Made by a program: the position numbers and the translations under genes
DNA from: Pratylenchus scribneri
Taxonomy: Eukaryota; Nematoda; Chromadorea; Rhabditida; Pratylenchidae
DNA length: 64,000 nt
Assembly (NCBI GenBank): GCA_030063045.1
Contig: JAQSEB010000127.1
Span: forward strand, 434,001-498,000
Reading direction: 5' to 3'
The notes under the pieces: generated by a model
The model's input: only the letters and a program-made list of their open reading frames with translations
The model's database searches: none
What the model was told of the DNA's origin: nothing
Part shown: in pieces, positions 1 to 64,000 of the stretch
Layout: the number at the start of each line of letters is the position of its first letter
How positions within the stretch are numbered: position 1 is the first letter of the stretch

Positions 1-119
1 ATGTAGATAGTCATTTTACTCTTATATTACGGAAATTGTGGACGATTCTAAGTTGTGGCGTAGATTCTGTCGACATTTTCGGCATGTTCAAATTTTTAAA
101 TTTAATAATGGGATTTTAT

Positions 120-377
120 TTATTTTAACCTTTTACCTACCTCAAAGTTCTCAATTGTCAATTTTGCATCAATCTGTTTTTGTTTATTTGTACTGGTCTT
201 GCCCTCGATCTCTACTCCCGTGGTTCGTGATACTTCTATTTCTTCACCCAATACAAATGTTTTTTCTACATCAGAATTCAAAGCGGGATCACCCGAATCT
301 CCGACCTCAGAAATATATTCATGTTCTATAAAATAGCAACCCAAGACACAACTGTGTTCGCAATTGTCATATCCTCT
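120..377 (-). CDS. terminal exon of an unknown Cys-containing protein
   Basis: A minus-strand exon begins after a TTTTAG acceptor and is open to a TAA at 120. It starts with a closely spaced cysteine cluster (C-x3-C-x3-C) followed by an acidic, Glu/Val/Thr-rich tail. Composition and the clean acceptor make it coding rather than chance, but it has no start codon, so the 5' exons must lie to the right and I could not find them. The overlapping plus-strand ORF is a shadow. No family recognised. It resembles the other small secreted-protein genes to its right in size and strand. Confidence 0.45.
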   Translation of the reverse strand, partial: RGYDNCEHSCVLGCYFIEHEYISEVGDSGDPALNSDVEKTFVLGEEIEVSRTTGVEIEGKTSTNKQKQIDAKLTIENFEVGKRLK

Positions 378-1319
378 CTAAAATATTTATCATTATCATT
401 TATAATTATAATTTTTTAGAGATATTTTTAATCAATTTATAATAACGATGATAAATGTTTTTTAATTTAGATCAACCGATTTTTTTTAAAATTTTGGATG
501 CGAAAAATTTCCAATGGACATATCAAGTTCAAATAAAAATTAATCTAGCAACTTATTTTGAATCAACAAAAAATCAAATAAGAACAAAAATAAATGAAGA
601 TTACAATTAATTTCCACTCAATATTAAATTTTGCTTTTCTTAACTTAAGTGACAAGTTCTGTTCTAATTATTCTCTATTCTGTTGGAGCCATCTCCAACA
701 GTTTTATTTTCTTCGAGAAAATATTTGTTTGGACTGATGGGATACCCATTTTTTGGGATCAAAGACCAGATTTACTCCTAAATCTAATCTGGTAATTCTT
801 CTCCTAACTCCTACCCCTCCCCCTTTTCCCATTCTTTAGAGGGCAATTCTAAATCCTTGGTGGTGTTTTGTGCTATTTTATTTGGGTGGTGCCCTGTGCT
901 GCGCCATGTGGTTATGTGCTGTGCCTTGCATTTTTGTTGGAGATGTGCCTTATATGAATTTAGCCGATGCCCATGGATGCCGAATGCTCAAATGCGGATA
1001 AACTTATGGGATGCACATTTTATTTATCTTTTGTTCATTATTATTTAATTTAATCCCCTTTTGTTCTTTTGTGTATCATGGCTATATAAATTGTGCATTT
1101 TTCCCCTTTTTGCGGTTCAATTCAGTTTTTTTATTTCATTCACTTTTTCAACTTTTACGAAAATAAAATAAATAAATTAAAATTCCAATTTAACTGCCAA
1201 TTTCCAAAAGTAATTTGAATCTAAGAGTCTAGAAGGGTCAAAATTCCCTAATTCGAAGGGTTTTTCAAGTTCGACAATTTTGTTCAAGGAAAACTTCTCT
1301 GTTTTCCCCCTTTTCAAAA
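378..1319. other. no gene seen
   Basis: AT-rich sequence. Short ORFs here show low-complexity or Trp/Cys-biased translation and no splice-site support. The upstream exons of the gene ending at 120 may be hidden here. Confidence 0.4.
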
Positions 1320-1474
1320 CGCTCGACTCCAGAGCAATAATTCAACGCTCGAATCCAGAGCAATAATTCCAAAGCTCGAATCCAGAGCAAAAATTCATTA
1401 GCTCGAATCCAGAGCAAAAATTCATTAGCTCGAATCCAGAGCAAAAATTCAAAAGCTCGACTCCAGAGCAAAAC
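1320..1474. repeat. tandem repeat, about 27 bp x 6
   Basis: Six head-to-tail copies of a 26-27 bp unit containing GCTCGAATCCAGAGCAAAAA, with A/C and T/A variants. The minus-strand ORF with repeated LLWIRA units is a by-product of the repeat. Confidence 0.85.
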
Positions 1475-1752
1475 CCTTTTAAACTAATTTGTTCCCATTT
1501 TTATTCCTGTTGGTTTGGTTCTGCCCGGTTAGCTCTATTTCCTGGTAGAGCGCCCAGAACTCCCCCAACAATTCTCATTCCCCAGCAAGGTTACTTATAT
1601 TATGTGAGTCACTCAAAGATAGAACTCAAAGCTCGAAATTCTGGTTTTTTGGAAAATCGACTCGAAAAACTCGAAGTTTTTCAGCGATTAGCGGCAACTC
1701 TGATGTCTGATCCCCAGTAGAGTACCCTTCTAGTAAAGAGCATCATTTTTAA

Positions 1753-2172
1753 GGTGCTAGGTCATCTCCATAATTCTGCAAATATGGGCATGTCCACAAA
1801 TCCTGCAAATATAAGTTTTTTGACTTCTAATAAATCAGAAACCGGTTTTAGACCCCACAAACCTTATACCATTTTGTAGATCTCATCGAGACTCATCGAA
1901 TGGTATATAAAATATTCCAAAAGTTAAAGAGTTAAACCGTTTAAACCATATTTTTATGTTATTGGTTTAAAACACTTTAATTTTGGACCAAACTATGACA
2001 AATACTATACCATTCAATGAGTCTCGATGAGATCTACAAAATGGTATAAGGCTTGTAGGGTCAAAAACCGGTTTCTGATTTATTAGAAGTCAAAAAATTA
2101 TATTTGCAGAATTTGCGGACATGCCCATATTTGCAGAGCCCTTTCTCTATTGTGGAGATGACCAGACCACGG
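1753..2172. repeat. foldback (long inverted repeat) element
   Basis: Two roughly 190-bp arms are near-perfect inverted copies around about 1950. The outer ends carry GGTCATCTCC and GGAGATGACC. Each arm contains TATACCATTTTGTAGAT followed by a CATCGA..TGGTATA motif, so each arm is itself partly palindromic. The same core recurs in the foldback at 21550. No clear target-site duplication was found. Confidence 0.8.
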
Positions 2173-2326
2173 ACGATTTTTTAAAGGCGGATAAAGATGT
2201 AACGGAAATTCTAAGAAAATACTTGATAAAAGTTATTAATTAAATGTAAATTCTTAGTTTATGCTCTTATTGTAAATTTAGATTCGGTTTTTAAAATTTA
2301 TTTTTCTATAAAATTTCAATTACTAA

Positions 2327-2780
2327 CACGGGTCCCATAATACCAGATTTTTCGGGCAGGTTCCAGAATTTTGGTGTTTTCGGCCAGAATTTTGCCAGTT
2401 TTTTCAAAATTTGCCTTTTTTTGCTAGATTTTTAATTTCTAAAAATTATCAAAATTTTTTGGTTCCTGGCCATTTTTGACTTAAAAATTTTTCTCTCTGC
2501 GAAAGAATTTTAAAACTTATTATTTATATATTTACTACCCGAAGCACAAGTAACTCAAATTATAAGTTAGTTATGAAGAATAAAAAATTTATAAGCATTT
2601 ACTAAATTTAAATTGTTTTTATGTTTTTATGCATGGAATTTTTTCGATTTTTAGACACAAATGCCAGAATTTTGCCCGAATTTTTTCGATTTTTAGACAC
2701 AAATGCCAGAATTTTGCCCGAATTTTTTCGATTTTTAGACACAAATGCCAGAATTTTGATTTTTTAAAATGGGAACCCTG
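2327..2780. mobile_element. hAT-type MITE, duplication ATTACTAA
   Basis: Ends are CACGGGTCCCAT and ATGGGAACCCTG (imperfect inverted repeats), flanked on both sides by the 8-bp ATTACTAA. Internally there are about three 42-bp tandem units with GCCAGAATTTTGCCCGAATT. No coding capacity. A decayed relative with the same GCCAGAATTTT words lies around 45440-45830. Confidence 0.8.
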
Positions 2781-3108
2781 ATTACTAACTACTATGAGCC
2801 TTGCTTCAAAATAATATAAGCCTAAATAATGTTTAATACAGCATAAACTCTATCAATTACAACGAATTTAATAAGCAAACTCTTCCGATTTGTCCGTTCG
2901 AAATTTCCTAAATTTTTAAACTCACAATCAATTTCTAGATAATCCCGGGATTAAACGATTCCAAATATTAATCTGTTCTGTACAAATATTTTTATATATT
3001 ATATATTTACAACTAAATATAAATCTAATTCATATGTGAAAATCTATATAATCTATTTATTAAAATTTCTAAATTCTTAGATTTTTCCTTAAATGTGCAT
3101 ATGATAAA

Positions 3109-5788
3109 TTAGTTTTTGGTTGTTAGATAAAATAAATTAATATTTACAAATTGTGCTGCTATATTGCATTTTTGCCCTGCTCTATATACGAATTCTGTTG
3201 TATAATCCACAGATGTTTCCGTATTATAATAAATATTACGCATTGGAATAAAATCGAGACTCAGCATCCAAAAATTATTGGTTTCCTTTTTGCTGTACCA
3301 AAAATTATCTTCCAATTTTAATGGCGGATTTCCAGTAAAAATCAATTTTTCATCATTCATATTTGTTATAATAGCACCGATAGATTCAGAATGTCCAATT
3401 TTAATTTTGAAACAACGATGAAAATGGCCATTCATTACTTCGGGAAGAGGAAATTTATAACTATAATAACAAAATTTAAAAATTTTTAGACTATTAGCAA
3501 AATAAATTTATTATTCAACAAAGAATAGGCTATCACTATCAATATTTAGTAGTACTTTTGATTGCGAATTTCTATGAGATAGATGGTTACTGCTAAAATA
3601 AAATTCCAATTTATTTCTATTTCTCTAATGATAATGATATATTTTTTAATGCAATTATCGAAAATTAATGTATTATCTCTTTCAACTCCGTCTTTTAATT
3701 TTTTTCTAATTTTATTAACGAAGCCCCATATATTTGAGTCAAAAAAAAATATAAAAATGAAGAGGGTATGCATCTTTGAAAACACTATAGTATTAAGGTA
3801 AATATTAGGGTTGCTCAAAGTCGGTTTTAAACCGAGGTTTCCGGTTTTCGGTTTTCCCGGTTTTCCAATGACGGTTTTCGGTTACGGTTTGAAAAAATTC
3901 TCGGTTTTCGGTTTCGGTTTTCCGTTTTTTCGGTTTTTTGAAAAATGGTCAAAAAATTTTTGAAAAATTTAATTTTTCATAAAATTTCGCAAAAAATCAA
4001 AGAAAATTTATTCAAATATCACATATCCAATATTTTACATCAATTTTTAGTTATTCTTCTAGGTTTGCTTCAACAAAAAAGACCCAAAAGAGAAAATATT
4101 TCAAAAAAGCGTAGGATAGAAAAATTTTAGCCTAAATAATTCACAAAAAGAAGAATTTCGAATAAAAATGGCCCCGCAGGGAGAAAAATTAGAAAAGAAA
4201 GGCCATAAATGAAATAATGAAATAATTTATATTAAAAATGCCCGTTTAAGCAAAAAATTTCAGTTGAAAATGGTTTTGAATAAAAAAATAGACCAAAAAT
4301 TTTCTTGGAGGGTAAAATTAAAGGCAAAGATGGCCATAGAGTAAAAAATCAGACAAAAATAGACCCGAAAAGAAAAATATTAAGCTAAAAATGATCCAAA
4401 AGATATTTTAAGCCAAAAAATGGCCCGTTAGGGAAAAATTTTAATTAAAAATGGTCGAATAAGGTAAAATTTTAACCAAAAATTGTCCCTCAAGGTGAAA
4501 ATTAAAAACCGAAAAACCGTCGGTTTGGACTCTCGGTTTTCGGTTTTCGCGGTTTTCGTACCTCGGTTTCGGTTTCGTTTTTTGGGCCAAAAAACCCGGT
4601 TTTCGGTTTCGGTTCGGTTAACCGACTTTGAGCAACCCTAGTCAATATCTATTAAGCGAAAAACCTACATGTGCTTATCGAAGATAAGACGAATTTCAAC
4701 TTCTTTACGATCGATGATTCGGATATTAAATCCATGATGTTCTGGATCCTGACATTTCACATCATCGCTACGGTATTTTTGCAATGCATATTTTTCATCC
4801 TTCAATTTCTCTTTAGTCAGTTGAGCAGGATAACAAATTGTCATTCTAAAAAATTTAATTCTTGATAAATGCTAGTCTAACCAAATTTTGACCTATCATA
4901 TTTTTATTTTAAACAATTTTGTGACTTATTTGGAATTTTTTTTTTGATTTTACGAGGGATTATTGAATAAAATATATTTTTTCCTTTCTATTTATAATTT
5001 TTTTATTACAAATTAAATGTTTTGAACTATAATAATAAATTTAACTTTAAAGACGTATAAAGATTGAGAAGTGGAATTAATAGTGTCTATATAAATTTAA
5101 AATAAATTTATAGCCAATTGAAAAATTATGGCAAAAATTAAATTGTACAAAAAGGGTATTTTTTGGATATAAGAGTGTAAATTTATTCAATCCAAATTTA
5201 TCTTATGTTGCCAATAAATTTTTTCATAAAATTCTAATCCAATTTTTTTATCATTTAACAAAATAATAAAATAAGAATCTCGAAATTTTTTTTATTATCT
5301 GCACACAGATAACCAATAATTTCGCAAAAAGATTTATAATAATCAAATTTATGGAATTATGAAAAATTGATTATTATTTTTTTAATTTTTAAAAAAATTT
5401 CAAAATTGAAATTATCAAATTCTTACCCTTTATCACATTGAATGGTCTTGCTTTCCGTGCAAAATATAATTTCCAACCCCAATCCAGGTGTATTTTGCTT
5501 ATCTTTATCTTTGCATTTGTATGTATAAGGATCAAAATATAAAGGGATAGGCCCATTGAACGAATCACTCTCATAGGAACCAATAACTCTAATAAATTAT
5601 AAGAATTATTAAATTAGATTTTTATAAACTTACAAATCTCCATTATCCGAATAAACAAATTTCGAAGATTGTTTCCCAATCTCATTAAAAGTGTCGTTGA
5701 AGAGATTTCGAAAATTTTCAATTTTAACAAATTTAGCAAAAGAGAATTGAATTGAGAAAATCAATAATAAAATTAATTTTATTATCAT
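3109..5788 (-). CDS. secreted protein of unknown function, five exons
   Basis: Read right to left: exon 1 5788-5634 starts at ATG with a signal peptide (MIIKLILLLIFSIQFSFA). Exon 2 is 5588-5427, exon 3 4845-4669, exon 4 about 3784-3556, exon 5 3460-3109 ending in TAA. Splice phases agree at every junction and donors read GTAAGT or GTAAGA. The mature product would be about 330 aa with scattered cysteines. A hAT MITE (3806-4640) sits in intron 3. Exon 4 needs one base fewer in a nine-base T run (3741-3749 on the plus strand) to stay open, so this is either a sequencing error or a frameshift mutation. Family not recognised. Confidence 0.65.
3806..4640. mobile_element. hAT-type MITE in an intron
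   Basis: Terminal inverted repeats TAGGGTTGCTCAAAGTCGGT and its reverse complement; flanks GTAAATAT and GTCAATAT, an 8-bp duplication with one mismatch. Subterminal regions are dense in CGGTTTTCGG words, the interior is AT-rich and noncoding. A shorter relative is at 8269-8780. Confidence 0.88.
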
Positions 5789-7834
5789 ATTTCTATAAAA
5801 TATATAAAATATTAAAATTGAATGTAAAAAATATTAAAAAATATTGTTTTTTAAATGTAATTTTCAGGAGATAGGATTTGCGGCGCTAAAATAAAACTAT
5901 AATATCGAATTTCTAAATGAATAATGAATATGATTTTTTATTTTTTTCTGCTTATTGAGGATGACCAGGGTTTTTATACGCCCTTAATTAAAAATATGGC
6001 ATTTGCCTTCGAAAATTCGGAAAAATATGGAATCAAAAATATGGCAAAAATATGGAATAATTTAAAAAGCTTAAAATTCAATATAAATTTGATTTTTAAC
6101 ATTTATTTTGTAAATTTCTACTTTATTAATTGGTAAATATTGCAGCGCAGCGAAAAATTTTAGCCAAAAATGGCTGTCAATAGAAAAAATTTTGTCAAAA
6201 ATGATTGCCCAGCTAAAAATTTTAACAAAAAGTGCTCGTCACAAAAGCCAAAAATATGACGAGATTGTCGAAACCTCGAAAATATAGCAAATGCCATATA
6301 AATATGGTAAAATAGAAATCCTGAGGATAACTATAGAAAATTCGGGAAATTTCGTTATTTTTCCCAGGTGTGCAAATTTCGGGTTTAGTTGAGTGCGGAA
6401 TTTTTGGTATGAAAAATTGAAGTGCCCAATTTTTGGTGAGGATTTCGGGTGTGGAATACTTGGTGCACGCTTGATCGATAACCAAATATTTTATTTTTAA
6501 TTTGCCATAAGGATAAATAATATACTAAAATCCTAATAAAATATCATGTGGAATCCAGTAGGGTATTCAATTATACTGGGTACTTAGTACTTTTCAGATT
6601 TAAATAAAATTAATATAAGTAATATAATGTTGAGCTCCTCTCCTATTCCTAAATTAGATCAGTATACTATTATAAAGGAAACTCAAATTTAGCAAATATA
6701 TAAAAAAATTCATGAGAGATTTTTTAGTAAAATTTGAAAAAGATAAAAATGATGATTTTTCAATATATTTAAGATACTTTTTCATTAACTTTATATATTT
6801 TATATTAAAAAAATTAATTCCAAAGAAACATCCACGTTTGTAATAAATAAAAATCGTTTCGATAAAAATTTTAGATAAATATGCAAAAGAATGCATTGAT
6901 AAAATTAAATAGCATTATAACTTCACAAATATTTTTTGAGAAAAAAAAATTAAAAAATGATATTATTGATTTAAATATTAGATAATATATATTTAGAGAT
7001 AAATTTTGATCGATAAGACAAATTGAGTTTAATCTTAGATTTAGTACAAACGTTTAATTTTCGGAGCATAGGGAAACGAGGGAATAGCCGAAAAACGCCG
7101 ATGATAAGACAATTGCAGTTTCGATTCTTTTTTTATTTTAAATATATATACAAAAATCATCTGCAAAAAATCGTATCTGTAAAAGTCGCATTTGCAACTC
7201 CAGTTGTCGAGTTTGCAAAAATTTATAATGCAAATATGATAATCCCAATTTAGGAAAACTTTACTCATAATTCTAAAAATCTTATTCTCTTGGTTTTTAA
7301 GGGCTCAGTGGGGAGATTGGACTTCTAAAACATCTTTAGTCTCAATAATCTAGTCTAATTTAAAAATTTATCTTAGCCTAAGTGGATAACCCAAAACTAA
7401 ATTTAAATCCAATTCCTGTCTGTTAATTTAAAAATGGTTTTTTATTTTTGACTTATTTTATTAGATACCAATAAGAAATTCATGCTCATTGAGGCTGTTC
7501 AATTAAGTTATAAAATTCCGGAATAAAATTTTCTTTTTAGTAAATAGAAGACTCTTTTCATTTTGATTTTGAAGGAAAAAATTGCTTAGTTCCTACTAAA
7601 TCAAATTATAACAATAATAGAACTTTATGTATAATTATCTGATTTAACCATCGGTTCTCGGAATATTTTTTATCAGAATTCAAAACATTTCGAAAGAAAC
7701 TTATTAATTTCTGACTTTTTCGTTAAATAATTACACTTAAACATATGTAAATATGGAAAATAGTTATAAAATTGATTTTATCTTTGAGAGAATATTTTTG
7801 CAGTTATTTCATTTTGATCTTTTGTTTTGTTCGC
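5789..7834. other. mostly noncoding; one MITE and a possible exon
   Basis: Apart from the MITE at 5966-6323, the only coding-like signal is on the minus strand at about 7060-7260: short open stretches rich in small residues (ANSTTGVANATFTDT and a Ser/Leu-rich segment with a Cys near the end). Splice sites there are ambiguous and I do not propose a gene. Confidence 0.35.
5966..6323. mobile_element. hAT-type MITE
   Basis: Begins CAGGGTTTTTATACG and ends in the approximate reverse complement (..AGAAATCCTG). Flanks AGGATGAC and AGGATAAC form an 8-bp duplication with one mismatch. The interior repeats AAAAATATGG words and is noncoding. Confidence 0.7.
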
Positions 7835-8180
7835 TTAATCTTTCTTCTCGATAAAATATTCTCCCATTTCATTTGGTGCACGATATTTACCAGCCTTTTT
7901 GTAGATAAGCTTCGATTCTTCTGTAACTGCAGTTATTGATTTGGATCCTAAACCTCCACCAATATTCTCTTTCATTTTAACCGTGTCTTTGTATGCATAT
8001 TGATCAGCATCCGCTGACTCCTTTGGATGCAAATAGATTGGCAGATTTCTGGTTTGATGTCCAGTGTCGCTATCAAAATTATAAGTGTCTAATTTGATGA
8101 GCTGAGAAATTTTTCCAGATTCCGCGCAATCATGTTCAATAACCAAATAATGATTCACATTATCGACAAATATAATATTA
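7835..8180 (-). CDS. 3' exon of an unknown (probably secreted) protein
   Basis: A minus-strand exon opens after a TTCTTCAG acceptor at 8181-8182 and runs about 115 codons to a TAA at 7835, ending in a Glu/Lys-rich tail (GEYFIEKKD). Translation is balanced and non-repetitive. It starts in phase 2, so an upstream exon is required; the first in-frame candidate start is only a GTG. The MITE at 8269-8780 lies just upstream, probably in the preceding intron. Confidence 0.55.
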
Positions 8181-8268
8181 CTGAAGAACTTAAATACAAA
8201 GCATAGTATTAAATGCGCTAGAAATGTGCAATTGCGTTTATAAATTAGATAAGTCCTATTCTAATTAG

Positions 8269-8780
8269 TAGGGTGGGTAGTTCGATGTCGGTTAAATGAA
8301 CCGAAACCGAAAACAAAGCAATTTTAGGCCAAATAACGAAACAAAAACTGAGCTTGGAAAATCTCCAATTCAGTTCGAAGGTTTTTCGGTGTTGCTTTTC
8401 AAGGCCAATTTTTGACTAAATTTTCTATATCATATATATTTTTGGCTTAAATTTCCTCCCTATTAGGCCATTTTAGATTTGATTTTTTCTTGGTTGGAGT
8501 AATTTTTCTCTATAGAGCCTAGAACGGAATTTTTATAAAATTTGTCACTTTATTGTAAAAGGATTGATAAATTTATTGCAGATTATATTTAAATTATTTT
8601 CTATGATTTTTTGGATATTTTATGAAAAGTTGAATTTTTAAAAATTTTTATTACTTTTTTAAAAAAATGAAAAATAAAAAATCCAAAGGAGAAATTTTTA
8701 AAACTGCAACTGAGATCCTCAAAAAACGGCCAAAATTGAGAGGGAAGACCTCGGTTTAAAACGGACTTTGAAAAACGCTA
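8269..8780. mobile_element. hAT-type MITE, duplication CTAATTAG
   Basis: Flanked on both sides by CTAATTAG. Ends TAGGGTGGGTAGTTCGATG and ..TTTGAAAAACGCTA, with TCGGTT/AACCGA subterminal words: a shorter, diverged member of the 3806-4640 family. Confidence 0.82.
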
Positions 8781-9451
8781 CTAATTAGTATTGCTAAACA
8801 AATAGATATTAAGTTTATTTTGAAAAAAAATTAATAAAATGTTTTTTTTATTTAAATTTTTTGAATAAATAACTTGGATTAGTACGAATAGTTTTAGTTC
8901 ATGAAAATAATTACAAATAAGTTAATTTGGCTATATTTTTAGCAAAAATATTAACATGGGAAGTATTTATTTTTTAATAAAAATTTGCACTAATAGCTTA
9001 ATGAGTATCCCAATTCCCAATCAATAATAATATAATGAATATTGAATAAGGATTATCAAAAATTCAATCTTTTAAATCTAACTTTTTCGATAAATCAATT
9101 TGTTCTTTGTCTTTTTACCCAATAAAAATAAATTCGTTATGTATATTTTAATGGTAATTTTTTAAAATAAATCGTTTTCGTTATCTGTAATGAAAATTTA
9201 TTATATTTAATTTGGTAAGAAAATTGCTGAAAATTGCGAAAACATTTCGTATTGAAATATATTCTTTTTTTTAGCAAAATAATCTTTTGCAAACCAGCAG
9301 GCTTCTTTAATATTCCTAATCTACGTAATCCTATTTCCTAAAAATATTCTCGCTCTAATGCTAAGAGCTAGTAATGGCCAAGTTATAAAAAGACTATTTT
9401 TCGCACTAAAATTTTCAACCATTTTCAGCATTTTTTACAAAAATTTTTTCT

Positions 9452-9714
9452 TTAATTAAAAATTACATCGCTATAGTAAAGTGTTCCAGATCCCTTTTTA
9501 AAAGCTTCCCCGACTGCAGCATATCCACTAGTATTATCTTCACATATTTTTGTGATGGCTGATTCATCGTCAGCATCTCCTTCATAATTTGTGACTGGCA
9601 AGGAAATAAAAAAATTTCCATCTGCATTCAAATGAACATTTTTTCTAAATATTTAAAAATTGATTTTATTAATTTTTAAAAATTACAATGGCACTGATTT
9701 CGCTCCTTTAACTA
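9452..9714 (-). CDS. last two exons of a small unknown protein
   Basis: Short exon 9714-9687 and terminal exon 9645-9452 on the minus strand join in phase across a 41-bp AT-rich intron (donor GTAATT, acceptor TTTAG). The terminal exon encodes about 64 residues, including an acidic segment (EGDADDESAITKICEDN), and stops at TAA. Upstream exons were not located, so the N-terminus is missing. Confidence 0.55.
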
Positions 9715-11688
9715 CTGAAAATTGAAAAATTATGTTAAAATTTGGTACTTTTCAACTATCTCTCACATCAGCAGATTTTAAATATACCAAAGAAGTGCCT
9801 CTGTATCAATTCGTTATCAAACTTATAGTAGACTATGACAGCTAACTAAGATCTTTAAGATTATAAAATTAGAAATTTTGGGAATTCATATACAAATTTC
9901 ATGAAAAATTTTGAAAATCACAGAATGACTTTGATTATTCTAAAATCTGATTAAAGGTAACTGCCAAAAGTTCCTAAAATACTATTCGAGATTTAATATT
10001 AATATAAAAAGGAAAATGGAATAAATATTATTTGGTTCTTTCTTGTTATCTGGGGGATTGGTACGCGATTTTCTCATATGTGGCGATTTTCTCAAATGGG
10101 GCTTTTTTTTTCAAAAATGAGTGACAGCAGCTGCCTAGAAAAAATAACCTTCTTAATTTCAGAATCCATTCGCGATAATAAAGAAAATATTTAAAATTTT
10201 ATTTCGCGGATTATAATTAGTGTTCAAATAAATCTATACAACAAATAATTATAACAAAAATAATTTTTAAATTTGTTTTATAAAAATAAATGCTAGAATT
10301 ATACCCAATCAAAAATCTCGTCAAGAATCAAGACTCATCGATTTATATATATTTATTATGGTTGGCACAAAAATTAAGGGTAATACTTTAGTTCGTGCCC
10401 CCCATTTTTGGATAAAAAATTTTTGATTTTATTTTTCTCTAAAATAAGTATTTAGGGGTTTTTATTTCAATGATTGAGGTGAGGATCCAAATTTGACAAT
10501 AGTTTTTCATTAGCTATAATGGCTGAATTGTTACCTATTCACAAACCGGTTTGGAAAAAGTTAAATTATTTTTTGGGGCATGTTATACATCAATCGACGC
10601 ATTGCGATGAGCTGATTGCGAATATGACATTTGTTTCGCATAAAATTCAAAAATAAAAAAGTTATGGCCATTTTAGTCAGATAGGTCATCTAAGCAAGTT
10701 AAAAATTTTAAATGGCTTAACTTTTTTATTTTTGAATTTTATGCGAAACAAATGTCATATTCGCAATCAGCTCATCGCAATGCGTCGATTGATGTATAAC
10801 ATGCCCCAAAAAATAATTTCACTTTTTACAAACCGGTTTGTGAACAGGTAACGGTTCAGCCAGTATAGCTAATGAAAAACTAATTTCAAATTTGGATTCT
10901 CTATTATTAAAAACCCCTAAATACTCATTTTTATTGAAAAATAAAATCAAAAATTTTTTATCCAAAAATGTGGGGTACGGTACGAACCAAAGTATTACCA
11001 AATTAAGGGTTCAAACCGTTTAAACCATCTTAGAATTTTTTTTGTTCAAAATTAATTTAAAACTGATTAAACCTAAGCCAAATTATAATCAAATTGTGCC
11101 TAGGCGAGTTAAATCATAGATTTATGATTAAGGTTTAAGGTTTAGATAAAAAAAAACTAAATTATTATAAATCGTTATACCTTTTTACCATTTTAAATAT
11201 TTCCTTTAAGGATTTAAATTAAATATATTTATTAATTTATTTTTTGCAAATCGTTCACAAAAAATATGTAAATATTTTAAGGATTGTGGCTTAAATGACA
11301 TACTAGAATTTTAGGATGAATGAACTGTGACGGGGATTCTAGATTCTAGAATGAAAATGTCAATCATTTTGTAAGCGTTCCTTTAAATCAAAATTATTTG
11401 AAAAATCGCATCATTTGAGAAAATCGCCCATTTGATGAGAAAAACGCCCATTTGAGAAAATCGCACCTATCATTCAAATAATTTGAGAAATCGAGTCATT
11501 TGAGAAAATCGCGTTTCCACCTCTGGGGGGGGGGAGGGGGGTGAGCGGGGGTAGAGCGATTATTAATATATATTTTTAGAGCAAAAAAGATAAAATTGCT
11601 TAAAATTTTCTAAAATTCTTTGGTCAGAGAAAATTTTTTCGCAAAGAAATGTAAATTATGCATTTTATAACATTTATTTTTAACAAAC
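9715..11688. other. no gene seen apart from a foldback element
   Basis: AT-rich sequence. Plus and minus ORFs of 60 codons or less derive from the foldback at 10379-10999. A G-run (GGGGGGGGGAGGGGGG) sits near 11524-11541. Confidence 0.4.
10379..10999. mobile_element. foldback element, duplication AAATTAAG
   Basis: A 621-bp, nearly full-length palindrome with ends GGTAATACTTTAG and CAAAGTATTACC and an exact 8-bp duplication AAATTAAG. The arms carry ACAAACCGGTTTG and ATCGACGCATTGCGATGAGC, words shared with the foldback at 27319. No coding capacity; the RNA would form a hairpin about 300 bp long. Confidence 0.88.
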
Positions 11689-11800
11689 CTTGATAATAAG
11701 AAAATGTGACTTGGGCTTTGAAGTCTTTAGCAACATCACTTTTGTTGCATTTTCCCAAGCACCCATCAATATATAAATCACCGACTTCTTTATAAGAGAA
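11689..11800 (-). CDS. possible internal exon, C-x3-C motif
   Basis: On the minus strand a coding-like stretch (..IDGCLGKCNKSDVAKDF..) ends at a good donor (CAAG|GTTTGT, 11689). The longer ORF in another frame is less protein-like. The acceptor is not clear, so the left limit is approximate and the parent gene is unknown. Confidence 0.3.
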
Positions 11801-12169
11801 GGAAAAATTATTTTAATAAAATTTATATTATTTTGCGATAGATTGCTTTTCGAATTTGTTTTAAATCTATGAATATGTTTATTTTTAATAACATTTAAAT
11901 AATCCATTAAATTCTTATAGTTATTCATTTTAAAATGGCCGCATATTAAATAAACTTACTCATTCTTTCATAAATAGAGCCAACACATTTGGTCCTGAAT
12001 ATTTTTATTTAAAATTTAATTTTTAGAATTTTAATTAATAAACTTTTCTAATTCAAACAAAATTCTACTTAATGATTGATAAATGTTAAGATTATAAAAA
12101 AATCCTATTGCGGATTTAATATATGAACAAATTTCAAAAATTCAATGACAGATGAATATTAGAAGATTC

Positions 12170-12386
12170 GGTACTTATCCAGTTTGTATCTGCTTTTTTG
12201 GAAAGTGCTTAGTCCCCCCTTTGGTTTTAGGGTTTGGGTTAGGGTTTGGGCTTAGGATACACGTAAGATGATTCTTATCCCACCCTATCCCTAACCCAGC
12301 CCTGATTGACCCTAACCCGAAATATGACAAACCATAGGGGGGACTAAGCACTTTCCAAAAAAGCAGATACAAACTGGATAAGTACC
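12170..12386. mobile_element. MITE with 8-bp duplication GAAGATTC
   Basis: About 57-bp perfect inverted repeats (GGTACTTATCCAGTTTGTAT.. at each end) surround a short centre with degenerate telomere-like words (TTAGGGTTTGGGTTAGGG). Both flanks are GAAGATTC. Confidence 0.88.
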
Positions 12387-12659
12387 GAAGATTCTGTTTT
12401 ATTGAGGATTAAATATTATATGTATTTACAATAGTAATCACGATAAATAGGTATGAATATGCAATTTCTTTTCTTTTTATCATTTGCTCATATTGGGCCA
12501 AGATTGGTATCATTGAATTCCTATATATCTGAGGGCATGGTGTAATCACTAATCATTCCAACAATTCGATATGAGTACAAAAAAAAATAAATTTTACCCA
12601 GGAAAATTCAAAAGATGAAAGGTTCTCCCTTTTTATCGTTCATTATTTAATACATGCTA

Positions 12660-13385
12660 TTTTTTTTCCTGCAAAAAAAACTTTTTTTCCGCCAAAAAAA
12701 TATTTTTTACCGCCAAGACTTTTTTTCCTCCAAAAATCACTTTTTTTGCCGCCAATACCCCTTTTTCCTCCAAAAATAACTTTTTTACAGCCAATGATCC
12801 AAAACATGAAATTTTTGATTTTTCTTTCTAAAAATGGAATGAAGCTCTCTCAGCCAAATAAGAAATAATCTTAGCCTTGAAAAATCTTTATTCTAGCCCT
12901 GATCCTTATCTTACGATATCCTTATTTTATTCTTAGCCCCTAGAACCCTTGCTCCGACCCTTAGCCCCTAACCCTTAGGGCCCATACTCCCAACCTAACC
13001 TACCCTAACCATAGCCCTTTAGCCCCTAGGACCCATGCTCCGACCCTAACCTACCCCTAACCCTAGCCCATAGTCCCTAGATCCGATGTTCCAACCCGTG
13101 TCTAAGTCCTAAATAGTGGCCCTAAAACATATTTTGAATAAAAAATTTTAGATTTTTTTGAGCATTGAACGTTTGAAATGGGTTGGATTAAATATAATAT
13201 TATGATTTTTAAAAAAAAAAAATTAAAAATTTCATTTTTATGGGTCATTGGCGGTAAAAAAGTTATTTTTGGAGGAAAAAGAGGTATTGGCGGTAAAAAA
13301 GTGATTTTTGGAGGAAAAAAAGTCTTGGCGTTAAAAAATATTTTTTTGGCGGAAAAAAAGTTTTTCTTGGAGGAAAAAAAGGTTA
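12660..13385. repeat. long inverted repeat with telomere-like centre
   Basis: The left arm (about 12660-12830) and right arm (about 13215-13385) are inverted copies built from alternating GGAGGAAAAA and TTGGCGGTAAAAAA units. The centre (about 12890-13100) is rich in CCCTAACC and AGCCCCTA words. ORFs of 78 and 95 codons here are products of this repeat. Confidence 0.8.
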
Positions 13386-13826
13386 TCACTTATTTAATCG
13401 ATGTGTCTCAATGACCTGAGCATAAATCTGTTATTTGTCTTACATAAAAGTCAAAAATTAAAAGATTATAGGATATGGCAATTTTAATTTTCATAATTAT
13501 GATTAGTATTAAGGAGATTAGTAGTCTAAAGTCTAGCTTGGGAAAAGCTAAAGGCTTAATAGGAATAAGATAAAATATATTTCTGAGTATATTTAAATAA
13601 AGATAACCCACAAGGGAAATCCTTCAGCCTTCACTATTTTGATTTTCTTGGAGCCATAACTATTTATATTTACTTTTTCTCAGATCGACTTGTATTTTTT
13701 TATTCATTAATCATGGAAAGGGGTAGAATACTACCAATTTTGTTCCGATTGGAGCCTTAGACTAAAACTTAAACTCCAGGAAAATATTTAAATTCTAGTA
13801 AACCCTAATAAATACAATCAATATAA

Positions 13827-15599
13827 TCAAAAAAAAACCAACGAGAGCATTCCATTACATGCCACACTAGATAATCCAAGAAGAGCTAGACCTCCGATGC
13901 ACGCTACAATTCTAGCGTCTGTATATTGATCTAATGCAATTTTTTTCTTGTTTAAGTATTCATCCTTCTTCGATTTAACCAACCCTTTGAGCTCACTGAT
14001 ATCTTAAAAATTATTATATTTTTTATTAGGAAATATTTAATTTGTCAAAAAAAATTTGAAAATGTCGAAAAGATTTTAGCAGTTTAGCGGGTTGCCTCTA
14101 GACCACCAAATCTTATACCCATTCGATAGATCACTTCAAGACGCGTCGATTGATATATAATTTGTTCTTGGTATTATAAAAAATTAAGGTTTTTAAACCG
14201 TTTAAACCATTTTATGGGTTTTGATTTAAAACCAATTAAACCATGACTATAAATCGATGTGTCTTATCAATTCCTGTATAGGATTTGGAAGTCTAGAACA
14301 CACCACTAAGCCGTTATAATCTTTTCGATATTTTCAATGTTTTTTTCGATATTTTCAATGTTTTTTTTTGACTAATTAAATATCATCTTTTTTAATTTAA
14401 TTCGAAAAATAGTCAGTAATCCAAGATAAAATTTTAATATAAGGAATTTAGATAAATCTCTCCTTTCCCTGAGATTTCAAATCTTAATTTAAATAATTTT
14501 TTTAACTACTCTAATACAAAGGATATCAATTTTATTAATAATAGAAAAATAAAAAATATTGCATTAATTATTATATAAAATTATACAGCAAGTAGCTAAC
14601 ACTTGTGGATTTTGATTTATGGATTTTAATTTTTAATATTTTCATTTCGGATTACAGCAGGCGGATTTACAAAGAGATATAAATTTTCAAATTAAATTAC
14701 AAATTATTAATTTTTTAAGCGTTTTTTAGGAAAATTCTCAGAATATTTTTTAATCTATATAAAATAATTATTAAATTTTTGAAGTGTCATGTCAAATTCA
14801 ATTAATTGCTAGACAGTAAATACTTTTTTGATAACTTTAGTTAGTCATTCGGCTGTTTTATATAAAAAATTTTTTTGCTAAGGTTATATAATTTTAAAAA
14901 ATTAAATTGTTGTATAACTGTTTCGGATAAGCCTTATGTATAGTTTAGCCTTTCTCCGCTGCAAATTAAAAAATTTTAATAAATTATTATTTTTATTTCA
15001 AATGTATATTTTTTAAATCTTAAATTTTGGTCAGAAAATTGAGAAATTCTTTATATGGAAAACGCAAATGCCAGTTTTTCAAGAGGAAATCCTTAAACGA
15101 AAATCCACAAATAAAAATCTGCAAGAATCGCATCACTACCTAATAAGTAAACCTTTTAATAAATTTTAGTTTTTAAATCATTTTTAAATAATATCATAAT
15201 TTTTTAAAATTTTATTGCTAAAATTATTTTGGGAAAATTTTTAAATTATATTATAGAAAAAATATTTATTTTTTTAGTTTAGATTAGCAATATATTTATG
15301 AATTTTTAAAAACAAACGTTTATTGCGGTCTTTCTCAAATAAACCGCACCATGGAGCTGGTTCTTTAGGCTCTTTAAGGATATGTTCCAGAACCTCTTGA
15401 ATACAAACGGGAAAATGGCTTTGCGCATTTGTGCGACGCTCTTCATCCGCGGTCCATTGGTTGGTAGTTTTATAATCATCGTCACCGATCACATTAGGAA
15501 CTCCAGGAGCCCAATCACCACGTTCGAATATCACCGTCTCTTGTTGAGTTGGGCGAAGATAATTAGTCGAAAATAGGATTAAAAAATGATGAAAATCAT
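13827..15599 (-). CDS. secreted or membrane-anchored protein, two exons visible
   Basis: Exon 1 runs from ATG at 15599 to a donor at 15318 (AAAC|GTTTGT). Exon 2 is 14002-13827 and joins in phase 1. The N-terminus would be a signal peptide, but it requires one extra base in the six-base T run (15581-15586 on the plus strand); the body (with ..RGDWAPGVPNVIGDDDYK..) is then open. Exon 2 encodes a Lys-rich stretch and ends in a hydrophobic segment (ACIGGLALLGLSSVA) followed by 10 residues, suggesting a C-terminal membrane anchor. A foldback element lies in the intron. Family not recognised. An alternative stop at 15274 follows if the donor is not used. Confidence 0.55.
14035..14388. repeat. degenerate foldback element in an intron
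   Basis: Inverted arms meet near 14210. The left arm carries TATACCCATTCGATAGATC and ACGCGTCGATTGATATATAA, the same core words as the other foldbacks. A 21-bp CGATATTTTCAATGTTTTTTT unit is duplicated near the right end. No duplication of target DNA was recognised. Confidence 0.6.
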
Positions 15600-15708
15600 C
15601 TTTTCTTAAGAAAAATTATTATATCATTATAATTGCAGGGTTAAATTCCATTTAATTTAGTATCAGAAAAAAACAAATATAGACAAATATCAAGTACCCA
15701 CTATCACC

Positions 15709-16484
15709 CAGGACTGGGGCCGGAACTCAAAAAAATAGGAACGGAATTTTTTTCGGAATTGGAATTTTGAATTTTTTCGAATTTTTTCGGAACCGGAATC
15801 GGAACGGAACTCAAACACCGGAATTCCAGCTTTCGGAACTGGAATTCGGAATTTCTCAAAAAATTTTTAAATCCATCAAAAAGTGGAAAAAATTTGAAAA
15901 AGCAAAAAAAATTAAATTTTTCTCCAAAAAATTATTTTCAATGATATTTCAAAAAATAAAATTGAGGGTTTAATATTCTGGTAAATGAAAAGAAACTTCA
16001 ATGAAAGAATATGGCCCAAAAGCAAAAGCCACACTCTTGTTGGTGAATTGGCCGAAAGGGGCCCGGGAACGACGGTTCGACAACGACTTCCACCCAAATT
16101 TTTCAACTCCATCATATCATGGGTATTGATAAATGATTTTTTTAATTGAGGCTCTTTCTTTCAACGCAGATTTTATTGTTTGGCCAATTTTATCAAAAAA
16201 CTCTCCAGAGAGAATTGAATTTTTCATTTTTTTATTCTTAAAAGAATTGTAAAACATAACTATTTGCTGATTTAATTAAAGAACAAAATATTATAGGAAA
16301 AATAAGTAATTTTAATAAAAAAAGGAATTCGTTTCAATAAATATTCTAAATTTTAGAATGAAACTAGCAAAGGGTCCCCCGCTTTTTTCGGAATTTTTCG
16401 GAATTCGACCACTTATCGGAATCGGAACGGAACTCAAGCACCGGAATTCCGGCATTCGGAATCGGAATTCCGGCCCCACCCCTG
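15709..16484. mobile_element. hAT-type MITE, duplication CTATCACC
   Basis: Ends CAGGACTGGGGCCGGAA and TTCCGGCCCCACCCCTG with exact CTATCACC flanks. Subterminal GGAATTCCGG and CGGAATCGGAAC words are dense. Noncoding. The rest of 15600-17157 shows no gene. Confidence 0.88.
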
Positions 16485-17157
16485 CTATCACCGTTGATAT
16501 CCTGGTATTATTAATTACGGTATAATGCGAATATTATAATATTAATAAATAGGATATAAATTATTTTTTTGTTTTACTTTTTTTTATTCATGATAAATAT
16601 TTTAAAAATTGTAATAAAAATTAGAAATATCTCATAATTTTATGGGTTTTAAATTATCTTTTAGAAAATTTTGCTGAAATATGCATGCTTAACGCTTTTG
16701 TTGTATTAAATCCAATTTCTAATTAATAAATAAATCGGATTTGAAATTGCACTAATCATTATAGCAAGAAAATGAAAGGCTAAATATTTGGAAATTGAAT
16801 TTTTTGGATGTTTTGTGATTGCTGATTGGTAAATACATTTTGTCCACGTTTTTTAAATTCATTTAATTTATTCACCTGGGACGAATTAATTTTTCCTTTT
16901 TATTTTCTGAAGCGATATTACACTTAAAGACGTATATTCTAACTGTTGACTTTTCATAAAACAAGGAATTCTTGTCTAAATTTTTTGCGATTTATATTTT
17001 TAAATCATTTAGAACGCAAATTAGCAATGAGAAATCACCATTTTCAACGCGTTATTTTCAGCCCACATTTTTGTACTTTAATCAAAATGATTTAAGCTTT
17101 ATCCTTAATTAATGATATTTTTCTTAATTTAAAAATCAGATTTATTTTTAAATTAAG

Positions 17158-19602
17158 ATGATATTATTTGTTTTATTTGTATTATCTTTTTGTCGCCTTT
17201 TTCCTGTATCTGCTGCGGATTTAGTGAAGCAGCTGACGGATATCAACAAGGACAAAACAGATCTATCCTTATGCCATTTCAAATTCGAGTCGATTCCAGC
17301 CGATAATGCCAAAACCATGATGGACCGTTTTAACTATGCAAAGAATAAGGGCCAAAATATGTCGAATTTGATTAATGAGAATGTTGTATCTTACCCAGAG
17401 ATCATGCGCATTCCCGATAAGAAGGATTGGGAAATTGAAGTGGAAGATAAGGTTTAATTTTCAAAAATATTTACATTAATAATTATTTAATGAATATGAA
17501 TGATAATATGGTTTATTGATAGCTAACCATTAGGCTGGATAATCATTCAAAAGATGGTGAAAATTTCCCACTAAAACTTTATTTGAGAATTGGCTTTTTC
17601 CTAGTGATCTGATCAACACATCGAGAATTTTATTTTAGTTCATTTGAAAGAGCAGTCAAATTGAATCGTATTTTTTTGTGCGAGAAGTTGCTTCAAAATT
17701 GCTAACAGCTTTAAAAATTTAACTTTTTTTAAAAAATTAGATCCAATCTATAGGTGGTTAATAATTAATACGATATGCATGTTAAAAATATAAAATGGAT
17801 TATATAGCTAACTTAATTGTTAAATAACAAAGATATTCTCATTACAAATTTTATTTCGGAAATATTCATATCAATATTATATTAAAAGATAAGCTTGAAT
17901 CAAGCTTAAAATTTGTTTAAAAATTTTTCGTTTATTACAATCATTCATATTATATGGCATTTTTAATTAAAAAGGTACCCTTTGAACCACCAGTAATTAA
18001 ACAAGGATCTGAATTCATTATTAATGGTTTCAAAGAACTTGCCAATCTGAATGCAAATTTCAAAATTCTTTTGGAAAATAAGGATTTGCAGGCAAATTCA
18101 ATGTACTTGAATCGTGAAATTCGCATTATAAAAAACAAATATTGTTTCGCGCTATTGTGCTATTATTTAAAGAACAATGCTAAGCAAAATAAATATCTTG
18201 CAATGCCAGTTGCAATTTCTTATAACAAGGTTAATTTGGAAAAAGTATAATAGTTCAACTTATTAGCAATAAAAATTGCATAATTTATTTTATATAAATT
18301 ATTTAATTTATCTATTACATGTTCTATCACTTTGTTAACAATATGAAATTAAATTTTTAAAATATCATAAATTATAAAAAAATTTTGATAAAATTATTTT
18401 TAAATAAAATATTTGAAAAAATAAGACAACTTTAATGGTCTATTCTTCTAGCTAGCTCATTTAAAATTATTTTAATCCGACTGACTATTGAGTAAAAAAT
18501 AATTTTTGAATTTGAACTAGAAGTTATATAATTAGAAATATAATCAAAAATTAAATATTAAACAATAATAATACAATTAATAATTATAGGAAATTGCTCC
18601 AATCAGGGGTGGGGTCGAAATTTCGATTTTCGATTTCGATCATCGAAATTTCGATGTTTTAGTTTCGATTCGATTTCGATTTCGAAAAGCGTCGAGTTTC
18701 GAAAAAATTTCGAAAAAGGCAAAGGGGGAACCCTTTGCCAGTTTCAATGAAAAATTTGGTATGTTTTTGAAACGAATTCCTTTTTTACTTAAAATTTCCT
18801 TATTTTTGCTCAAAATATTTAGTTTTTTAATTTATTTTTCAATTATTAAATCATCAAAATATGTTTTATAATTGTTTTAGGAATAAAAAAATGAAAAGTT
18901 CAAGATTTTAATAATATTATTTTGATGGAAATGTCCAAACAATAATGTAACATGGAAAGAACCGCACCTAAAATAATCATCGAAAAAAAATCTACCAATT
19001 AATTTGTCATTTAAAAAATATCAAATAAAACCTTATGAAAAAAACCAAAAATTTCTTAAATAGAAAAGCTAAGTTCAGTTGGGTATTGGCTTCATTGGCA
19101 ACTATTTTTGGCCAATAACAAAAACAAGAAAATTTGAAAAAGTTTCTTTTATTTTATCGAAATGCTAAACCCTAAAATTTTATTTTTGAAATATCATTGA
19201 ATATTTTTTTTGGATAAAAATTTCACTTTTTTGTATTTTCAGAATTTTTTTCAATTTTTAAAGGATTTGAAAATTTTTTGAAAAATTTCGAATTTCGATT
19301 TCGATTATCGAAATTTCGACGTTTTAGTTTCGTTTCGATTTCGATTTCGATTTGGAAGTGAGTTTCGATTTCGAAGCAAATTTCGATTTCGATTTTTTTG
19401 AGTTTCGACCCCAGCCCTGGCTCCAATGGTTGAAGCTTTCACAAAAAAACCACTGGGTGATTGGGAGGTGCCTAAAGATATTCTTGAGATTGCACATAAA
19501 GAGACAGAGTTAAAAGATAAGACTTCAAGTGGAAATTTGTATGCCACAATTGCTGATGACTCAAAGAAGGAGACTGTTTTCGTTCAAATCGCGAAGGCCT
19601 AG
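17158..19602 (+). pseudogene. secreted-protein gene interrupted by a MITE
   Basis: Exon 1 (17158-17451) starts with a signal peptide (MILFVLFVLSFCRLFPVSA) and encodes 98 residues. A coding-like exon follows from 17522 and becomes open through the next stretch only if one T is added to the run at 17595-17599. Another exon is about 17975-18244, and a last exon begins at 18590 and resumes at 19428-19602. The last exon is split by an 816-bp hAT MITE (18604-19419); without it and one duplication copy the frame continues to the TAG at 19602. Family not recognised. With the insertion the transcript could survive only if the MITE were spliced out. Confidence 0.55.
18604..19419. mobile_element. hAT-type MITE inside a coding exon
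   Basis: Terminal repeats CAGGGGTGGGGTCGAAA and TTTCGACCCCAGCCCTG, exact 8-bp duplication GCTCCAAT. Subterminal arrays of TTTCGATTTCGAT. The duplication lies in the reading frame of the last exon of the host gene, so this is an exonic insertion. Confidence 0.92.
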
Positions 19603-19835
19603 ACCTAGATGATGCATGATGGTTAAATTGGAGAAAAGACAAAAGATACTGATGAAAAATGATTCTTTTTCTTATTTGATTCAGCATCAAAAGTAAATAA
19701 AATAATTGCATTAAAAATAGAAAATTATTAATTTGCGACGAAAAATACAGTTAAGCCCTTTTAGAAATGAGAATATTTAAGGCTAAAAACCTGGTCAGCA
19801 TTTTAAAATTTTTCTCTGTTATGCCTCTTAATTTA

Positions 19836-19882
19836 TTTACAAGTGCTCGGTCGCCGCTTCGCGGCTCCCGAGCGCTTGTAAA
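19836..19882. other. very strong GC-rich hairpin
   Basis: TTTACAAGTGCTCGG pairs with CCGAGCGCTTGTAAA (one T/G wobble) and the inner GCCGC-TTC-GCGGC forms a second stem, all in 47 bases of otherwise AT-rich sequence. It lies about 240 bp after the stop of the preceding gene. No A/B boxes or Helitron-like CTRR end were recognised. Confidence 0.7.
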
Positions 19883-20149
19883 ACGACATAAGAAAGAAAA
19901 TTAGTAAAATATATAAACATTCCATTCGAATTAAAATAGAAGATTGCAGTCCTAATTGAAGAATGAAACACGCTGTGGATTATCTAGCTAATTTTACACT
20001 TTCTTACATACTCCCTTGATCATATCCTCACTTCATCTTTTTCATATCAATCAAAACTTCTTTTCATAAACCATATCACACACTTTCATTTTCCATTCAT
20101 ATTTCTCACTAAATTCATTCGTCCCTTAAATTTACCTAACATCTCTTTT

Positions 20150-20650
20150 GTTTACCTATCATTCTCGACTATTCCCGGTTTTATGCCTTTCTCCTGGCTT
20201 TTTACATTCCATTCTCGACTATTCCCGGTTTTATGCCTTTCTCCTGGCTTTTTACATTCCATTCTCGACTATTCCCGATTTTATGCCTTTCGTTCTCGAC
20301 TATTGTTGGTTTTTACCGTTACTCTCGACTATTCTCGGCTTTATTCCATTCATTCTCGACTATTCTCGGCTTTATTCCATTCATTCTCGACTATTCTCGG
20401 CTTTATTCCATCCATTCTCGACTATTCCTAAATTTACACCTTCCATTCTAGGCTATTCTCGACTTTATACGTTCTATTCCTGGCTTTTTCCCTTCATTCT
20501 CGACCATTCTCGGCTTTTAACCTTCATTCTAGACCATTCTTGGCTTTTTATTTTAGCCTTCATTCTCGATCATTCTCGGCTTTTTAGCCTTCATTCTCGA
20601 CCATTCCCTGCTCTTTAGCCTTAATTCACGACCATTCCCCGCTTTTTATC
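20150..20650. repeat. minisatellite, about 30-35 bp x 15
   Basis: Imperfect tandem array of CATTCTCGACTATTC..GGCTTT units, first with a 50-bp higher-order period, later drifting to TCATTCTCGACCATTC. Open frames on the plus strand are repeat artefacts. From 19603 to 21050 I see no gene apart from this array and the hairpin. Confidence 0.9.
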
Positions 20651-21049
20651 CTTACTATAAACAAATTGCAATATATGGAATTGAAAAAAATTAAAATAAT
20701 ATCAAAAAAAATATTCTCACAATATTATAATATTGCTTATTTGAATATCGCCAACATCATTTGTACTATCAAAAGAGAACATTCAATTCTCGAATCTCGA
20801 TATCAATAGGACAAATTCTTAGAAGAAAATTAAATATCAAAAAATATATTCTGATTATCATGATTCATAAAAAGTAGGTTAATCGGCTTTTTTTTATTTA
20901 TTATCTCACAATTGCCAATATTCATATTCATAAAATGAGCAATTGAAAGAGGCAATGGAAGTTTGAATTACAGTTTCAAATTGAATTTTTTTATTTTATT
21001 ACATATCCATTGAGGGAATAAAAATTATTGCAAAATTATAGGATCTTTC

Positions 21050-24000
21050 ACAACATATTGGTATTGACATGATTTAACATTGCAGTCATTTCTCGATGAT
21101 TAGCCATTCTTATTGCGCAAAGAATCCCAAGAGAGGCTAAAAATTATAAATATATATTAATAATAATAATTTATTAATGCAGACAAATATTTTTAATATT
21201 GAAAAATTATTTTTTTGATACTTACAAATTTTTGTCTTGCAAATATTATTTTCTTTATCCCACTTATTTAATTAGTTTATGTATTTACCCGGCGGATTGA
21301 ACGCTACTCCCATCCGGGCGCAAATGCACTTGGCTCATTTTATTTTGATGGAGCAGCAAATTGAGACCGCGCATTTCAGCAACGTGGTTGGGATGATCAA
21401 CGGGAACAATGTCAGGCAGAGCAAATTCCAAATGGGCAATTTCATTATCCATATGGCAACTGGAAATTGAACATGTTAATTTAATGCATTATTTAAAAAA
21501 TAATATTTGCTTATTCGTTAAAGGCTAAATCGATCCAAATGTTTGGAACCGTCCGGGGTCAATTCCACAATAGATAAAAGGCAGGGCCAATATGGTCAAT
21601 TCCACAATAGGGTCAATGTGGGCGTTTTCGACTTATAATAAATCAGAAACCGGTTTTAGACCCTACAAACCTTATACCATTTTGTAGATATCATCAAAAC
21701 GCATCGATTGGTATATAATTTGTCTTGATTTGGGCCAAAATTAAAGAGTTTAAAACCAAAAACTGGAATAGATGGTTTAAACGGTTTAATATCCTTTAAT
21801 TTGGATCAAACCATGACAAATTATATACCAATCGATGCGTCTCGGTGAGATCTACAAAATGGTATAAGGTTTGTAGGGTCTAAAACTGGTTTCTGATTTA
21901 TTATAAGTCGAAAACGCCCACATTGACCCTATTGTGGAATTGACTACATTGACCCTATTGTGGAATTGACATAGCACCGTTTGGAACATTTATTGTAAAA
22001 TTTCAATATTTATTATTATTTTTGCCTACACTTTTAAATTTCATCATGAGTGAAAAACAATTTTGGTAAAGAAAAATTTATATTTTATTTGATTTTAGGA
22101 TTATAATTTATAATATAAAAAGTCATTGATATTAAGTTAGGTCAAGTCAAAATAAATTTTGGTGTCTAGAAATTTAAAGTTCTTCTACAAGAATTTGATG
22201 AGCATTGAGCCGATAATCAGCAAATTAAATGTTAAAGAAATAAAAATGACGAATATTGTGTGATCGGTATCGGAAAAAAGAGGCTAATTCTAATAAAAAG
22301 GAATAGGAATAAAATTTTTCGAAAAAATTAAAAAATAATTTCTAAATTTCCATCAATATCTTAAAAACATTTGGTTATACACATAATAAATTTCGATAAT
22401 AAATTTATTTTTATTTTTACTTGTGTTTGATGTGCAATTTAATGCCCTCAAAGCGATCCGCCATCTCATCGGCTCTTTAAAAAATTTTTAAATTTTATTT
22501 TAAATTTTTTAATTTACGAGAACATTCCCATGCATTTGCGTTGATAGAAACTGGCGACATTCCAAATTTTGCCTTTTTGAATCCAAGCATTTGTTGCATT
22601 TTTGAACGATTTCATAGTAGATTTGTGGCTTAAAAAAATTAAATTTTGCAATATATTGAGTTTGCTTTAGCCAAAGATTATAGTCGATGTCAAAAGCAAT
22701 ATTTTTTTAAATTAAATTTTCAAAGAATTAATTTGATATTAATTATTTCTTTTAATGCAAAATATTCCAGACCCTTCTTTTGTTTCGGCATAGCATTTAG
22801 TAAATGTACTGCCTGATTTCCACTCATAAGTGGCCCAAATTTCGATCTCAACCTCATGCACTCCTGGGTCAGAATCGGGATTAAATTCACTGTCAGTCAG
22901 TTTATGTTTCTTGATGTGCAATTCACTGAAATTGCAGATTGTGCAGCCATCGAAAAAGACCAATGCCAAATCTGTACATATTGTTGAAATAATAAGTTTA
23001 TTAAAGAAAAATTTTCCACAAAATTATTCAAAACACCATTTTGAGGTTTAAATTTTATTTAAGATTTATTATGATATTTAAAATAAATTGTTTAAGATTA
23101 AATATCAATTTGATATTAAAATAATAACTGCCTTCTTTAGTACCAATTTTAGGCAAAAAATTTCATTTTTGAAATGATATAGGGGTAGTAAAATTTAATA
23201 TCTCCGAAAAATTGAGTTCAAAAATTTTCTAGGAATATGACCAATACTGATACTGATAACCATTATGGCAAATGTTTTGATAATTAATTTTTTAATTTTG
23301 TATAATTTCAAAAGAAAAATGATTTAAAAATAAATGGCAAAGAATAAAATAAATGCTCATCAGTTTATTTAATGAGTTTTAATGTTCATTATCTCTTTAA
23401 AAGTATAAAATTCAATTGTAATTAAGGGAAACAGATTGAAATTGGAAAGGAGTTAAGCAATGTGATTAAAATTTGTATTAATAATTTTTTAAAATTAAAA
23501 ATATTTTTACCTTGTTTGTCCCCTTTGACGATGGAACTTTCACTGGCAGGGCCATTCTCGAATACATGCGCCAAAATGCATTGCTTGCGTAATTCATAGT
23601 ATGGATCGCCACATTCTTTGCCATAATTATCCATTTGTCCCGCCCATTCATGAAAATCATTGATACAGCCAATTTCCATTGGTCCATCAGTGCCATATGA
23701 ATGATCCAATGCGAGCATATATTCGCCTTTGGCATCGTCCCAGATCTACAATTGAAAAAATATTAGATTATAAGAAAAAAAATTAATTTCTTAATCAAAT
23801 AAAACAATATTTATAATTGTGAATTTGACATTAAAAAATTTATTTTTGAGTATTTTATAAATTTTCTTTGATAAATGAGATTTAAAATTCCGAAAAAATA
23901 TTGAAAATTGCAGAGATATCAATTTTACTATAAAAATCTGATCTTCATTCATAATATCATAAAAAATATAAAAATAAAAAATACCCCGCATTTTCCATTA

Positions 24001-24216
24001 TCATAAAGAACGGATGCTTCCTTAGGAATGTCCTCAAAACCAGTGAGCAGTTTTTCTCATTTCCTCGTTTGGCATTATTTCCTCATTGGATTCACCTCCA
24101 CCATTTTGTCCAGGAAAGTCGACATTTGGTTTTGGCATTTTTTGTCCCGAAAAATATGGAAAAGTTTGGAAGAGAATGATCACAAGAATAATTGGGTAGT
24201 GAGAGAAAAAATTCAT
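21050..24216 (-). CDS. secreted Cys-containing protein, at least six exons
   Basis: Exons (minus strand): 24216-23985, 23745-23511, 22971-22773, 22628-22518, 22474-22421, 21459-21289, plus an unresolved last exon about 21140-21050. Splice phases match at each of the first five junctions, so an apparent stop at 22739 is intronic. Exon 1 begins with a signal peptide (MNFFSHYPIILVIILFQTF..) and needs one base fewer in the five-base run at 24051-24055 to join its second half. The protein has at least 10 cysteines in pairs such as DGCTIC and ends near a hydrophobic stretch. The reading phase into the last exon does not fit as sequenced. Intron 6 and flank hold the foldback at 21550. Family not recognised. 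Confidence 0.62.
21550..21978. mobile_element. foldback element, duplication GTTTGGAAC
   Basis: A 429-bp inverted repeat with outer GTCAATTCCACAATAG / CTATTGTGGAATTGAC words and flanks GTTTGGAAC on both sides. The arms contain TATACCATTTTGTAGAT and CGCATCGATTGGTATATAA, the same core as 1753-2172. Confidence 0.82.
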
Positions 24217-24548
24217 TTTTCTGAAATGAAAATTATTTTAAATTTATTTTTATGGGATAAAGTAAAATTAAAAATTCATAAAATATGAGAAAATATAATT
24301 TTATTACTTTAAATCAAATTTATTAAAAAGTAATTTTGAATAATAAAATTGTGAATGAATTTTTATTCTTTTTAATTTGAAAATGACGATAGATATAGAT
24401 AAATTGATGACTGTCCCTGTTTTATAAATTTTCCACCGAAAATGATTAATCATTTTTAATAAAATCCTACTAAATTTTTTATCATTTCATTTGATTAATC
24501 TTTCAATTACACAAATTATTTTTCAATTTTTAACAATCTAAATCAAAA
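24217..24548. promoter_or_regulatory. divergent intergenic region
   Basis: About 330 bp of AT-rich DNA between the start codons of two divergently transcribed secreted-protein genes. No clear TATA box or other motif was recognised; it presumably holds both promoters. Confidence 0.3.
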
Positions 24549-25719
24549 ATGAAAAAATTCAATTACTTCATGTTCATCTCCTTGACCATCTTCATTTTCT
24601 TCCATTTGATGCCTTCTTCTGACGGTCTCAGCATTATTAATAAAAATATTCTAAAAAATGTTTTTTGTATAAATTAAATTCTAATTTTTAATTAAAAATA
24701 CACTTAATTGCCAATGCTAATTTTTGTTGTGGATAAATAGCTAAAATATTTTGGAATTCTGGACATACTTTTTTCTACTGTTCTGAATAGATTTTTCATT
24801 GTTTTACTCATTCGGTTCAAAAATTTTAATTGAAAAATTAAAAAATATATAAATTAAAATTTTATTTTATTGAATTTGATTCGTTATATTCAAGATATTT
24901 AAAATATAAAGAATTTTTCTTAAAAGAATGAAATAACTTAAAATTTATAAAATTCATCTAAAAAATTTTTAGCTCGTAAATGTTGGTTCGACGAATCCAA
25001 AGTTGAAATTGTCAAACCGGAATTCGTTCACAATTTCACTGAGGAACCACCCAAAATGTTTGAGCAAATTTGTGCCAATCCGGATGATGAATGCGTCTAC
25101 ATCAAATGTTATGCCAATGTTTCTGATGCCAAGAAAATTGGTGATTTTAAATAATTTTATTAAATGACAAAAATGAATTTTATTATTAAATTTCCAAATT
25201 ATAAATTTTTTATTTCGCAATTTTTCCGACTATATTCAATCGCCATTACCAAAATTAAATTACCATAATAAAGTTTAATAACTTTCATTTTTTTAATAAA
25301 ATTGTTCATCTTTTAATGTAATAAATTTTATTTTTACAATAACTCAAATTATGAATAAAAATAGCATACATTTTTAAAATTTAAATATATAAATTGCTTT
25401 TTTTCAGTGTTCCATAAGCTGATTGATTGCCATCCGCATGTGAATTGCAGCGATTTGGAGGCAATTTGTGGTTCCGAAAAAATTCCCATTGAATATCGCG
25501 GCCTTGACCCCAAATTTGATGAACCAATCGCCGAATGCAAATCATGTTCCGAGGATTTATGCAATCATTCGAATGATGATGAGAAGAAAAATGGCAGTGT
25601 GGGCAAATTTGTGGGAAATTTGGCCATGTTTGTGATTCAAGGTCATTTTTGAATATTTAATTTAAACTTTTTATTTTTTAGCTGCAATTGGATTGGCCAT
25701 TTGGGCATTGCTTGAATGA
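24549..25719 (+). CDS. Ly-6/uPAR-like GPI-anchored protein
   Basis: Exons 24549-24624, 24973-25140, 25408-25641 and 25682-25719 join in phase to give 171 aa. Order: signal peptide (MKKFNYFMFISLTIFIFF..), a Cys-rich domain opening with ARKCWF and closing with the Ly-6 signature C-x2-C-x4-LCN (KSCSEDLCN), then a C-terminal hydrophobic tail (VGNLAMFVIQAAIGLAIWAL) typical of GPI-anchor signals. Introns are AT-rich with TTTTAG or TTTCAG acceptors. The cysteine pattern points to a three-finger fold at the cell surface; the ligand is unknown. This is the cleanest multi-exon model in the left half of the window. Confidence 0.82.
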
Positions 25720-27318
25720 GAATTGAAGAACAAATAAAGCGATTTTAAATTTTTTGGATCATTTGATAATGAAAATTGGATAATTTGAATAAAATTGCAT
25801 TTCGTGCTTTTTAAACATTTTCATCGTTTTTTTTTATTAGATTTTACTATGTGAAATATTATTTTTTATTTATCCCAGATGTGAGTTGCCGTTGCCGACC
25901 TCATTTTATCCGGCTTATTATTAGTTTATATTTATAGGTCAAAAACCCATTATGAAATAAAACCCCTTGAAATTGAACTTTCTGTAAAAATTTTGAACAA
26001 TTTTTGAATTTTTAATTAAAAAATAATATCTTTCATTAAATGTTGGTAATTTTCTTTACATTTTTTTCCTTTTTAAAAATAAATACACAATTTTGTTATC
26101 GCTGATATTCAATTTTCATATGTACTCAGTGGTTAATTCTTCATTATTTAAAATATATGCTGCGGTCTTATAAAATAGTTTCCCAAAATTTTTGAGCAAT
26201 ATTAACAAAAATTTGCCAGAGGAAATTTTCTCAACCCAATTCCATTCATTCATTAAAATGTTGGTAGAATATCCATCAAATCCTATTCTCATAAAGACTT
26301 TGTTGTATTCAAAAATTTTACTTGAATTCCACAAATGCCTACTCTCATTCAGTGTTCAGTCTCATTCATCCCGGTGTGAGTCATTTCAGCACCGGTTCAG
26401 TATATTTTCAGCATTTCATCCTTCCAACAATTAATCAATCCATTACTCCTTCCCTTCAATTATATGGATAATATGGATTCCATGAATGCTTTTTTTCCTC
26501 ATCATCTTTTTTGCGATAAATAATGCATTCATTTTAAGCAATACATGAATACTATTGTTCTTTTGAAAGGTATATCTCTTTGTACTAACTTTTATGTATT
26601 TAAAAAACAAAACAATTTTTTATATATTCCAAAATACTTATGCTGATTCTTTCCATCTTTAATGTTTTCATTTATTTCTAAATAAACAATAAGATTATGA
26701 AATGAAAAGAAAATCCTCTAATAATGGAAGACGGCGACTTTCAAAGACAATTTTGCCCTTTTTAAACGAATGGACTCGCCATTCATTGTTTTCTTTTAAT
26801 CGGTATAAAATAAAATGCATAAAATAGAATTCAAACTGTCATGTGCCAGATGCACTTTTGAAATTTCATTTCTTATTCATAAAATGACACTTATATACCA
26901 TTAAATTTTGGAGAAGTGTGACAAAGTTTTTATTTTGACAAGATGAACAATAATATTTTCAAAATGTACATTGAAGACGCCTTTTTGTTAAAATTACAAA
27001 AATTGCATTTATACATATATTCTTTCAAAGGAAAAGGATGGTAAAGAATTCAAAAATGTCATGAATAGAATTAAATTAAATCCCAACATTTAAATATTTA
27101 CTAATTTTTTGGAATATTTCATGGGAAATTAGGTCATCCTCATTCATTTTTCCATTATTGGCTTTTTATTATCCCCATCCCATCATAATTTTTCAAATAT
27201 TATTAGCCGGAGGGTAATTTCCCAATACATTTTCAGTCCACAATTTTACCCTTATTTTTATTATTTATTCCCCAATAATAAAAGATCGAAAATTTTCTTT
27301 CCTTTACTTTCGTTTTTA
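25720..27318. other. no gene seen
   Basis: AT-rich DNA. An AATAAA for the Ly-6-like gene lies near 25733. The ORFs at 26116-26434 overlap on both strands and have no splice or start support. Confidence 0.4.
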
Positions 27319-27962
27319 GGGTTCCATGACAATTCGTCAGTGCGACAATTCGGCAGTACGACAATTCGGCAGTGCGACAATTCGGCAGTGATTTTTTTTT
27401 GTAAAAAAATATGTATTTATGGACAATCGATGATGGGGAATCCGAATATGATATTGGTTTTTTAATAAAATAATTTTTTAAACCGTTTTCGGTTTACAAA
27501 CCGGTTTGAAAAAATTTGAACTTTAATATTTTGGGTCATCAATCGACGCGTCTTGACGAGCTGATCGCCAATCTGCTATTGGTTTCGCATAAAACCTAAA
27601 AATAAAAAAGTTATGACCATTTAAGTCATGAAGTAAGCACTTTATGCAAATTTAAGGCCAAAACTTTTTTATTTTTAGGTTTTATGCGAAACCAATAGCA
27701 GATTGGCGATCAGCTCGTCAAGACGCGTCGATTGGTATATAATATGACCCAAAATATTAAAGTTCAAATTTTTTCAAACCGGTTTGTAAACCGAAAACGG
27801 TTTAAAAAATTATTTTATTAAAAAACCAATATCATATTCGGATTCCCCATCATCGATTGTCTCTAAATACATATTTTTTTTTGAAAAAAAATCACTGCCG
27901 AATTGTCGCACTGCCGAATTGTCGTACTGCCGAATTGTCTCACTGACGAATTGTCGGACCAC
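27319..27962. mobile_element. foldback element, duplication CGTTTTTA
   Basis: A 644-bp near-perfect palindrome flanked by exact CGTTTTTA. Each end has three to four tandem GACAATTCGGCAGTGC units; the arms include ACAAACCGGTTTG and ATCGACGCGTCTTGACGAGC, shared with the foldback at 10379. Confidence 0.9.
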
Positions 27963-28012
27963 CGTTTTTAGTTAAATAAATTAATTTTAATTTTGATTTC
28001 AATTCCATCCAA

Positions 28013-28159
28013 TGAATTCAAATTCAACCAATTCATCCATTTCTTTTGCTGCCGATGAAGAGGGCCTTGACATTGAGGAATCGGAATCATCAATGAATTC
28101 ATATCGTTTTGTAAATGTAAAAGATATGAATAAATTGGCAGATGAATTGCAAAAAGTGA
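28013..28159 (+). CDS. first exon of a small acidic protein
   Basis: ATG-initiated, Ser/Asn/Glu-rich 49-codon exon (begins MNSNSTNSSISFAADEEGLD) ending at AAG|GTGAAT, a plausible donor in phase 0. The best-matching downstream exon by phase and character, 28825-28884 (after TTCTTTTAG, acidic, ending in a TAA), lies inside the hAT transposon at 28453-31521, which is hard to explain. Without splicing the frame stops after eight more codons. Family not recognised. Confidence 0.4.
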
Positions 28160-28183
28160 AGGTGAATTTAATATTTAAATTAA

Positions 28184-28452
28184 TTTAAATTAAAATTAAG
28201 AATAACCTTGGAACTACCGGGTAATGAAATTATAAAGGAAAAAATTGAACTATACAATGGTTTTACATTTAAATGGAAACCGGCGAATCTTTCGCTAACC
28301 CCTGTAATCACCGGTAGACCGGCTATGCCTGTATTAGGCAGTAAATTCATCACCAATGGTGAGGAGGCGGCTATTGTGCCTGAACTTCCAAAAGATTTGT
28401 ATTGCCCTACAGAAGTGGATGCAGACTATCTACTTAAAGACTGTAGATTATC
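28184..28452 (+). pseudogene. envelope-like (Phlebovirus G2 type) fragment, 5' part
   Basis: Open from 28184 up to the transposon boundary at 28452 with no ATG; the first near-cognate start is TTG at 28208. The sequence reads as the middle of a G2/Gc-like glycoprotein (..GNEIIKEKIELYNGFTF.. and a LYCPTEVDADYLL stretch). The frame resumes after the transposon at 31530. The N-terminal half of the ectodomain that the family normally has is absent, and no gag or pol coding sequence or LTR was seen upstream. Confidence 0.6.
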
Positions 28453-31400
28453 TAGAGCCCGGCGCGGATTCCGGGTCCGTACGGATTATCCGGACCCGGA
28501 GTCCGAAATCCGTACATTTTTTGATTTTCCGGATTTTTTCCGGGCCGGATTTTTGTACGGATTATCCGGTCCGGTCCGGCCCGGGATTTTAGCCAAACGA
28601 AAATCCGGCCCGCGGGTCCGGATTTTTTGCATCCGGATTTCCGGATTTTTCAAATGCTAGTAAAAAGGACCATTCATCCTATTTCTGTGAATAATTTTTT
28701 TTTGAAACGATCCAAATTCCAAAATTCCTTTAAAATCTTTATTTAATAATTTCTTTTTTTAATTCTTTCTTTAATATATTTTTATTTTTTATTTTATAAA
28801 ATACTTATTCATTTCTTCTTTTAGAATTTCGAATCTCTCGACATACTAGAAGTAGATGATGAAAATAATAAAAATGATGAATAATTTATTTAATTCGAAA
28901 TAATTTAATGTTATTTTAATTTTAATTCATTATCTGAATTTTTATTTAAAATTTTCTATCCAATTTAGAGTGAATAAATAGAATTATGTCCGACAATAAT
29001 CCTATTTATAAAATTGGGCTTTTCAACAAATTATCAGCAGAAAAAGCTGAATGCATTCAATGCAAAAACAACAATGAAAGGAAATATGAATTTGCGATTT
29101 CACATGGAAGCATAAAATCCTTAACAACACATTTGGGTTCCAAACACAAAAATTCTGAACATTTTGAGCATTATCAAAAATTGGCAAGTTCGGGACAAAA
29201 CAAAGAGAAAGAAGAAAATCCAAAAATTGATACATTTGTAGTCAGAAGCAGCGGTTTGTTTTGCGAATAATCGGTTTAGTTGTAAACAACAATTAGGTAT
29301 GCTTTCCAAATTGGATAAAAAAGTTATCAATCTCATCGCAACATCAAATCTTCCATTTAATCTCATCAATAGCCCTTACTTCAAAGCAATTTGCGATCAA
29401 AAGACGGAGCAATTAAAAGAAGAAACGCATTATCGACGATATGCTCTTCCACTGGTCTACGATGCGGTAAGAAACAAACTCCTTATTGAATTGAAACAAT
29501 TTGGCGGCATTTCATTCACTTCGGATATTTGGAGTGAAAATCACAGTTTTATCAGGTTATTTTTAATGCTTGAATATTTAAATAAATTTATAAATTAGTT
29601 TGACGGCCCATGGGATTAGCTCCCGATGGAAGAAAAAATCATTCACACTTTCAATAAGCCATTTTCCTGGATCGCATACTGGCGTAGCAATTGCTGAGAA
29701 AATAACTGAAATGATGAAAAGTTGGAAAATTGACGAAAAATCAGCCCATGCATTTGTGACCGACAAAGGATCGAACATGATTAAGATAAGAAAAATATAA
29801 TGAAACTCAATACAAATTATTTTTTACAGCTTCGAATATCTGCCAAAATCAATTTCAAATGCTGTCTGCGCCGCCCACATGCTCAATCGAGCAGTCCAAA
29901 CCAGTTTTGGTGAAAAAAAAGATGCAATTTGTGGGCTATTTTGTATGTATTTTATTTAAATGATATCGAAAATATAATATTTTATTAGCAAATTGTCGCA
30001 AAATTGTTGCCCGTGTGAAATATTCAATCAAAGCTTTAGAAGAATTAGAACTGGCACAAATTGCTGAGAATTTGCCCACTCATAAACTTTTGCAGGTAGG
30101 TAAACTTTTTAAATAAGTTCATAAATAAAAAAAACAGGAAATGAGCGTCCGTTGGAATAGCAGCTTAATTATGATCCGCCGCCTTGTGGAACAGAAAAAT
30201 GCAATCAATAAAGTCGCCTTTGACAAAATGGACATGAAATTAACATTGACAAAAGGCGAATGGATTTTATTGCAACCATTGATTGATCTACTGACACCAG
30301 TGGAAGAGGCTTCATTATTATTTTCCAAATCAACAATTTCTGTTCAATTTCCATATGCAAAAACACTGGTTCATGATTTGTCAAAATTGGATTTGAGAGT
30401 TCCAAGAAATATTGAAATTGAAGAAGGCGATTCGAATAATGATCAAGTTATAATTGAGATAGAAGATGTCAGGAAGCGTTTAATAAATGGCATCAAAGAA
30501 AGATTTTTTGAATTGGAAAATCAAAAGTAAATTTAAATCCTATATTATTAAAAACATATAATTATTTTTTAGATTGCATGCAGTCTCAATGTTTCTTGAT
30601 CCCAGATTCAAGCATCATTTTGCATCTGATAAAGCAATTTTCCTAGCAAGGTTTAAAGAATTTTTTATCAAATACATAAAGAAAATAAAATTTTAGCGTG
30701 TCAAAAATGTTGAAAGACGAATGCGAGGTACAAGAATCAACTGAAAATCGAGAAGAATTTGAACCACCATTGGCTGAAATTCCCGAGGATATTGAAACAG
30801 AAGAATTTGAATTGAATGCTGCAAATTCTCCGCCGGCAAAACGCACTTGTTTTATGGATTCGGTGGCTAATCTGGTGCAAGAACAACAAAGTTTATAAGA
30901 ATTTTGTGAAAAAGCTATTGAATAAAATTATATTTCAGATCCAATTCATCAGGCTAAAGGACTTTCGGATTTGGATGCGGAGATAGAAAAATATGTGAAT
31001 ATTCCACCCATCAAACAAACGGCATGCCCACTTGAATGGTGGATGCAAAATGAGTGCCAATTTCCTGGATTGGGCAAAATAGCGAAAATTTTTCTTTCAA
31101 CGCCTGCAACAAGTGTGCCGAGTGAGCAATTATTCAGTGTGGCGAGAGATGTTTATGATTACCGCCGATCAAGTTTGAACCCAGAAACAGCGGAAATGTT
31201 AATTTTCCTTAACAAAAGTATTCCAGAAGTTGGCTCATATTAATTTGAATTAATTTGATTTCGTTTTTATTTTATCGCGATAAATTTGATTTCATTTTTA
31301 TTTTAATTAATCGCAATAAATTTTATTTATTTTTTACTTTATATCTGCGAAAAAAATTTTTTTGAAAATCCGGAAATCCGTATCCGGATCCGTACAATTT

Positions 31401-31521
31401 TAAGGTACGGATTATTTCCGGACCGGATTTAGTACGGATTATCCGGTCCGGTCCGGCCCGGGATTTTTTCGGTTCGAAAATCCGGTCCGCGGGTCCGGAT
31501 TTTCCTTCGCGCCGGGCTCTA
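28453..31521 (+). mobile_element. hAT transposon, apparently complete
   Basis: Terminal repeats TAGAGCCCGGCGCG and CGCGCCGGGCTCTA with exact 8-bp duplication AGATTATC (28445-28452 and 31522-31529). Both subterminal regions (28453-28660 and 31370-31521) are GC-rich arrays of GTACGGATTATCCGG and CCGGA/TCCGG words, the kind of array hAT transposases bind; a roughly 70-bp block occurs in the same orientation at both ends. The interior encodes a hAT transposase with a BED finger and C-terminal dimerisation region. Inserted in the envelope-like ORF. Confidence 0.93.
28986..31243 (+). CDS. hAT-family transposase, multi-exon
   Basis: Exon 1 (28986-29253) carries a BED-type zinc finger (C-x2-C .. H-x4-H, with AECIQCKNN and [11 protein letters not shown]). 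Later exons contain hAT landmarks in order: FTSDIWSE (first catalytic Asp, about 29520), [10 protein letters not shown] (second Asp, about 29755), a C-x-A-H-x-L-N-R-A stretch after 29830, SVRWNSS (about 30143), and the hAT dimerisation region near the C-terminus (EWWMQNE.., [17 protein letters not shown]), ending in TAA at 31243. Roughly nine exons with 45-60 bp AT-rich introns. I saw no disabling stop inside exons, so it could be active; exact junctions were not all verified. The catalytic Glu was not pinpointed. Confidence 0.82.
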
Positions 31522-32661
31522 AGATTATCTCTTGATGTTTGCCCCTATTGCCGTCCCGATCACGATAGTGGGACTGTGAAATGCCATTGTAGGGAGCTAA
31601 ACCTAGAACAATACATAAATAGTCCATTAGCAAAATTACCACAGCCCCAAGGGCACCTTACACTTCTTTTTGATGAAGGGGAGGTTGTAGCCCGAACCCC
31701 GTATATCCCTGTGGTCATGACAGCCAAAATGGATGGGATGAGGATTGTATCCCAAAACATTAAAGCCAAATGTCAAGTAGAACCTATATCGTTAGTGGGT
31801 TGCTACAAATGCGCAACCGGTGGTCGGTTTGACTACCGGTGCACCTCAACTTATGGGAATCCTTTGGCTGAGATCAGGTGCGAAAACCAACTCACCTTTT
31901 TTACACGCTGCTCAGTGAATGGCACCACTGACCACACAATATTGAGCCTGGACCAATCCTTGGTCAACATGCATTGCATTGTCAAGTGCCGAGCTGGAAT
32001 AACAGAATTTGATTTAAAGGGCAAATTAAATTATGTTGTGAAAAAATTTGAGGAATTAAGCCTATCGGAGAAAGAAATAATTAGCCCCCCTGGTCAATAT
32101 GCTAATTTTATTCAAGCTATGGCTATGGATTTATTAGGGGGCAATCTTTATGCAATTGGCTTAATTCTTTCAGTTATTGTCATTGGAATCATTTTTGTCA
32201 TTCTATTTTTGAAATTTAATCCAATGTTTCGCATTTATCGAAATTTAATTCGATTTCTTATGATCATTTCCTTATTTGGAACAGTTAAATGTGAAACGGA
32301 GCTATTTGAAGCCGTACTAAGGGATGAAGGAACTGTTTTCGTTCCCCTTTTGGTTCTGGCTTTAATTCTTTTGGTTTTGGCTTTTCTCATTTGTTTCGGT
32401 TTCTTTGAATGGCTGAAAGTCCAAATAAACCTAATGAATAGGACCCGACGTTTAGCAAATAAAACCGAATTGATAATTATGAGAGCAAACCCATTAGAAA
32501 CCAAAGAATGTGCTATTTGTTTGGAAGAATTTCAAAATATGGAAAAATTGCGAATTTTGCCTTGTAAACATACATATCATGGCATTTGCATTGATCAATG
32601 GCTGGCCAAAGAGTCCACATGTCCACTTTGCCGCCTGGACATTGGGCTGAATCTGGTCTGA
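31522..32661 (+). pseudogene. envelope G2-like ectodomain fused to TM and RING-H2 domain
   Basis: One frame runs from the transposon edge to a TGA at 32661. Order: Cys-rich G2-like ectodomain (31530-32090; motif VGCYKCATGG, many paired Cys); TM1 about 32143-32217; a second hydrophobic, signal-like stretch ending GTVKC (32236-32292); a short ectodomain; TM2 about 32335-32415; and a RING-H2 finger at 32509-32634 (C-x2-C-x14-C-x-H-x2-H-x2-C-x10-C-x2-C), the arrangement of active E3 ubiquitin ligases. AATAAA follows near 32670. G2-like proteins serve as Env in nematode BEL/Pao elements and phlebo-like viruses; a RING tail is not part of that family as I know it. Alternative: a host TM-RING gene starting at an internal ATG (about 32224) that merely abuts the Env remnant. 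Confidence 0.65.
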
Positions 32662-33258
32662 AAAGGAATAAATACATAGATTATTTATCAGATTTTTATT
32701 AAATTATTAAATTTATTTTTTATTATTTATTTGATTGATCAAAGATCATCTTTTTCACATTCATTTTTGTTGGATTGGGATTAATATAAATTTGGGAAAT
32801 TCCCAAATTCCCAAAAAAGAGCGAATTGAATAATAAAAATGCACATTTGTTTACATTTTCTATGGAAATTGCCTTTAAGGCTAATTAAAGGGTGCTTTAT
32901 TTGGGAATCTGTAAATTGAGAAGCCCAGATGCTCCAAAAAAGGGCGAATTCCCACCTAAAGAAGATTAATTTATTCATAAATTTTCTATTGTCCATTCAA
33001 TCATTTCATAAATTTCCATTTTGGACCTTTTGATTCCTTCTAAGGACGATTAGGAATACTATTTATATGGGCAATTATTCCTTTATTTTATATTCATTTT
33101 CCAAAAAATTGTCCTACACATTCATAATTCATCCAAGATACTTACCCAAATAAAGGGCAATCCATTGAATTATTCCTGAAAAAATAAAGTTAATTAATTT
33201 TCTAATTCTTTAGCAAAATCATTTTAAAGCTAAATTAATTAATTAATTAATTAATTCA
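32662..33258. other. no gene seen
   Basis: AT-rich intergenic sequence; four AATTAATT-type repeats directly precede the next start codon. Confidence 0.4.
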
Positions 33259-33807
33259 ATGGATCAACAAATCATTCAAGCGCTCTTGGCGGCTTTTGCT
33301 CAACAAAACGGGCAAAATGTGGGCCAGCAACCATCGGGTGAGAGCATTTATTACCATTTTGGTTCATATTATCCTTATTTTTTCCTAGATGGGAATGGAA
33401 AGAGCCAAAATGGTCGAAAGAAGGAGAATAAGGTGATGGTGCCTCCAGCGGGATCTCGTCCAAACGTCCTCAATTATATGGACAATGGATCGGGTAAATT
33501 TATTTTTGACCTATCCCATTAATAAATTGATCTTATTAAAGGCTCTTCAAACCAGAATGGAAATGGAGAATTGCCGAAAAAGAACAACAAATTCACGCCA
33601 TACCCACCTCTCTATCCGGCCATCAAGGAGCTGTCGGACACAATCAAAACTTGCCACGCTGAAGCAATGGCAAAAGTTGATGAGCTGATCGCCGCACAGA
33701 ACACCTTGAATGCAATGGTCCTTGGAAAGAAGGAGGGAAAGAAGGAAGTGAAACCGGAAGATAAGCCGGCGGAAACTGAAAAGGATGAAGCCAATAATGA
33801 TGGATGA
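33259..33807 (+). CDS. small Gln/Asn- then Lys/Glu-rich protein, three exons
   Basis: Exons 33259-33337, 33389-33493 and 33542-33807 join in phase (introns 51 and 48 bp) to give 149 aa. The N-terminus is Gln-rich (MDQQIIQALLAAFAQQNGQN), the middle polar, the C-terminal third a predicted helix followed by a charged tail (KKEGKKEVKPEDKPAETEKD). No signal peptide or known domain. Retaining the introns introduces stops, so splicing is needed. Likely intracellular; function unknown. Confidence 0.7.
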
Positions 33808-35749
33808 ATTCTTTTGATGGCCCCCAGCTCTGTCATGGACAGAAAAATAATTTGTTAATTTGTTGTTAATTTAAACCTTTTGGCCATTTTATTTTAATGT
33901 TGGAAAAAATAAATTTGTTGGCCTTAAATTTTGTTCAAATTAATAAATCAAAGATCAAAAAAGAGTAAAAAATGGGATTGCCCGAAGGCATATTTTTTGA
34001 ATCCAAAAAAGGAATGGATTTAGTTTGGTCAATGGTTACCGATCTATTGGGGATTGAAATTGGACTTTTGCCTATTGGAATTGGATTTTTGCCCACCTTT
34101 TGCCTGTGCCCACCTTTTGTGTTGCCGACTGGATTGCCCATTGGATTGTCAATGCCTACCGTTTTGTGCGCCAATGCCATGGATGTGCAGAAAAATGGAT
34201 GAAATGGATGATGTTGAGCAGAAAAAAATGGATGATTGGACGAGATTAAAAATGGAAAGAGATTAAAAATGAATTAAAAGAAGATTAAAAATTGAATATA
34301 AATACTTCATATTTTTTGTGCATTTTTTATACCTTACCTCATACTTTTTTTCAAAAACTTCAAATTCGCTTAATAAAAATTCCAACAAACGACCTTTGCG
34401 TACTGTACTTCAAATTTGGTGTAACAACAAAAAGTGTCTAGGCCTTCTTCAATTTGCAAAGAGTCTAGGCTATTTTCATTCAATTTACGTCTAAAATTTC
34501 AATTCCCAAAATCCCCCTTTTTTCCTTCAATTTGCTGTTTGCCTTGCCGTGTTCTTCATTTCAACAACTTACCTTTCCCCACATATCCCAATTACTCCTT
34601 TTTCCCTCAACAAATTTTGATTGATTAATTGTCGGACTTTTGGATAGTCTCGACAATACGGCTACAGATTTATTAGAAATGAAAAAAAAACTTTTGGGTT
34701 AAAAATAATAAAGTTTGAAGTGAAAAAATGAGGCAAAAATCCCTTTTTTAAAATTATTTTGGACAATGAATGTTTAATTTATTAAAATGACATAAAACAT
34801 TTACGGAGAAGCATTTTACTGCTATGATGAGAGTGAATTAAAAGCGGTTTGTCGATATTTTCCAAGGTGATTTTCAGGCCAAATCCATTGAGTGAAAATA
34901 AATCAATTGCTGAATCAATGCGGCAATTTTTCGTGGGTGAAACGCAGCCACAAATTTCCATTCATAAAATTTCGCGCGTATATAAAGCTATATTTCTCTC
35001 TTCTGGCTAGATGCAAATGACTGAGGGAGAGAAAGTAATGTAGAGAAATTCAGCTCTCGAAACAGCAACAGCATTAAATATAGGCATAATTTTGGCCAAA
35101 AGAGAGATTTTTCCATTGTTTTATTCAGCAATAGACCCATAATAATGTTTTTTACCATTTTTCTCCTCTTTCTATTAGTAACTAAATTTAATTGACAATA
35201 ATCATAGGCGGACGCGCGAACAGCAGTTGACTTCAAATTCAAAGAACCAAAATGACATTGGGAGAAGAGTGAATCTTGTGATTCTGATTCTGAGGAGAAA
35301 AATGAGGGAAATCCGCATGTAATTCATTTTCAATATATTAAAAATTATTAAATAACATTTCAATTTTGAATAATTATCACAGTTAAAATTGAATCTTTTT
35401 TGGGAATATCATTCATTTAAATTACTCATCATTCTTCGTGGATTAAAAATATATTTTCAATTCTTTATTCAATTCATTTTCATTGTTTTCATTGATTTGG
35501 CTGTTTCTCACAATGTGCCTGAAAATTAATTTAAAAAAATTATTAAAATTTTTGGAAAATTCTAAATTTATTTTGAGAATCGAAAATTCATAAATGAATT
35601 TTCATTTTTTTAATTATATTTTTTATTTAAAAAAAAGCTAATTTTCTGTAAATATTTCAAAAATTTCCAAAAATTTTTATATATTAATTCAAAAATGATG
35701 GAAAATATTTAAATTTTTTTGAAATAAATTCTCAAAACAATTTTTAATT
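33808..35749. other. no confident gene
   Basis: An ATG ORF at 33972-34202 (76 aa, hydrophobic, Leu/Pro/Gly-rich) is possible but overlaps an equally long minus ORF and lacks other support. The rest is AT-rich with no recognisable coding or RNA signal. Confidence 0.3.
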
Positions 35750-38700
35750 TTATGTTTTATTATCCTTTTGACTTGCCTCATCAGCGATGAACGCATTTTG
35801 ATTGCCGGTGGTGCCCTTTCGCAACCATTTCAAATTCCCCTGCTCATCTTTGACGCCTAAATTTTTAATAAAAATTTTGAAAAATTTATTCAAAATTTTA
35901 CTCACAGAATAGTTGGGCACGAACTTTGACAAATGGCGAGTCCTTGGAGCGCACAGAGCCATGCGTGCCGAACTTAATAAAAAAGGGGGAAATTTAGGGA
36001 GTATTAAAAAATAAATATTTATTTCAAATTAAAATTTTAGAATTTGGAAAAATTTGAATAAAAAAATGTTTAATTTTGGGCTAAATATCTAACTACCAAC
36101 AAATTAAATTGATAAAAAAATACTATAAATTTAAAAAATTTTTGGCTATTTTTATTTATTTGGATTTTAAAAATTTTATGACAAAGTTTTTTCTAATAAA
36201 GATTAAACTCTATGTATAAAAATTACTTATAAAAATTTTAATTTTTTCATTTTTAGAATAATTTCCTTGCCACCATATTTCTCCCTCCAACTAATTATTA
36301 TTGTGTGAAAAGAAAATGCCAACCGTGATTTCCGCCGTCGCCTCTTGCATATTGCAGTCGAGCACCATTTTTTGGCATCCTTTCGGCGATTCCGTGATTC
36401 CCTCACTTGTTGGTGCCGTTTGTTGATTTCCGCCCAATTTGATCAATGATTCCGTACATCCAGTGGCACATTGGAATGGTGGAGGGGGCAGTGAAGGGTC
36501 TGAGTGAAGGGAGGTGTTATTTTTTTAAAATTTTAAAAATTATTTAGTACTATTATTGCCGGATGGAAAAGAAAAAGGATGAGGATGATGAAGAAGAGTT
36601 GAAGCTGAGGATGGTCTTCTTCATCATCCTCATCATTACCTTCTTCTTTATCATCCTTTTCCCTTCCATCCGGTAAACTGCAATAGTACCAATTCGTCTC
36701 TCTCTTTCATACCTCCTTGTCCTTGTTGACTGCCTTGACCACCTTGACCTTGTTGGGCTTGGCCTTGTTGAGTTTGTCCAGCTAAAATTTGCTTTTTTAC
36801 AACAATTTTTATATTAATTGATTTTGAGAGAAAATTTTTAATATCAATTGAAATTTGTACAAAAGTTTCATATACCTCCTTGTCCTGCTTGTCCACCGCC
36901 CTGTTGTCCTTGACCACTGCCTCCGGCTGGCACTGCACCGCCTCCAGCAATTTGACCTCCTTGTCCTCCGCCTGCGGGGAACATGCTTACTTGTACCTGA
37001 AAATTTGCCATAATATTTTATTATACATTTTTGCTTGCCTTGATGATGTAGCCGCCAGGAAGTGTTGGATTAAATGGTCGCCATTCACCACATCCGGGGA
37101 AACCGCCATCGCTTCCAGGTTCAATGCTTGTTTGCCCTCCTTGTCCACCCGGAACACCGCTTTGTCCACCTGGGTCGCTTTGCCCTCCTTCAAAAACCAA
37201 TTGCTCATTTTGCTTTGGCAACATTGGCCATATTGTTTACCTTGTGTGCCATTTTGGCCCCCTCGACCACCAGGAACACTGCTTTGTCCACTCGGAACAC
37301 TGCTTTGCCCGCCCGCCAGATTTCCGCCTCCGAACATTCCAACGCAAACTTGGCCATCAGCAGCTCCACTTCCTGTCCCTCCTCCTTGATTGCCTGGATC
37401 CGTTGTGGTGCCATTTCCTGTGCCATTTGCACCATTGGTCATTGTTGCACCCCAGGGATAGACAGTTGGCTATAAATTAATATCATTTAAAAAATTCATT
37501 TCAATTTCTCGAATTTTTGACCTGAAATCCTTTAATGGATGGGCTGCCAAAATCGACGGAACTTCCATCCGTCCAGCTGGCATTTTGCGGTAAGCCAGTT
37601 CCATTCCCGAAGCGCATACCAATCCAGAAATGGGGTGGGCTCGGTTTGCCAGGATTTGCGCGGCGCCATCGAACCAAAATGCCTAACAAAAAAATAAGTC
37701 ATTATTAGAGTCATAAAAAAAGGTTGGATTTTTATTAGATTAAGTGCTTAAAAATGAATTATATAATTTCATATTTACTATTTTTTCTGCAAAAAAATAA
37801 TATCAATTTTATAAATTACAATAATAATTCCAATTGTAATAAAACATAATTCACCTCGAACAAATTCATTTTCCTCTCGGCTATGAATTGAGGCCAAATG
37901 GCCGCCTTGTTTCTGGCAACTCTGTTCCGCTTCCGAATGGGGCATTGGACGGTCGGGTTGCACAACTTGGTAGCAACTATTTGTGGGCTTGAAGAAGTCC
38001 CAATTTGTTGGGCATCCTCCATTGCCATTGCCGGAGACAGCCGATGTGCCATTTGATGAATTGGCTGGAAAATATTAATACAAAAATAAAATTAAAAAAT
38101 ATTTATAGAAAATTTTTTGGAAAATTTTTTATATTTTATAAATAAAAATTAAAATATTTGGTTGAAAAATTAAAAATTTAATTTATAAAAATAGGGAAAG
38201 AACCCAATTCATTATAAGAGAAAATTGATTAAAAAATAAAATTTAAGAAAAAATTTTTGATATGTTCTATTATCCTTTTTAGACCATAGGTTAATTGAAA
38301 AATATTTTTTCGGTAAATATGTAAATCAAAATATTCCACCAATTAGCAGCAAAAATAAGAAAATTTTTTCATAAATTTCTAAGTAAGTGATTTTCCCCTA
38401 TCGTACTGGGTACTCCGGTCGTCGAGCCAGTGAAATCTGATGGAGGCGATGACGTCGTTCCATTCGCTCCTTCACCTCCAACAGCAGAAGGCCCTGATGA
38501 TGGTGTTACTGTTCCTTTGCCTCCAGTTGTTGTTGTTCCAGTTGGTTGAGTCGCATTGGGATTTGCACCGCCAGGATCGGCCATGTTCGTTCTCGGAGTC
38601 GTAGAAGATGACCCAGATGAAGGTGTTTCACTTGTTGAAGTATTTCCAGAATCTTCATTGCCTCCTATAGATCAATTTGTTCTATATTCAATGTAAATAA

Positions 38701-41700
38701 AGGGAATTTACTTTGGGCACGAGCTGGCACTGCAGCAGGATTGATGCGAGCCGCAGCGGCTGCTGGAGTTGTTGATGAGCCGGCATCGGTGCTACTGGCC
38801 CCAGCCACTTGAGTGATTCCAAGGCCGCCAGTCACGGCCGTGGGCGAACTGACCGCCGTTGTGCCACCGCTGAATTAAAATTAGAGTTGCACCCCCGGGG
38901 ACGGGGATCCCCGAAACCCCGGGGATCCCCGACGATTTTAACCCCGGGGAACCCCCGAAATGTTTCCCGAAAAATTGAACGTCCCCGGGGGAACCCCGAC
39001 TTGTTCCCTGTGAATTTTGTCCCCGACCTCGGGGAGTCCCCGTCCCCGTGGCCAACCCCGGGTTTTTTCGTCCCCGAAAATATTTTGGTAAGGAAAAAAT
39101 ATTCACTTTTTTGACCATTTTAGCATTAAATATAGATAATTTAAATGTTTTATATCGTAAATTTTTATTCCAACACAAAAAAAGAATTTAATAATAAGGA
39201 TATAATAAGACATAATATTAATATTGTGAGCAAAAATCATAAATAAACAAAAGGATATTTATTATATGAATTAGGAATTATATATATGCTTGGTAGTCTA
39301 ATTTATATATGATTTATTAAGCCATAATATATATTTAACTTTGGAATTTTATATTAAAAATCAGTGAAAATATTCAATTTATTCAAAAAATTTTCTCCGA
39401 CGGTGCCTATCGGCACCGCCGTAATAATTTTATCCTTGTATCTTATTGTTAAAAATGTACGATTTTCAGTATCAAAATTAACTAAAATTTAAAAATTTTT
39501 CTTCGGTGGTGCCTTTCGACACCACCGATTAGTAGCATTTTAAGTAGTAAAATAGGGCAGTTAAAAGTTTTCTCATTGCCATAAATGGCTGAAAAATTTC
39601 GTTGATGAAACAATATAATAATTTTTTTTCAAATTTTTCAAAAGCTTACGAACAAGCCCCACCCCCTTCTATTAAAATCCGAATTTTATTAATAAGCCAA
39701 ATCACATGAAAAAAAAAATTCCAAGTCTTAAGATCTAAAATACTCGATCAGATTTTTATGGTGCAATCTTATGCTTAAGGCAAATTTTAAAGGAATGTAT
39801 AGAAGAATGATAATAATTAAAATGAAAATTAGGTCTGGACAATAAAAAAGTGTAAATTATCACAAATTTAAAAATTTTCCACCGCAAAATTAAAAAAATT
39901 TAGGCATATTTTAGCCTTTTTAAGAAATTCCCTTAATCCCCGAATTCCCCGGGGATCCCCGCAGATTTTCTCCCCGGGGTCCCCGAATCCCCGACCCCGT
40001 GAGAGGTGCCCCCGGGGTATCCCCGAAATGTTCCCCGTGAAATCAATCCCCGAAAAATTTTCCCCGTGGCCGCCCCCGTCCCCGGGGGTGCAACTCTAAT
40101 TAAAATTGTAAAAATTTAAAATGATGTAATCCGTACGTTTCAGCAGTGGCACCAGAAGCTGTGCTCCCTGTTTGAGCCTGGCCATTGCCACCGGTCACTG
40201 CGGTTTGCGCTGTTGATTCAGTCACGGAAGTCGATGATGAAACTTTAAAATTTATTTGATCTTCGATTTAAAAATTTAAAATATTCATAAAATTATTATA
40301 TTGAAATTTTCAAAATAAATTTCTTTTTTCTATTTTAAGAATTTTAATACAAAAATAGCAAAATCTACTTTATTTTTGGATTTATTATTACTTACGATTT
40401 TGTATCATTCTTTTATGGACAAAAATTCTATAAAATTTTTAGAATATTCATGAAATTAGATAAAAATTAAAATAAATTTCATTAAATATTAAGGAAAAAA
40501 ATAAATTTTTAAAAAGATTTAAAAAAAATTCAAAAAAAAATTAAATATCAAGATCTTCTTTATTTTTTTATTCTTTTCATTTTTTTCGACAATTTTAAAA
40601 CTTTAATTCTAAAAATTTCACTCAATTTTATTCAGTGGTTTAAATAGAATTATGGAATATACTATTAAATAAAATTATTTTTAAAAATATACCTGGTGTT
40701 GTTGTTCCTTGAGTTGTTTCCGTTCCACCCGTCGATGCGCTTCCAGTTTGGCCAACACCACCGGTTGCTCCACTTTGATTGGTGGTGGATTCAACTGTGG
40801 TGGCGGCGGTGGAATTTGATGTTGTGGCCGCAGTTGCCGTAGAATTCGAAGTTGTTGTTGCCGTTGTTTGGGCAGTGTTCGGGTCACCGCCAGTCGCACT
40901 TGACACACTGCTGCCGCCGGTTGATGTTGTGAATTGGCCTGTGATGAGGTAAACATTTTAAAATTATTAAAATGCATTTTTTAAAATTGGATAAATCAAA
41001 AATCAATAGAAAATTTAATTGTAATTTTTTAAGATAATTCGATGATTTTTGGTAACAAAAATGTGATAATAAAAATTATAATTTTATGAATTCTTTACAA
41101 ATATTATTAAATTCATAACCCAAAAATTTGATAATTTCTTTTGAAAATTAATCATTTCTAAAAATGCACTTTATGATTAAAAATTAGAAAACATTTAATC
41201 GACATTTTTTAACTAAAATTTGAAGATTTTTGGTAATCAAAAAATGGGTTAATAAAAATATTTATAATTAATTCACAAATTCTTTATAAACATGTTTTAA
41301 ATTGATGATCCCATAATTTAATTGTTTTTGATATAAAAATATTATAAAATTCAAAATTTATAAATTGAAATTAGCTTTTTGCAAAATAGGGTCACAATTC
41401 ATAACACACAAAAATTTGGTAATTTTCTTTACAAAAATTATGATAAGAGATAAGGGAATGAATAAAGTAAATTTATTCTAAAATATTTTCCTTTATTCCT
41501 AACGAAAATATTTCCATTAAATTTACTGATAAATTTTAGCTTTTTAAAAATTGAATTTTAATTTAATTTAAATTTATAAAATTAATATTTAAATTTTTCC
41601 CACCTGGATCCGGTGTAGTTGTTGGTTGTTGGCCCGGAGGTTGTTGATAATATGGAGGGATCATTGGAGGCATTGGCAGTTGGGGTTGGTAAGGTGGCAT

Positions 41701-44700
41701 TGGCGCTGGAGGATATGGGAATTGGGCCGGTGGTTGATATGGTCCTCCGGGTTGTGGCATTTGGGGAGGCTGAAATTAATGTAAATTGTATATCCAATGA
41801 AATTTTATGTTGATTTTGGGCACATTCTCTTTTAGGAATTACCAATTTTTCGTAGAATTCATTCAAATTAATTTTAAAATTAATCGAACATTTAATGAAA
41901 AGGGAGGCAAATTCCCCCAATTATTCTTGTATAATAAAAAATAATTTTTGATGAAAATAAGAAAAAGTGGCCTTTTAAATCAAAAAATATTTTACAGGCA
42001 ATTAATCTAATACTTAGAAAAATTTCCCAAATTTTTAAGGCTTTAGGAATTAATTAAAAAATAAATAATAAAAAATCAAATGAATTTAATAAAATCTAAA
42101 AAATAATGACAAAGTAAATTTAGAAAAATTTTTGAAATTTTTTAATTTATTTTTTTAAAATTATTTTTCCCTCCGTATTTATATTTATATTTACCCGATA
42201 ATTGGGCGGTGCTGGCACATATCCATTTGAAGGTGGCGCCGGATGATATGGTTGATAGCTGATTTGCGGCAATTGGTGCCGAGGATATTCTGGCCCGGTG
42301 TACGGTTCTCGACCATAATCTTTAACATTGTAGCCGCCCTTTTTGTAACCACTTCCGCCTTTCCCGCCGTAATTGTATCCACCTTTTCCGCCATAGTCTT
42401 TTCCATATTCATTTTGCTTGCCATAATTGTTGTTACCATAATCTGATAAAAAAATTTATTAAAAATTGGTAAAAATATAATAAAAAAATGAAATTTACAA
42501 TTTTTTCCATTGTCATATTTGTCGCTTCCATCTCCATAGCTATGGCCATATTCTTTAGCCTTTCCGCCATAGTTTTGGCTATATTTATTCCCTTTTCTGC
42601 CATATCCATCTTCATATTTTCCACTTTCATATCCAGAGCTTTCGCCATATCCTCCTCCATATTCTTTGTCTTTTCCGCCTCCATAGCTTTGGCCATATTC
42701 TTTGTCTTTTCCACCTCCATAGTTTTGGCCATATTCTTTGTCTTTTCCACCTCCATAGTTTTGGCCATATTCTTTGTCTTTTCCACCTCCATAGTTTTGG
42801 CCATATTCTTTGTCTTTTCCACCTCCATAGTTTTGGCCATATTCTTTGTCTTTTCCACCTCCATAGTTTTGGCCATATTCTTTGTCTTTTCCACCTCCAT
42901 AGTTTTGGCCATATTCTTTGTCTTTTCCACCTCCATAGTTTTGGCCATATTCTTTGTCTTTTCCACCTCCATAGTTTTGGCCATATTCTTTGTCTTTTCC
43001 ACCTCCATAGTTTTGGCCATATTCTTTGTCTTTTCCACCTCCATAGTTTTGGCCATATTCTTTGTCTTTTCCTCCACCATAGTTTTGGCCATATTCTTTG
43101 TCTTTTCCACCTCCATAGTTTTGGCCATATTCTTTGTCTTTTCCACCTCCATAGTTTTGGCCATATTCTTTGTCTTTTCCACCTCCATAGTTTTGGCCAT
43201 ATTCTTTGTCTTTTCCGCCTCCATAGTTTTGGCCATAGTCCTTACTTTTTCCGCCATTGTTTTGGCCATATTCTTTGTCATTTCCACCATAGGTTTGGCC
43301 ACCATATCCTCCTCCATTTTTGCCATATTCATGTTCATTGCTTTCATCATAGCCTCCACCCGCTTTGACATAGGAATTATCTGGAAAATAAATAATAAGA
43401 TTAAAAATTAATTAAATAATATTAAAAAGTGGCAGCATAATCTTTGTTTAATTTTAATCATAACTTTTAATTCCATTAATTTTTTATTGAACCATGATTT
43501 TTGTATCATGTCCAATAAAATAGAAAAAAGTCCAAAATCCTGCTTTTTTAATAAAATTTGGCTTACATTTGCTCATTAATTAACAAAAAAGGTGGGGGTT
43601 TTTGCCGAATAATAAATTCTTTTTCCGATCAATTTTTTAGTGTAACTTTTAGTGCATAATCCTGGACCCAAACCTTATACTCATTTAATTTTTAAAATGT
43701 CATGGATTTTTCATAAAATTAACGGTAATAAACCTGAACCGTTTTCATTTCTTTTGGTTCAAACGAAATTATTATCAAACGATGCTTCTCGATGAGTTCT
43801 ATCAAATGGATATAAGGTTTGAAGGTCTAGGATTAAGCACTAAAAAATTATTCTTAAAAAACAGAACTTTCGACAAAAGAAACTGATCTTTCGGCAAAAA
43901 GAACTTATTCTTTCGGCAAAAAATCTTTTCTCTACAAAAAATATTATATTCACCTCCAGTCGAATAAGATGCCGCCGATTTCTGTCCACCTCCATAGCCA
44001 CCATTCCCATATGAGTCTTGGCCATAACTCTGATGATGTTCAACTGGTTGTGGCCCATATCCGTTTCCATATTTTTTGTTGTTTTGGCCATAATGTTGTT
44101 GCTGCTTTCCGCCATAATCCTGACTGTATGAATTTGCTGAAATTGGTGGAGATTATTATAAAAATATTTAATTTTTATTTTTTTATAAATTAAAATTTTT
44201 TTTAATTTTTGATTTTACCTTTTTTGCCATTTCTGCCATAATCGCCCGTTTTGGGCGGCGCATTGTAACCTTTAAATTAAAAACATTAATTAAAATTATT
44301 TTAATGAAATTTTTAATATTTTGAAATTAATTTAAATTTAATATTTAAAAAATAATTTTCCACCTTTATTTTCTCCGCCATAGCTGCTGTCTGCCTTTTG
44401 TGCATTGTAGACTATAAATAAAAATATAATAAAAATTAATTATGATAATTTAATTATAAAATTTATTTTGCAAATATTAAAAAATATTATATTAATTAAA
44501 TTAATTTTAATGATTTTTTAAAATTTTTATTTTTTATTTAAATTTAAAATCTTCCTCTACCTTTTTTGCCTCCTTCATAATTGGTCGGCTTCATGGGCAC
44601 ATTGTAGCCTGCAAAAAAATAGAAAATTTTAATTTAAATATAAAAAATATTTCAAAATTCAATAATAGTATAAATTTAAAAAAAGTGAAATTTTTTAATA

Positions 44701-45138
44701 TTAATTTTAAATTTTTTTAAATTTCAATTTTTTCTCCACCTTCTCCATAGCCGCCGCCACTTTGTTTTGGCATCGCATTGTATCCCTTTTTGTCGCCTCC
44801 TCCTTCGCCAACATATTTTTGTCCAGTGGGCTGATTGTAGTAGCCTATTAAGGGAAAAATTAGTAAATTTTAAAAATTATTTTCGACCTTGGGAATTTGA
44901 GAGTGGATAGACTGGAACTTCTGAAAATTTGATGGGAAAAATTAATGTTTTATTTTTTTTAATATTTATTTTAATACTAAATAAGTTTGAATTTAATTAT
45001 ATAAAATTGACCCTCTTCACTGCTGCTTGAGGCACCATATTTACTGCCGCCACAATGAATTTGCCCGCTCCACAAGAAAATTAGAAGGAAAATGGCTGCC
45101 AAATTTGGCCACAAATTTGTCAATGATTTTGAGCTCAT
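35750..45138 (-). CDS. secreted Gly/Tyr-repeat, mucin-like, C-type lectin and C6 protein
   Basis: About 22 minus-strand exons starting at ATG 45138. Order: signal peptide (MSSKSLTNLWPNLAAIFLLI..); short Gly/Lys/Tyr exons (45013-43953); a large repeat exon (about 43381-42500) of QNYGGGKDKEYG units; a Gly/Tyr exon (42444-42197); a Pro/Gln exon (41771-41604); Thr/Ser/Gly mucin-like exons (40941-40693, 40240-40139, 38872-38713, 38665-38390); a C-type lectin domain over 38065-37855 and 37684-37522 and on into 37471 (landmarks CPTNWDFF, SCQKQGGHLASIHS, FWIGMRF, SWTDG); Gly/Gln linkers; and a C6-type Cys domain (36500-36325, 35970-35750; FQCATGCTESL.., RAQLFCVKDE). Exon ends are approximate. Probably an extracellular matrix, mucus or surface-coat protein. 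A hAT MITE sits in one intron and a foldback relic in another. Confidence 0.7.
38882..40098. mobile_element. non-autonomous hAT element, duplication ATTAAAAT
   Basis: Terminal repeats TAGAGTTGCACCCCCGGGG and reverse complement, exact 8-bp duplication ATTAAAAT. Subterminal regions are packed with CCCCGGGGA words, a sharp contrast to the AT-rich host. Two hairpins lie inside (GGTGCC-TATC-GGCACC near 39405 and CGGTGGTG..CACCACCG near 39505). The 101- and 128-codon ORFs at the left end are GC-repeat artefacts. Located in an intron of the lectin gene. Confidence 0.92.
42655..43250 (-). repeat. 36-bp coding minisatellite, about 16 copies
   Basis: Near-identical 36-bp units encode QNYGGGKDKEYG in the gene frame on the minus strand. 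Because the period is a multiple of three and has no stop in other frames, long open frames of over 300 codons appear on both strands; these are shadows. Edge units are diverged while inner ones are almost identical, as expected from unequal exchange. Confidence 0.93.
43651..43841. repeat. small foldback relic in an intron
   Basis: AGTGCATAATCCTGGACC at the left pairs with GGTCTAGGATTAAGCACT at the right. The arms contain ACCTTATA.. and CGATGCTTCTCGATGAG, matching the core of the larger foldbacks. No duplication recognised. Confidence 0.6.
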
Positions 45139-47936
45139 TTTTGGCTTAAATTAAAGAAAAAAAAATAATTAAAAAATAATATGGATTTTTGTTGCAATAG
45201 GGACCAATCAAAAAATATTAAATTTTAATTTTATTGAATTGGAATGCAATATAAATTGAATTCCTATTTGAAAATTTCTCGAATATGGGAAATAAATTTG
45301 CTTTAAAATGGACAATTTTAAAAATTTTTTATTATTAAAATGACTTATTTTTCGGCGAATTATGGTAAAAATTTATGACAAGCAAGTTATAAAATTTTAA
45401 TAAATTGGCTTTAAATAGGTCTAAAATCAGAGATGTCATTTAACAAGATTTTTCAGGAATTTTCGAAAATTTTGATGTCCCAACCAGATTTTATCTGCCA
45501 AATTTTTCGCAATTTGCCAGTTTTTTTTGTCAGATTTTTAATTTTTTATTTAAAAATGGTCAAATTTTTATTGCATGACTATTTTTTGGCAATTTTTTTT
45601 TTCTGCGAGTAATTTTGGAGTTTATAATAATTGCTCAAACAAGCAAAATAACAAGAGAAATATAAAGTATAAAATTTTTAAAAGCATTTATTTTTATATA
45701 CATACATGTTTTTGAAAATGTAAGATTATTGCCAGAATTTTTAAAATTTTTGCCAGAATTTTTCCAATTTTTAGAACGAATACCAGAATTTTGTATTTTG
45801 GAGATGGCACCCTTTCTAGAATAATTTTAATTTAATTTAATGAATTTAGAGATAAAACTATTATAAAGAAATAAAAATATTAAAAATATGACTCAAGCCA
45901 AAAATTTTAATGAAATGTAAGCATAAAAGAGAATATGGCTATTGTTGGATTGAATTGCCAATGTGCATATTAGGAAACCTTCAAATAGACGAGATTTATT
46001 TGTTCGAAAAAATATACATTTTATGGGGAGCAATATGAAAATTTAAAATGATATTAAATTTAATTTTTAATTTTATCTGATACAGTGCGGGCAGATGATT
46101 TTTTCTTTAGGGGTCATTTTAGTAGAAAAAGGGACCATTTAAGGGGAATTTTTCACAAAATAGGGGAGTTTTTAAAATTAGTTAAAATAATTTTTGTGCC
46201 GCATGCTAAAATTTTTACAGAAAATGTTTGCCTAAGTGAAAAAAATTAGCTAAAAATTGCCAGCAGGGAAAAAATTTGGAAAAAAATGGCCTCAAAATAA
46301 GAATTTTAACCAAAAAGTCAAAAGGAAAATTTGGTGGGCATATCTTCTTGGGGCTTGGGGGACGGAAAAAGGGGCAAACTCCCAAAAAGGGGTCAAAACC
46401 TCAGTGGGGGATGTTCTGGCTTCTGGAAGCCCTGATCTGATAATAAACTTTTCCGCACTGACCAAATACTTTACATTTTACAATGGGAAATCTGACAAAT
46501 CCATTAAATTTGGAATTTGATAGAACAAAGGAAAAATTATGAACAGCCAAAAAAAGAGAATAAATTTGAGATTGACTAACGGCAAAAAGAAGCCGAAACT
46601 GATGACTGTGAGCGGCTGTGGAAATCATTTTGGAGGAAATTTCGGAGACCACCGAATTTAGTTTTGTGAATGAGCATTTTCATCCGAAAAAAGATCATTC
46701 TAGATTTTTTGTTCATGAACAAACTAATAAAAGAATGTCGAGGCCATTCATTTCAGCAGTCCCCCCAAAAAATGGTCTTTGCCATTTCCTACGCATTTCC
46801 TCCTTCATTCATTCATTCATCAGCCGAATCTTTCATCAACATTTTTGCCCTATTTTTGGCCTCATATTTTCTGTTCAATTCCTTCGTTGGTTGACCTTTT
46901 TGTGGCTACGGAGCTTTTGCGGCCAAAATTTCCTTCTTTCTCCCCTAAAGCATTTATGAGTGGATTATTTGGTTGAAATTTCCTTCTTTGAAAAATAGTC
47001 GAAAACTGAGTCAGTCAATGAACAGCAAGGACCAAATTGATTTTGGAAGAAATTGGTGATCAAAAATGATCATTTTTTGGTTTTTTTTGGAAAATATGGA
47101 AAAAATAGTTGTAATAAAATATTTTTCTGCTGCGAGGAGAAAAATGAACGCAATATGAAGGATAAAACGATAAATGGAAAATGAGAATAATTGGCTTTAT
47201 TTTGGCAAAAATTTTTTCAGGGCCTAATTTTAATGTTTTGTAATCTCTAATGATAGATACAAATAGAAATAATGTGGGTAAGAAAATTAGAGGATAAAAA
47301 CACCAAATTACATAGAAAACCGCATGTATTCCCAAAAAAGTGGAATTATTACCAATTTTCTGGAAATTGGCCGCTCATTTTATATTGCATCATATCTCTT
47401 TAATTTATTTATTCCAATAATTCTTTATGCCTAGCTTTTCAAATCTATCCATTTATATTTCGTAAATAATTCTTAATTAGTCATTTTCTTCTTATTTGAT
47501 ATGGATGTGGAATTTGGATATTCGAATTCAGATAATTGGCGAATATCCAATTTGTCTGACCACACCAAAAGGTCTATTCGATGAGATGAAAGAAGAGAGA
47601 CCTTTCTTTTCTACACATTTCCCTCGGGCATCGGGTCCCATGTCCCATTGGCAATGTCGATGCCGAGTGACCAGTGACCACTGTCCACTGAGCGCAGTGG
47701 TCATTTTTATTAGAGAGGACTCTATAAAATTGCCACTTGCTAGTGCTGAAAGGAATAGCAAGCCAAAATCCCAAAATTCCCTACTAATATTTGCTGAAAT
47801 TAATCAATATTTTATATTTGGATGGCATTTTCATCATCTCATTTTCATTTTTTCCTTCGTGAATTTGGAATTTCCTAATAAGATATTTAATAGTTTAGGC
47901 AGTATCAAAGTAACGAGCTTTAGCTCCTTTAGGCTA
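45139..47936. other. no gene seen apart from MITE remnants
   Basis: Holds a decayed GCCAGAATTTT-type element (about 45440-45830) and the MITE at 46083-46434. The ORF at 46618-46959 lacks an ATG and known motifs. 47500-47936 is probably the serpin promoter and 5' region; its open frame upstream of the ATG at 47937 does not look like protein. Confidence 0.4.
46083..46434. mobile_element. hAT-type MITE, duplication ATCTGATA
   Basis: Starts CAGTGCGGGCAG, ends ..GGAAGCCCTG, with exact ATCTGATA flanks (46075-46082 and 46435-46442). Noncoding. Confidence 0.75.
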
Positions 47937-49033
47937 ATGTCAAAATCACAACAAATGGACAATGACAACAAAAATGACAAATTATTATATGAAAAACAAG
48001 CCGATTTCGCCTTTGATTTATTGCGATTAGTTGCTAACATAACAAACAAAAATGATAAAGGGGACGAAAATGAGGATGGCATCATACTTTCCCCATTGTC
48101 CATTTCAATTGCACTGGCAATGGTTTATGTGGGGGCAGAAGGAGAAACTGCTGAGGAATTAGCCAAATTATTAACCGGTTTGTTTGTTTTTTCACATTAT
48201 TCAGGGGTATTTTAAAATTTAAAGTCAAAATTATACCAAACCTAAATAAAAAAAACACTATGAAAATATAAATGTTTATAATTTTTTGGCACTAAAAGTA
48301 TTTTTTGTGGCCATAAAAAGATCAAGTATTCTTTTACTGTACTCGCTCTAACCTAATAAAATGGCCACAAAAATAATGGCACACATTTTATTTACTGAAT
48401 ATTTACTCAATTATAGAAAATCTATAAATATAATTCTATCAAAAATGTATTCATAGATATTTTGATATGCTGACCCTCATTTTCTCTCAGATGCACCAAA
48501 TTCCGTGGAACAAAAAATGAAAGCGCAGCAATTTTTTGGTGGATTATGCCAAGAATTCCTTCATAAAAAGATGCAAGAAGAGGAAAAAGCGAGAAAGGAA
48601 GCAGAAGAAGAAGAAAAAGAAAAACATAAGAAAAAAGATGAAGAAGAAATAAAAAGGAAAGATGATGAGGAAGAACAAAATAAATATGCACCTCCACCAC
48701 CACCACCGCCGGACGAAGAAGGAAAAGAAATAAAAGAAATCATATGCGAATATGGTGATGAAAAATGCAAATGCATTGTGGCATTGGCCAACAAAATTTA
48801 CTTGGCAAAAGGATATCCAATATTGGAAAATTACAAAACGACAATTGGCCAATATTATGCTGGCCTTTTTGAACAATTGGACTTTGGAGGGGAACAATCA
48901 ATAAAGGTAAATTCAATTTTTTGTTTAATTTAATTAATTTTTATTCATAGTCGATTAATGATTTTGTGGAATCGATGACATGTAAAAAAATCAAAAATTT
49001 TTTTGATCCAGGCAGCAGTCATGATGGCACAAA
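47937..49033 (+). pseudogene. serpin, N-terminal part only, with charged and poly-Pro insertion
   Basis: Exons 47937-48177, 48491-48906 and 48951-49033 join in phase. Exon 1 has the serpin N-terminal core (DFAFDLLRLV.., IILSPLSISIALAMVYVGA, ETAEELAKLL). Exon 2 has a roughly 65-residue Glu/Lys-rich segment and seven prolines (PPPPPPP) before serpin sequence resumes (ALANKIYLAKGYPI..). Exon 3 carries INDFVESMT..KIKNFF, the helix-F region. There the family should continue with sheet A and a reactive-centre loop (about 150-200 more residues), but I find no such exons before 52.6 kb. No signal peptide, so an intracellular serpin or a remnant. Either truncated or the missing exons are too short or diverged to see. 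Confidence 0.6.
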
Positions 49034-52000
49034 GTAAGCCCTAAATAATTAAATCTAATTTTACTTTTGCTTTTAAACAATATTTTCATTTTAATATCTT
49101 TTTTGAAAGAATGAGGCAATAATATATTGTACTAAATTATCATCTTTAGTAGTAAACCATGTCCCTTTGGAACTTCCTTACCCCAGATATAAGGACCATT
49201 CGAGTGATATTTGAAAAAAGAAATTTGGCGAAATGTTTATTAAATATTATATAAAATACCGTATAATAAATAATTAAAATTATTAAAAAATAATATTTGA
49301 ATATTATTTCACAAGAATTTAAATCGATTATATCAGTTGATTAAATTTTATTTGATCAATAATTGATTCATTTTCGAATTTTTTCTCATTATTTATTTCT
49401 CCATATAATATAAAACGATTTTGTCAAAAATTTTAATGAAATTATTTCAATATTTTTAAAATTATATATATATTTATTTCAATTTTTAATATTTCAACTA
49501 TGAATTAATTTCTTTATTTACACATTCCATTTTCCATTCAATGAAATAAATTTTGAGAACACCAATGAAAAATTAGGTCAGCTCCCTCAAATAGTCCCAA
49601 AAGAGACGAAAATAGAAATTAGGTCAAGCTGTCCAAAACCATAAAGGACCATCATCTAAAAGAAATGAAATGGAAATTGGACCCTTCCTCCACAGTGCCC
49701 AGCTGACCAACGAAGTGGAAGGGAAAATGAAAATGGAAATTGGACCCTTCCTCCAGTGCCCAGCTGACCAACGAAGTGGAAGGGAAAATGGAAATGGAAA
49801 TTGGACCCTTCCTCCAGTACCCAGCTGACCAACGAAGTGGAAGGGAAAATGGAAATTGGACCCAAAATTATCCAAAAAGACGGATAAAATGACCTTCCCG
49901 CATTTTTATTCTATTCTTTTTTAAAAATTCCTTATTCCAATTCTTCGCTCTTTGACCCTAATTTTTATTTGTCTCTTTTTTCCCTACTCAAATCCATTCC
50001 CATAAATTTAACAAAAAAAAAAGAAACTTTGACGAAAAACAAAAAATTGGAATAAAATTACCCAATTTTTTGAAGAAATTTAAAATTTTTCTTTTTCCAA
50101 TCACCTAAAATGATTTTTTATTATTAACCTTAAAAAAGAAGGGCGCCCTACACTATCCGGAACTTACGGGTTCGGGGTCATACGATATACCATTCGACTC
50201 CTCTCATCGTGCTGAGTTCAATGGCATTAAAATTATGTCCCGGACTTTACGGGTTCTTAAATTAGAGTATGATAAACAAATAAAAACCGCAAAAGTTAAG
50301 GGTCCCCCTATGAGTTGAAAATTTTCAAAAAAAATTTTTCGGACATATTATAACTCAGAGACACATTCTCTTTCCCTCAAAATGAAATTTGTTGTCAGAG
50401 CTGACCATGAAAAGATGAATAGAATAGAATTTCTGGAATCCAATAGAGTGGACTCCATGGTAATTCGACACCAAAGCTAGCCCTATTCTATTCAATTGTT
50501 CCTATCCTATTCAACCTTTGACCATCATTTTTATTTTACTCTAAAAAAATGTTTAATCCACTTAAATCCATTTTCTTTTTTGAATTTTACAGGAAAAGCA
50601 TTTGGAAAAACAAACAAAATTATGAATACAATTAATCAATTTCTTCCAGCTCATTTTATGCTCAATTTCATCAAAATAACCCCAGACCCAGATGCTGATG
50701 GAAAACGACAATGGATATCGTCTTCGAATTTCAGGTAAATATTGGGGTTAATTTCAAACATTTTGAATTTTTTTCCCGAAATTAATATATAAAAAGAGAA
50801 TTTTAATGATTAGTGTGTAAAATAGAAGAGGGAATGAATTATTTAATATGATATTTAGATGTACAGATTTGACTTAATATGTCGGTAAAGAGCCAAATTA
50901 ATCTTTATTCGCGAATGTAACCAAAGAATATTTCGATATTTTCCTCCCAAATAGTGATTAAGATCCTATAACGAATCCTAAAGTCCCATAATTAGGCTAT
51001 CTTTCTAATATAGATAAAATTGCATCTAATTCATGAAATTTATTCGAGAGTTTATGGTCTTTAAATGCAAGGTAAAACTTAATTATTCAGCAATCCTAAT
51101 TTTTAAAGGAAGACATTAATAAAGGGATAGGAATCAAATCTATAATATTGGGATTAAATATTAAAATAATTTGTAAAAAGGGAGAATTTTTATTCAAATT
51201 TGAATTTCAGTGCATTCTTTTCGATATGCCATATCGTATTGAACAGTTGAGGCAAATTAGAATTCAAATACTTCAAAGGTAATAGTCGAGATTTTCGTAT
51301 TTAAATCTGTTTTTTTTTGTCCCAGGTTATCTTGATCTCCATCAGATTTGTGCTTTACGATAGATTGTTGCAATCAATCAAAGAATAACGGATTTTACAT
51401 ATTCAGACAAAAGTCTTGACATATTTACAAAATTTTTGTTATTTTTATTTGTTTAAGAACTAGAATTATAATTTTTAAGAAAAATTATAAAAATCATTCA
51501 ATTTTTGAAAGGAGAATTATTAGCTATGTAAATGTTTTAAGTGAAAGTGTGTGAAGTACTGGAATTATAGTTTTTTTTGTCCATTCCTTGAAAGATTCAA
51601 CATTTTTTGGTTGCCAAATGCTCCAATAATTTTAAATTATTTTAATGAAAGACTACTGAAAATTGTGAAAATACTGTTAAAACTGATCGGAAAGTATTTA
51701 AAAAATAAATTGCAAAGAATCCCGAAGTAGACCGGATCCAAAGATTTGTTTCTATGCGCATTAAACTCTTAAGTAATTTTATGATAAAAAATATAAAGCA
51801 AATGCTTGTGCCCCATACTTAATATTAAGGTAAACGAGTTGAATGACACATTTATTCTAGAATCTAGATCTTACTCACCTCACTAATTTTCTACTTGATT
51901 TAAGAGTTAAGCTCTTGCTTTTAATATATTTGAATATATCGATTATATATTTACTATTACTAGAATGGAAAGAACCATTTATTTAATTCTGAATTTATCA

Positions 52001-52640
52001 GTCAAATTTGAATCGGTAATCTGCTCTACCCAGATTCAAATATTTTTAGATTCTTATTCTACTATTAACCATATTTGATTGTAAAAGATGACAAATCATG
52101 ATGTTAGGTAATATTCTCAGATTGACTAATTTTGACGGTAAATTAAAGTACTTTAGAGGGAAAAATCTGTAAAAAAATAACCGACAAATATTGGAATATG
52201 AACAAGAAATATATTCACTCGTCACCATAAAAAAGGGTGAATTTATTTAAGGATAGAAATATGTTCTTATTTTTATTCCTCTTATTGATTTAAGAATATG
52301 TAACTTATAAAATAATCTCTGAAAATTATGAGATTGCATTTTTTCTCTTCTCTTGAAAAATCCGTGTTCTTAGAGAATTTTTACTTTGCTGTACAAAATT
52401 AATCACATGAAAATGAGAAGGCTAATCAAAAATTGATAACTTTTTGATATATTTCTTATCTCGATTTTTCTTGAATTTCCGAGGATCCCATTTATTTTCT
52501 TCAATATTTTCCTTCTCTTTATAATTATTTTTTATCAAAAGTATTAGAATTATTGAACTCAAAAATTGCTTTTCATTAAATATTGAAATTGTAGAGTATT
52601 ATCTGTGTTGAATTAATAATTGTGTAGTAAATGAGAAAGT
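49034..52640. other. mostly noncoding; two weak exon candidates
   Basis: Besides the repeat at 49655-49862 I see a possible plus-strand exon at 50592-50737 (..TINQFLPAHFMLNFIKITPDPDADGK..) after a TTTTACAG acceptor and another at 51211-51279. Neither fits the phase of the serpin exon 3 donor or looks like serpin. A foldback-like relic with TATACCATTCGACTCCTC is near 50190. The left end of the Maverick-like element may lie in the last part of this stretch. Confidence 0.3.
49655..49862. repeat. tandem repeat, about 63 bp x 3
   Basis: Three to four copies of a unit containing GCCCAGCTGACCAACGAAGT and GGAAATTGGACCCTTCCTCC. The minus-strand ORFs with repeated FPFHFVGQLG-like words are by-products. 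Confidence 0.88.
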
Positions 52641-52667
52641 AGTGAATATTCTAGGAAATTTCCAGCC

Positions 52668-52675
52668 TATATAAG
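52668..52675 (+). promoter_or_regulatory. TATA box of the 52713 gene
   Basis: TATATAAG lies 38 bp upstream of the ATG, nearly the same spacing as the TATA box of the membrane-protein gene (61538-61545). No GC box accompanies it. Confidence 0.55.
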
Positions 52676-52712
52676 GAGAATCGAAAAAAAATTTTATATT
52701 CAAAAAAACAAA

Positions 52713-53057
52713 ATGAACGGATTATATTATTTCATGGACTTTCATAATTGCTCTACAAGACAAGATTTGAATAGAATTATAAGTTTCGACGGCTCGAATA
52801 TACGAATTCCACCTTATCGATGTGCACATCCAAATGGAAAACTTTTCAAGCATATAAAGGAAATTATTATCTTGGATATTGTTCCTTCGAACTCGGAACA
52901 TTTGATTTGTTTATGCATTGCAAATAAAATTGACAATTCATATTATTATGAAAATATTTATGATGATGGAACGATCTATGATGAATTTTTTTATTTACAT
53001 CTTGAAGACATAGCAATTTGTCCAATTAATGAAAATACATGTGTACATAATTCATAA
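52713..53057 (+). CDS. element-encoded protein of unknown function, 114 aa
   Basis: Intronless ATG ORF with a TATA box 38 bp upstream and an AATAAA shortly after the stop. The product is acidic and Tyr/Ile/Asn-rich with six cysteines (RCAHPNG, LICLCIAN, ICPINENTC) and no predicted signal peptide or TM. It is convergent with the next gene, 36 bp apart. Not recognised. It is the leftmost intact gene with virus-like compact organisation, so I place it in the Maverick-like element, but it could sit just outside. Confidence 0.6.
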   Translation: MNGLYYFMDFHNCSTRQDLNRIISFDGSNIRIPPYRCAHPNGKLFKHIKEIIILDIVPSNSEHLICLCIANKIDNSYYYENIYDDGTIYDEFFYLHLEDIAICPINENTCVHNS

Positions 53058-53093
53058 AATATTCTGTAATAAACTTCTTTTCTCAGAGTTTTT

Positions 53094-53696
53094 TCATTGA
53101 ATATTCAGACATTGATCGACAATAGATGATAATTCGTTTAATTCCGATGAGGTTTCTTGTTCATTATGTTGACCGTATTCCAGACATTTTATTAGTCCAT
53201 TTTCTTTCATTTCAATACGGAAGAATCCATAAAGGTGGGTAAATAGTAGGTAATGATAATCCCCGTGAAAATTCACGTGAATTGAAAAGAGCTCGGGTAA
53301 TTCTGAATTGTCAGAGATTTCAATAATTGTTTTTTCTTGATTTAAACTGTTTGAAATTTCAATATAATTTTTATTTATGTTGAAATAAACAGTAAGAGCT
53401 GCGTTGTTAATTCTGAGTTGTTTATTATCAAATTTAATAATGTAATTGCCGTTCAATAAATCACTTTTGATAATCATTTGTGTTGGGAAAATCTTGAAGC
53501 CTAATAAATAAGGTAGAGAGTTCATCATTTTTAACGCATTCGATTGGAGAGCCGAATTACTCTTTAGCCGAGATGAGTATTGCAAAAAATGTAAGTAGTG
53601 AAGGGGCAAATATAAAATTTAGAAGTCTGTCAAGTCGTCGGATGATTGAGTTTTAAATCTTTTTAAGAGAGATTCACCAGGAATGGGATTTTCCAA
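53094..53696 (-). pseudogene. element gene of unknown function, probably damaged
   Basis: A coding-like minus frame runs from 53696 to the TAA at 53094 but begins with TTG and is broken by an in-frame TAA at 53619-53621. The part after the break has an ATG at 53528 and could still give 144 aa (begins MMNSLPYLLGFKIFPTQ). The stretch before the break (..NPIPGESLLKRFKTQ..) is also protein-like and follows a TATA/GC-box promoter at the usual distance, which is why I read the whole as one formerly longer gene. The product is rich in Leu/Ile/Asn with a Glu-rich C-terminus; no family recognised. An intact 144-aa gene with a long 5' leader is the alternative. Confidence 0.5.
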
Positions 53697-53737
53697 ATTT
53701 TGATAAATTTCAAGATATTTGGATGTAAGTATTCTAG

Positions 53738-53829
53738 TTTATATAAACTAGACCACGCCCATTTAGGGCGGAGCTTATTATTCATCCTAGTAAAAATTTG
53801 AATGTGGGCGGAGCTTATTACTATTTAAA
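53738..53829. promoter_or_regulatory. divergent promoter of the polymerase and 53.1-kb genes
   Basis: Leftward: palindromic TATA TTTATATAAA (53738-53747) next to CCACGCCC (53753-53760). Rightward: two exact copies of GGGCGGAGCTTATTA (53766-53780, 53806-53820), the second directly followed by TATTTAAA (53822-53829), 50 bp before the polymerase ATG. The GC-box-then-TATA layout recurs at 58946-59046. Confidence 0.7.
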
Positions 53830-53878
53830 AGATGAAAAATTTAACCAAATATTCATTTTTCCAAAAAATTAAATAAAA

Positions 53879-56800
53879 ATGGAAGGACCTCCTCCAACTA
53901 AAAAGCCTAAGCTTTTGACTGAAAATGATGAAACAGTAAATGAAGCAAATTCCATTAATAATTATGTAAAACTCATTGATTCCGATGTCGACATGAACCA
54001 AAAATTCAAATGTCTTCAATCTAAAACGAAATTCCTTATTGAAAATCTACTCGATGATCCCGAAGTATTATTAGCACAAATATTTCAAAAATGTATTGAT
54101 GAAGCATTGGAGGAATGCAAGAAGAAAAATATCGAAGGTGATCGACTTGGTGCTATGATTTCCTCACCTTTACTTGAACCAGATATATGGATTCCCGTCC
54201 GGGAAATAACCGATAACACATTGGATACAATTTTGAACCGGTTTCTGCTTGTGTCGCAATCCAAAGAGGAAGGCTCACTCTTTGGTGAACCATTTACGGT
54301 TAGTATCACAGTATTGGATAAAAATTCATTGGAAGAGCATTTAACGATTCGAGGGAAAGGAAAAGCGAAAAAATTAGCGGTAAAGCATTGCATCAACGTC
54401 AAGACACTAATTAAAGTGGAGAATCATGATTCATATTGCTTATTTTATGCCTTGCAATTAACTAAAAAATATATCTTACAAAATATGGACTTACGTTGGA
54501 AATTTTTCCGTTATCACCACGGATTACAGGAATATAGAGGAAAACTGGAAAAGGATGTCTATGACCTTATGCAAAAATGTTCGATCCCTCGTGGACAAAA
54601 AACTTATGACGCAGTGAAATACGGACCAATTGTAATTGATCATTGGAATAAAACAGTTAAGGATCGACGATTTAAATTCTTCATATTCAACGACCTTGGC
54701 GATTATAAGCCTATTTTCAAATATGGTTTATCTGATTATAACACGCCGATAATTCTTTATCATAATGGCGATCATTTTGATGGAGTAAGGAATATTGCAT
54801 CATTATTTGGTAGAAAAAACTATTGCCTATCTTGTGAAACTCCATTCGACAACAAAAGAAATCATAGTAAAAAATGCAAAACCAGATGTTTAAATTGTAC
54901 AAGGCAAGGACCATCATTCCCATGTCCGCCTATTCCCGATTATATAAAATTTTGCGAGGATTGTAAGAAAACGTTCATCAACCCGGATTGTTTTAATCAT
55001 CATATTTCAAATAATGGTTCGGTCTGTCGACAATCAAAACAATGTGATGTTTGCGGAAAAATTTATGATGTTAATGACAATTCGAAAAATGGTAGAAATG
55101 GACATTCTTGTCTCGAAAGATGGTGTTATACTTGCCGAAGTTTTCATGAACCAGAGCGAGGCTGCTACATTCAAAAATTATTTCCTAAAACTAACGCCGA
55201 TTATCGGATATTAGTTTATGATGTTGAAACAATGCAACATCAAAGTATTGACACAGAAAAATATCCGGATAGATATCGACACAATGTCAATTTCATTGCT
55301 CTAAAGGTAATATGTACAAAGTGTATAGCTAATTTAAAATACAATGAAAGTCTAAAGAAGAATAATTGTGAAATTTGTGGCGATGCTCGAACCATAACCT
55401 TCTCTCATAGAGGATTCACTGAAACAACAGTTGATCGCCAAATTATTACAGAATATCCACTCAAAGTATTCGTTAATTGGATACTTTATAAATTCCCCAT
55501 TGCCTACAAATCAATTTGTTTCGCCCATTATGGAGGCCGTTTTGATCACATTTTGACCTTCAAAGAAATATTCAAACTTGGCCATAGTCCGGCTATGATC
55601 AAAAAAGGAAATAAAATTTATCAAATGAATGTTCCAAGGACCGAGAAAAATCCCGAAATCATTTTCAAAGACTCATACAATTTGACGCCAATTTCTTTGG
55701 ACTCACTTGTGTCGGCATTTGGCCTTGATATCGAGGAAAAGTTATTTTTTCCTCATTTAGCAAATAACCCCTCTAATTATGATAAAATACTACCTTCACT
55801 ACCGCCATTGAGCGATTATATGGCAGCAGGAATGATGCCAGCCAAGAGAGCAAAATTTAATAAATATTATGAAGAGAATAAAGATCAACCATTTAATTTA
55901 AACGAAAAATTAGCAGAGTATTGTGTGAATGACGTTGAAATATTATGCAGTGCGTTAGTGGCTTTCAGAGAAGAATTTTTTGAATTGAGCCGTAGAAAAA
56001 AATCAAAGGAATACAAAATGATTGCGAATTGCTCCACGAACAGTCTTTGGGGAAAGTGGAAAAAGCCAACAGGAGATGGAATTGATATTTTATATGATGG
56101 AATTACAATCGCAAGTGGATGTATGCGTCATTTCCGGATGAATCATTTGCCCGAAAATCATTTGGGAATTACACCCGAACGAGGATATGATAGTGCCGAA
56201 ACCCAAAGTCTTTTGGCTCTAAAATTTTTGAAATGGTATGCAGAAAAGCATAATGTTACAATTCAAACATGCCTCTCGGATGGAGGAGAATATAAATGTG
56301 GCCAATTTAAATTAGACGGATATATTAAAGAACAAGAATTGGCTTTGGAGATTAACGGATGCGTGTGGCACGCGTGTCCAATTCATTATCCTGACGATGA
56401 TTTTATGATGCCCTCGGGAAAAACTGCAGGAAAAATCAGACAAATAGATAAATTGAGAATGAATTTTATAAAAAGTCAAATACCTAATGTCAAGGTATAT
56501 TGGGAATGCCAGATTGCTGATATGCTCACAAAGGATCGTGAAATGAAGGAATGTTTTGATTCGTATCTCGATGAAGGGCCTCTTAATATTAGAAATTGCT
56601 ACTTTGGCGGCCGGACAGGTCCTTTTAAAATTTATCACAAAACAAGAGAAGGAGAAAAAATATCATATTACGACTTTACCTCTCTTTATCCCTACACAAA
56701 TTTTGTGACAGAATATCCGGTTGGACTTCCGGAATTACATATTTTAAATAAGAATGTCCTATGGCAATCTCCGGAAGACAATCCTTATAAAATTGCTCTT

Positions 56801-57994
56801 CTCAAAGTGTTTGTTATACCATCCAGAAAAATTGATGTTCCCGTGTTGCCGATGAAGTTTGATGACCGCCTATTATTCCCTCTCTGTCGAGCTTGTTCTC
56901 TAAAATACCCGAATGGTGGAGTCATAAAGGATTATAGTTGCAATCATACAGATCAAGAGAGAGGCTGGGTCTCGTCATGCACATCTATTGAACTAAATTA
57001 CGCATTAAAAGAGAATTACAAAGTCGTCAAAGTGTATCGTGTCCTGGAATTTACTTCGACGGATTCGAAATTATTTCGAGGATATGTGGCGGAATTTTTA
57101 GCAATGAAAATTCATGCAAGCGGTTTTCCGGAACAAATTAAGACGAGAGAAGATGAGGATAAATTCATCCAAGAATGTGATGAAAAATTTAATATCAAAA
57201 TAGAAAGAGAAAAGATGATACCTAATAAAGGTAAGCGATTTATTGCAAAGTTATGTGCCAACAATCTTTGGGGCCGTTTCTCTTTGAGAAATCAATTAGT
57301 GAAAACACTGGTCACTAATTCTCCGGCAATATTGCGAAAATATTTGGAAGACCGTAAAATTGAAGTCAATTCAATAAATATGTTAACAGATGAGACTATA
57401 TTGATAAGTTATCAAGTCAAAGATGAATTTGTGGAGGAACACAATTGCTCCAATATAATAATTTCCTTATGGACGACAAGTCAAGCCAGATTGATTCTTT
57501 TGGATGCTATGAAGAAAGTCGCCAGATCGGAAGGGTCCCAACTTCTCTATTGTGATACCGACTCAATCATATTTTCGCATCCGGAAGATAACAATCCTTT
57601 GTCAATCGGACCACATTTGGGAGATTTAACCGATGAATATCCAGGAAAAAGCATCATTGAATATGTTTCTGGCGGAGCCAAACAATACGGATTAATGTTG
57701 AGGGATAATACAACAAATGAGATAAGTTACAGTCTAAAAGTTAGAGGGATCACTCTAAACAGTGAAATAATAAGCAACACGTTGTGTTATGAAACTTTCA
57801 AAAAAAGTGTCTTGAAGTATGCAGAGAGTGGCGAAGTCGAACATATTCCAGTGTGTTATCCTAGGTTTATCAGACCGGCGGTAAATAAAGGTGAAATCAT
57901 TTCAAGGCCAATGGTGAAAATTTACAAGCCATATGTTGGAAAAGGAATTATCACTAAAGATTATTTTGTAAGAGACTTTGGTTTTATTGTATAA
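53879..57994 (+). CDS. pPolB: protein-primed family B DNA polymerase (Maverick/Polinton type)
   Basis: Intronless, 1371 aa, ATG in good context. N-terminal region with a NHDSYCLFYAL motif, then a Cys/His-rich block (about residues 315-425, many C-x2-C pairs). 3'-5' exonuclease: Exo I YDVE (D448, E450), Exo II GRFD (D556), Exo III YCVNDVE (D685). A nuclease-like insert around residues 770-880 contains LDGY, LEINGC and WHACP. Palm: motif A YDFTSLYP (D932), motif B KLCANNLWG (K1124), motif C YCDTDS (D1226, D1228). All catalytic aspartates are present, so activity is expected. It replicates the element's linear DNA using a terminal protein primer. The promoter has two GC boxes and a TATA box. AATAAA follows the stop. 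Confidence 0.95.
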   Translation: MEGPPPTKKPKLLTENDETVNEANSINNYVKLIDSDVDMNQKFKCLQSKTKFLIENLLDDPEVLLAQIFQKCIDEALEECKKKNIEGDRLGAMISSPLLEPDIWIPVREITDNTLDTILNRFLLVSQSKEEGSLFGEPFTVSITVLDKNSLEEHLTIRGKGKAKKLAVKHCINVKTLIKVENHDSYCLFYALQLTKKYILQNMDLRWKFFRYHHGLQEYRGKLEKDVYDLMQKCSIPRGQKTYDAVKYGPIVIDHWNKTVKDRRFKFFIFNDLGDYKPIFKYGLSDYNTPIILYHNGDHFDGVRNIASLFGRKNYCLSCETPFDNKRNHSKKCKTRCLNCTRQGPSFPCPPIPDYIKFCEDCKKTFINPDCFNHHISNNGSVCRQSKQCDVCGKIYDVNDNSKNGRNGHSCLERWCYTCRSFHEPERGCYIQKLFPKTNADYRILVYDVETMQHQSIDTEKYPDRYRHNVNFIALKVICTKCIANLKYNESLKKNNCEICGDARTITFSHRGFTETTVDRQIITEYPLKVFVNWILYKFPIAYKSICFAHYGGRFDHILTFKEIFKLGHSPAMIKKGNKIYQMNVPRTEKNPEIIFKDSYNLTPISLDSLVSAFGLDIEEKLFFPHLANNPSNYDKILPSLPPLSDYMAAGMMPAKRAKFNKYYEENKDQPFNLNEKLAEYCVNDVEILCSALVAFREEFFELSRRKKSKEYKMIANCSTNSLWGKWKKPTGDGIDILYDGITIASGCMRHFRMNHLPENHLGITPERGYDSAETQSLLALKFLKWYAEKHNVTIQTCLSDGGEYKCGQFKLDGYIKEQELALEINGCVWHACPIHYPDDDFMMPSGKTAGKIRQIDKLRMNFIKSQIPNVKVYWECQIADMLTKDREMKECFDSYLDEGPLNIRNCYFGGRTGPFKIYHKTREGEKISYYDFTSLYPYTNFVTEYPVGLPELHILNKNVLWQSPEDNPYKIALLKVFVIPSRKIDVPVLPMKFDDRLLFPLCRACSLKYPNGGVIKDYSCNHTDQERGWVSSCTSIELNYALKENYKVVKVYRVLEFTSTDSKLFRGYVAEFLAMKIHASGFPEQIKTREDEDKFIQECDEKFNIKIEREKMIPNKGKRFIAKLCANNLWGRFSLRNQLVKTLVTNSPAILRKYLEDRKIEVNSINMLTDETILISYQVKDEFVEEHNCSNIIISLWTTSQARLILLDAMKKVARSEGSQLLYCDTDSIIFSHPEDNNPLSIGPHLGDLTDEYPGKSIIEYVSGGAKQYGLMLRDNTTNEISYSLKVRGITLNSEIISNTLCYETFKKSVLKYAESGEVEHIPVCYPRFIRPAVNKGEIISRPMVKIYKPYVGKGIITKDYFVRDFGFIV

Positions 57995-58239
57995 TTTTTA
58001 TTCATTTATTGTAATTGTAATAAATATTTTTATTGTAAATACAATTTTTGATTAAAAACTAGTCTTGAGAAGATGACATAATTAAAAAATTAATGTTAAG
58101 AAGTAGTCATTTTAAGGAGAAATTTTACAATATTAAGAATAAGAAGATGACAAATCTAAAAAATTAAGAAGAAGAAGATGATATTTGTAAAAATTGAAGC
58201 TTATTTTTATTAAAATTTAAGAAAAAATATGTATAAGTC
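57995..58239. terminator. convergent 3' region with poly(A) signals
   Basis: AT-rich gap between convergent genes. AATAAA at about 58018 serves the polymerase; the reverse signals for the PAZ gene are less clear. Confidence 0.4.
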
Positions 58240-58312
58240 CACCTTTGGCCTGGGCCCCGGCCGCCGCCCCGCCGCCGCCGCCGCCGCCGCCGCCACCGCC
58301 ACGGGCGATTTA
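58240..58312. repeat. GCC-trinucleotide tract abutting the PAZ gene
   Basis: An almost pure GC block (CCGGCCGCCGCCCCGCC.. about 10 CCG units) in an element that is otherwise AT-rich. It starts a few bases after the PAZ stop codon; on the minus strand the same frame after the stop would read Ile-Ala-Arg then about 12 glycines, so it resembles a former or read-through Gly-rich tail. Confidence 0.75.
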
Positions 58313-58843
58313 CCATCTTTGAGTGAATAAGTTGCGTCCCCAATCATGTGATGAACATTCTTTGAAGTCTTCTTCTTGAGATTCATCCATGATCAGTTTT
58401 GGGGAATTGGATTTTGTTGAATTTTCCTTATTCTTCGAGGGTAGAAAAATTTTCATTGTATCCAAAATTTCGTCGTTGTTCAATTCAAGTAATTCAAGTG
58501 GGTAATAATGGTCCTCTCCATTAACGAATTTTTTCACAGCGCAGTGATTATATGGGAATAAGAGTCGAATTCGATGTTTGGCGTAAAAATATTTTGTCAC
58601 CGAACAATTGAATACTTTGGATAATTTGCCAAAAGCTGGCATTTCATCTGCTCCTTTTTTGGTAAGTCCGCTAAAGGAAAATGTATGTTTCTCGCCATTT
58701 CGATCTTTGTATGTTGTTGTCAAATTACAGCCAAAGAATTTTAAACTTACCTTCTTCCGTTCCTCTGGATGATTAAGTCGATCGCGAAGATCTTTTACAC
58801 GGCATTTTAAAAAGTCGGCAATTGCTTGGGCGAAGAGAACCAT
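58310..58843 (-). CDS. stand-alone PAZ-domain protein (Argonaute-derived)
   Basis: Intronless ATG ORF, 177 aa. Residues about 3-124 read as a PAZ domain of nematode Argonaute type: FAQAIADFLKCRVKDLRDRL, then a YKDRNGEKHTFSFSGLTKKG strand region, SVTKYF (81-86), RIRLLFPYNHC and YYPLELLEL (113-121), matching the PAZ order (.. GLT .. V.eYF .. ypl.lp.c .. ylPlEl). The PAZ fold binds 3' ends of small RNAs. The remaining 50 residues are polar and acidic; N, MID and PIWI domains are absent, so it cannot slice. It has its own TATA/GC-box promoter facing the 59117 gene. I infer a host-derived decoy that binds or competes for small RNAs; alternatively it binds nucleic acid for the element itself. Confidence 0.78.
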   Translation of the reverse strand: MVLFAQAIADFLKCRVKDLRDRLNHPEERKKVSLKFFGCNLTTTYKDRNGEKHTFSFSGLTKKGADEMPAFGKLSKVFNCSVTKYFYAKHRIRLLFPYNHCAVKKFVNGEDHYYPLELLELNNDEILDTMKIFLPSKNKENSTKSNSPKLIMDESQEEDFKECSSHDWGRNLFTQRW

Positions 58844-58945
58844 TTTTGTCTCTTTGGATAGGAAATATTTGGATGGAGAATATTTGATTGGAATATTGGA
58901 AGGGATAGAATGAGATAGAGAGAGAGAGAGAGAAAAAATATAATC

Positions 58946-59046
58946 TTTTATAAAGACACGCCCACTTTGACCAAAAATTCGGATAAATTTGGTATAGCTC
59001 CGCCTTTTTTACCAATTTTAAGCCACGCCCCCGTTAACTATATAAA
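58946..59046. promoter_or_regulatory. divergent promoter of the PAZ and SPK-rich genes
   Basis: Leftward: TTTTATAAAG (58946-58955) directly beside CACGCCC (58957-58963). Rightward: CCACGCCCCC (59023-59032) then TATATAAA (59039-59046), 71 bp before the ATG. Between them GCTCCGCC (58997-59004) matches the core of the polymerase promoter repeat in inverse orientation. A GA-repeat tract (about 58917-58933) lies in the PAZ leader. Confidence 0.7.
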
Positions 59047-59116
59047 GTCGGGGTTTTCCTCATATTTTACTCATTTTATTCCAAAAATTTTTAAAAATAA
59101 ATTTTCTCTTATTAAA

Positions 59117-59497
59117 ATGTCCCCAAGTCCAAAATCTCCCAAAGCCCCAAAATCCCCGAAATCTCCCTATGACCGAAAGAAATCTTCCTCTCCTAAAATT
59201 CAGAAAGTGACCAAGGATGAAGAGAAGAAAATCGAGGTCAAAGAGGATCCAAAAAAGCCAGAAAACAATGAGATACCAGAAGAGAAGAAGATCGACTTCT
59301 CCCAACCGCTTTGGAAGCTCTACAAAAATAAAAGTGTGTTGATCTTCAAACTATGTTCCGATTGTGGCAATGCCCTCTTCCAGAGCAAGAAGAAATTTCA
59401 CCGATCCGAAGGACGTCTACATTTGGCGATCGGATTTTGCGATGACTGCTTGGGGATCAACATTGGTATGACTGATTTAATTTCACCAAAACATTAA
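59117..59497 (+). CDS. SPK-rich basic protein with C-terminal zinc-ribbon-like motif
   Basis: ATG at 59117 is chosen over an upstream TTG because it follows the TATA box by 71 bp; 126 aa. The N-terminus is a run of Ser-Pro-Lys motifs (MSPSPKSPKAPKSPKSPYDR), like the minor-groove-binding S/T-P-K-K motifs of histone tails and some virion core proteins. A Lys/Glu linker follows. The C-terminus has two Cys pairs 30 or more residues apart (CSDCG and CDDCLG), consistent with a zinc ribbon. Possible role: DNA condensation or a regulatory DNA-binding protein of the element. Expressed divergently from the PAZ gene. Confidence 0.65.
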   Translation: MSPSPKSPKAPKSPKSPYDRKKSSSPKIQKVTKDEEKKIEVKEDPKKPENNEIPEEKKIDFSQPLWKLYKNKSVLIFKLCSDCGNALFQSKKKFHRSEGRLHLAIGFCDDCLGINIGMTDLISPKH

Positions 59498-59632
59498 AAT
59501 AATTTTTATATAAAATATTTTATTTTATAATAATATATTCAAATAAAAATTATTAAATAAAAATATTCTAAAATTAAAAAATAATTTAAAATTATTTAAA
59601 TTTTTATAAAGGAATCAGGAGTTGAAGTTAAT

Positions 59633-59696
59633 CCTACAAAGATCGTAGGACCCGTATTTGGGGTTTGCGGGTATTGATAACATAAGATCGTTATCA
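59633..59696. other. two small hairpins with AAGATC loops
   Basis: CCTAC-AAAGATC-GTAGG (59633-59649) and TGATAAC-ATAAGATC-GTTATCA (59675-59696), 25 bp apart. Stems differ in sequence but both loops contain AAGATC, which suggests a selected motif. Lies just left of the 59846-60635 array. Confidence 0.6.
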
Positions 59697-59845
59697 TAAC
59701 GTCCCCCAGATTCTTGATCTCCTTTATAAAAATTGAATAACCTAAAATTAGTAATTTAGGAAAAAAATAAATCTTAGTAGGAAAAAATAAAAATAAGATT
59801 AAAATGAAAATATATTCTAGGATTTGGGTTATAGTAAGAAGAATA

Positions 59846-60635
59846 AATAGTGAGTAAGGGTAGATCGCCATGGCTATTGCCTAAATGATCCGGAATTTGT
59901 AAGATCGGTCATGTGGAGAGGTCTTCCTCAAAGTGTGCTTGGTTTTGCATTTTCTTGTATTTAATTTCATACATTTCATAGAATGTTTTTTGTTAACATA
60001 GTGAGGGTAGATCGCCATGGCTTGGCCAAAATGATCCGGAATTGGTAGGCCAGAAGGAATCGGCGGGTGGGCTAGAGGGAGCCGAGAAATTCTGGTTACC
60101 TTTTCTGTATTTAAGAATCGGACTTAATTTCATATATGTTAAACTTAGTAAGAGTGGTTGATCACCCAAAACGATCCGGAAGGTGAGCTATGGCCGTCAC
60201 AGGATGGAGCTATGGCCCTTCTGCACTTAGATTATTAGGATGAGATGATTAATAGTGAGTAAGGGTAGATCGCCTTGGCTAATGCTTAAATGATCCGGAA
60301 TTTGTAAAATCGATCATGTGGAGAGGTCTTCCTCAAAATGTGATTGGTTTTGCATTTTCTTGTATTTATTTTCATACATTTCATAGAATGTTTTTGTTAA
60401 TCATAGTGAGGGTAGATCGCCATGGCATTGCCAAAATGATCCGGAATTGGTAGGCTGGAAGGAATCGGCGGGTGGGCTAGAGGGAGCCGAGGAATTCCGG
60501 TTATCTTTTCTGTATTTAAGAATCGGTCTTAATTTCATATATGTTAAATTATAGTAAGAGAGGTTGATCACCCAAAACGATCCGGAAGGTGAGCTATGGC
60601 CGTCACAGGATGGAGCTATGGCCCTTCTGTATTGT
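59846..60635. repeat. 405-bp tandem duplication, six GATCCGGAA modules
   Basis: Two copies of a roughly 400-bp block (59846-60250 and 60251-60635). Each block has three related modules: GGGTAGATCGCCATGGC (or GGTTGATCACCC in the third) followed 10-15 bp later by AAATGATCCGGAA or AAACGATCCGGAA. Modules also share TTTCTGTATTTAAGAATCGG or TTCTTGTATTTAATTTCATA. No coding frame. It fills the gap between the SPK-rich gene and the protease 3' end. Confidence 0.85.
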
Positions 60636-60691
60636 AAGAATCGTGAGAAATTTTTTAATAATAGAGAAATATGTTTTCATTTTAATCAATT

Positions 60692-61135
60692 TTATTTAAT
60701 CATTTCTTTTACAATAGTTTTAACGAATAAATCTGTATTTATATTTGAATCTAGCATTTTTATAAATCGATCGAATGTATAGCCTAGGGATAAAAAATAG
60801 ATAAAAGTGATACAATAATGGCCACAAACGTCCGAATATAGAGACTGGTAGGGGTAACGGTTCATAATAATTTTTGGATATTTTTTAAGAAAATTTTTTA
60901 TATTTCCTAAGGGTTCCATTCCATAGCTATCAAAATAATTAACTTCTTTCTTCGGCCCAGTCATAAACACTCCTATCCAATGAGAGCCTTCACGATTAGA
61001 TTTATCAAGGTTGAATATGAGCGAAGCCGGATAACTGAGTTCATGAGGAGGTTGATCGCTTGGGAAGCATCCCTGATAATATTTTTTGGTCACTGAGTTC
61101 GATTTCAATATTTTGTCGATTTGATCCGTGTTCAT
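60692..61135 (-). CDS. adenain-like (C5 family) cysteine protease
   Basis: ATG at 61135 (MNTDQIDKILKSN) is preferred over an upstream TTG because the family begins with this helix; 147 aa. Catalytic residues in family order: H52 in GSHWIGVF, D69 in YFDSYG, Q97 in PYQSL, C104 in DVCGHYC. This is the maturation protease of adenoviruses and Maverick/Polinton elements, cleaving capsid and core precursors. It overlaps the 3' end of the membrane-protein ORF by 95 bp in another frame. All catalytic positions are intact. Confidence 0.9.
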   Translation of the reverse strand: MNTDQIDKILKSNSVTKKYYQGCFPSDQPPHELSYPASLIFNLDKSNREGSHWIGVFMTGPKKEVNYFDSYGMEPLGNIKNFLKKYPKIIMNRYPYQSLYSDVCGHYCITFIYFLSLGYTFDRFIKMLDSNINTDLFVKTIVKEMIK

Positions 61136-61502
61136 ATCTTCTTCGTTGATTTTCCCTCCAATTGTATACCCACCGAATTTGCCAGGCAATTATAGAACAA
61201 ATAATCAAAAAATACAAGGCCAATAAAAGATAGCAATAAATATTGCTATATAACGATTTTTCATGGGGAGATTCTTTGCACAAAGGGATCGAAGGATATT
61301 GCACTACAGGATCAATCATATCCTTTGTCGTATTTTCATTTGATATAGTTGTATTCGTTAAATAGGACGGATTTTTCAATAAGAATTCCGAATAAGAAGG
61401 CAATGGAGAAGTTAGGATAACTGGGAATGTCATCCCTTGTTTTGTTAATCTTATATACTCTGTATAATTTGGTAATCTCTGAAAATATAATCGAATAGAC
61501 AT
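61041..61502 (-). CDS. small single-pass membrane protein
   Basis: ATG ORF of 153 aa with a TATA box 36 bp upstream. No N-terminal signal, but one strong TM helix at residues 88-109 (IYCYLLLALYFLIICSIIAW) with basic residues after it, suggesting an N-out, C-in orientation; potential N-glycosylation sites (NTT and NTT near residues 50 and 57) lie in the predicted outer part. The last 32 codons overlap the protease start. Not recognised by sequence. Much smaller than the envelope fusogens reported in some nematode Mavericks, so I do not call it one; a membrane or viroporin-like role is possible. Confidence 0.6.
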   Translation of the reverse strand: MSIRLYFQRLPNYTEYIRLTKQGMTFPVILTSPLPSYSEFLLKNPSYLTNTTISNENTTKDMIDPVVQYPSIPLCKESPHEKSLYSNIYCYLLLALYFLIICSIIAWQIRWVYNWRENQRRRYEHGSNRQNIEIELSDQKILSGMLPKRSTSS

Positions 61503-61537
61503 GAATTTATCTGTATCAAAATGAAATGAAACAAGTG

Positions 61538-61545
61538 TTTATATA
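61538..61545 (-). promoter_or_regulatory. TATA box of the membrane-protein gene
   Basis: On the minus strand CCCTATATAAACAC sits 36-43 bp before the ATG, in the 50-bp gap after the capsid gene. Spacing equals that of the 52713 gene. Confidence 0.55.
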
Positions 61546-61552
61546 GGGACAA

Positions 61553-62860
61553 TCAAACGGTAATATCTGTGGTAATTGTACGGTTCCTATCAAGCATCAA
61601 CAAAGAATCAACTTCTCCCATTGCAATTAACACAATTCCATGAGCAGGCACAGCTGTATTGAATGCCATTTTAATAAGGCAAGATCCTGGCTTGATTAAA
61701 TCGAAAGTTTCACCATTGTCTTCCTTTGAATTGGTAAGATTGAATACAAAGAAACACCATCCATCCCCATAAGATTTGTAATCAATTCCGTTACTTTCTA
61801 GTGTTCCAGCATAACCAATTGCTTCCATCGTATCATGAAATGCTCTCATATACTTTTTATTCGGAAAATCTAATGAATATGGAGCTACTGGATGATTTGT
61901 CCCGTTGGCAACAATAGTAATCTCTCGTAAACCGAATGGTTTAAAATTGAAGGGACTAGTTTTTTGATCCCCAACATAATCCTTATTACTCAGCATAGCA
62001 ATTACTACGCGACGAGGTACTTGATCATTCCAAAGACATGTGTTATATTCCGTATGACCTTCTCCTATGAACATTGATTTTATAGATGTTTTTCTCATTG
62101 GATATCTAGCCGGGTGTAATTCCAATTTTTTATTGATGTCAAATGCGAGGGAGTCCACCAATTCAAGTGTTTTAACATATAGTTTTAATCCAGTGATCTC
62201 AAAATGATATGTATCATCAGTGCTGGTGATTATTACAAAATTACTGTCATTAGGAAGAAGCTCAATATCAACTTCGCATTGATTTACTAGATATTTTGGC
62301 TGATTTGCTAAATCAATATCCAATTTTGACATGAACTGAGCTGTTTTGCTTTCAGCAAAGAGTCTTTTTCGAGCAGCGAATCCCGCTCCAGCTATTTGTG
62401 AATCATCATCTTTATAATAACCAGCGGCATTAAGATATGAAATTTTTGAAGTTGTTGGATAGGTCAGTTCATAGTCAAAAATACTTTTGTAGGCCATCAG
62501 AGAATTTCCTTCGAATACTTGTGTACCATTTATTGAAACTCTACAATTTTTCCAAATTGTATGTCCGATCATTTGACAAACAGAAACATTTTCATTGGCA
62601 GGGAGGTTCTCAAGATTTCCTTCTTCATTTCTTTTTCTTATCCGGCATTCCATAAGGATATAACACTTTGATAGATCAATATAATTCGTGCTTGCATGAA
62701 TTTTAAAATGATAAGGAATATCCGAAAGGGGGTTTAGGGTCAAATATTCCCGAAATGCCGACGAACTAACAGTCACATTTGTGCTGGGGATATCAAACAA
62801 AGATAGAGCATTTGTGATGGCATTCGGCGAATCCTTATCAATTTTGTGAAAGGTAGTCAT
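61553..62860 (-). CDS. major capsid protein, double-jelly-roll type
   Basis: ATG at 62860, one base after the stop of the upstream gene; 435 aa. It resembles the F54H12.2-like proteins found in invertebrate Maverick-type elements: an early YIDLSKCYILMECRI strand pair, HTIWKNCRVSINGTQVFEG, then a YKSIFDYELTYP segment, features of the first jelly roll. The second half (after about residue 230, with PARYPMRKTSIKSMFIGEG) would form the second. An internal TATATAAA at 62922-62929 (reverse strand), 62 bp upstream in the PX gene, may drive it alone. It would form the capsid shell. Size fits the shorter capsid proteins of this group; no stop or frameshift seen. Confidence 0.8.
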   Translation of the reverse strand: MTTFHKIDKDSPNAITNALSLFDIPSTNVTVSSSAFREYLTLNPLSDIPYHFKIHASTNYIDLSKCYILMECRIRKRNEEGNLENLPANENVSVCQMIGHTIWKNCRVSINGTQVFEGNSLMAYKSIFDYELTYPTTSKISYLNAAGYYKDDDSQIAGAGFAARKRLFAESKTAQFMSKLDIDLANQPKYLVNQCEVDIELLPNDSNFVIITSTDDTYHFEITGLKLYVKTLELVDSLAFDINKKLELHPARYPMRKTSIKSMFIGEGHTEYNTCLWNDQVPRRVVIAMLSNKDYVGDQKTSPFNFKPFGLREITIVANGTNHPVAPYSLDFPNKKYMRAFHDTMEAIGYAGTLESNGIDYKSYGDGWCFFVFNLTNSKEDNGETFDLIKPGSCLIKMAFNTAVPAHGIVLIAMGEVDSLLMLDRNRTITTDITV

Positions 62861-62861
62861 T

Positions 62862-63377
62862 TTAATAGAGTCCAAAAGTGTCGACTCTCTTTCTCTTAGG
62901 CGGTTTTGGATTTTTTAAGGGTTTATATACTTTTCTTCCGACTAATGTATGTTGAATGGGGATATGTTCTAGTTTTCTTCGTCTTTTTATAGCACCGGAT
63001 CCCATCTGTTTTCGTCCTTTTTCTAAAATTGTGTCAATTCCTTTCTTCCCTTCTTCAATTATCGCTTCTTTCACATTTCCTCCTTCAGCAATTTTATCGA
63101 GTATTCTCTCTCCCGTATACAGAGCTTCTTTTCCTACAGATGTTCCAGCTCTTCTAATTACAGGTAAAATATAACGCCAGATTCCTCTTAAAACGTCTCC
63201 AATGCCGGCTCCGCTCTGTCTATAACCATAACCTCTTTGATATGGGTTCATTCCTCGATAATATGTGTAAGGTTCATTCATTAATTCATTCTCCTCTGGA
63301 TTTACGATTCTACCTCCACCAATTTGGAATACATGGTCGTCATATGAGACACTTCTAGTATCGAATGGTATATGCAT
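62862..63377 (-). CDS. PX/pVI-like minor virion protein
   Basis: ATG at 63377 (MHIPFDTRSVSYDDHVFQIG), not the upstream TTG; 171 aa. It has the Gly-rich amphipathic block typical of Maverick PX and adenovirus-like pVI/pX proteins (GAGIGDVLRGIWRYILPVIR then AGTSVGKEAL), a charged helix, and a very basic C-terminus (IKRRRKLEHIP, PKPPKRKRVD) that could bind DNA or act as a nuclear signal. Glycine-rich sites such as GAG may be protease targets. The stop TAA is followed by one base and the capsid ATG, so the two are translated from adjacent or internal starts. Confidence 0.68.
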   Translation of the reverse strand: MHIPFDTRSVSYDDHVFQIGGGRIVNPEENELMNEPYTYYRGMNPYQRGYGYRQSGAGIGDVLRGIWRYILPVIRRAGTSVGKEALYTGERILDKIAEGGNVKEAIIEEGKKGIDTILEKGRKQMGSGAIKRRRKLEHIPIQHTLVGRKVYKPLKNPKPPKRKRVDTFGLY

Positions 63378-63416
63378 ATTTATCAAATTTAAATTTTACA
63401 ATAAATGAATGTAAAT

Positions 63417-64000
63417 TTACAAATTTATCACTTTCTTAAATACTAAAGTCACGAGTACAGTCCCATAATCAAAGGGTATATATCTTCCATTCATCCATTT
63501 TAATTCTATCTCTATTTCATTAATTTGACGAGGTAAAACTGGAATAAACATTGGCTGATCATAAATACGTTCTATGTAACCCCCAGTTTGATTATCAACT
63601 GCCACAATTCTAAGCAATGAGCTTAGCGAATTTCCTAGAATCACACTCCTTGTAAGTCCATTCGCATAAACAGCAAAACTTGTGAATCCACCTCGTATAT
63701 CCACTGTATATTTTCCAATTTCTCCATTCTCTATAAAATCTCTCGTTTCATCTTCAAATCCGCAAGTATAGGCTATTTGTTCAGAGAGAGCTATATGACT
63801 AATCTCCGGATCATTAAACTTGATTCGATATCGATCAATATTCCTAATATATTCAAATTCTACTTCAGGTGTGCCTTCTATAGGAATAAGTTTCTGTCGT
63901 ACTTTATCAAGCAATCCTCTTTGTTCTGTCGCTTCTCCCGCGATATTTTCTTTAACTTGTTGTAATAATCCATCTCCATCTTGTGGAGTGATTTGTTCCT
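63417..64000 (-). CDS. probable minor capsid (penton) protein, 5' end outside window
   Basis: The minus frame is open from 64000 through the TTG at 63914 to the stop at 63417, so the visible 194 codons are the C-terminal part of a longer gene. The end of the protein is beta-rich (FTSFAVYANGLTRSVI.., EIEIELKWMNGRYIPFDYGT), consistent with the single-jelly-roll penton that in Mavericks sits next to PX and the capsid gene. The call rests on position and composition more than on specific motifs. Its stop is 39 bp before the PX start. Confidence 0.55.
   Translation of the reverse strand, partial: EQITPQDGDGLLQQVKENIAGEATEQRGLLDKVRQKLIPIEGTPEVEFEYIRNIDRYRIKFNDPEISHIALSEQIAYTCGFEDETRDFIENGEIGKYTVDIRGGFTSFAVYANGLTRSVILGNSLSSLLRIVAVDNQTGGYIERIYDQPMFIPVLPRQINEIEIELKWMNGRYIPFDYGTVLVTLVFKKVINL

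Follow-up and report, generated by a model that had tools for sequence, protein, structure and literature searches.

Based on a computational analysis of the window, the whole stretch of 64,000 nucleotides of Pratylenchus scribneri DNA under study, we identified a gene for a stand-alone PAZ domain that is carried by a Maverick transposable element and has at least 150 relatives across the genome. We lean, by a little, towards the reading that this Maverick PAZ, an old derivative of a worm Argonaute, owes its retention in several Maverick lineages to a weakening effect on small-RNA silencing by the host.

The PAZ gene and the surrounding element

The features of the gene and of the element are as follows (positions in the window unless a contig is given).

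52713..53057 (+): 114-aa element ORF, relatives beside PAZ in L003-L007, L055 and L057
53094..53609 (-): 171-aa element ORF, related ORFs next to PAZ in L003-L007
53879..57994 (+): protein-primed-type DNA polymerase B (pPolB), 1371 aa, PF03175 E 6.3e-39, convergent with the PAZ gene
58310..58843 (-): stand-alone PAZ gene, 177 aa
58478..58843 (-): PAZ domain, residues 1-122, modelled with confidence
58313..58477 (-): acidic disordered tail, residues 123-177, Trp-terminated, low pLDDT
58946..58952 (-): TATAAAA box, 109 nt before the start codon of the PAZ gene, likely promoter
59117..59497 (+): 126-aa element gene, arranged divergently to the PAZ gene, product with Cys-x-x-Cys pairs
60692..61189 (-): adenovirus-type/Ulp1-type cysteine protease, C48/C5 matches below cut-off
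61041..61502 (-): 153-aa element ORF, in overlap with the protease ORF, with relatives next to PAZ in L021, L026, L029 and L030
61553..62875 (-): candidate for the major capsid protein, 440 aa, judged by position and size
62862..63386 (-): 174-aa element ORF, no Pfam match
63417..63914 (-): 165-aa element ORF, candidate for a minor capsid protein, no Pfam match
C127:500183-500728: retrovirus-type integrase match, 2.2 kb past the window end, 50% identical to an L074 ORF
C127:501726-502373: A32-like packaging ATPase match, 3.7 kb past the window end, 69% identical to an L074 ORF

Structure comparison revealed a PAZ fold in the predicted structure of the window protein, in agreement with the first-pass annotation, which had read a PAZ pattern in about 124 N-terminal residues and had proposed this comparison as a check; the best structural match shares 18% identity. 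By itself the window protein scores 22.4 bits against the Pfam family PF02170, below the cut-off of 28.8, while the divergent relative L055 reaches 37 bits and many relatives in the genome are above the cut-off. The ORF stops after the PAZ domain and the tail, and MID and PIWI are absent from the gene, so that the claimed lack of the Argonaute partner domains held. No Pfam MID or PIWI match was obtained for the ten element ORFs examined within the window. The window contains no PIWI match, the nearest one being 412,641 bp from the PAZ gene, and this distance rules out an exon of a host Argonaute. Directly 3' of the PAZ stop codon lies a GC-rich (GCC)n run (window 58255-58305), surrounded by AT-rich DNA.

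The element that houses the gene is a Maverick, because pPolB, the protease, candidate capsid genes and the integrase and ATPase matches are found on one contig. Both the Maverick residence and the place of the PAZ gene between pPolB and other element genes had been claimed beforehand, and both were borne out, the latter by the convergent pPolB on one side and the divergent 126-aa gene on the other. The pPolB scores 134.6 bits against PF03175 (cut-off 25.8). The protease has 155 matches across the genome, and its counterpart in L051, 40% identical, exceeds the PF00770 (C5) cut-off (25.9 versus 21.3). L051 also contains an ORF 31% identical to the 440-aa ORF, for which no Pfam match was over cut-off. 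The L074 integrase ORF scores 26.6 bits against rve (cut-off 32.6) and the corresponding L073 ORF exceeds this cut-off with 50.7 bits, and the L074 ATPase ORF narrowly passes that of Pox_A32 (23.8 versus 22.8). None of the 150 matches scored in the rve family search is near the window, most of them being in long open frames of other elements. Relatives of the 126-aa gene adjoin PAZ in many copies, for example L002, L003, L011, L013, L023 and L029. No convincing terminal inverted repeats were found in 48000-64000, and the element extends past the window end.

The window pPolB (53879-57994) is 100% identical (rounded) over 1371 aa to that at G000:C176:441174-445286, and the presence of this identical pPolB on two contigs suggests recent movement or a duplicated haplotype. 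Compared with the window, the block of the 114-aa ORF, the 171-aa ORF and pPolB seems to be flipped with respect to PAZ in L003-L007. The ORFs at window 47496-48933 lie outside the element and resemble parts of a serpin gene, judging from their translation pattern.

Distribution of the gene across the genome

The genome searched comprises 227 Mb in 276 contigs, and all copy numbers are lower bounds because scoring in the searches was limited to a certain number of candidates. The match contains no internal stop in 80 of the 86 closest relatives. A Maverick marker is present within 10 kb of 83 of these 86 and of none of the other three, and 37 of the 49 weakest relatives have no marker within 15 kb. 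Another gene of the same element lies within 1.5 kb of 27 of the 30 best relatives, the window copy included, and for the remaining three an ATPase match is at most 2.6 kb away. Conversely, PAZ was found within 10 kb of 32 of the 34 pPolB matches that were scored among 740 candidates; one of the two exceptions, on C176, ends approximately 350 bp before the contig end and the other is 22.8 kb from PAZ.

Marker clusters were obtained by joining pPolB, protease, integrase and ATPase matches at 12 kb and were kept if they held at least two kinds of marker (n = 149). A PAZ match was present within 10 kb in 108 of these clusters, whereas 200 random placements gave 6.46 on average and 13 at most. Absence from other copies of the element, an outcome that would have spoken against the initial interpretation, was thus not what the proposed search of other Mavericks returned. 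With at least 150 relatives and PAZ in 108 of the 149 clusters, a one-off capture is ruled out.

PIWI was found within 10 kb of 2 of 150 relatives, one of which is also beside Maverick markers. As a control we used the 64 PF02170 matches outside the at least 150 relatives. Within 5 kb, 27 of the 64 had PIWI nearby and 17 the Maverick protease or pPolB, 20 had neither and none had both; host Argonautes and Maverick PAZ genes therefore separate cleanly.

The gene is a common but non-essential accessory of Mavericks, since 41 of the 149 clusters and three Maverick stretches (L072-L074) are without it. For the 41 clusters this means no PAZ match within 10 kb in profile searches, which a too-divergent PAZ would escape. 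The three stretches, picked because their protease had no PAZ nearby, are 9.8 kb each and not whole elements; Maverick-type ORFs are present in every one of them, and no PAZ ORF was found (best E 0.07). A gene universal to Mavericks is thereby ruled out. With regard to the first-pass annotation as a whole, its observation was confirmed and its interpretation is borne out in part: the anatomy and the history stand, the effect on silencing is a proposal, and a sizeable minority of Mavericks is without PAZ.

Divergent PAZ families are present inside other Mavericks, with pPolB, protease or capsid-like ORFs that are only about 30-40% identical to those of the window. L051 encodes a bare PAZ of 126 aa, L052 a PAZ protein of 139 aa and L053 a PAZ within a frame of 268 codons whose end is rich in His (L053:1866-2669). 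The L052-family arrangement is repeated in L054 and that of the L051 family in L058, and a relative of the 114-aa ORF adjoins PAZ in L055 and L057. L056 has a weaker PAZ, and no element genes were detected in its 4 kb. All 15 members of a mixed alignment match Pfam PAZ at E 0.01, and the profile made from it retrieves human AGO2 at 1.5e-15. Additional observations in these stretches were a homologue of the TATA-binding protein beside the PAZ ORF (L053:2800-3594, (+), PF00352 E 1.2e-15 in two stretches), a TFIIB homologue in another Maverick family, in an open frame that overlaps the PAZ ORF at the latter's end (L052:1127-1864, (-), PF00382 E 2.7e-11; 95% identical copy at L054:2056-2793, (+)), and a 1457-codon open frame that holds a weak PAZ-like stretch (L059:2-4372, (+)).

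Protein searches returned 104 relatives in one case and 43 in another, all known without genomic context. The 36 of the 104 that carry an organism name (by eye) are all from Meloidogyne, Globodera or Heterodera, and those named among the 43 are from Meloidogyne or Globodera; the entries without organism name come from the sources ena, jgi and lgn. UniRef already labels single relatives as PAZ domain-containing protein. As had been stated initially, no description of a Maverick/Polinton PAZ protein was found in the literature searched, in which subscription journals were mostly out of scope, and an earlier mention, for instance in connection with polinton incursions in nematodes, is possible. 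PAZ-only proteins are not discussed in the consulted part of PMC5934874. Of the 224 matches listed from the BFVD library of viral structures, none reached E 0.001 or better, and two scans of viral contigs, with the protein and with the alignment respectively, gave no useful result.

Selection and origin

The dN/dS ratio was 0.04-0.39 over 19 pairs of intact copies, which are partly non-independent and of which one is synonymously saturated. The PAZ gene is under purifying selection, and this spans several lineages, which points to a genuine function in the service of the element. The dN/dS values of the intact copies rule out a dead copy or a chance ORF.

A tree was constructed from 81 columns with 25 stand-alone PAZ sequences (18 from this genome and 7 public ones known without genomic context), eight host exons and human AGO2. 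Upon rooting on AGO2, all 25 stand-alone sequences formed one group (support 88), which was joined to worm-type Argonaute exons (support 96); support inside the stand-alone group was low, with 55 for family A. The nearest host sequences among those in the tree are the exons L037, L038, L040 and L046, which we take to be WAGO exons. They belong to larger genes, with PIWI within 5 kb for three of the four; no PIWI is listed on the contig for L046. This grouping is compatible with a single ancient capture of the domain from a worm Argonaute, as far as can be judged from a short alignment with part of the host Argonautes. The earlier claim that the element captured a host PAZ is supported by the grouping, although the event would be much older and wider than one recent capture at this locus.

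The RNA 3'-end pocket and the tail

For the window family (family A) we compared nine Argonaute contact positions, which we take from the AGO1 PAZ-RNA structure with the numbering shifted by two, with all 93 aligned positions. Mean entropy was 0.90 at the nine positions and 1.60 over the 93, and 217 of 20,000 random sets show conservation as high as that of the nine. The place of R315 is occupied by Arg or Lys in 115 of 121 sequences, that of H316 by His in 119 of 121, and that of R277 by a basic residue in 115 of 121. At the place of H271, Tyr is found in 119 of 121, and at that of F294, where the alignment is uncertain, the residues are mostly aliphatic or Thr, with an aromatic residue three columns on in 123 of 123. 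The Arg/Lys and His pocket positions are retained in other families as well, and ten sequences of these have His at the place of H271 (by eye). The Arg-His pair is absent from the worm-type exons L037, L038, L040 and L046 in the tree alignment.

An acidic tail with Trp is a feature of Argonaute hooks. Trp occurs at most four residues from the C terminus in 64 of the 104 public relatives, whereas 500 tail shuffles gave 9.9 on average and 20 at most; these tails include fragments, and relatedness inflates the enrichment. None of ten sequences of other families has a terminal Trp tail, and the feature was seen in family A only. As a speculative addition, the tail of family A may dock on Argonaute.

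Proposed role and alternative explanations

Many nematodes lack piRNAs, and their transposons are thought to be held down by 22G RNAs and worm Argonautes. According to PMC4323106, piRNAs went undetected in nematodes other than those of clade V; Globodera pallida has many 5'-triphosphate RNAs that map to transposons, and among those of the 22G type antisense reads outnumber sense ones. In its title, PMC9203780 reports that a clade IV nematode has small RNAs of a piRNA-like kind directed against transposons, which count against a simple picture without piRNAs. For root-knot nematodes, the corresponding portion of PMC5934874 describes many worm-type Argonautes and no identified PRG-1 orthologue.

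The many-copy PAZ gene suggests, short of proof, that transposons use it to blunt the silencing defence of the worm. The PAZ protein would be made from its own promoter, and its pocket would grip small RNAs directed at the element, of 22G type or made by Dicer, at their 3' ends, with the consequence that Argonautes would be loaded less, or be robbed of their guides. As MID and PIWI are missing, free PAZ would itself be incapable of silencing, and it would be in a good position either to hold on to the 3' ends of small RNAs or to push aside the PAZ of Argonaute. Several observations weigh against such a role: two classical pocket places (H271 and F294) are changed in family A, the element can do without PAZ as judged from the PAZ-less clusters and stretches, the Trp tail was seen in family A only, no viral structure in BFVD matched, and the window protein alone is under the Pfam cut-off.

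An extended form of this proposal, which we put forward tentatively and consider rather unlikely, holds that the Argonaute-derived PAZ was captured once, before the split of several Maverick lineages found in plant-parasitic nematodes, and was kept as an anti-silencing gene. It would represent a new structural class of suppressor, and family A would be two-handed, with PAZ on the small-RNA 3' end and the Trp tail on the Trp pocket of Argonaute.

PAZ domains in general recognise single-stranded 3' ends, and the protein could instead serve the replication or expression of the element itself by binding the 3' ends of its ssDNA or transcripts in protein-primed replication or packaging, host silencing being uninvolved. 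PAZ adjoins pPolB or the protease in many copies, and across 10 loci similarity in PAZ goes with similarity in pPolB (Spearman 0.76, reached in 2 of 5000 permutations). However, the place of PAZ relative to pPolB varies among copies, and the 41 clusters without detectable PAZ indicate that it is dispensable for replication, so that we regard this explanation as unlikely.

The altered H271 and F294 places, together with a tail that resembles Argonaute hooks, would also suit a PAZ fold that binds proteins rather than RNA, as a scaffold for cofactors of Argonaute or partners of Dicer, for example. We consider this quite improbable, given that the pocket Arg/Lys and His are well conserved and retained in other families, and that family C consists of a bare 126-aa PAZ without a tail.

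Use rather than blockade of host small RNAs, for instance by taking them along in particles or by directing them against rival elements, would agree with the mostly retained pocket; rivalry among elements is plausible because several PAZ-bearing Maverick families share the genome. Yet, for the part of the element inside the window, the ten ORFs examined have no Pfam MID or PIWI match and the window no PIWI match, and we judge this use highly unlikely. Finally, despite the sub-threshold Pfam score of the window protein, a chance ORF, a dead copy or a host Argonaute exon has a negligible probability, as nothing in the results points to a spliced full-length Argonaute transcript.

If weakening of host silencing by the Maverick PAZ is true, it would be direct evidence of an arms race over small-RNA 3' ends, it would provide researchers with a natural PAZ decoy, and the spread of Mavericks despite silencing would become testable. 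RNA-interference-based control of plant-parasitic nematodes relies on a pathway that the PAZ protein may touch.

Comparison with known systems

With nematode Mavericks/Polintons such as Polinton-1 of Caenorhabditis briggsae, which we take as the comparison element, the present element has in common pPolB, an adenain-like protease, an rve integrase, an A32-like ATPase and candidate capsid genes. The PAZ gene is extra, and some relatives also have TBP-like or TFIIB-like genes. In comparison to the PAZ of Argonautes (human AGO1/AGO2 and Drosophila Ago1/Ago2; PF02170), the protein is encoded by a transposon and has no N, MID or PIWI part, and the window family differs from the AGO1/AGO2 type by Tyr in place of H271 and by the added acidic tail. 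Viral suppressors of RNA silencing include p19, B2, 2b and the Argonaute-binding WG/GW proteins, and to our knowledge none is built from a PAZ domain. Like these suppressors, the Maverick PAZ would act on small RNAs or on Argonaute to the benefit of the parasite.
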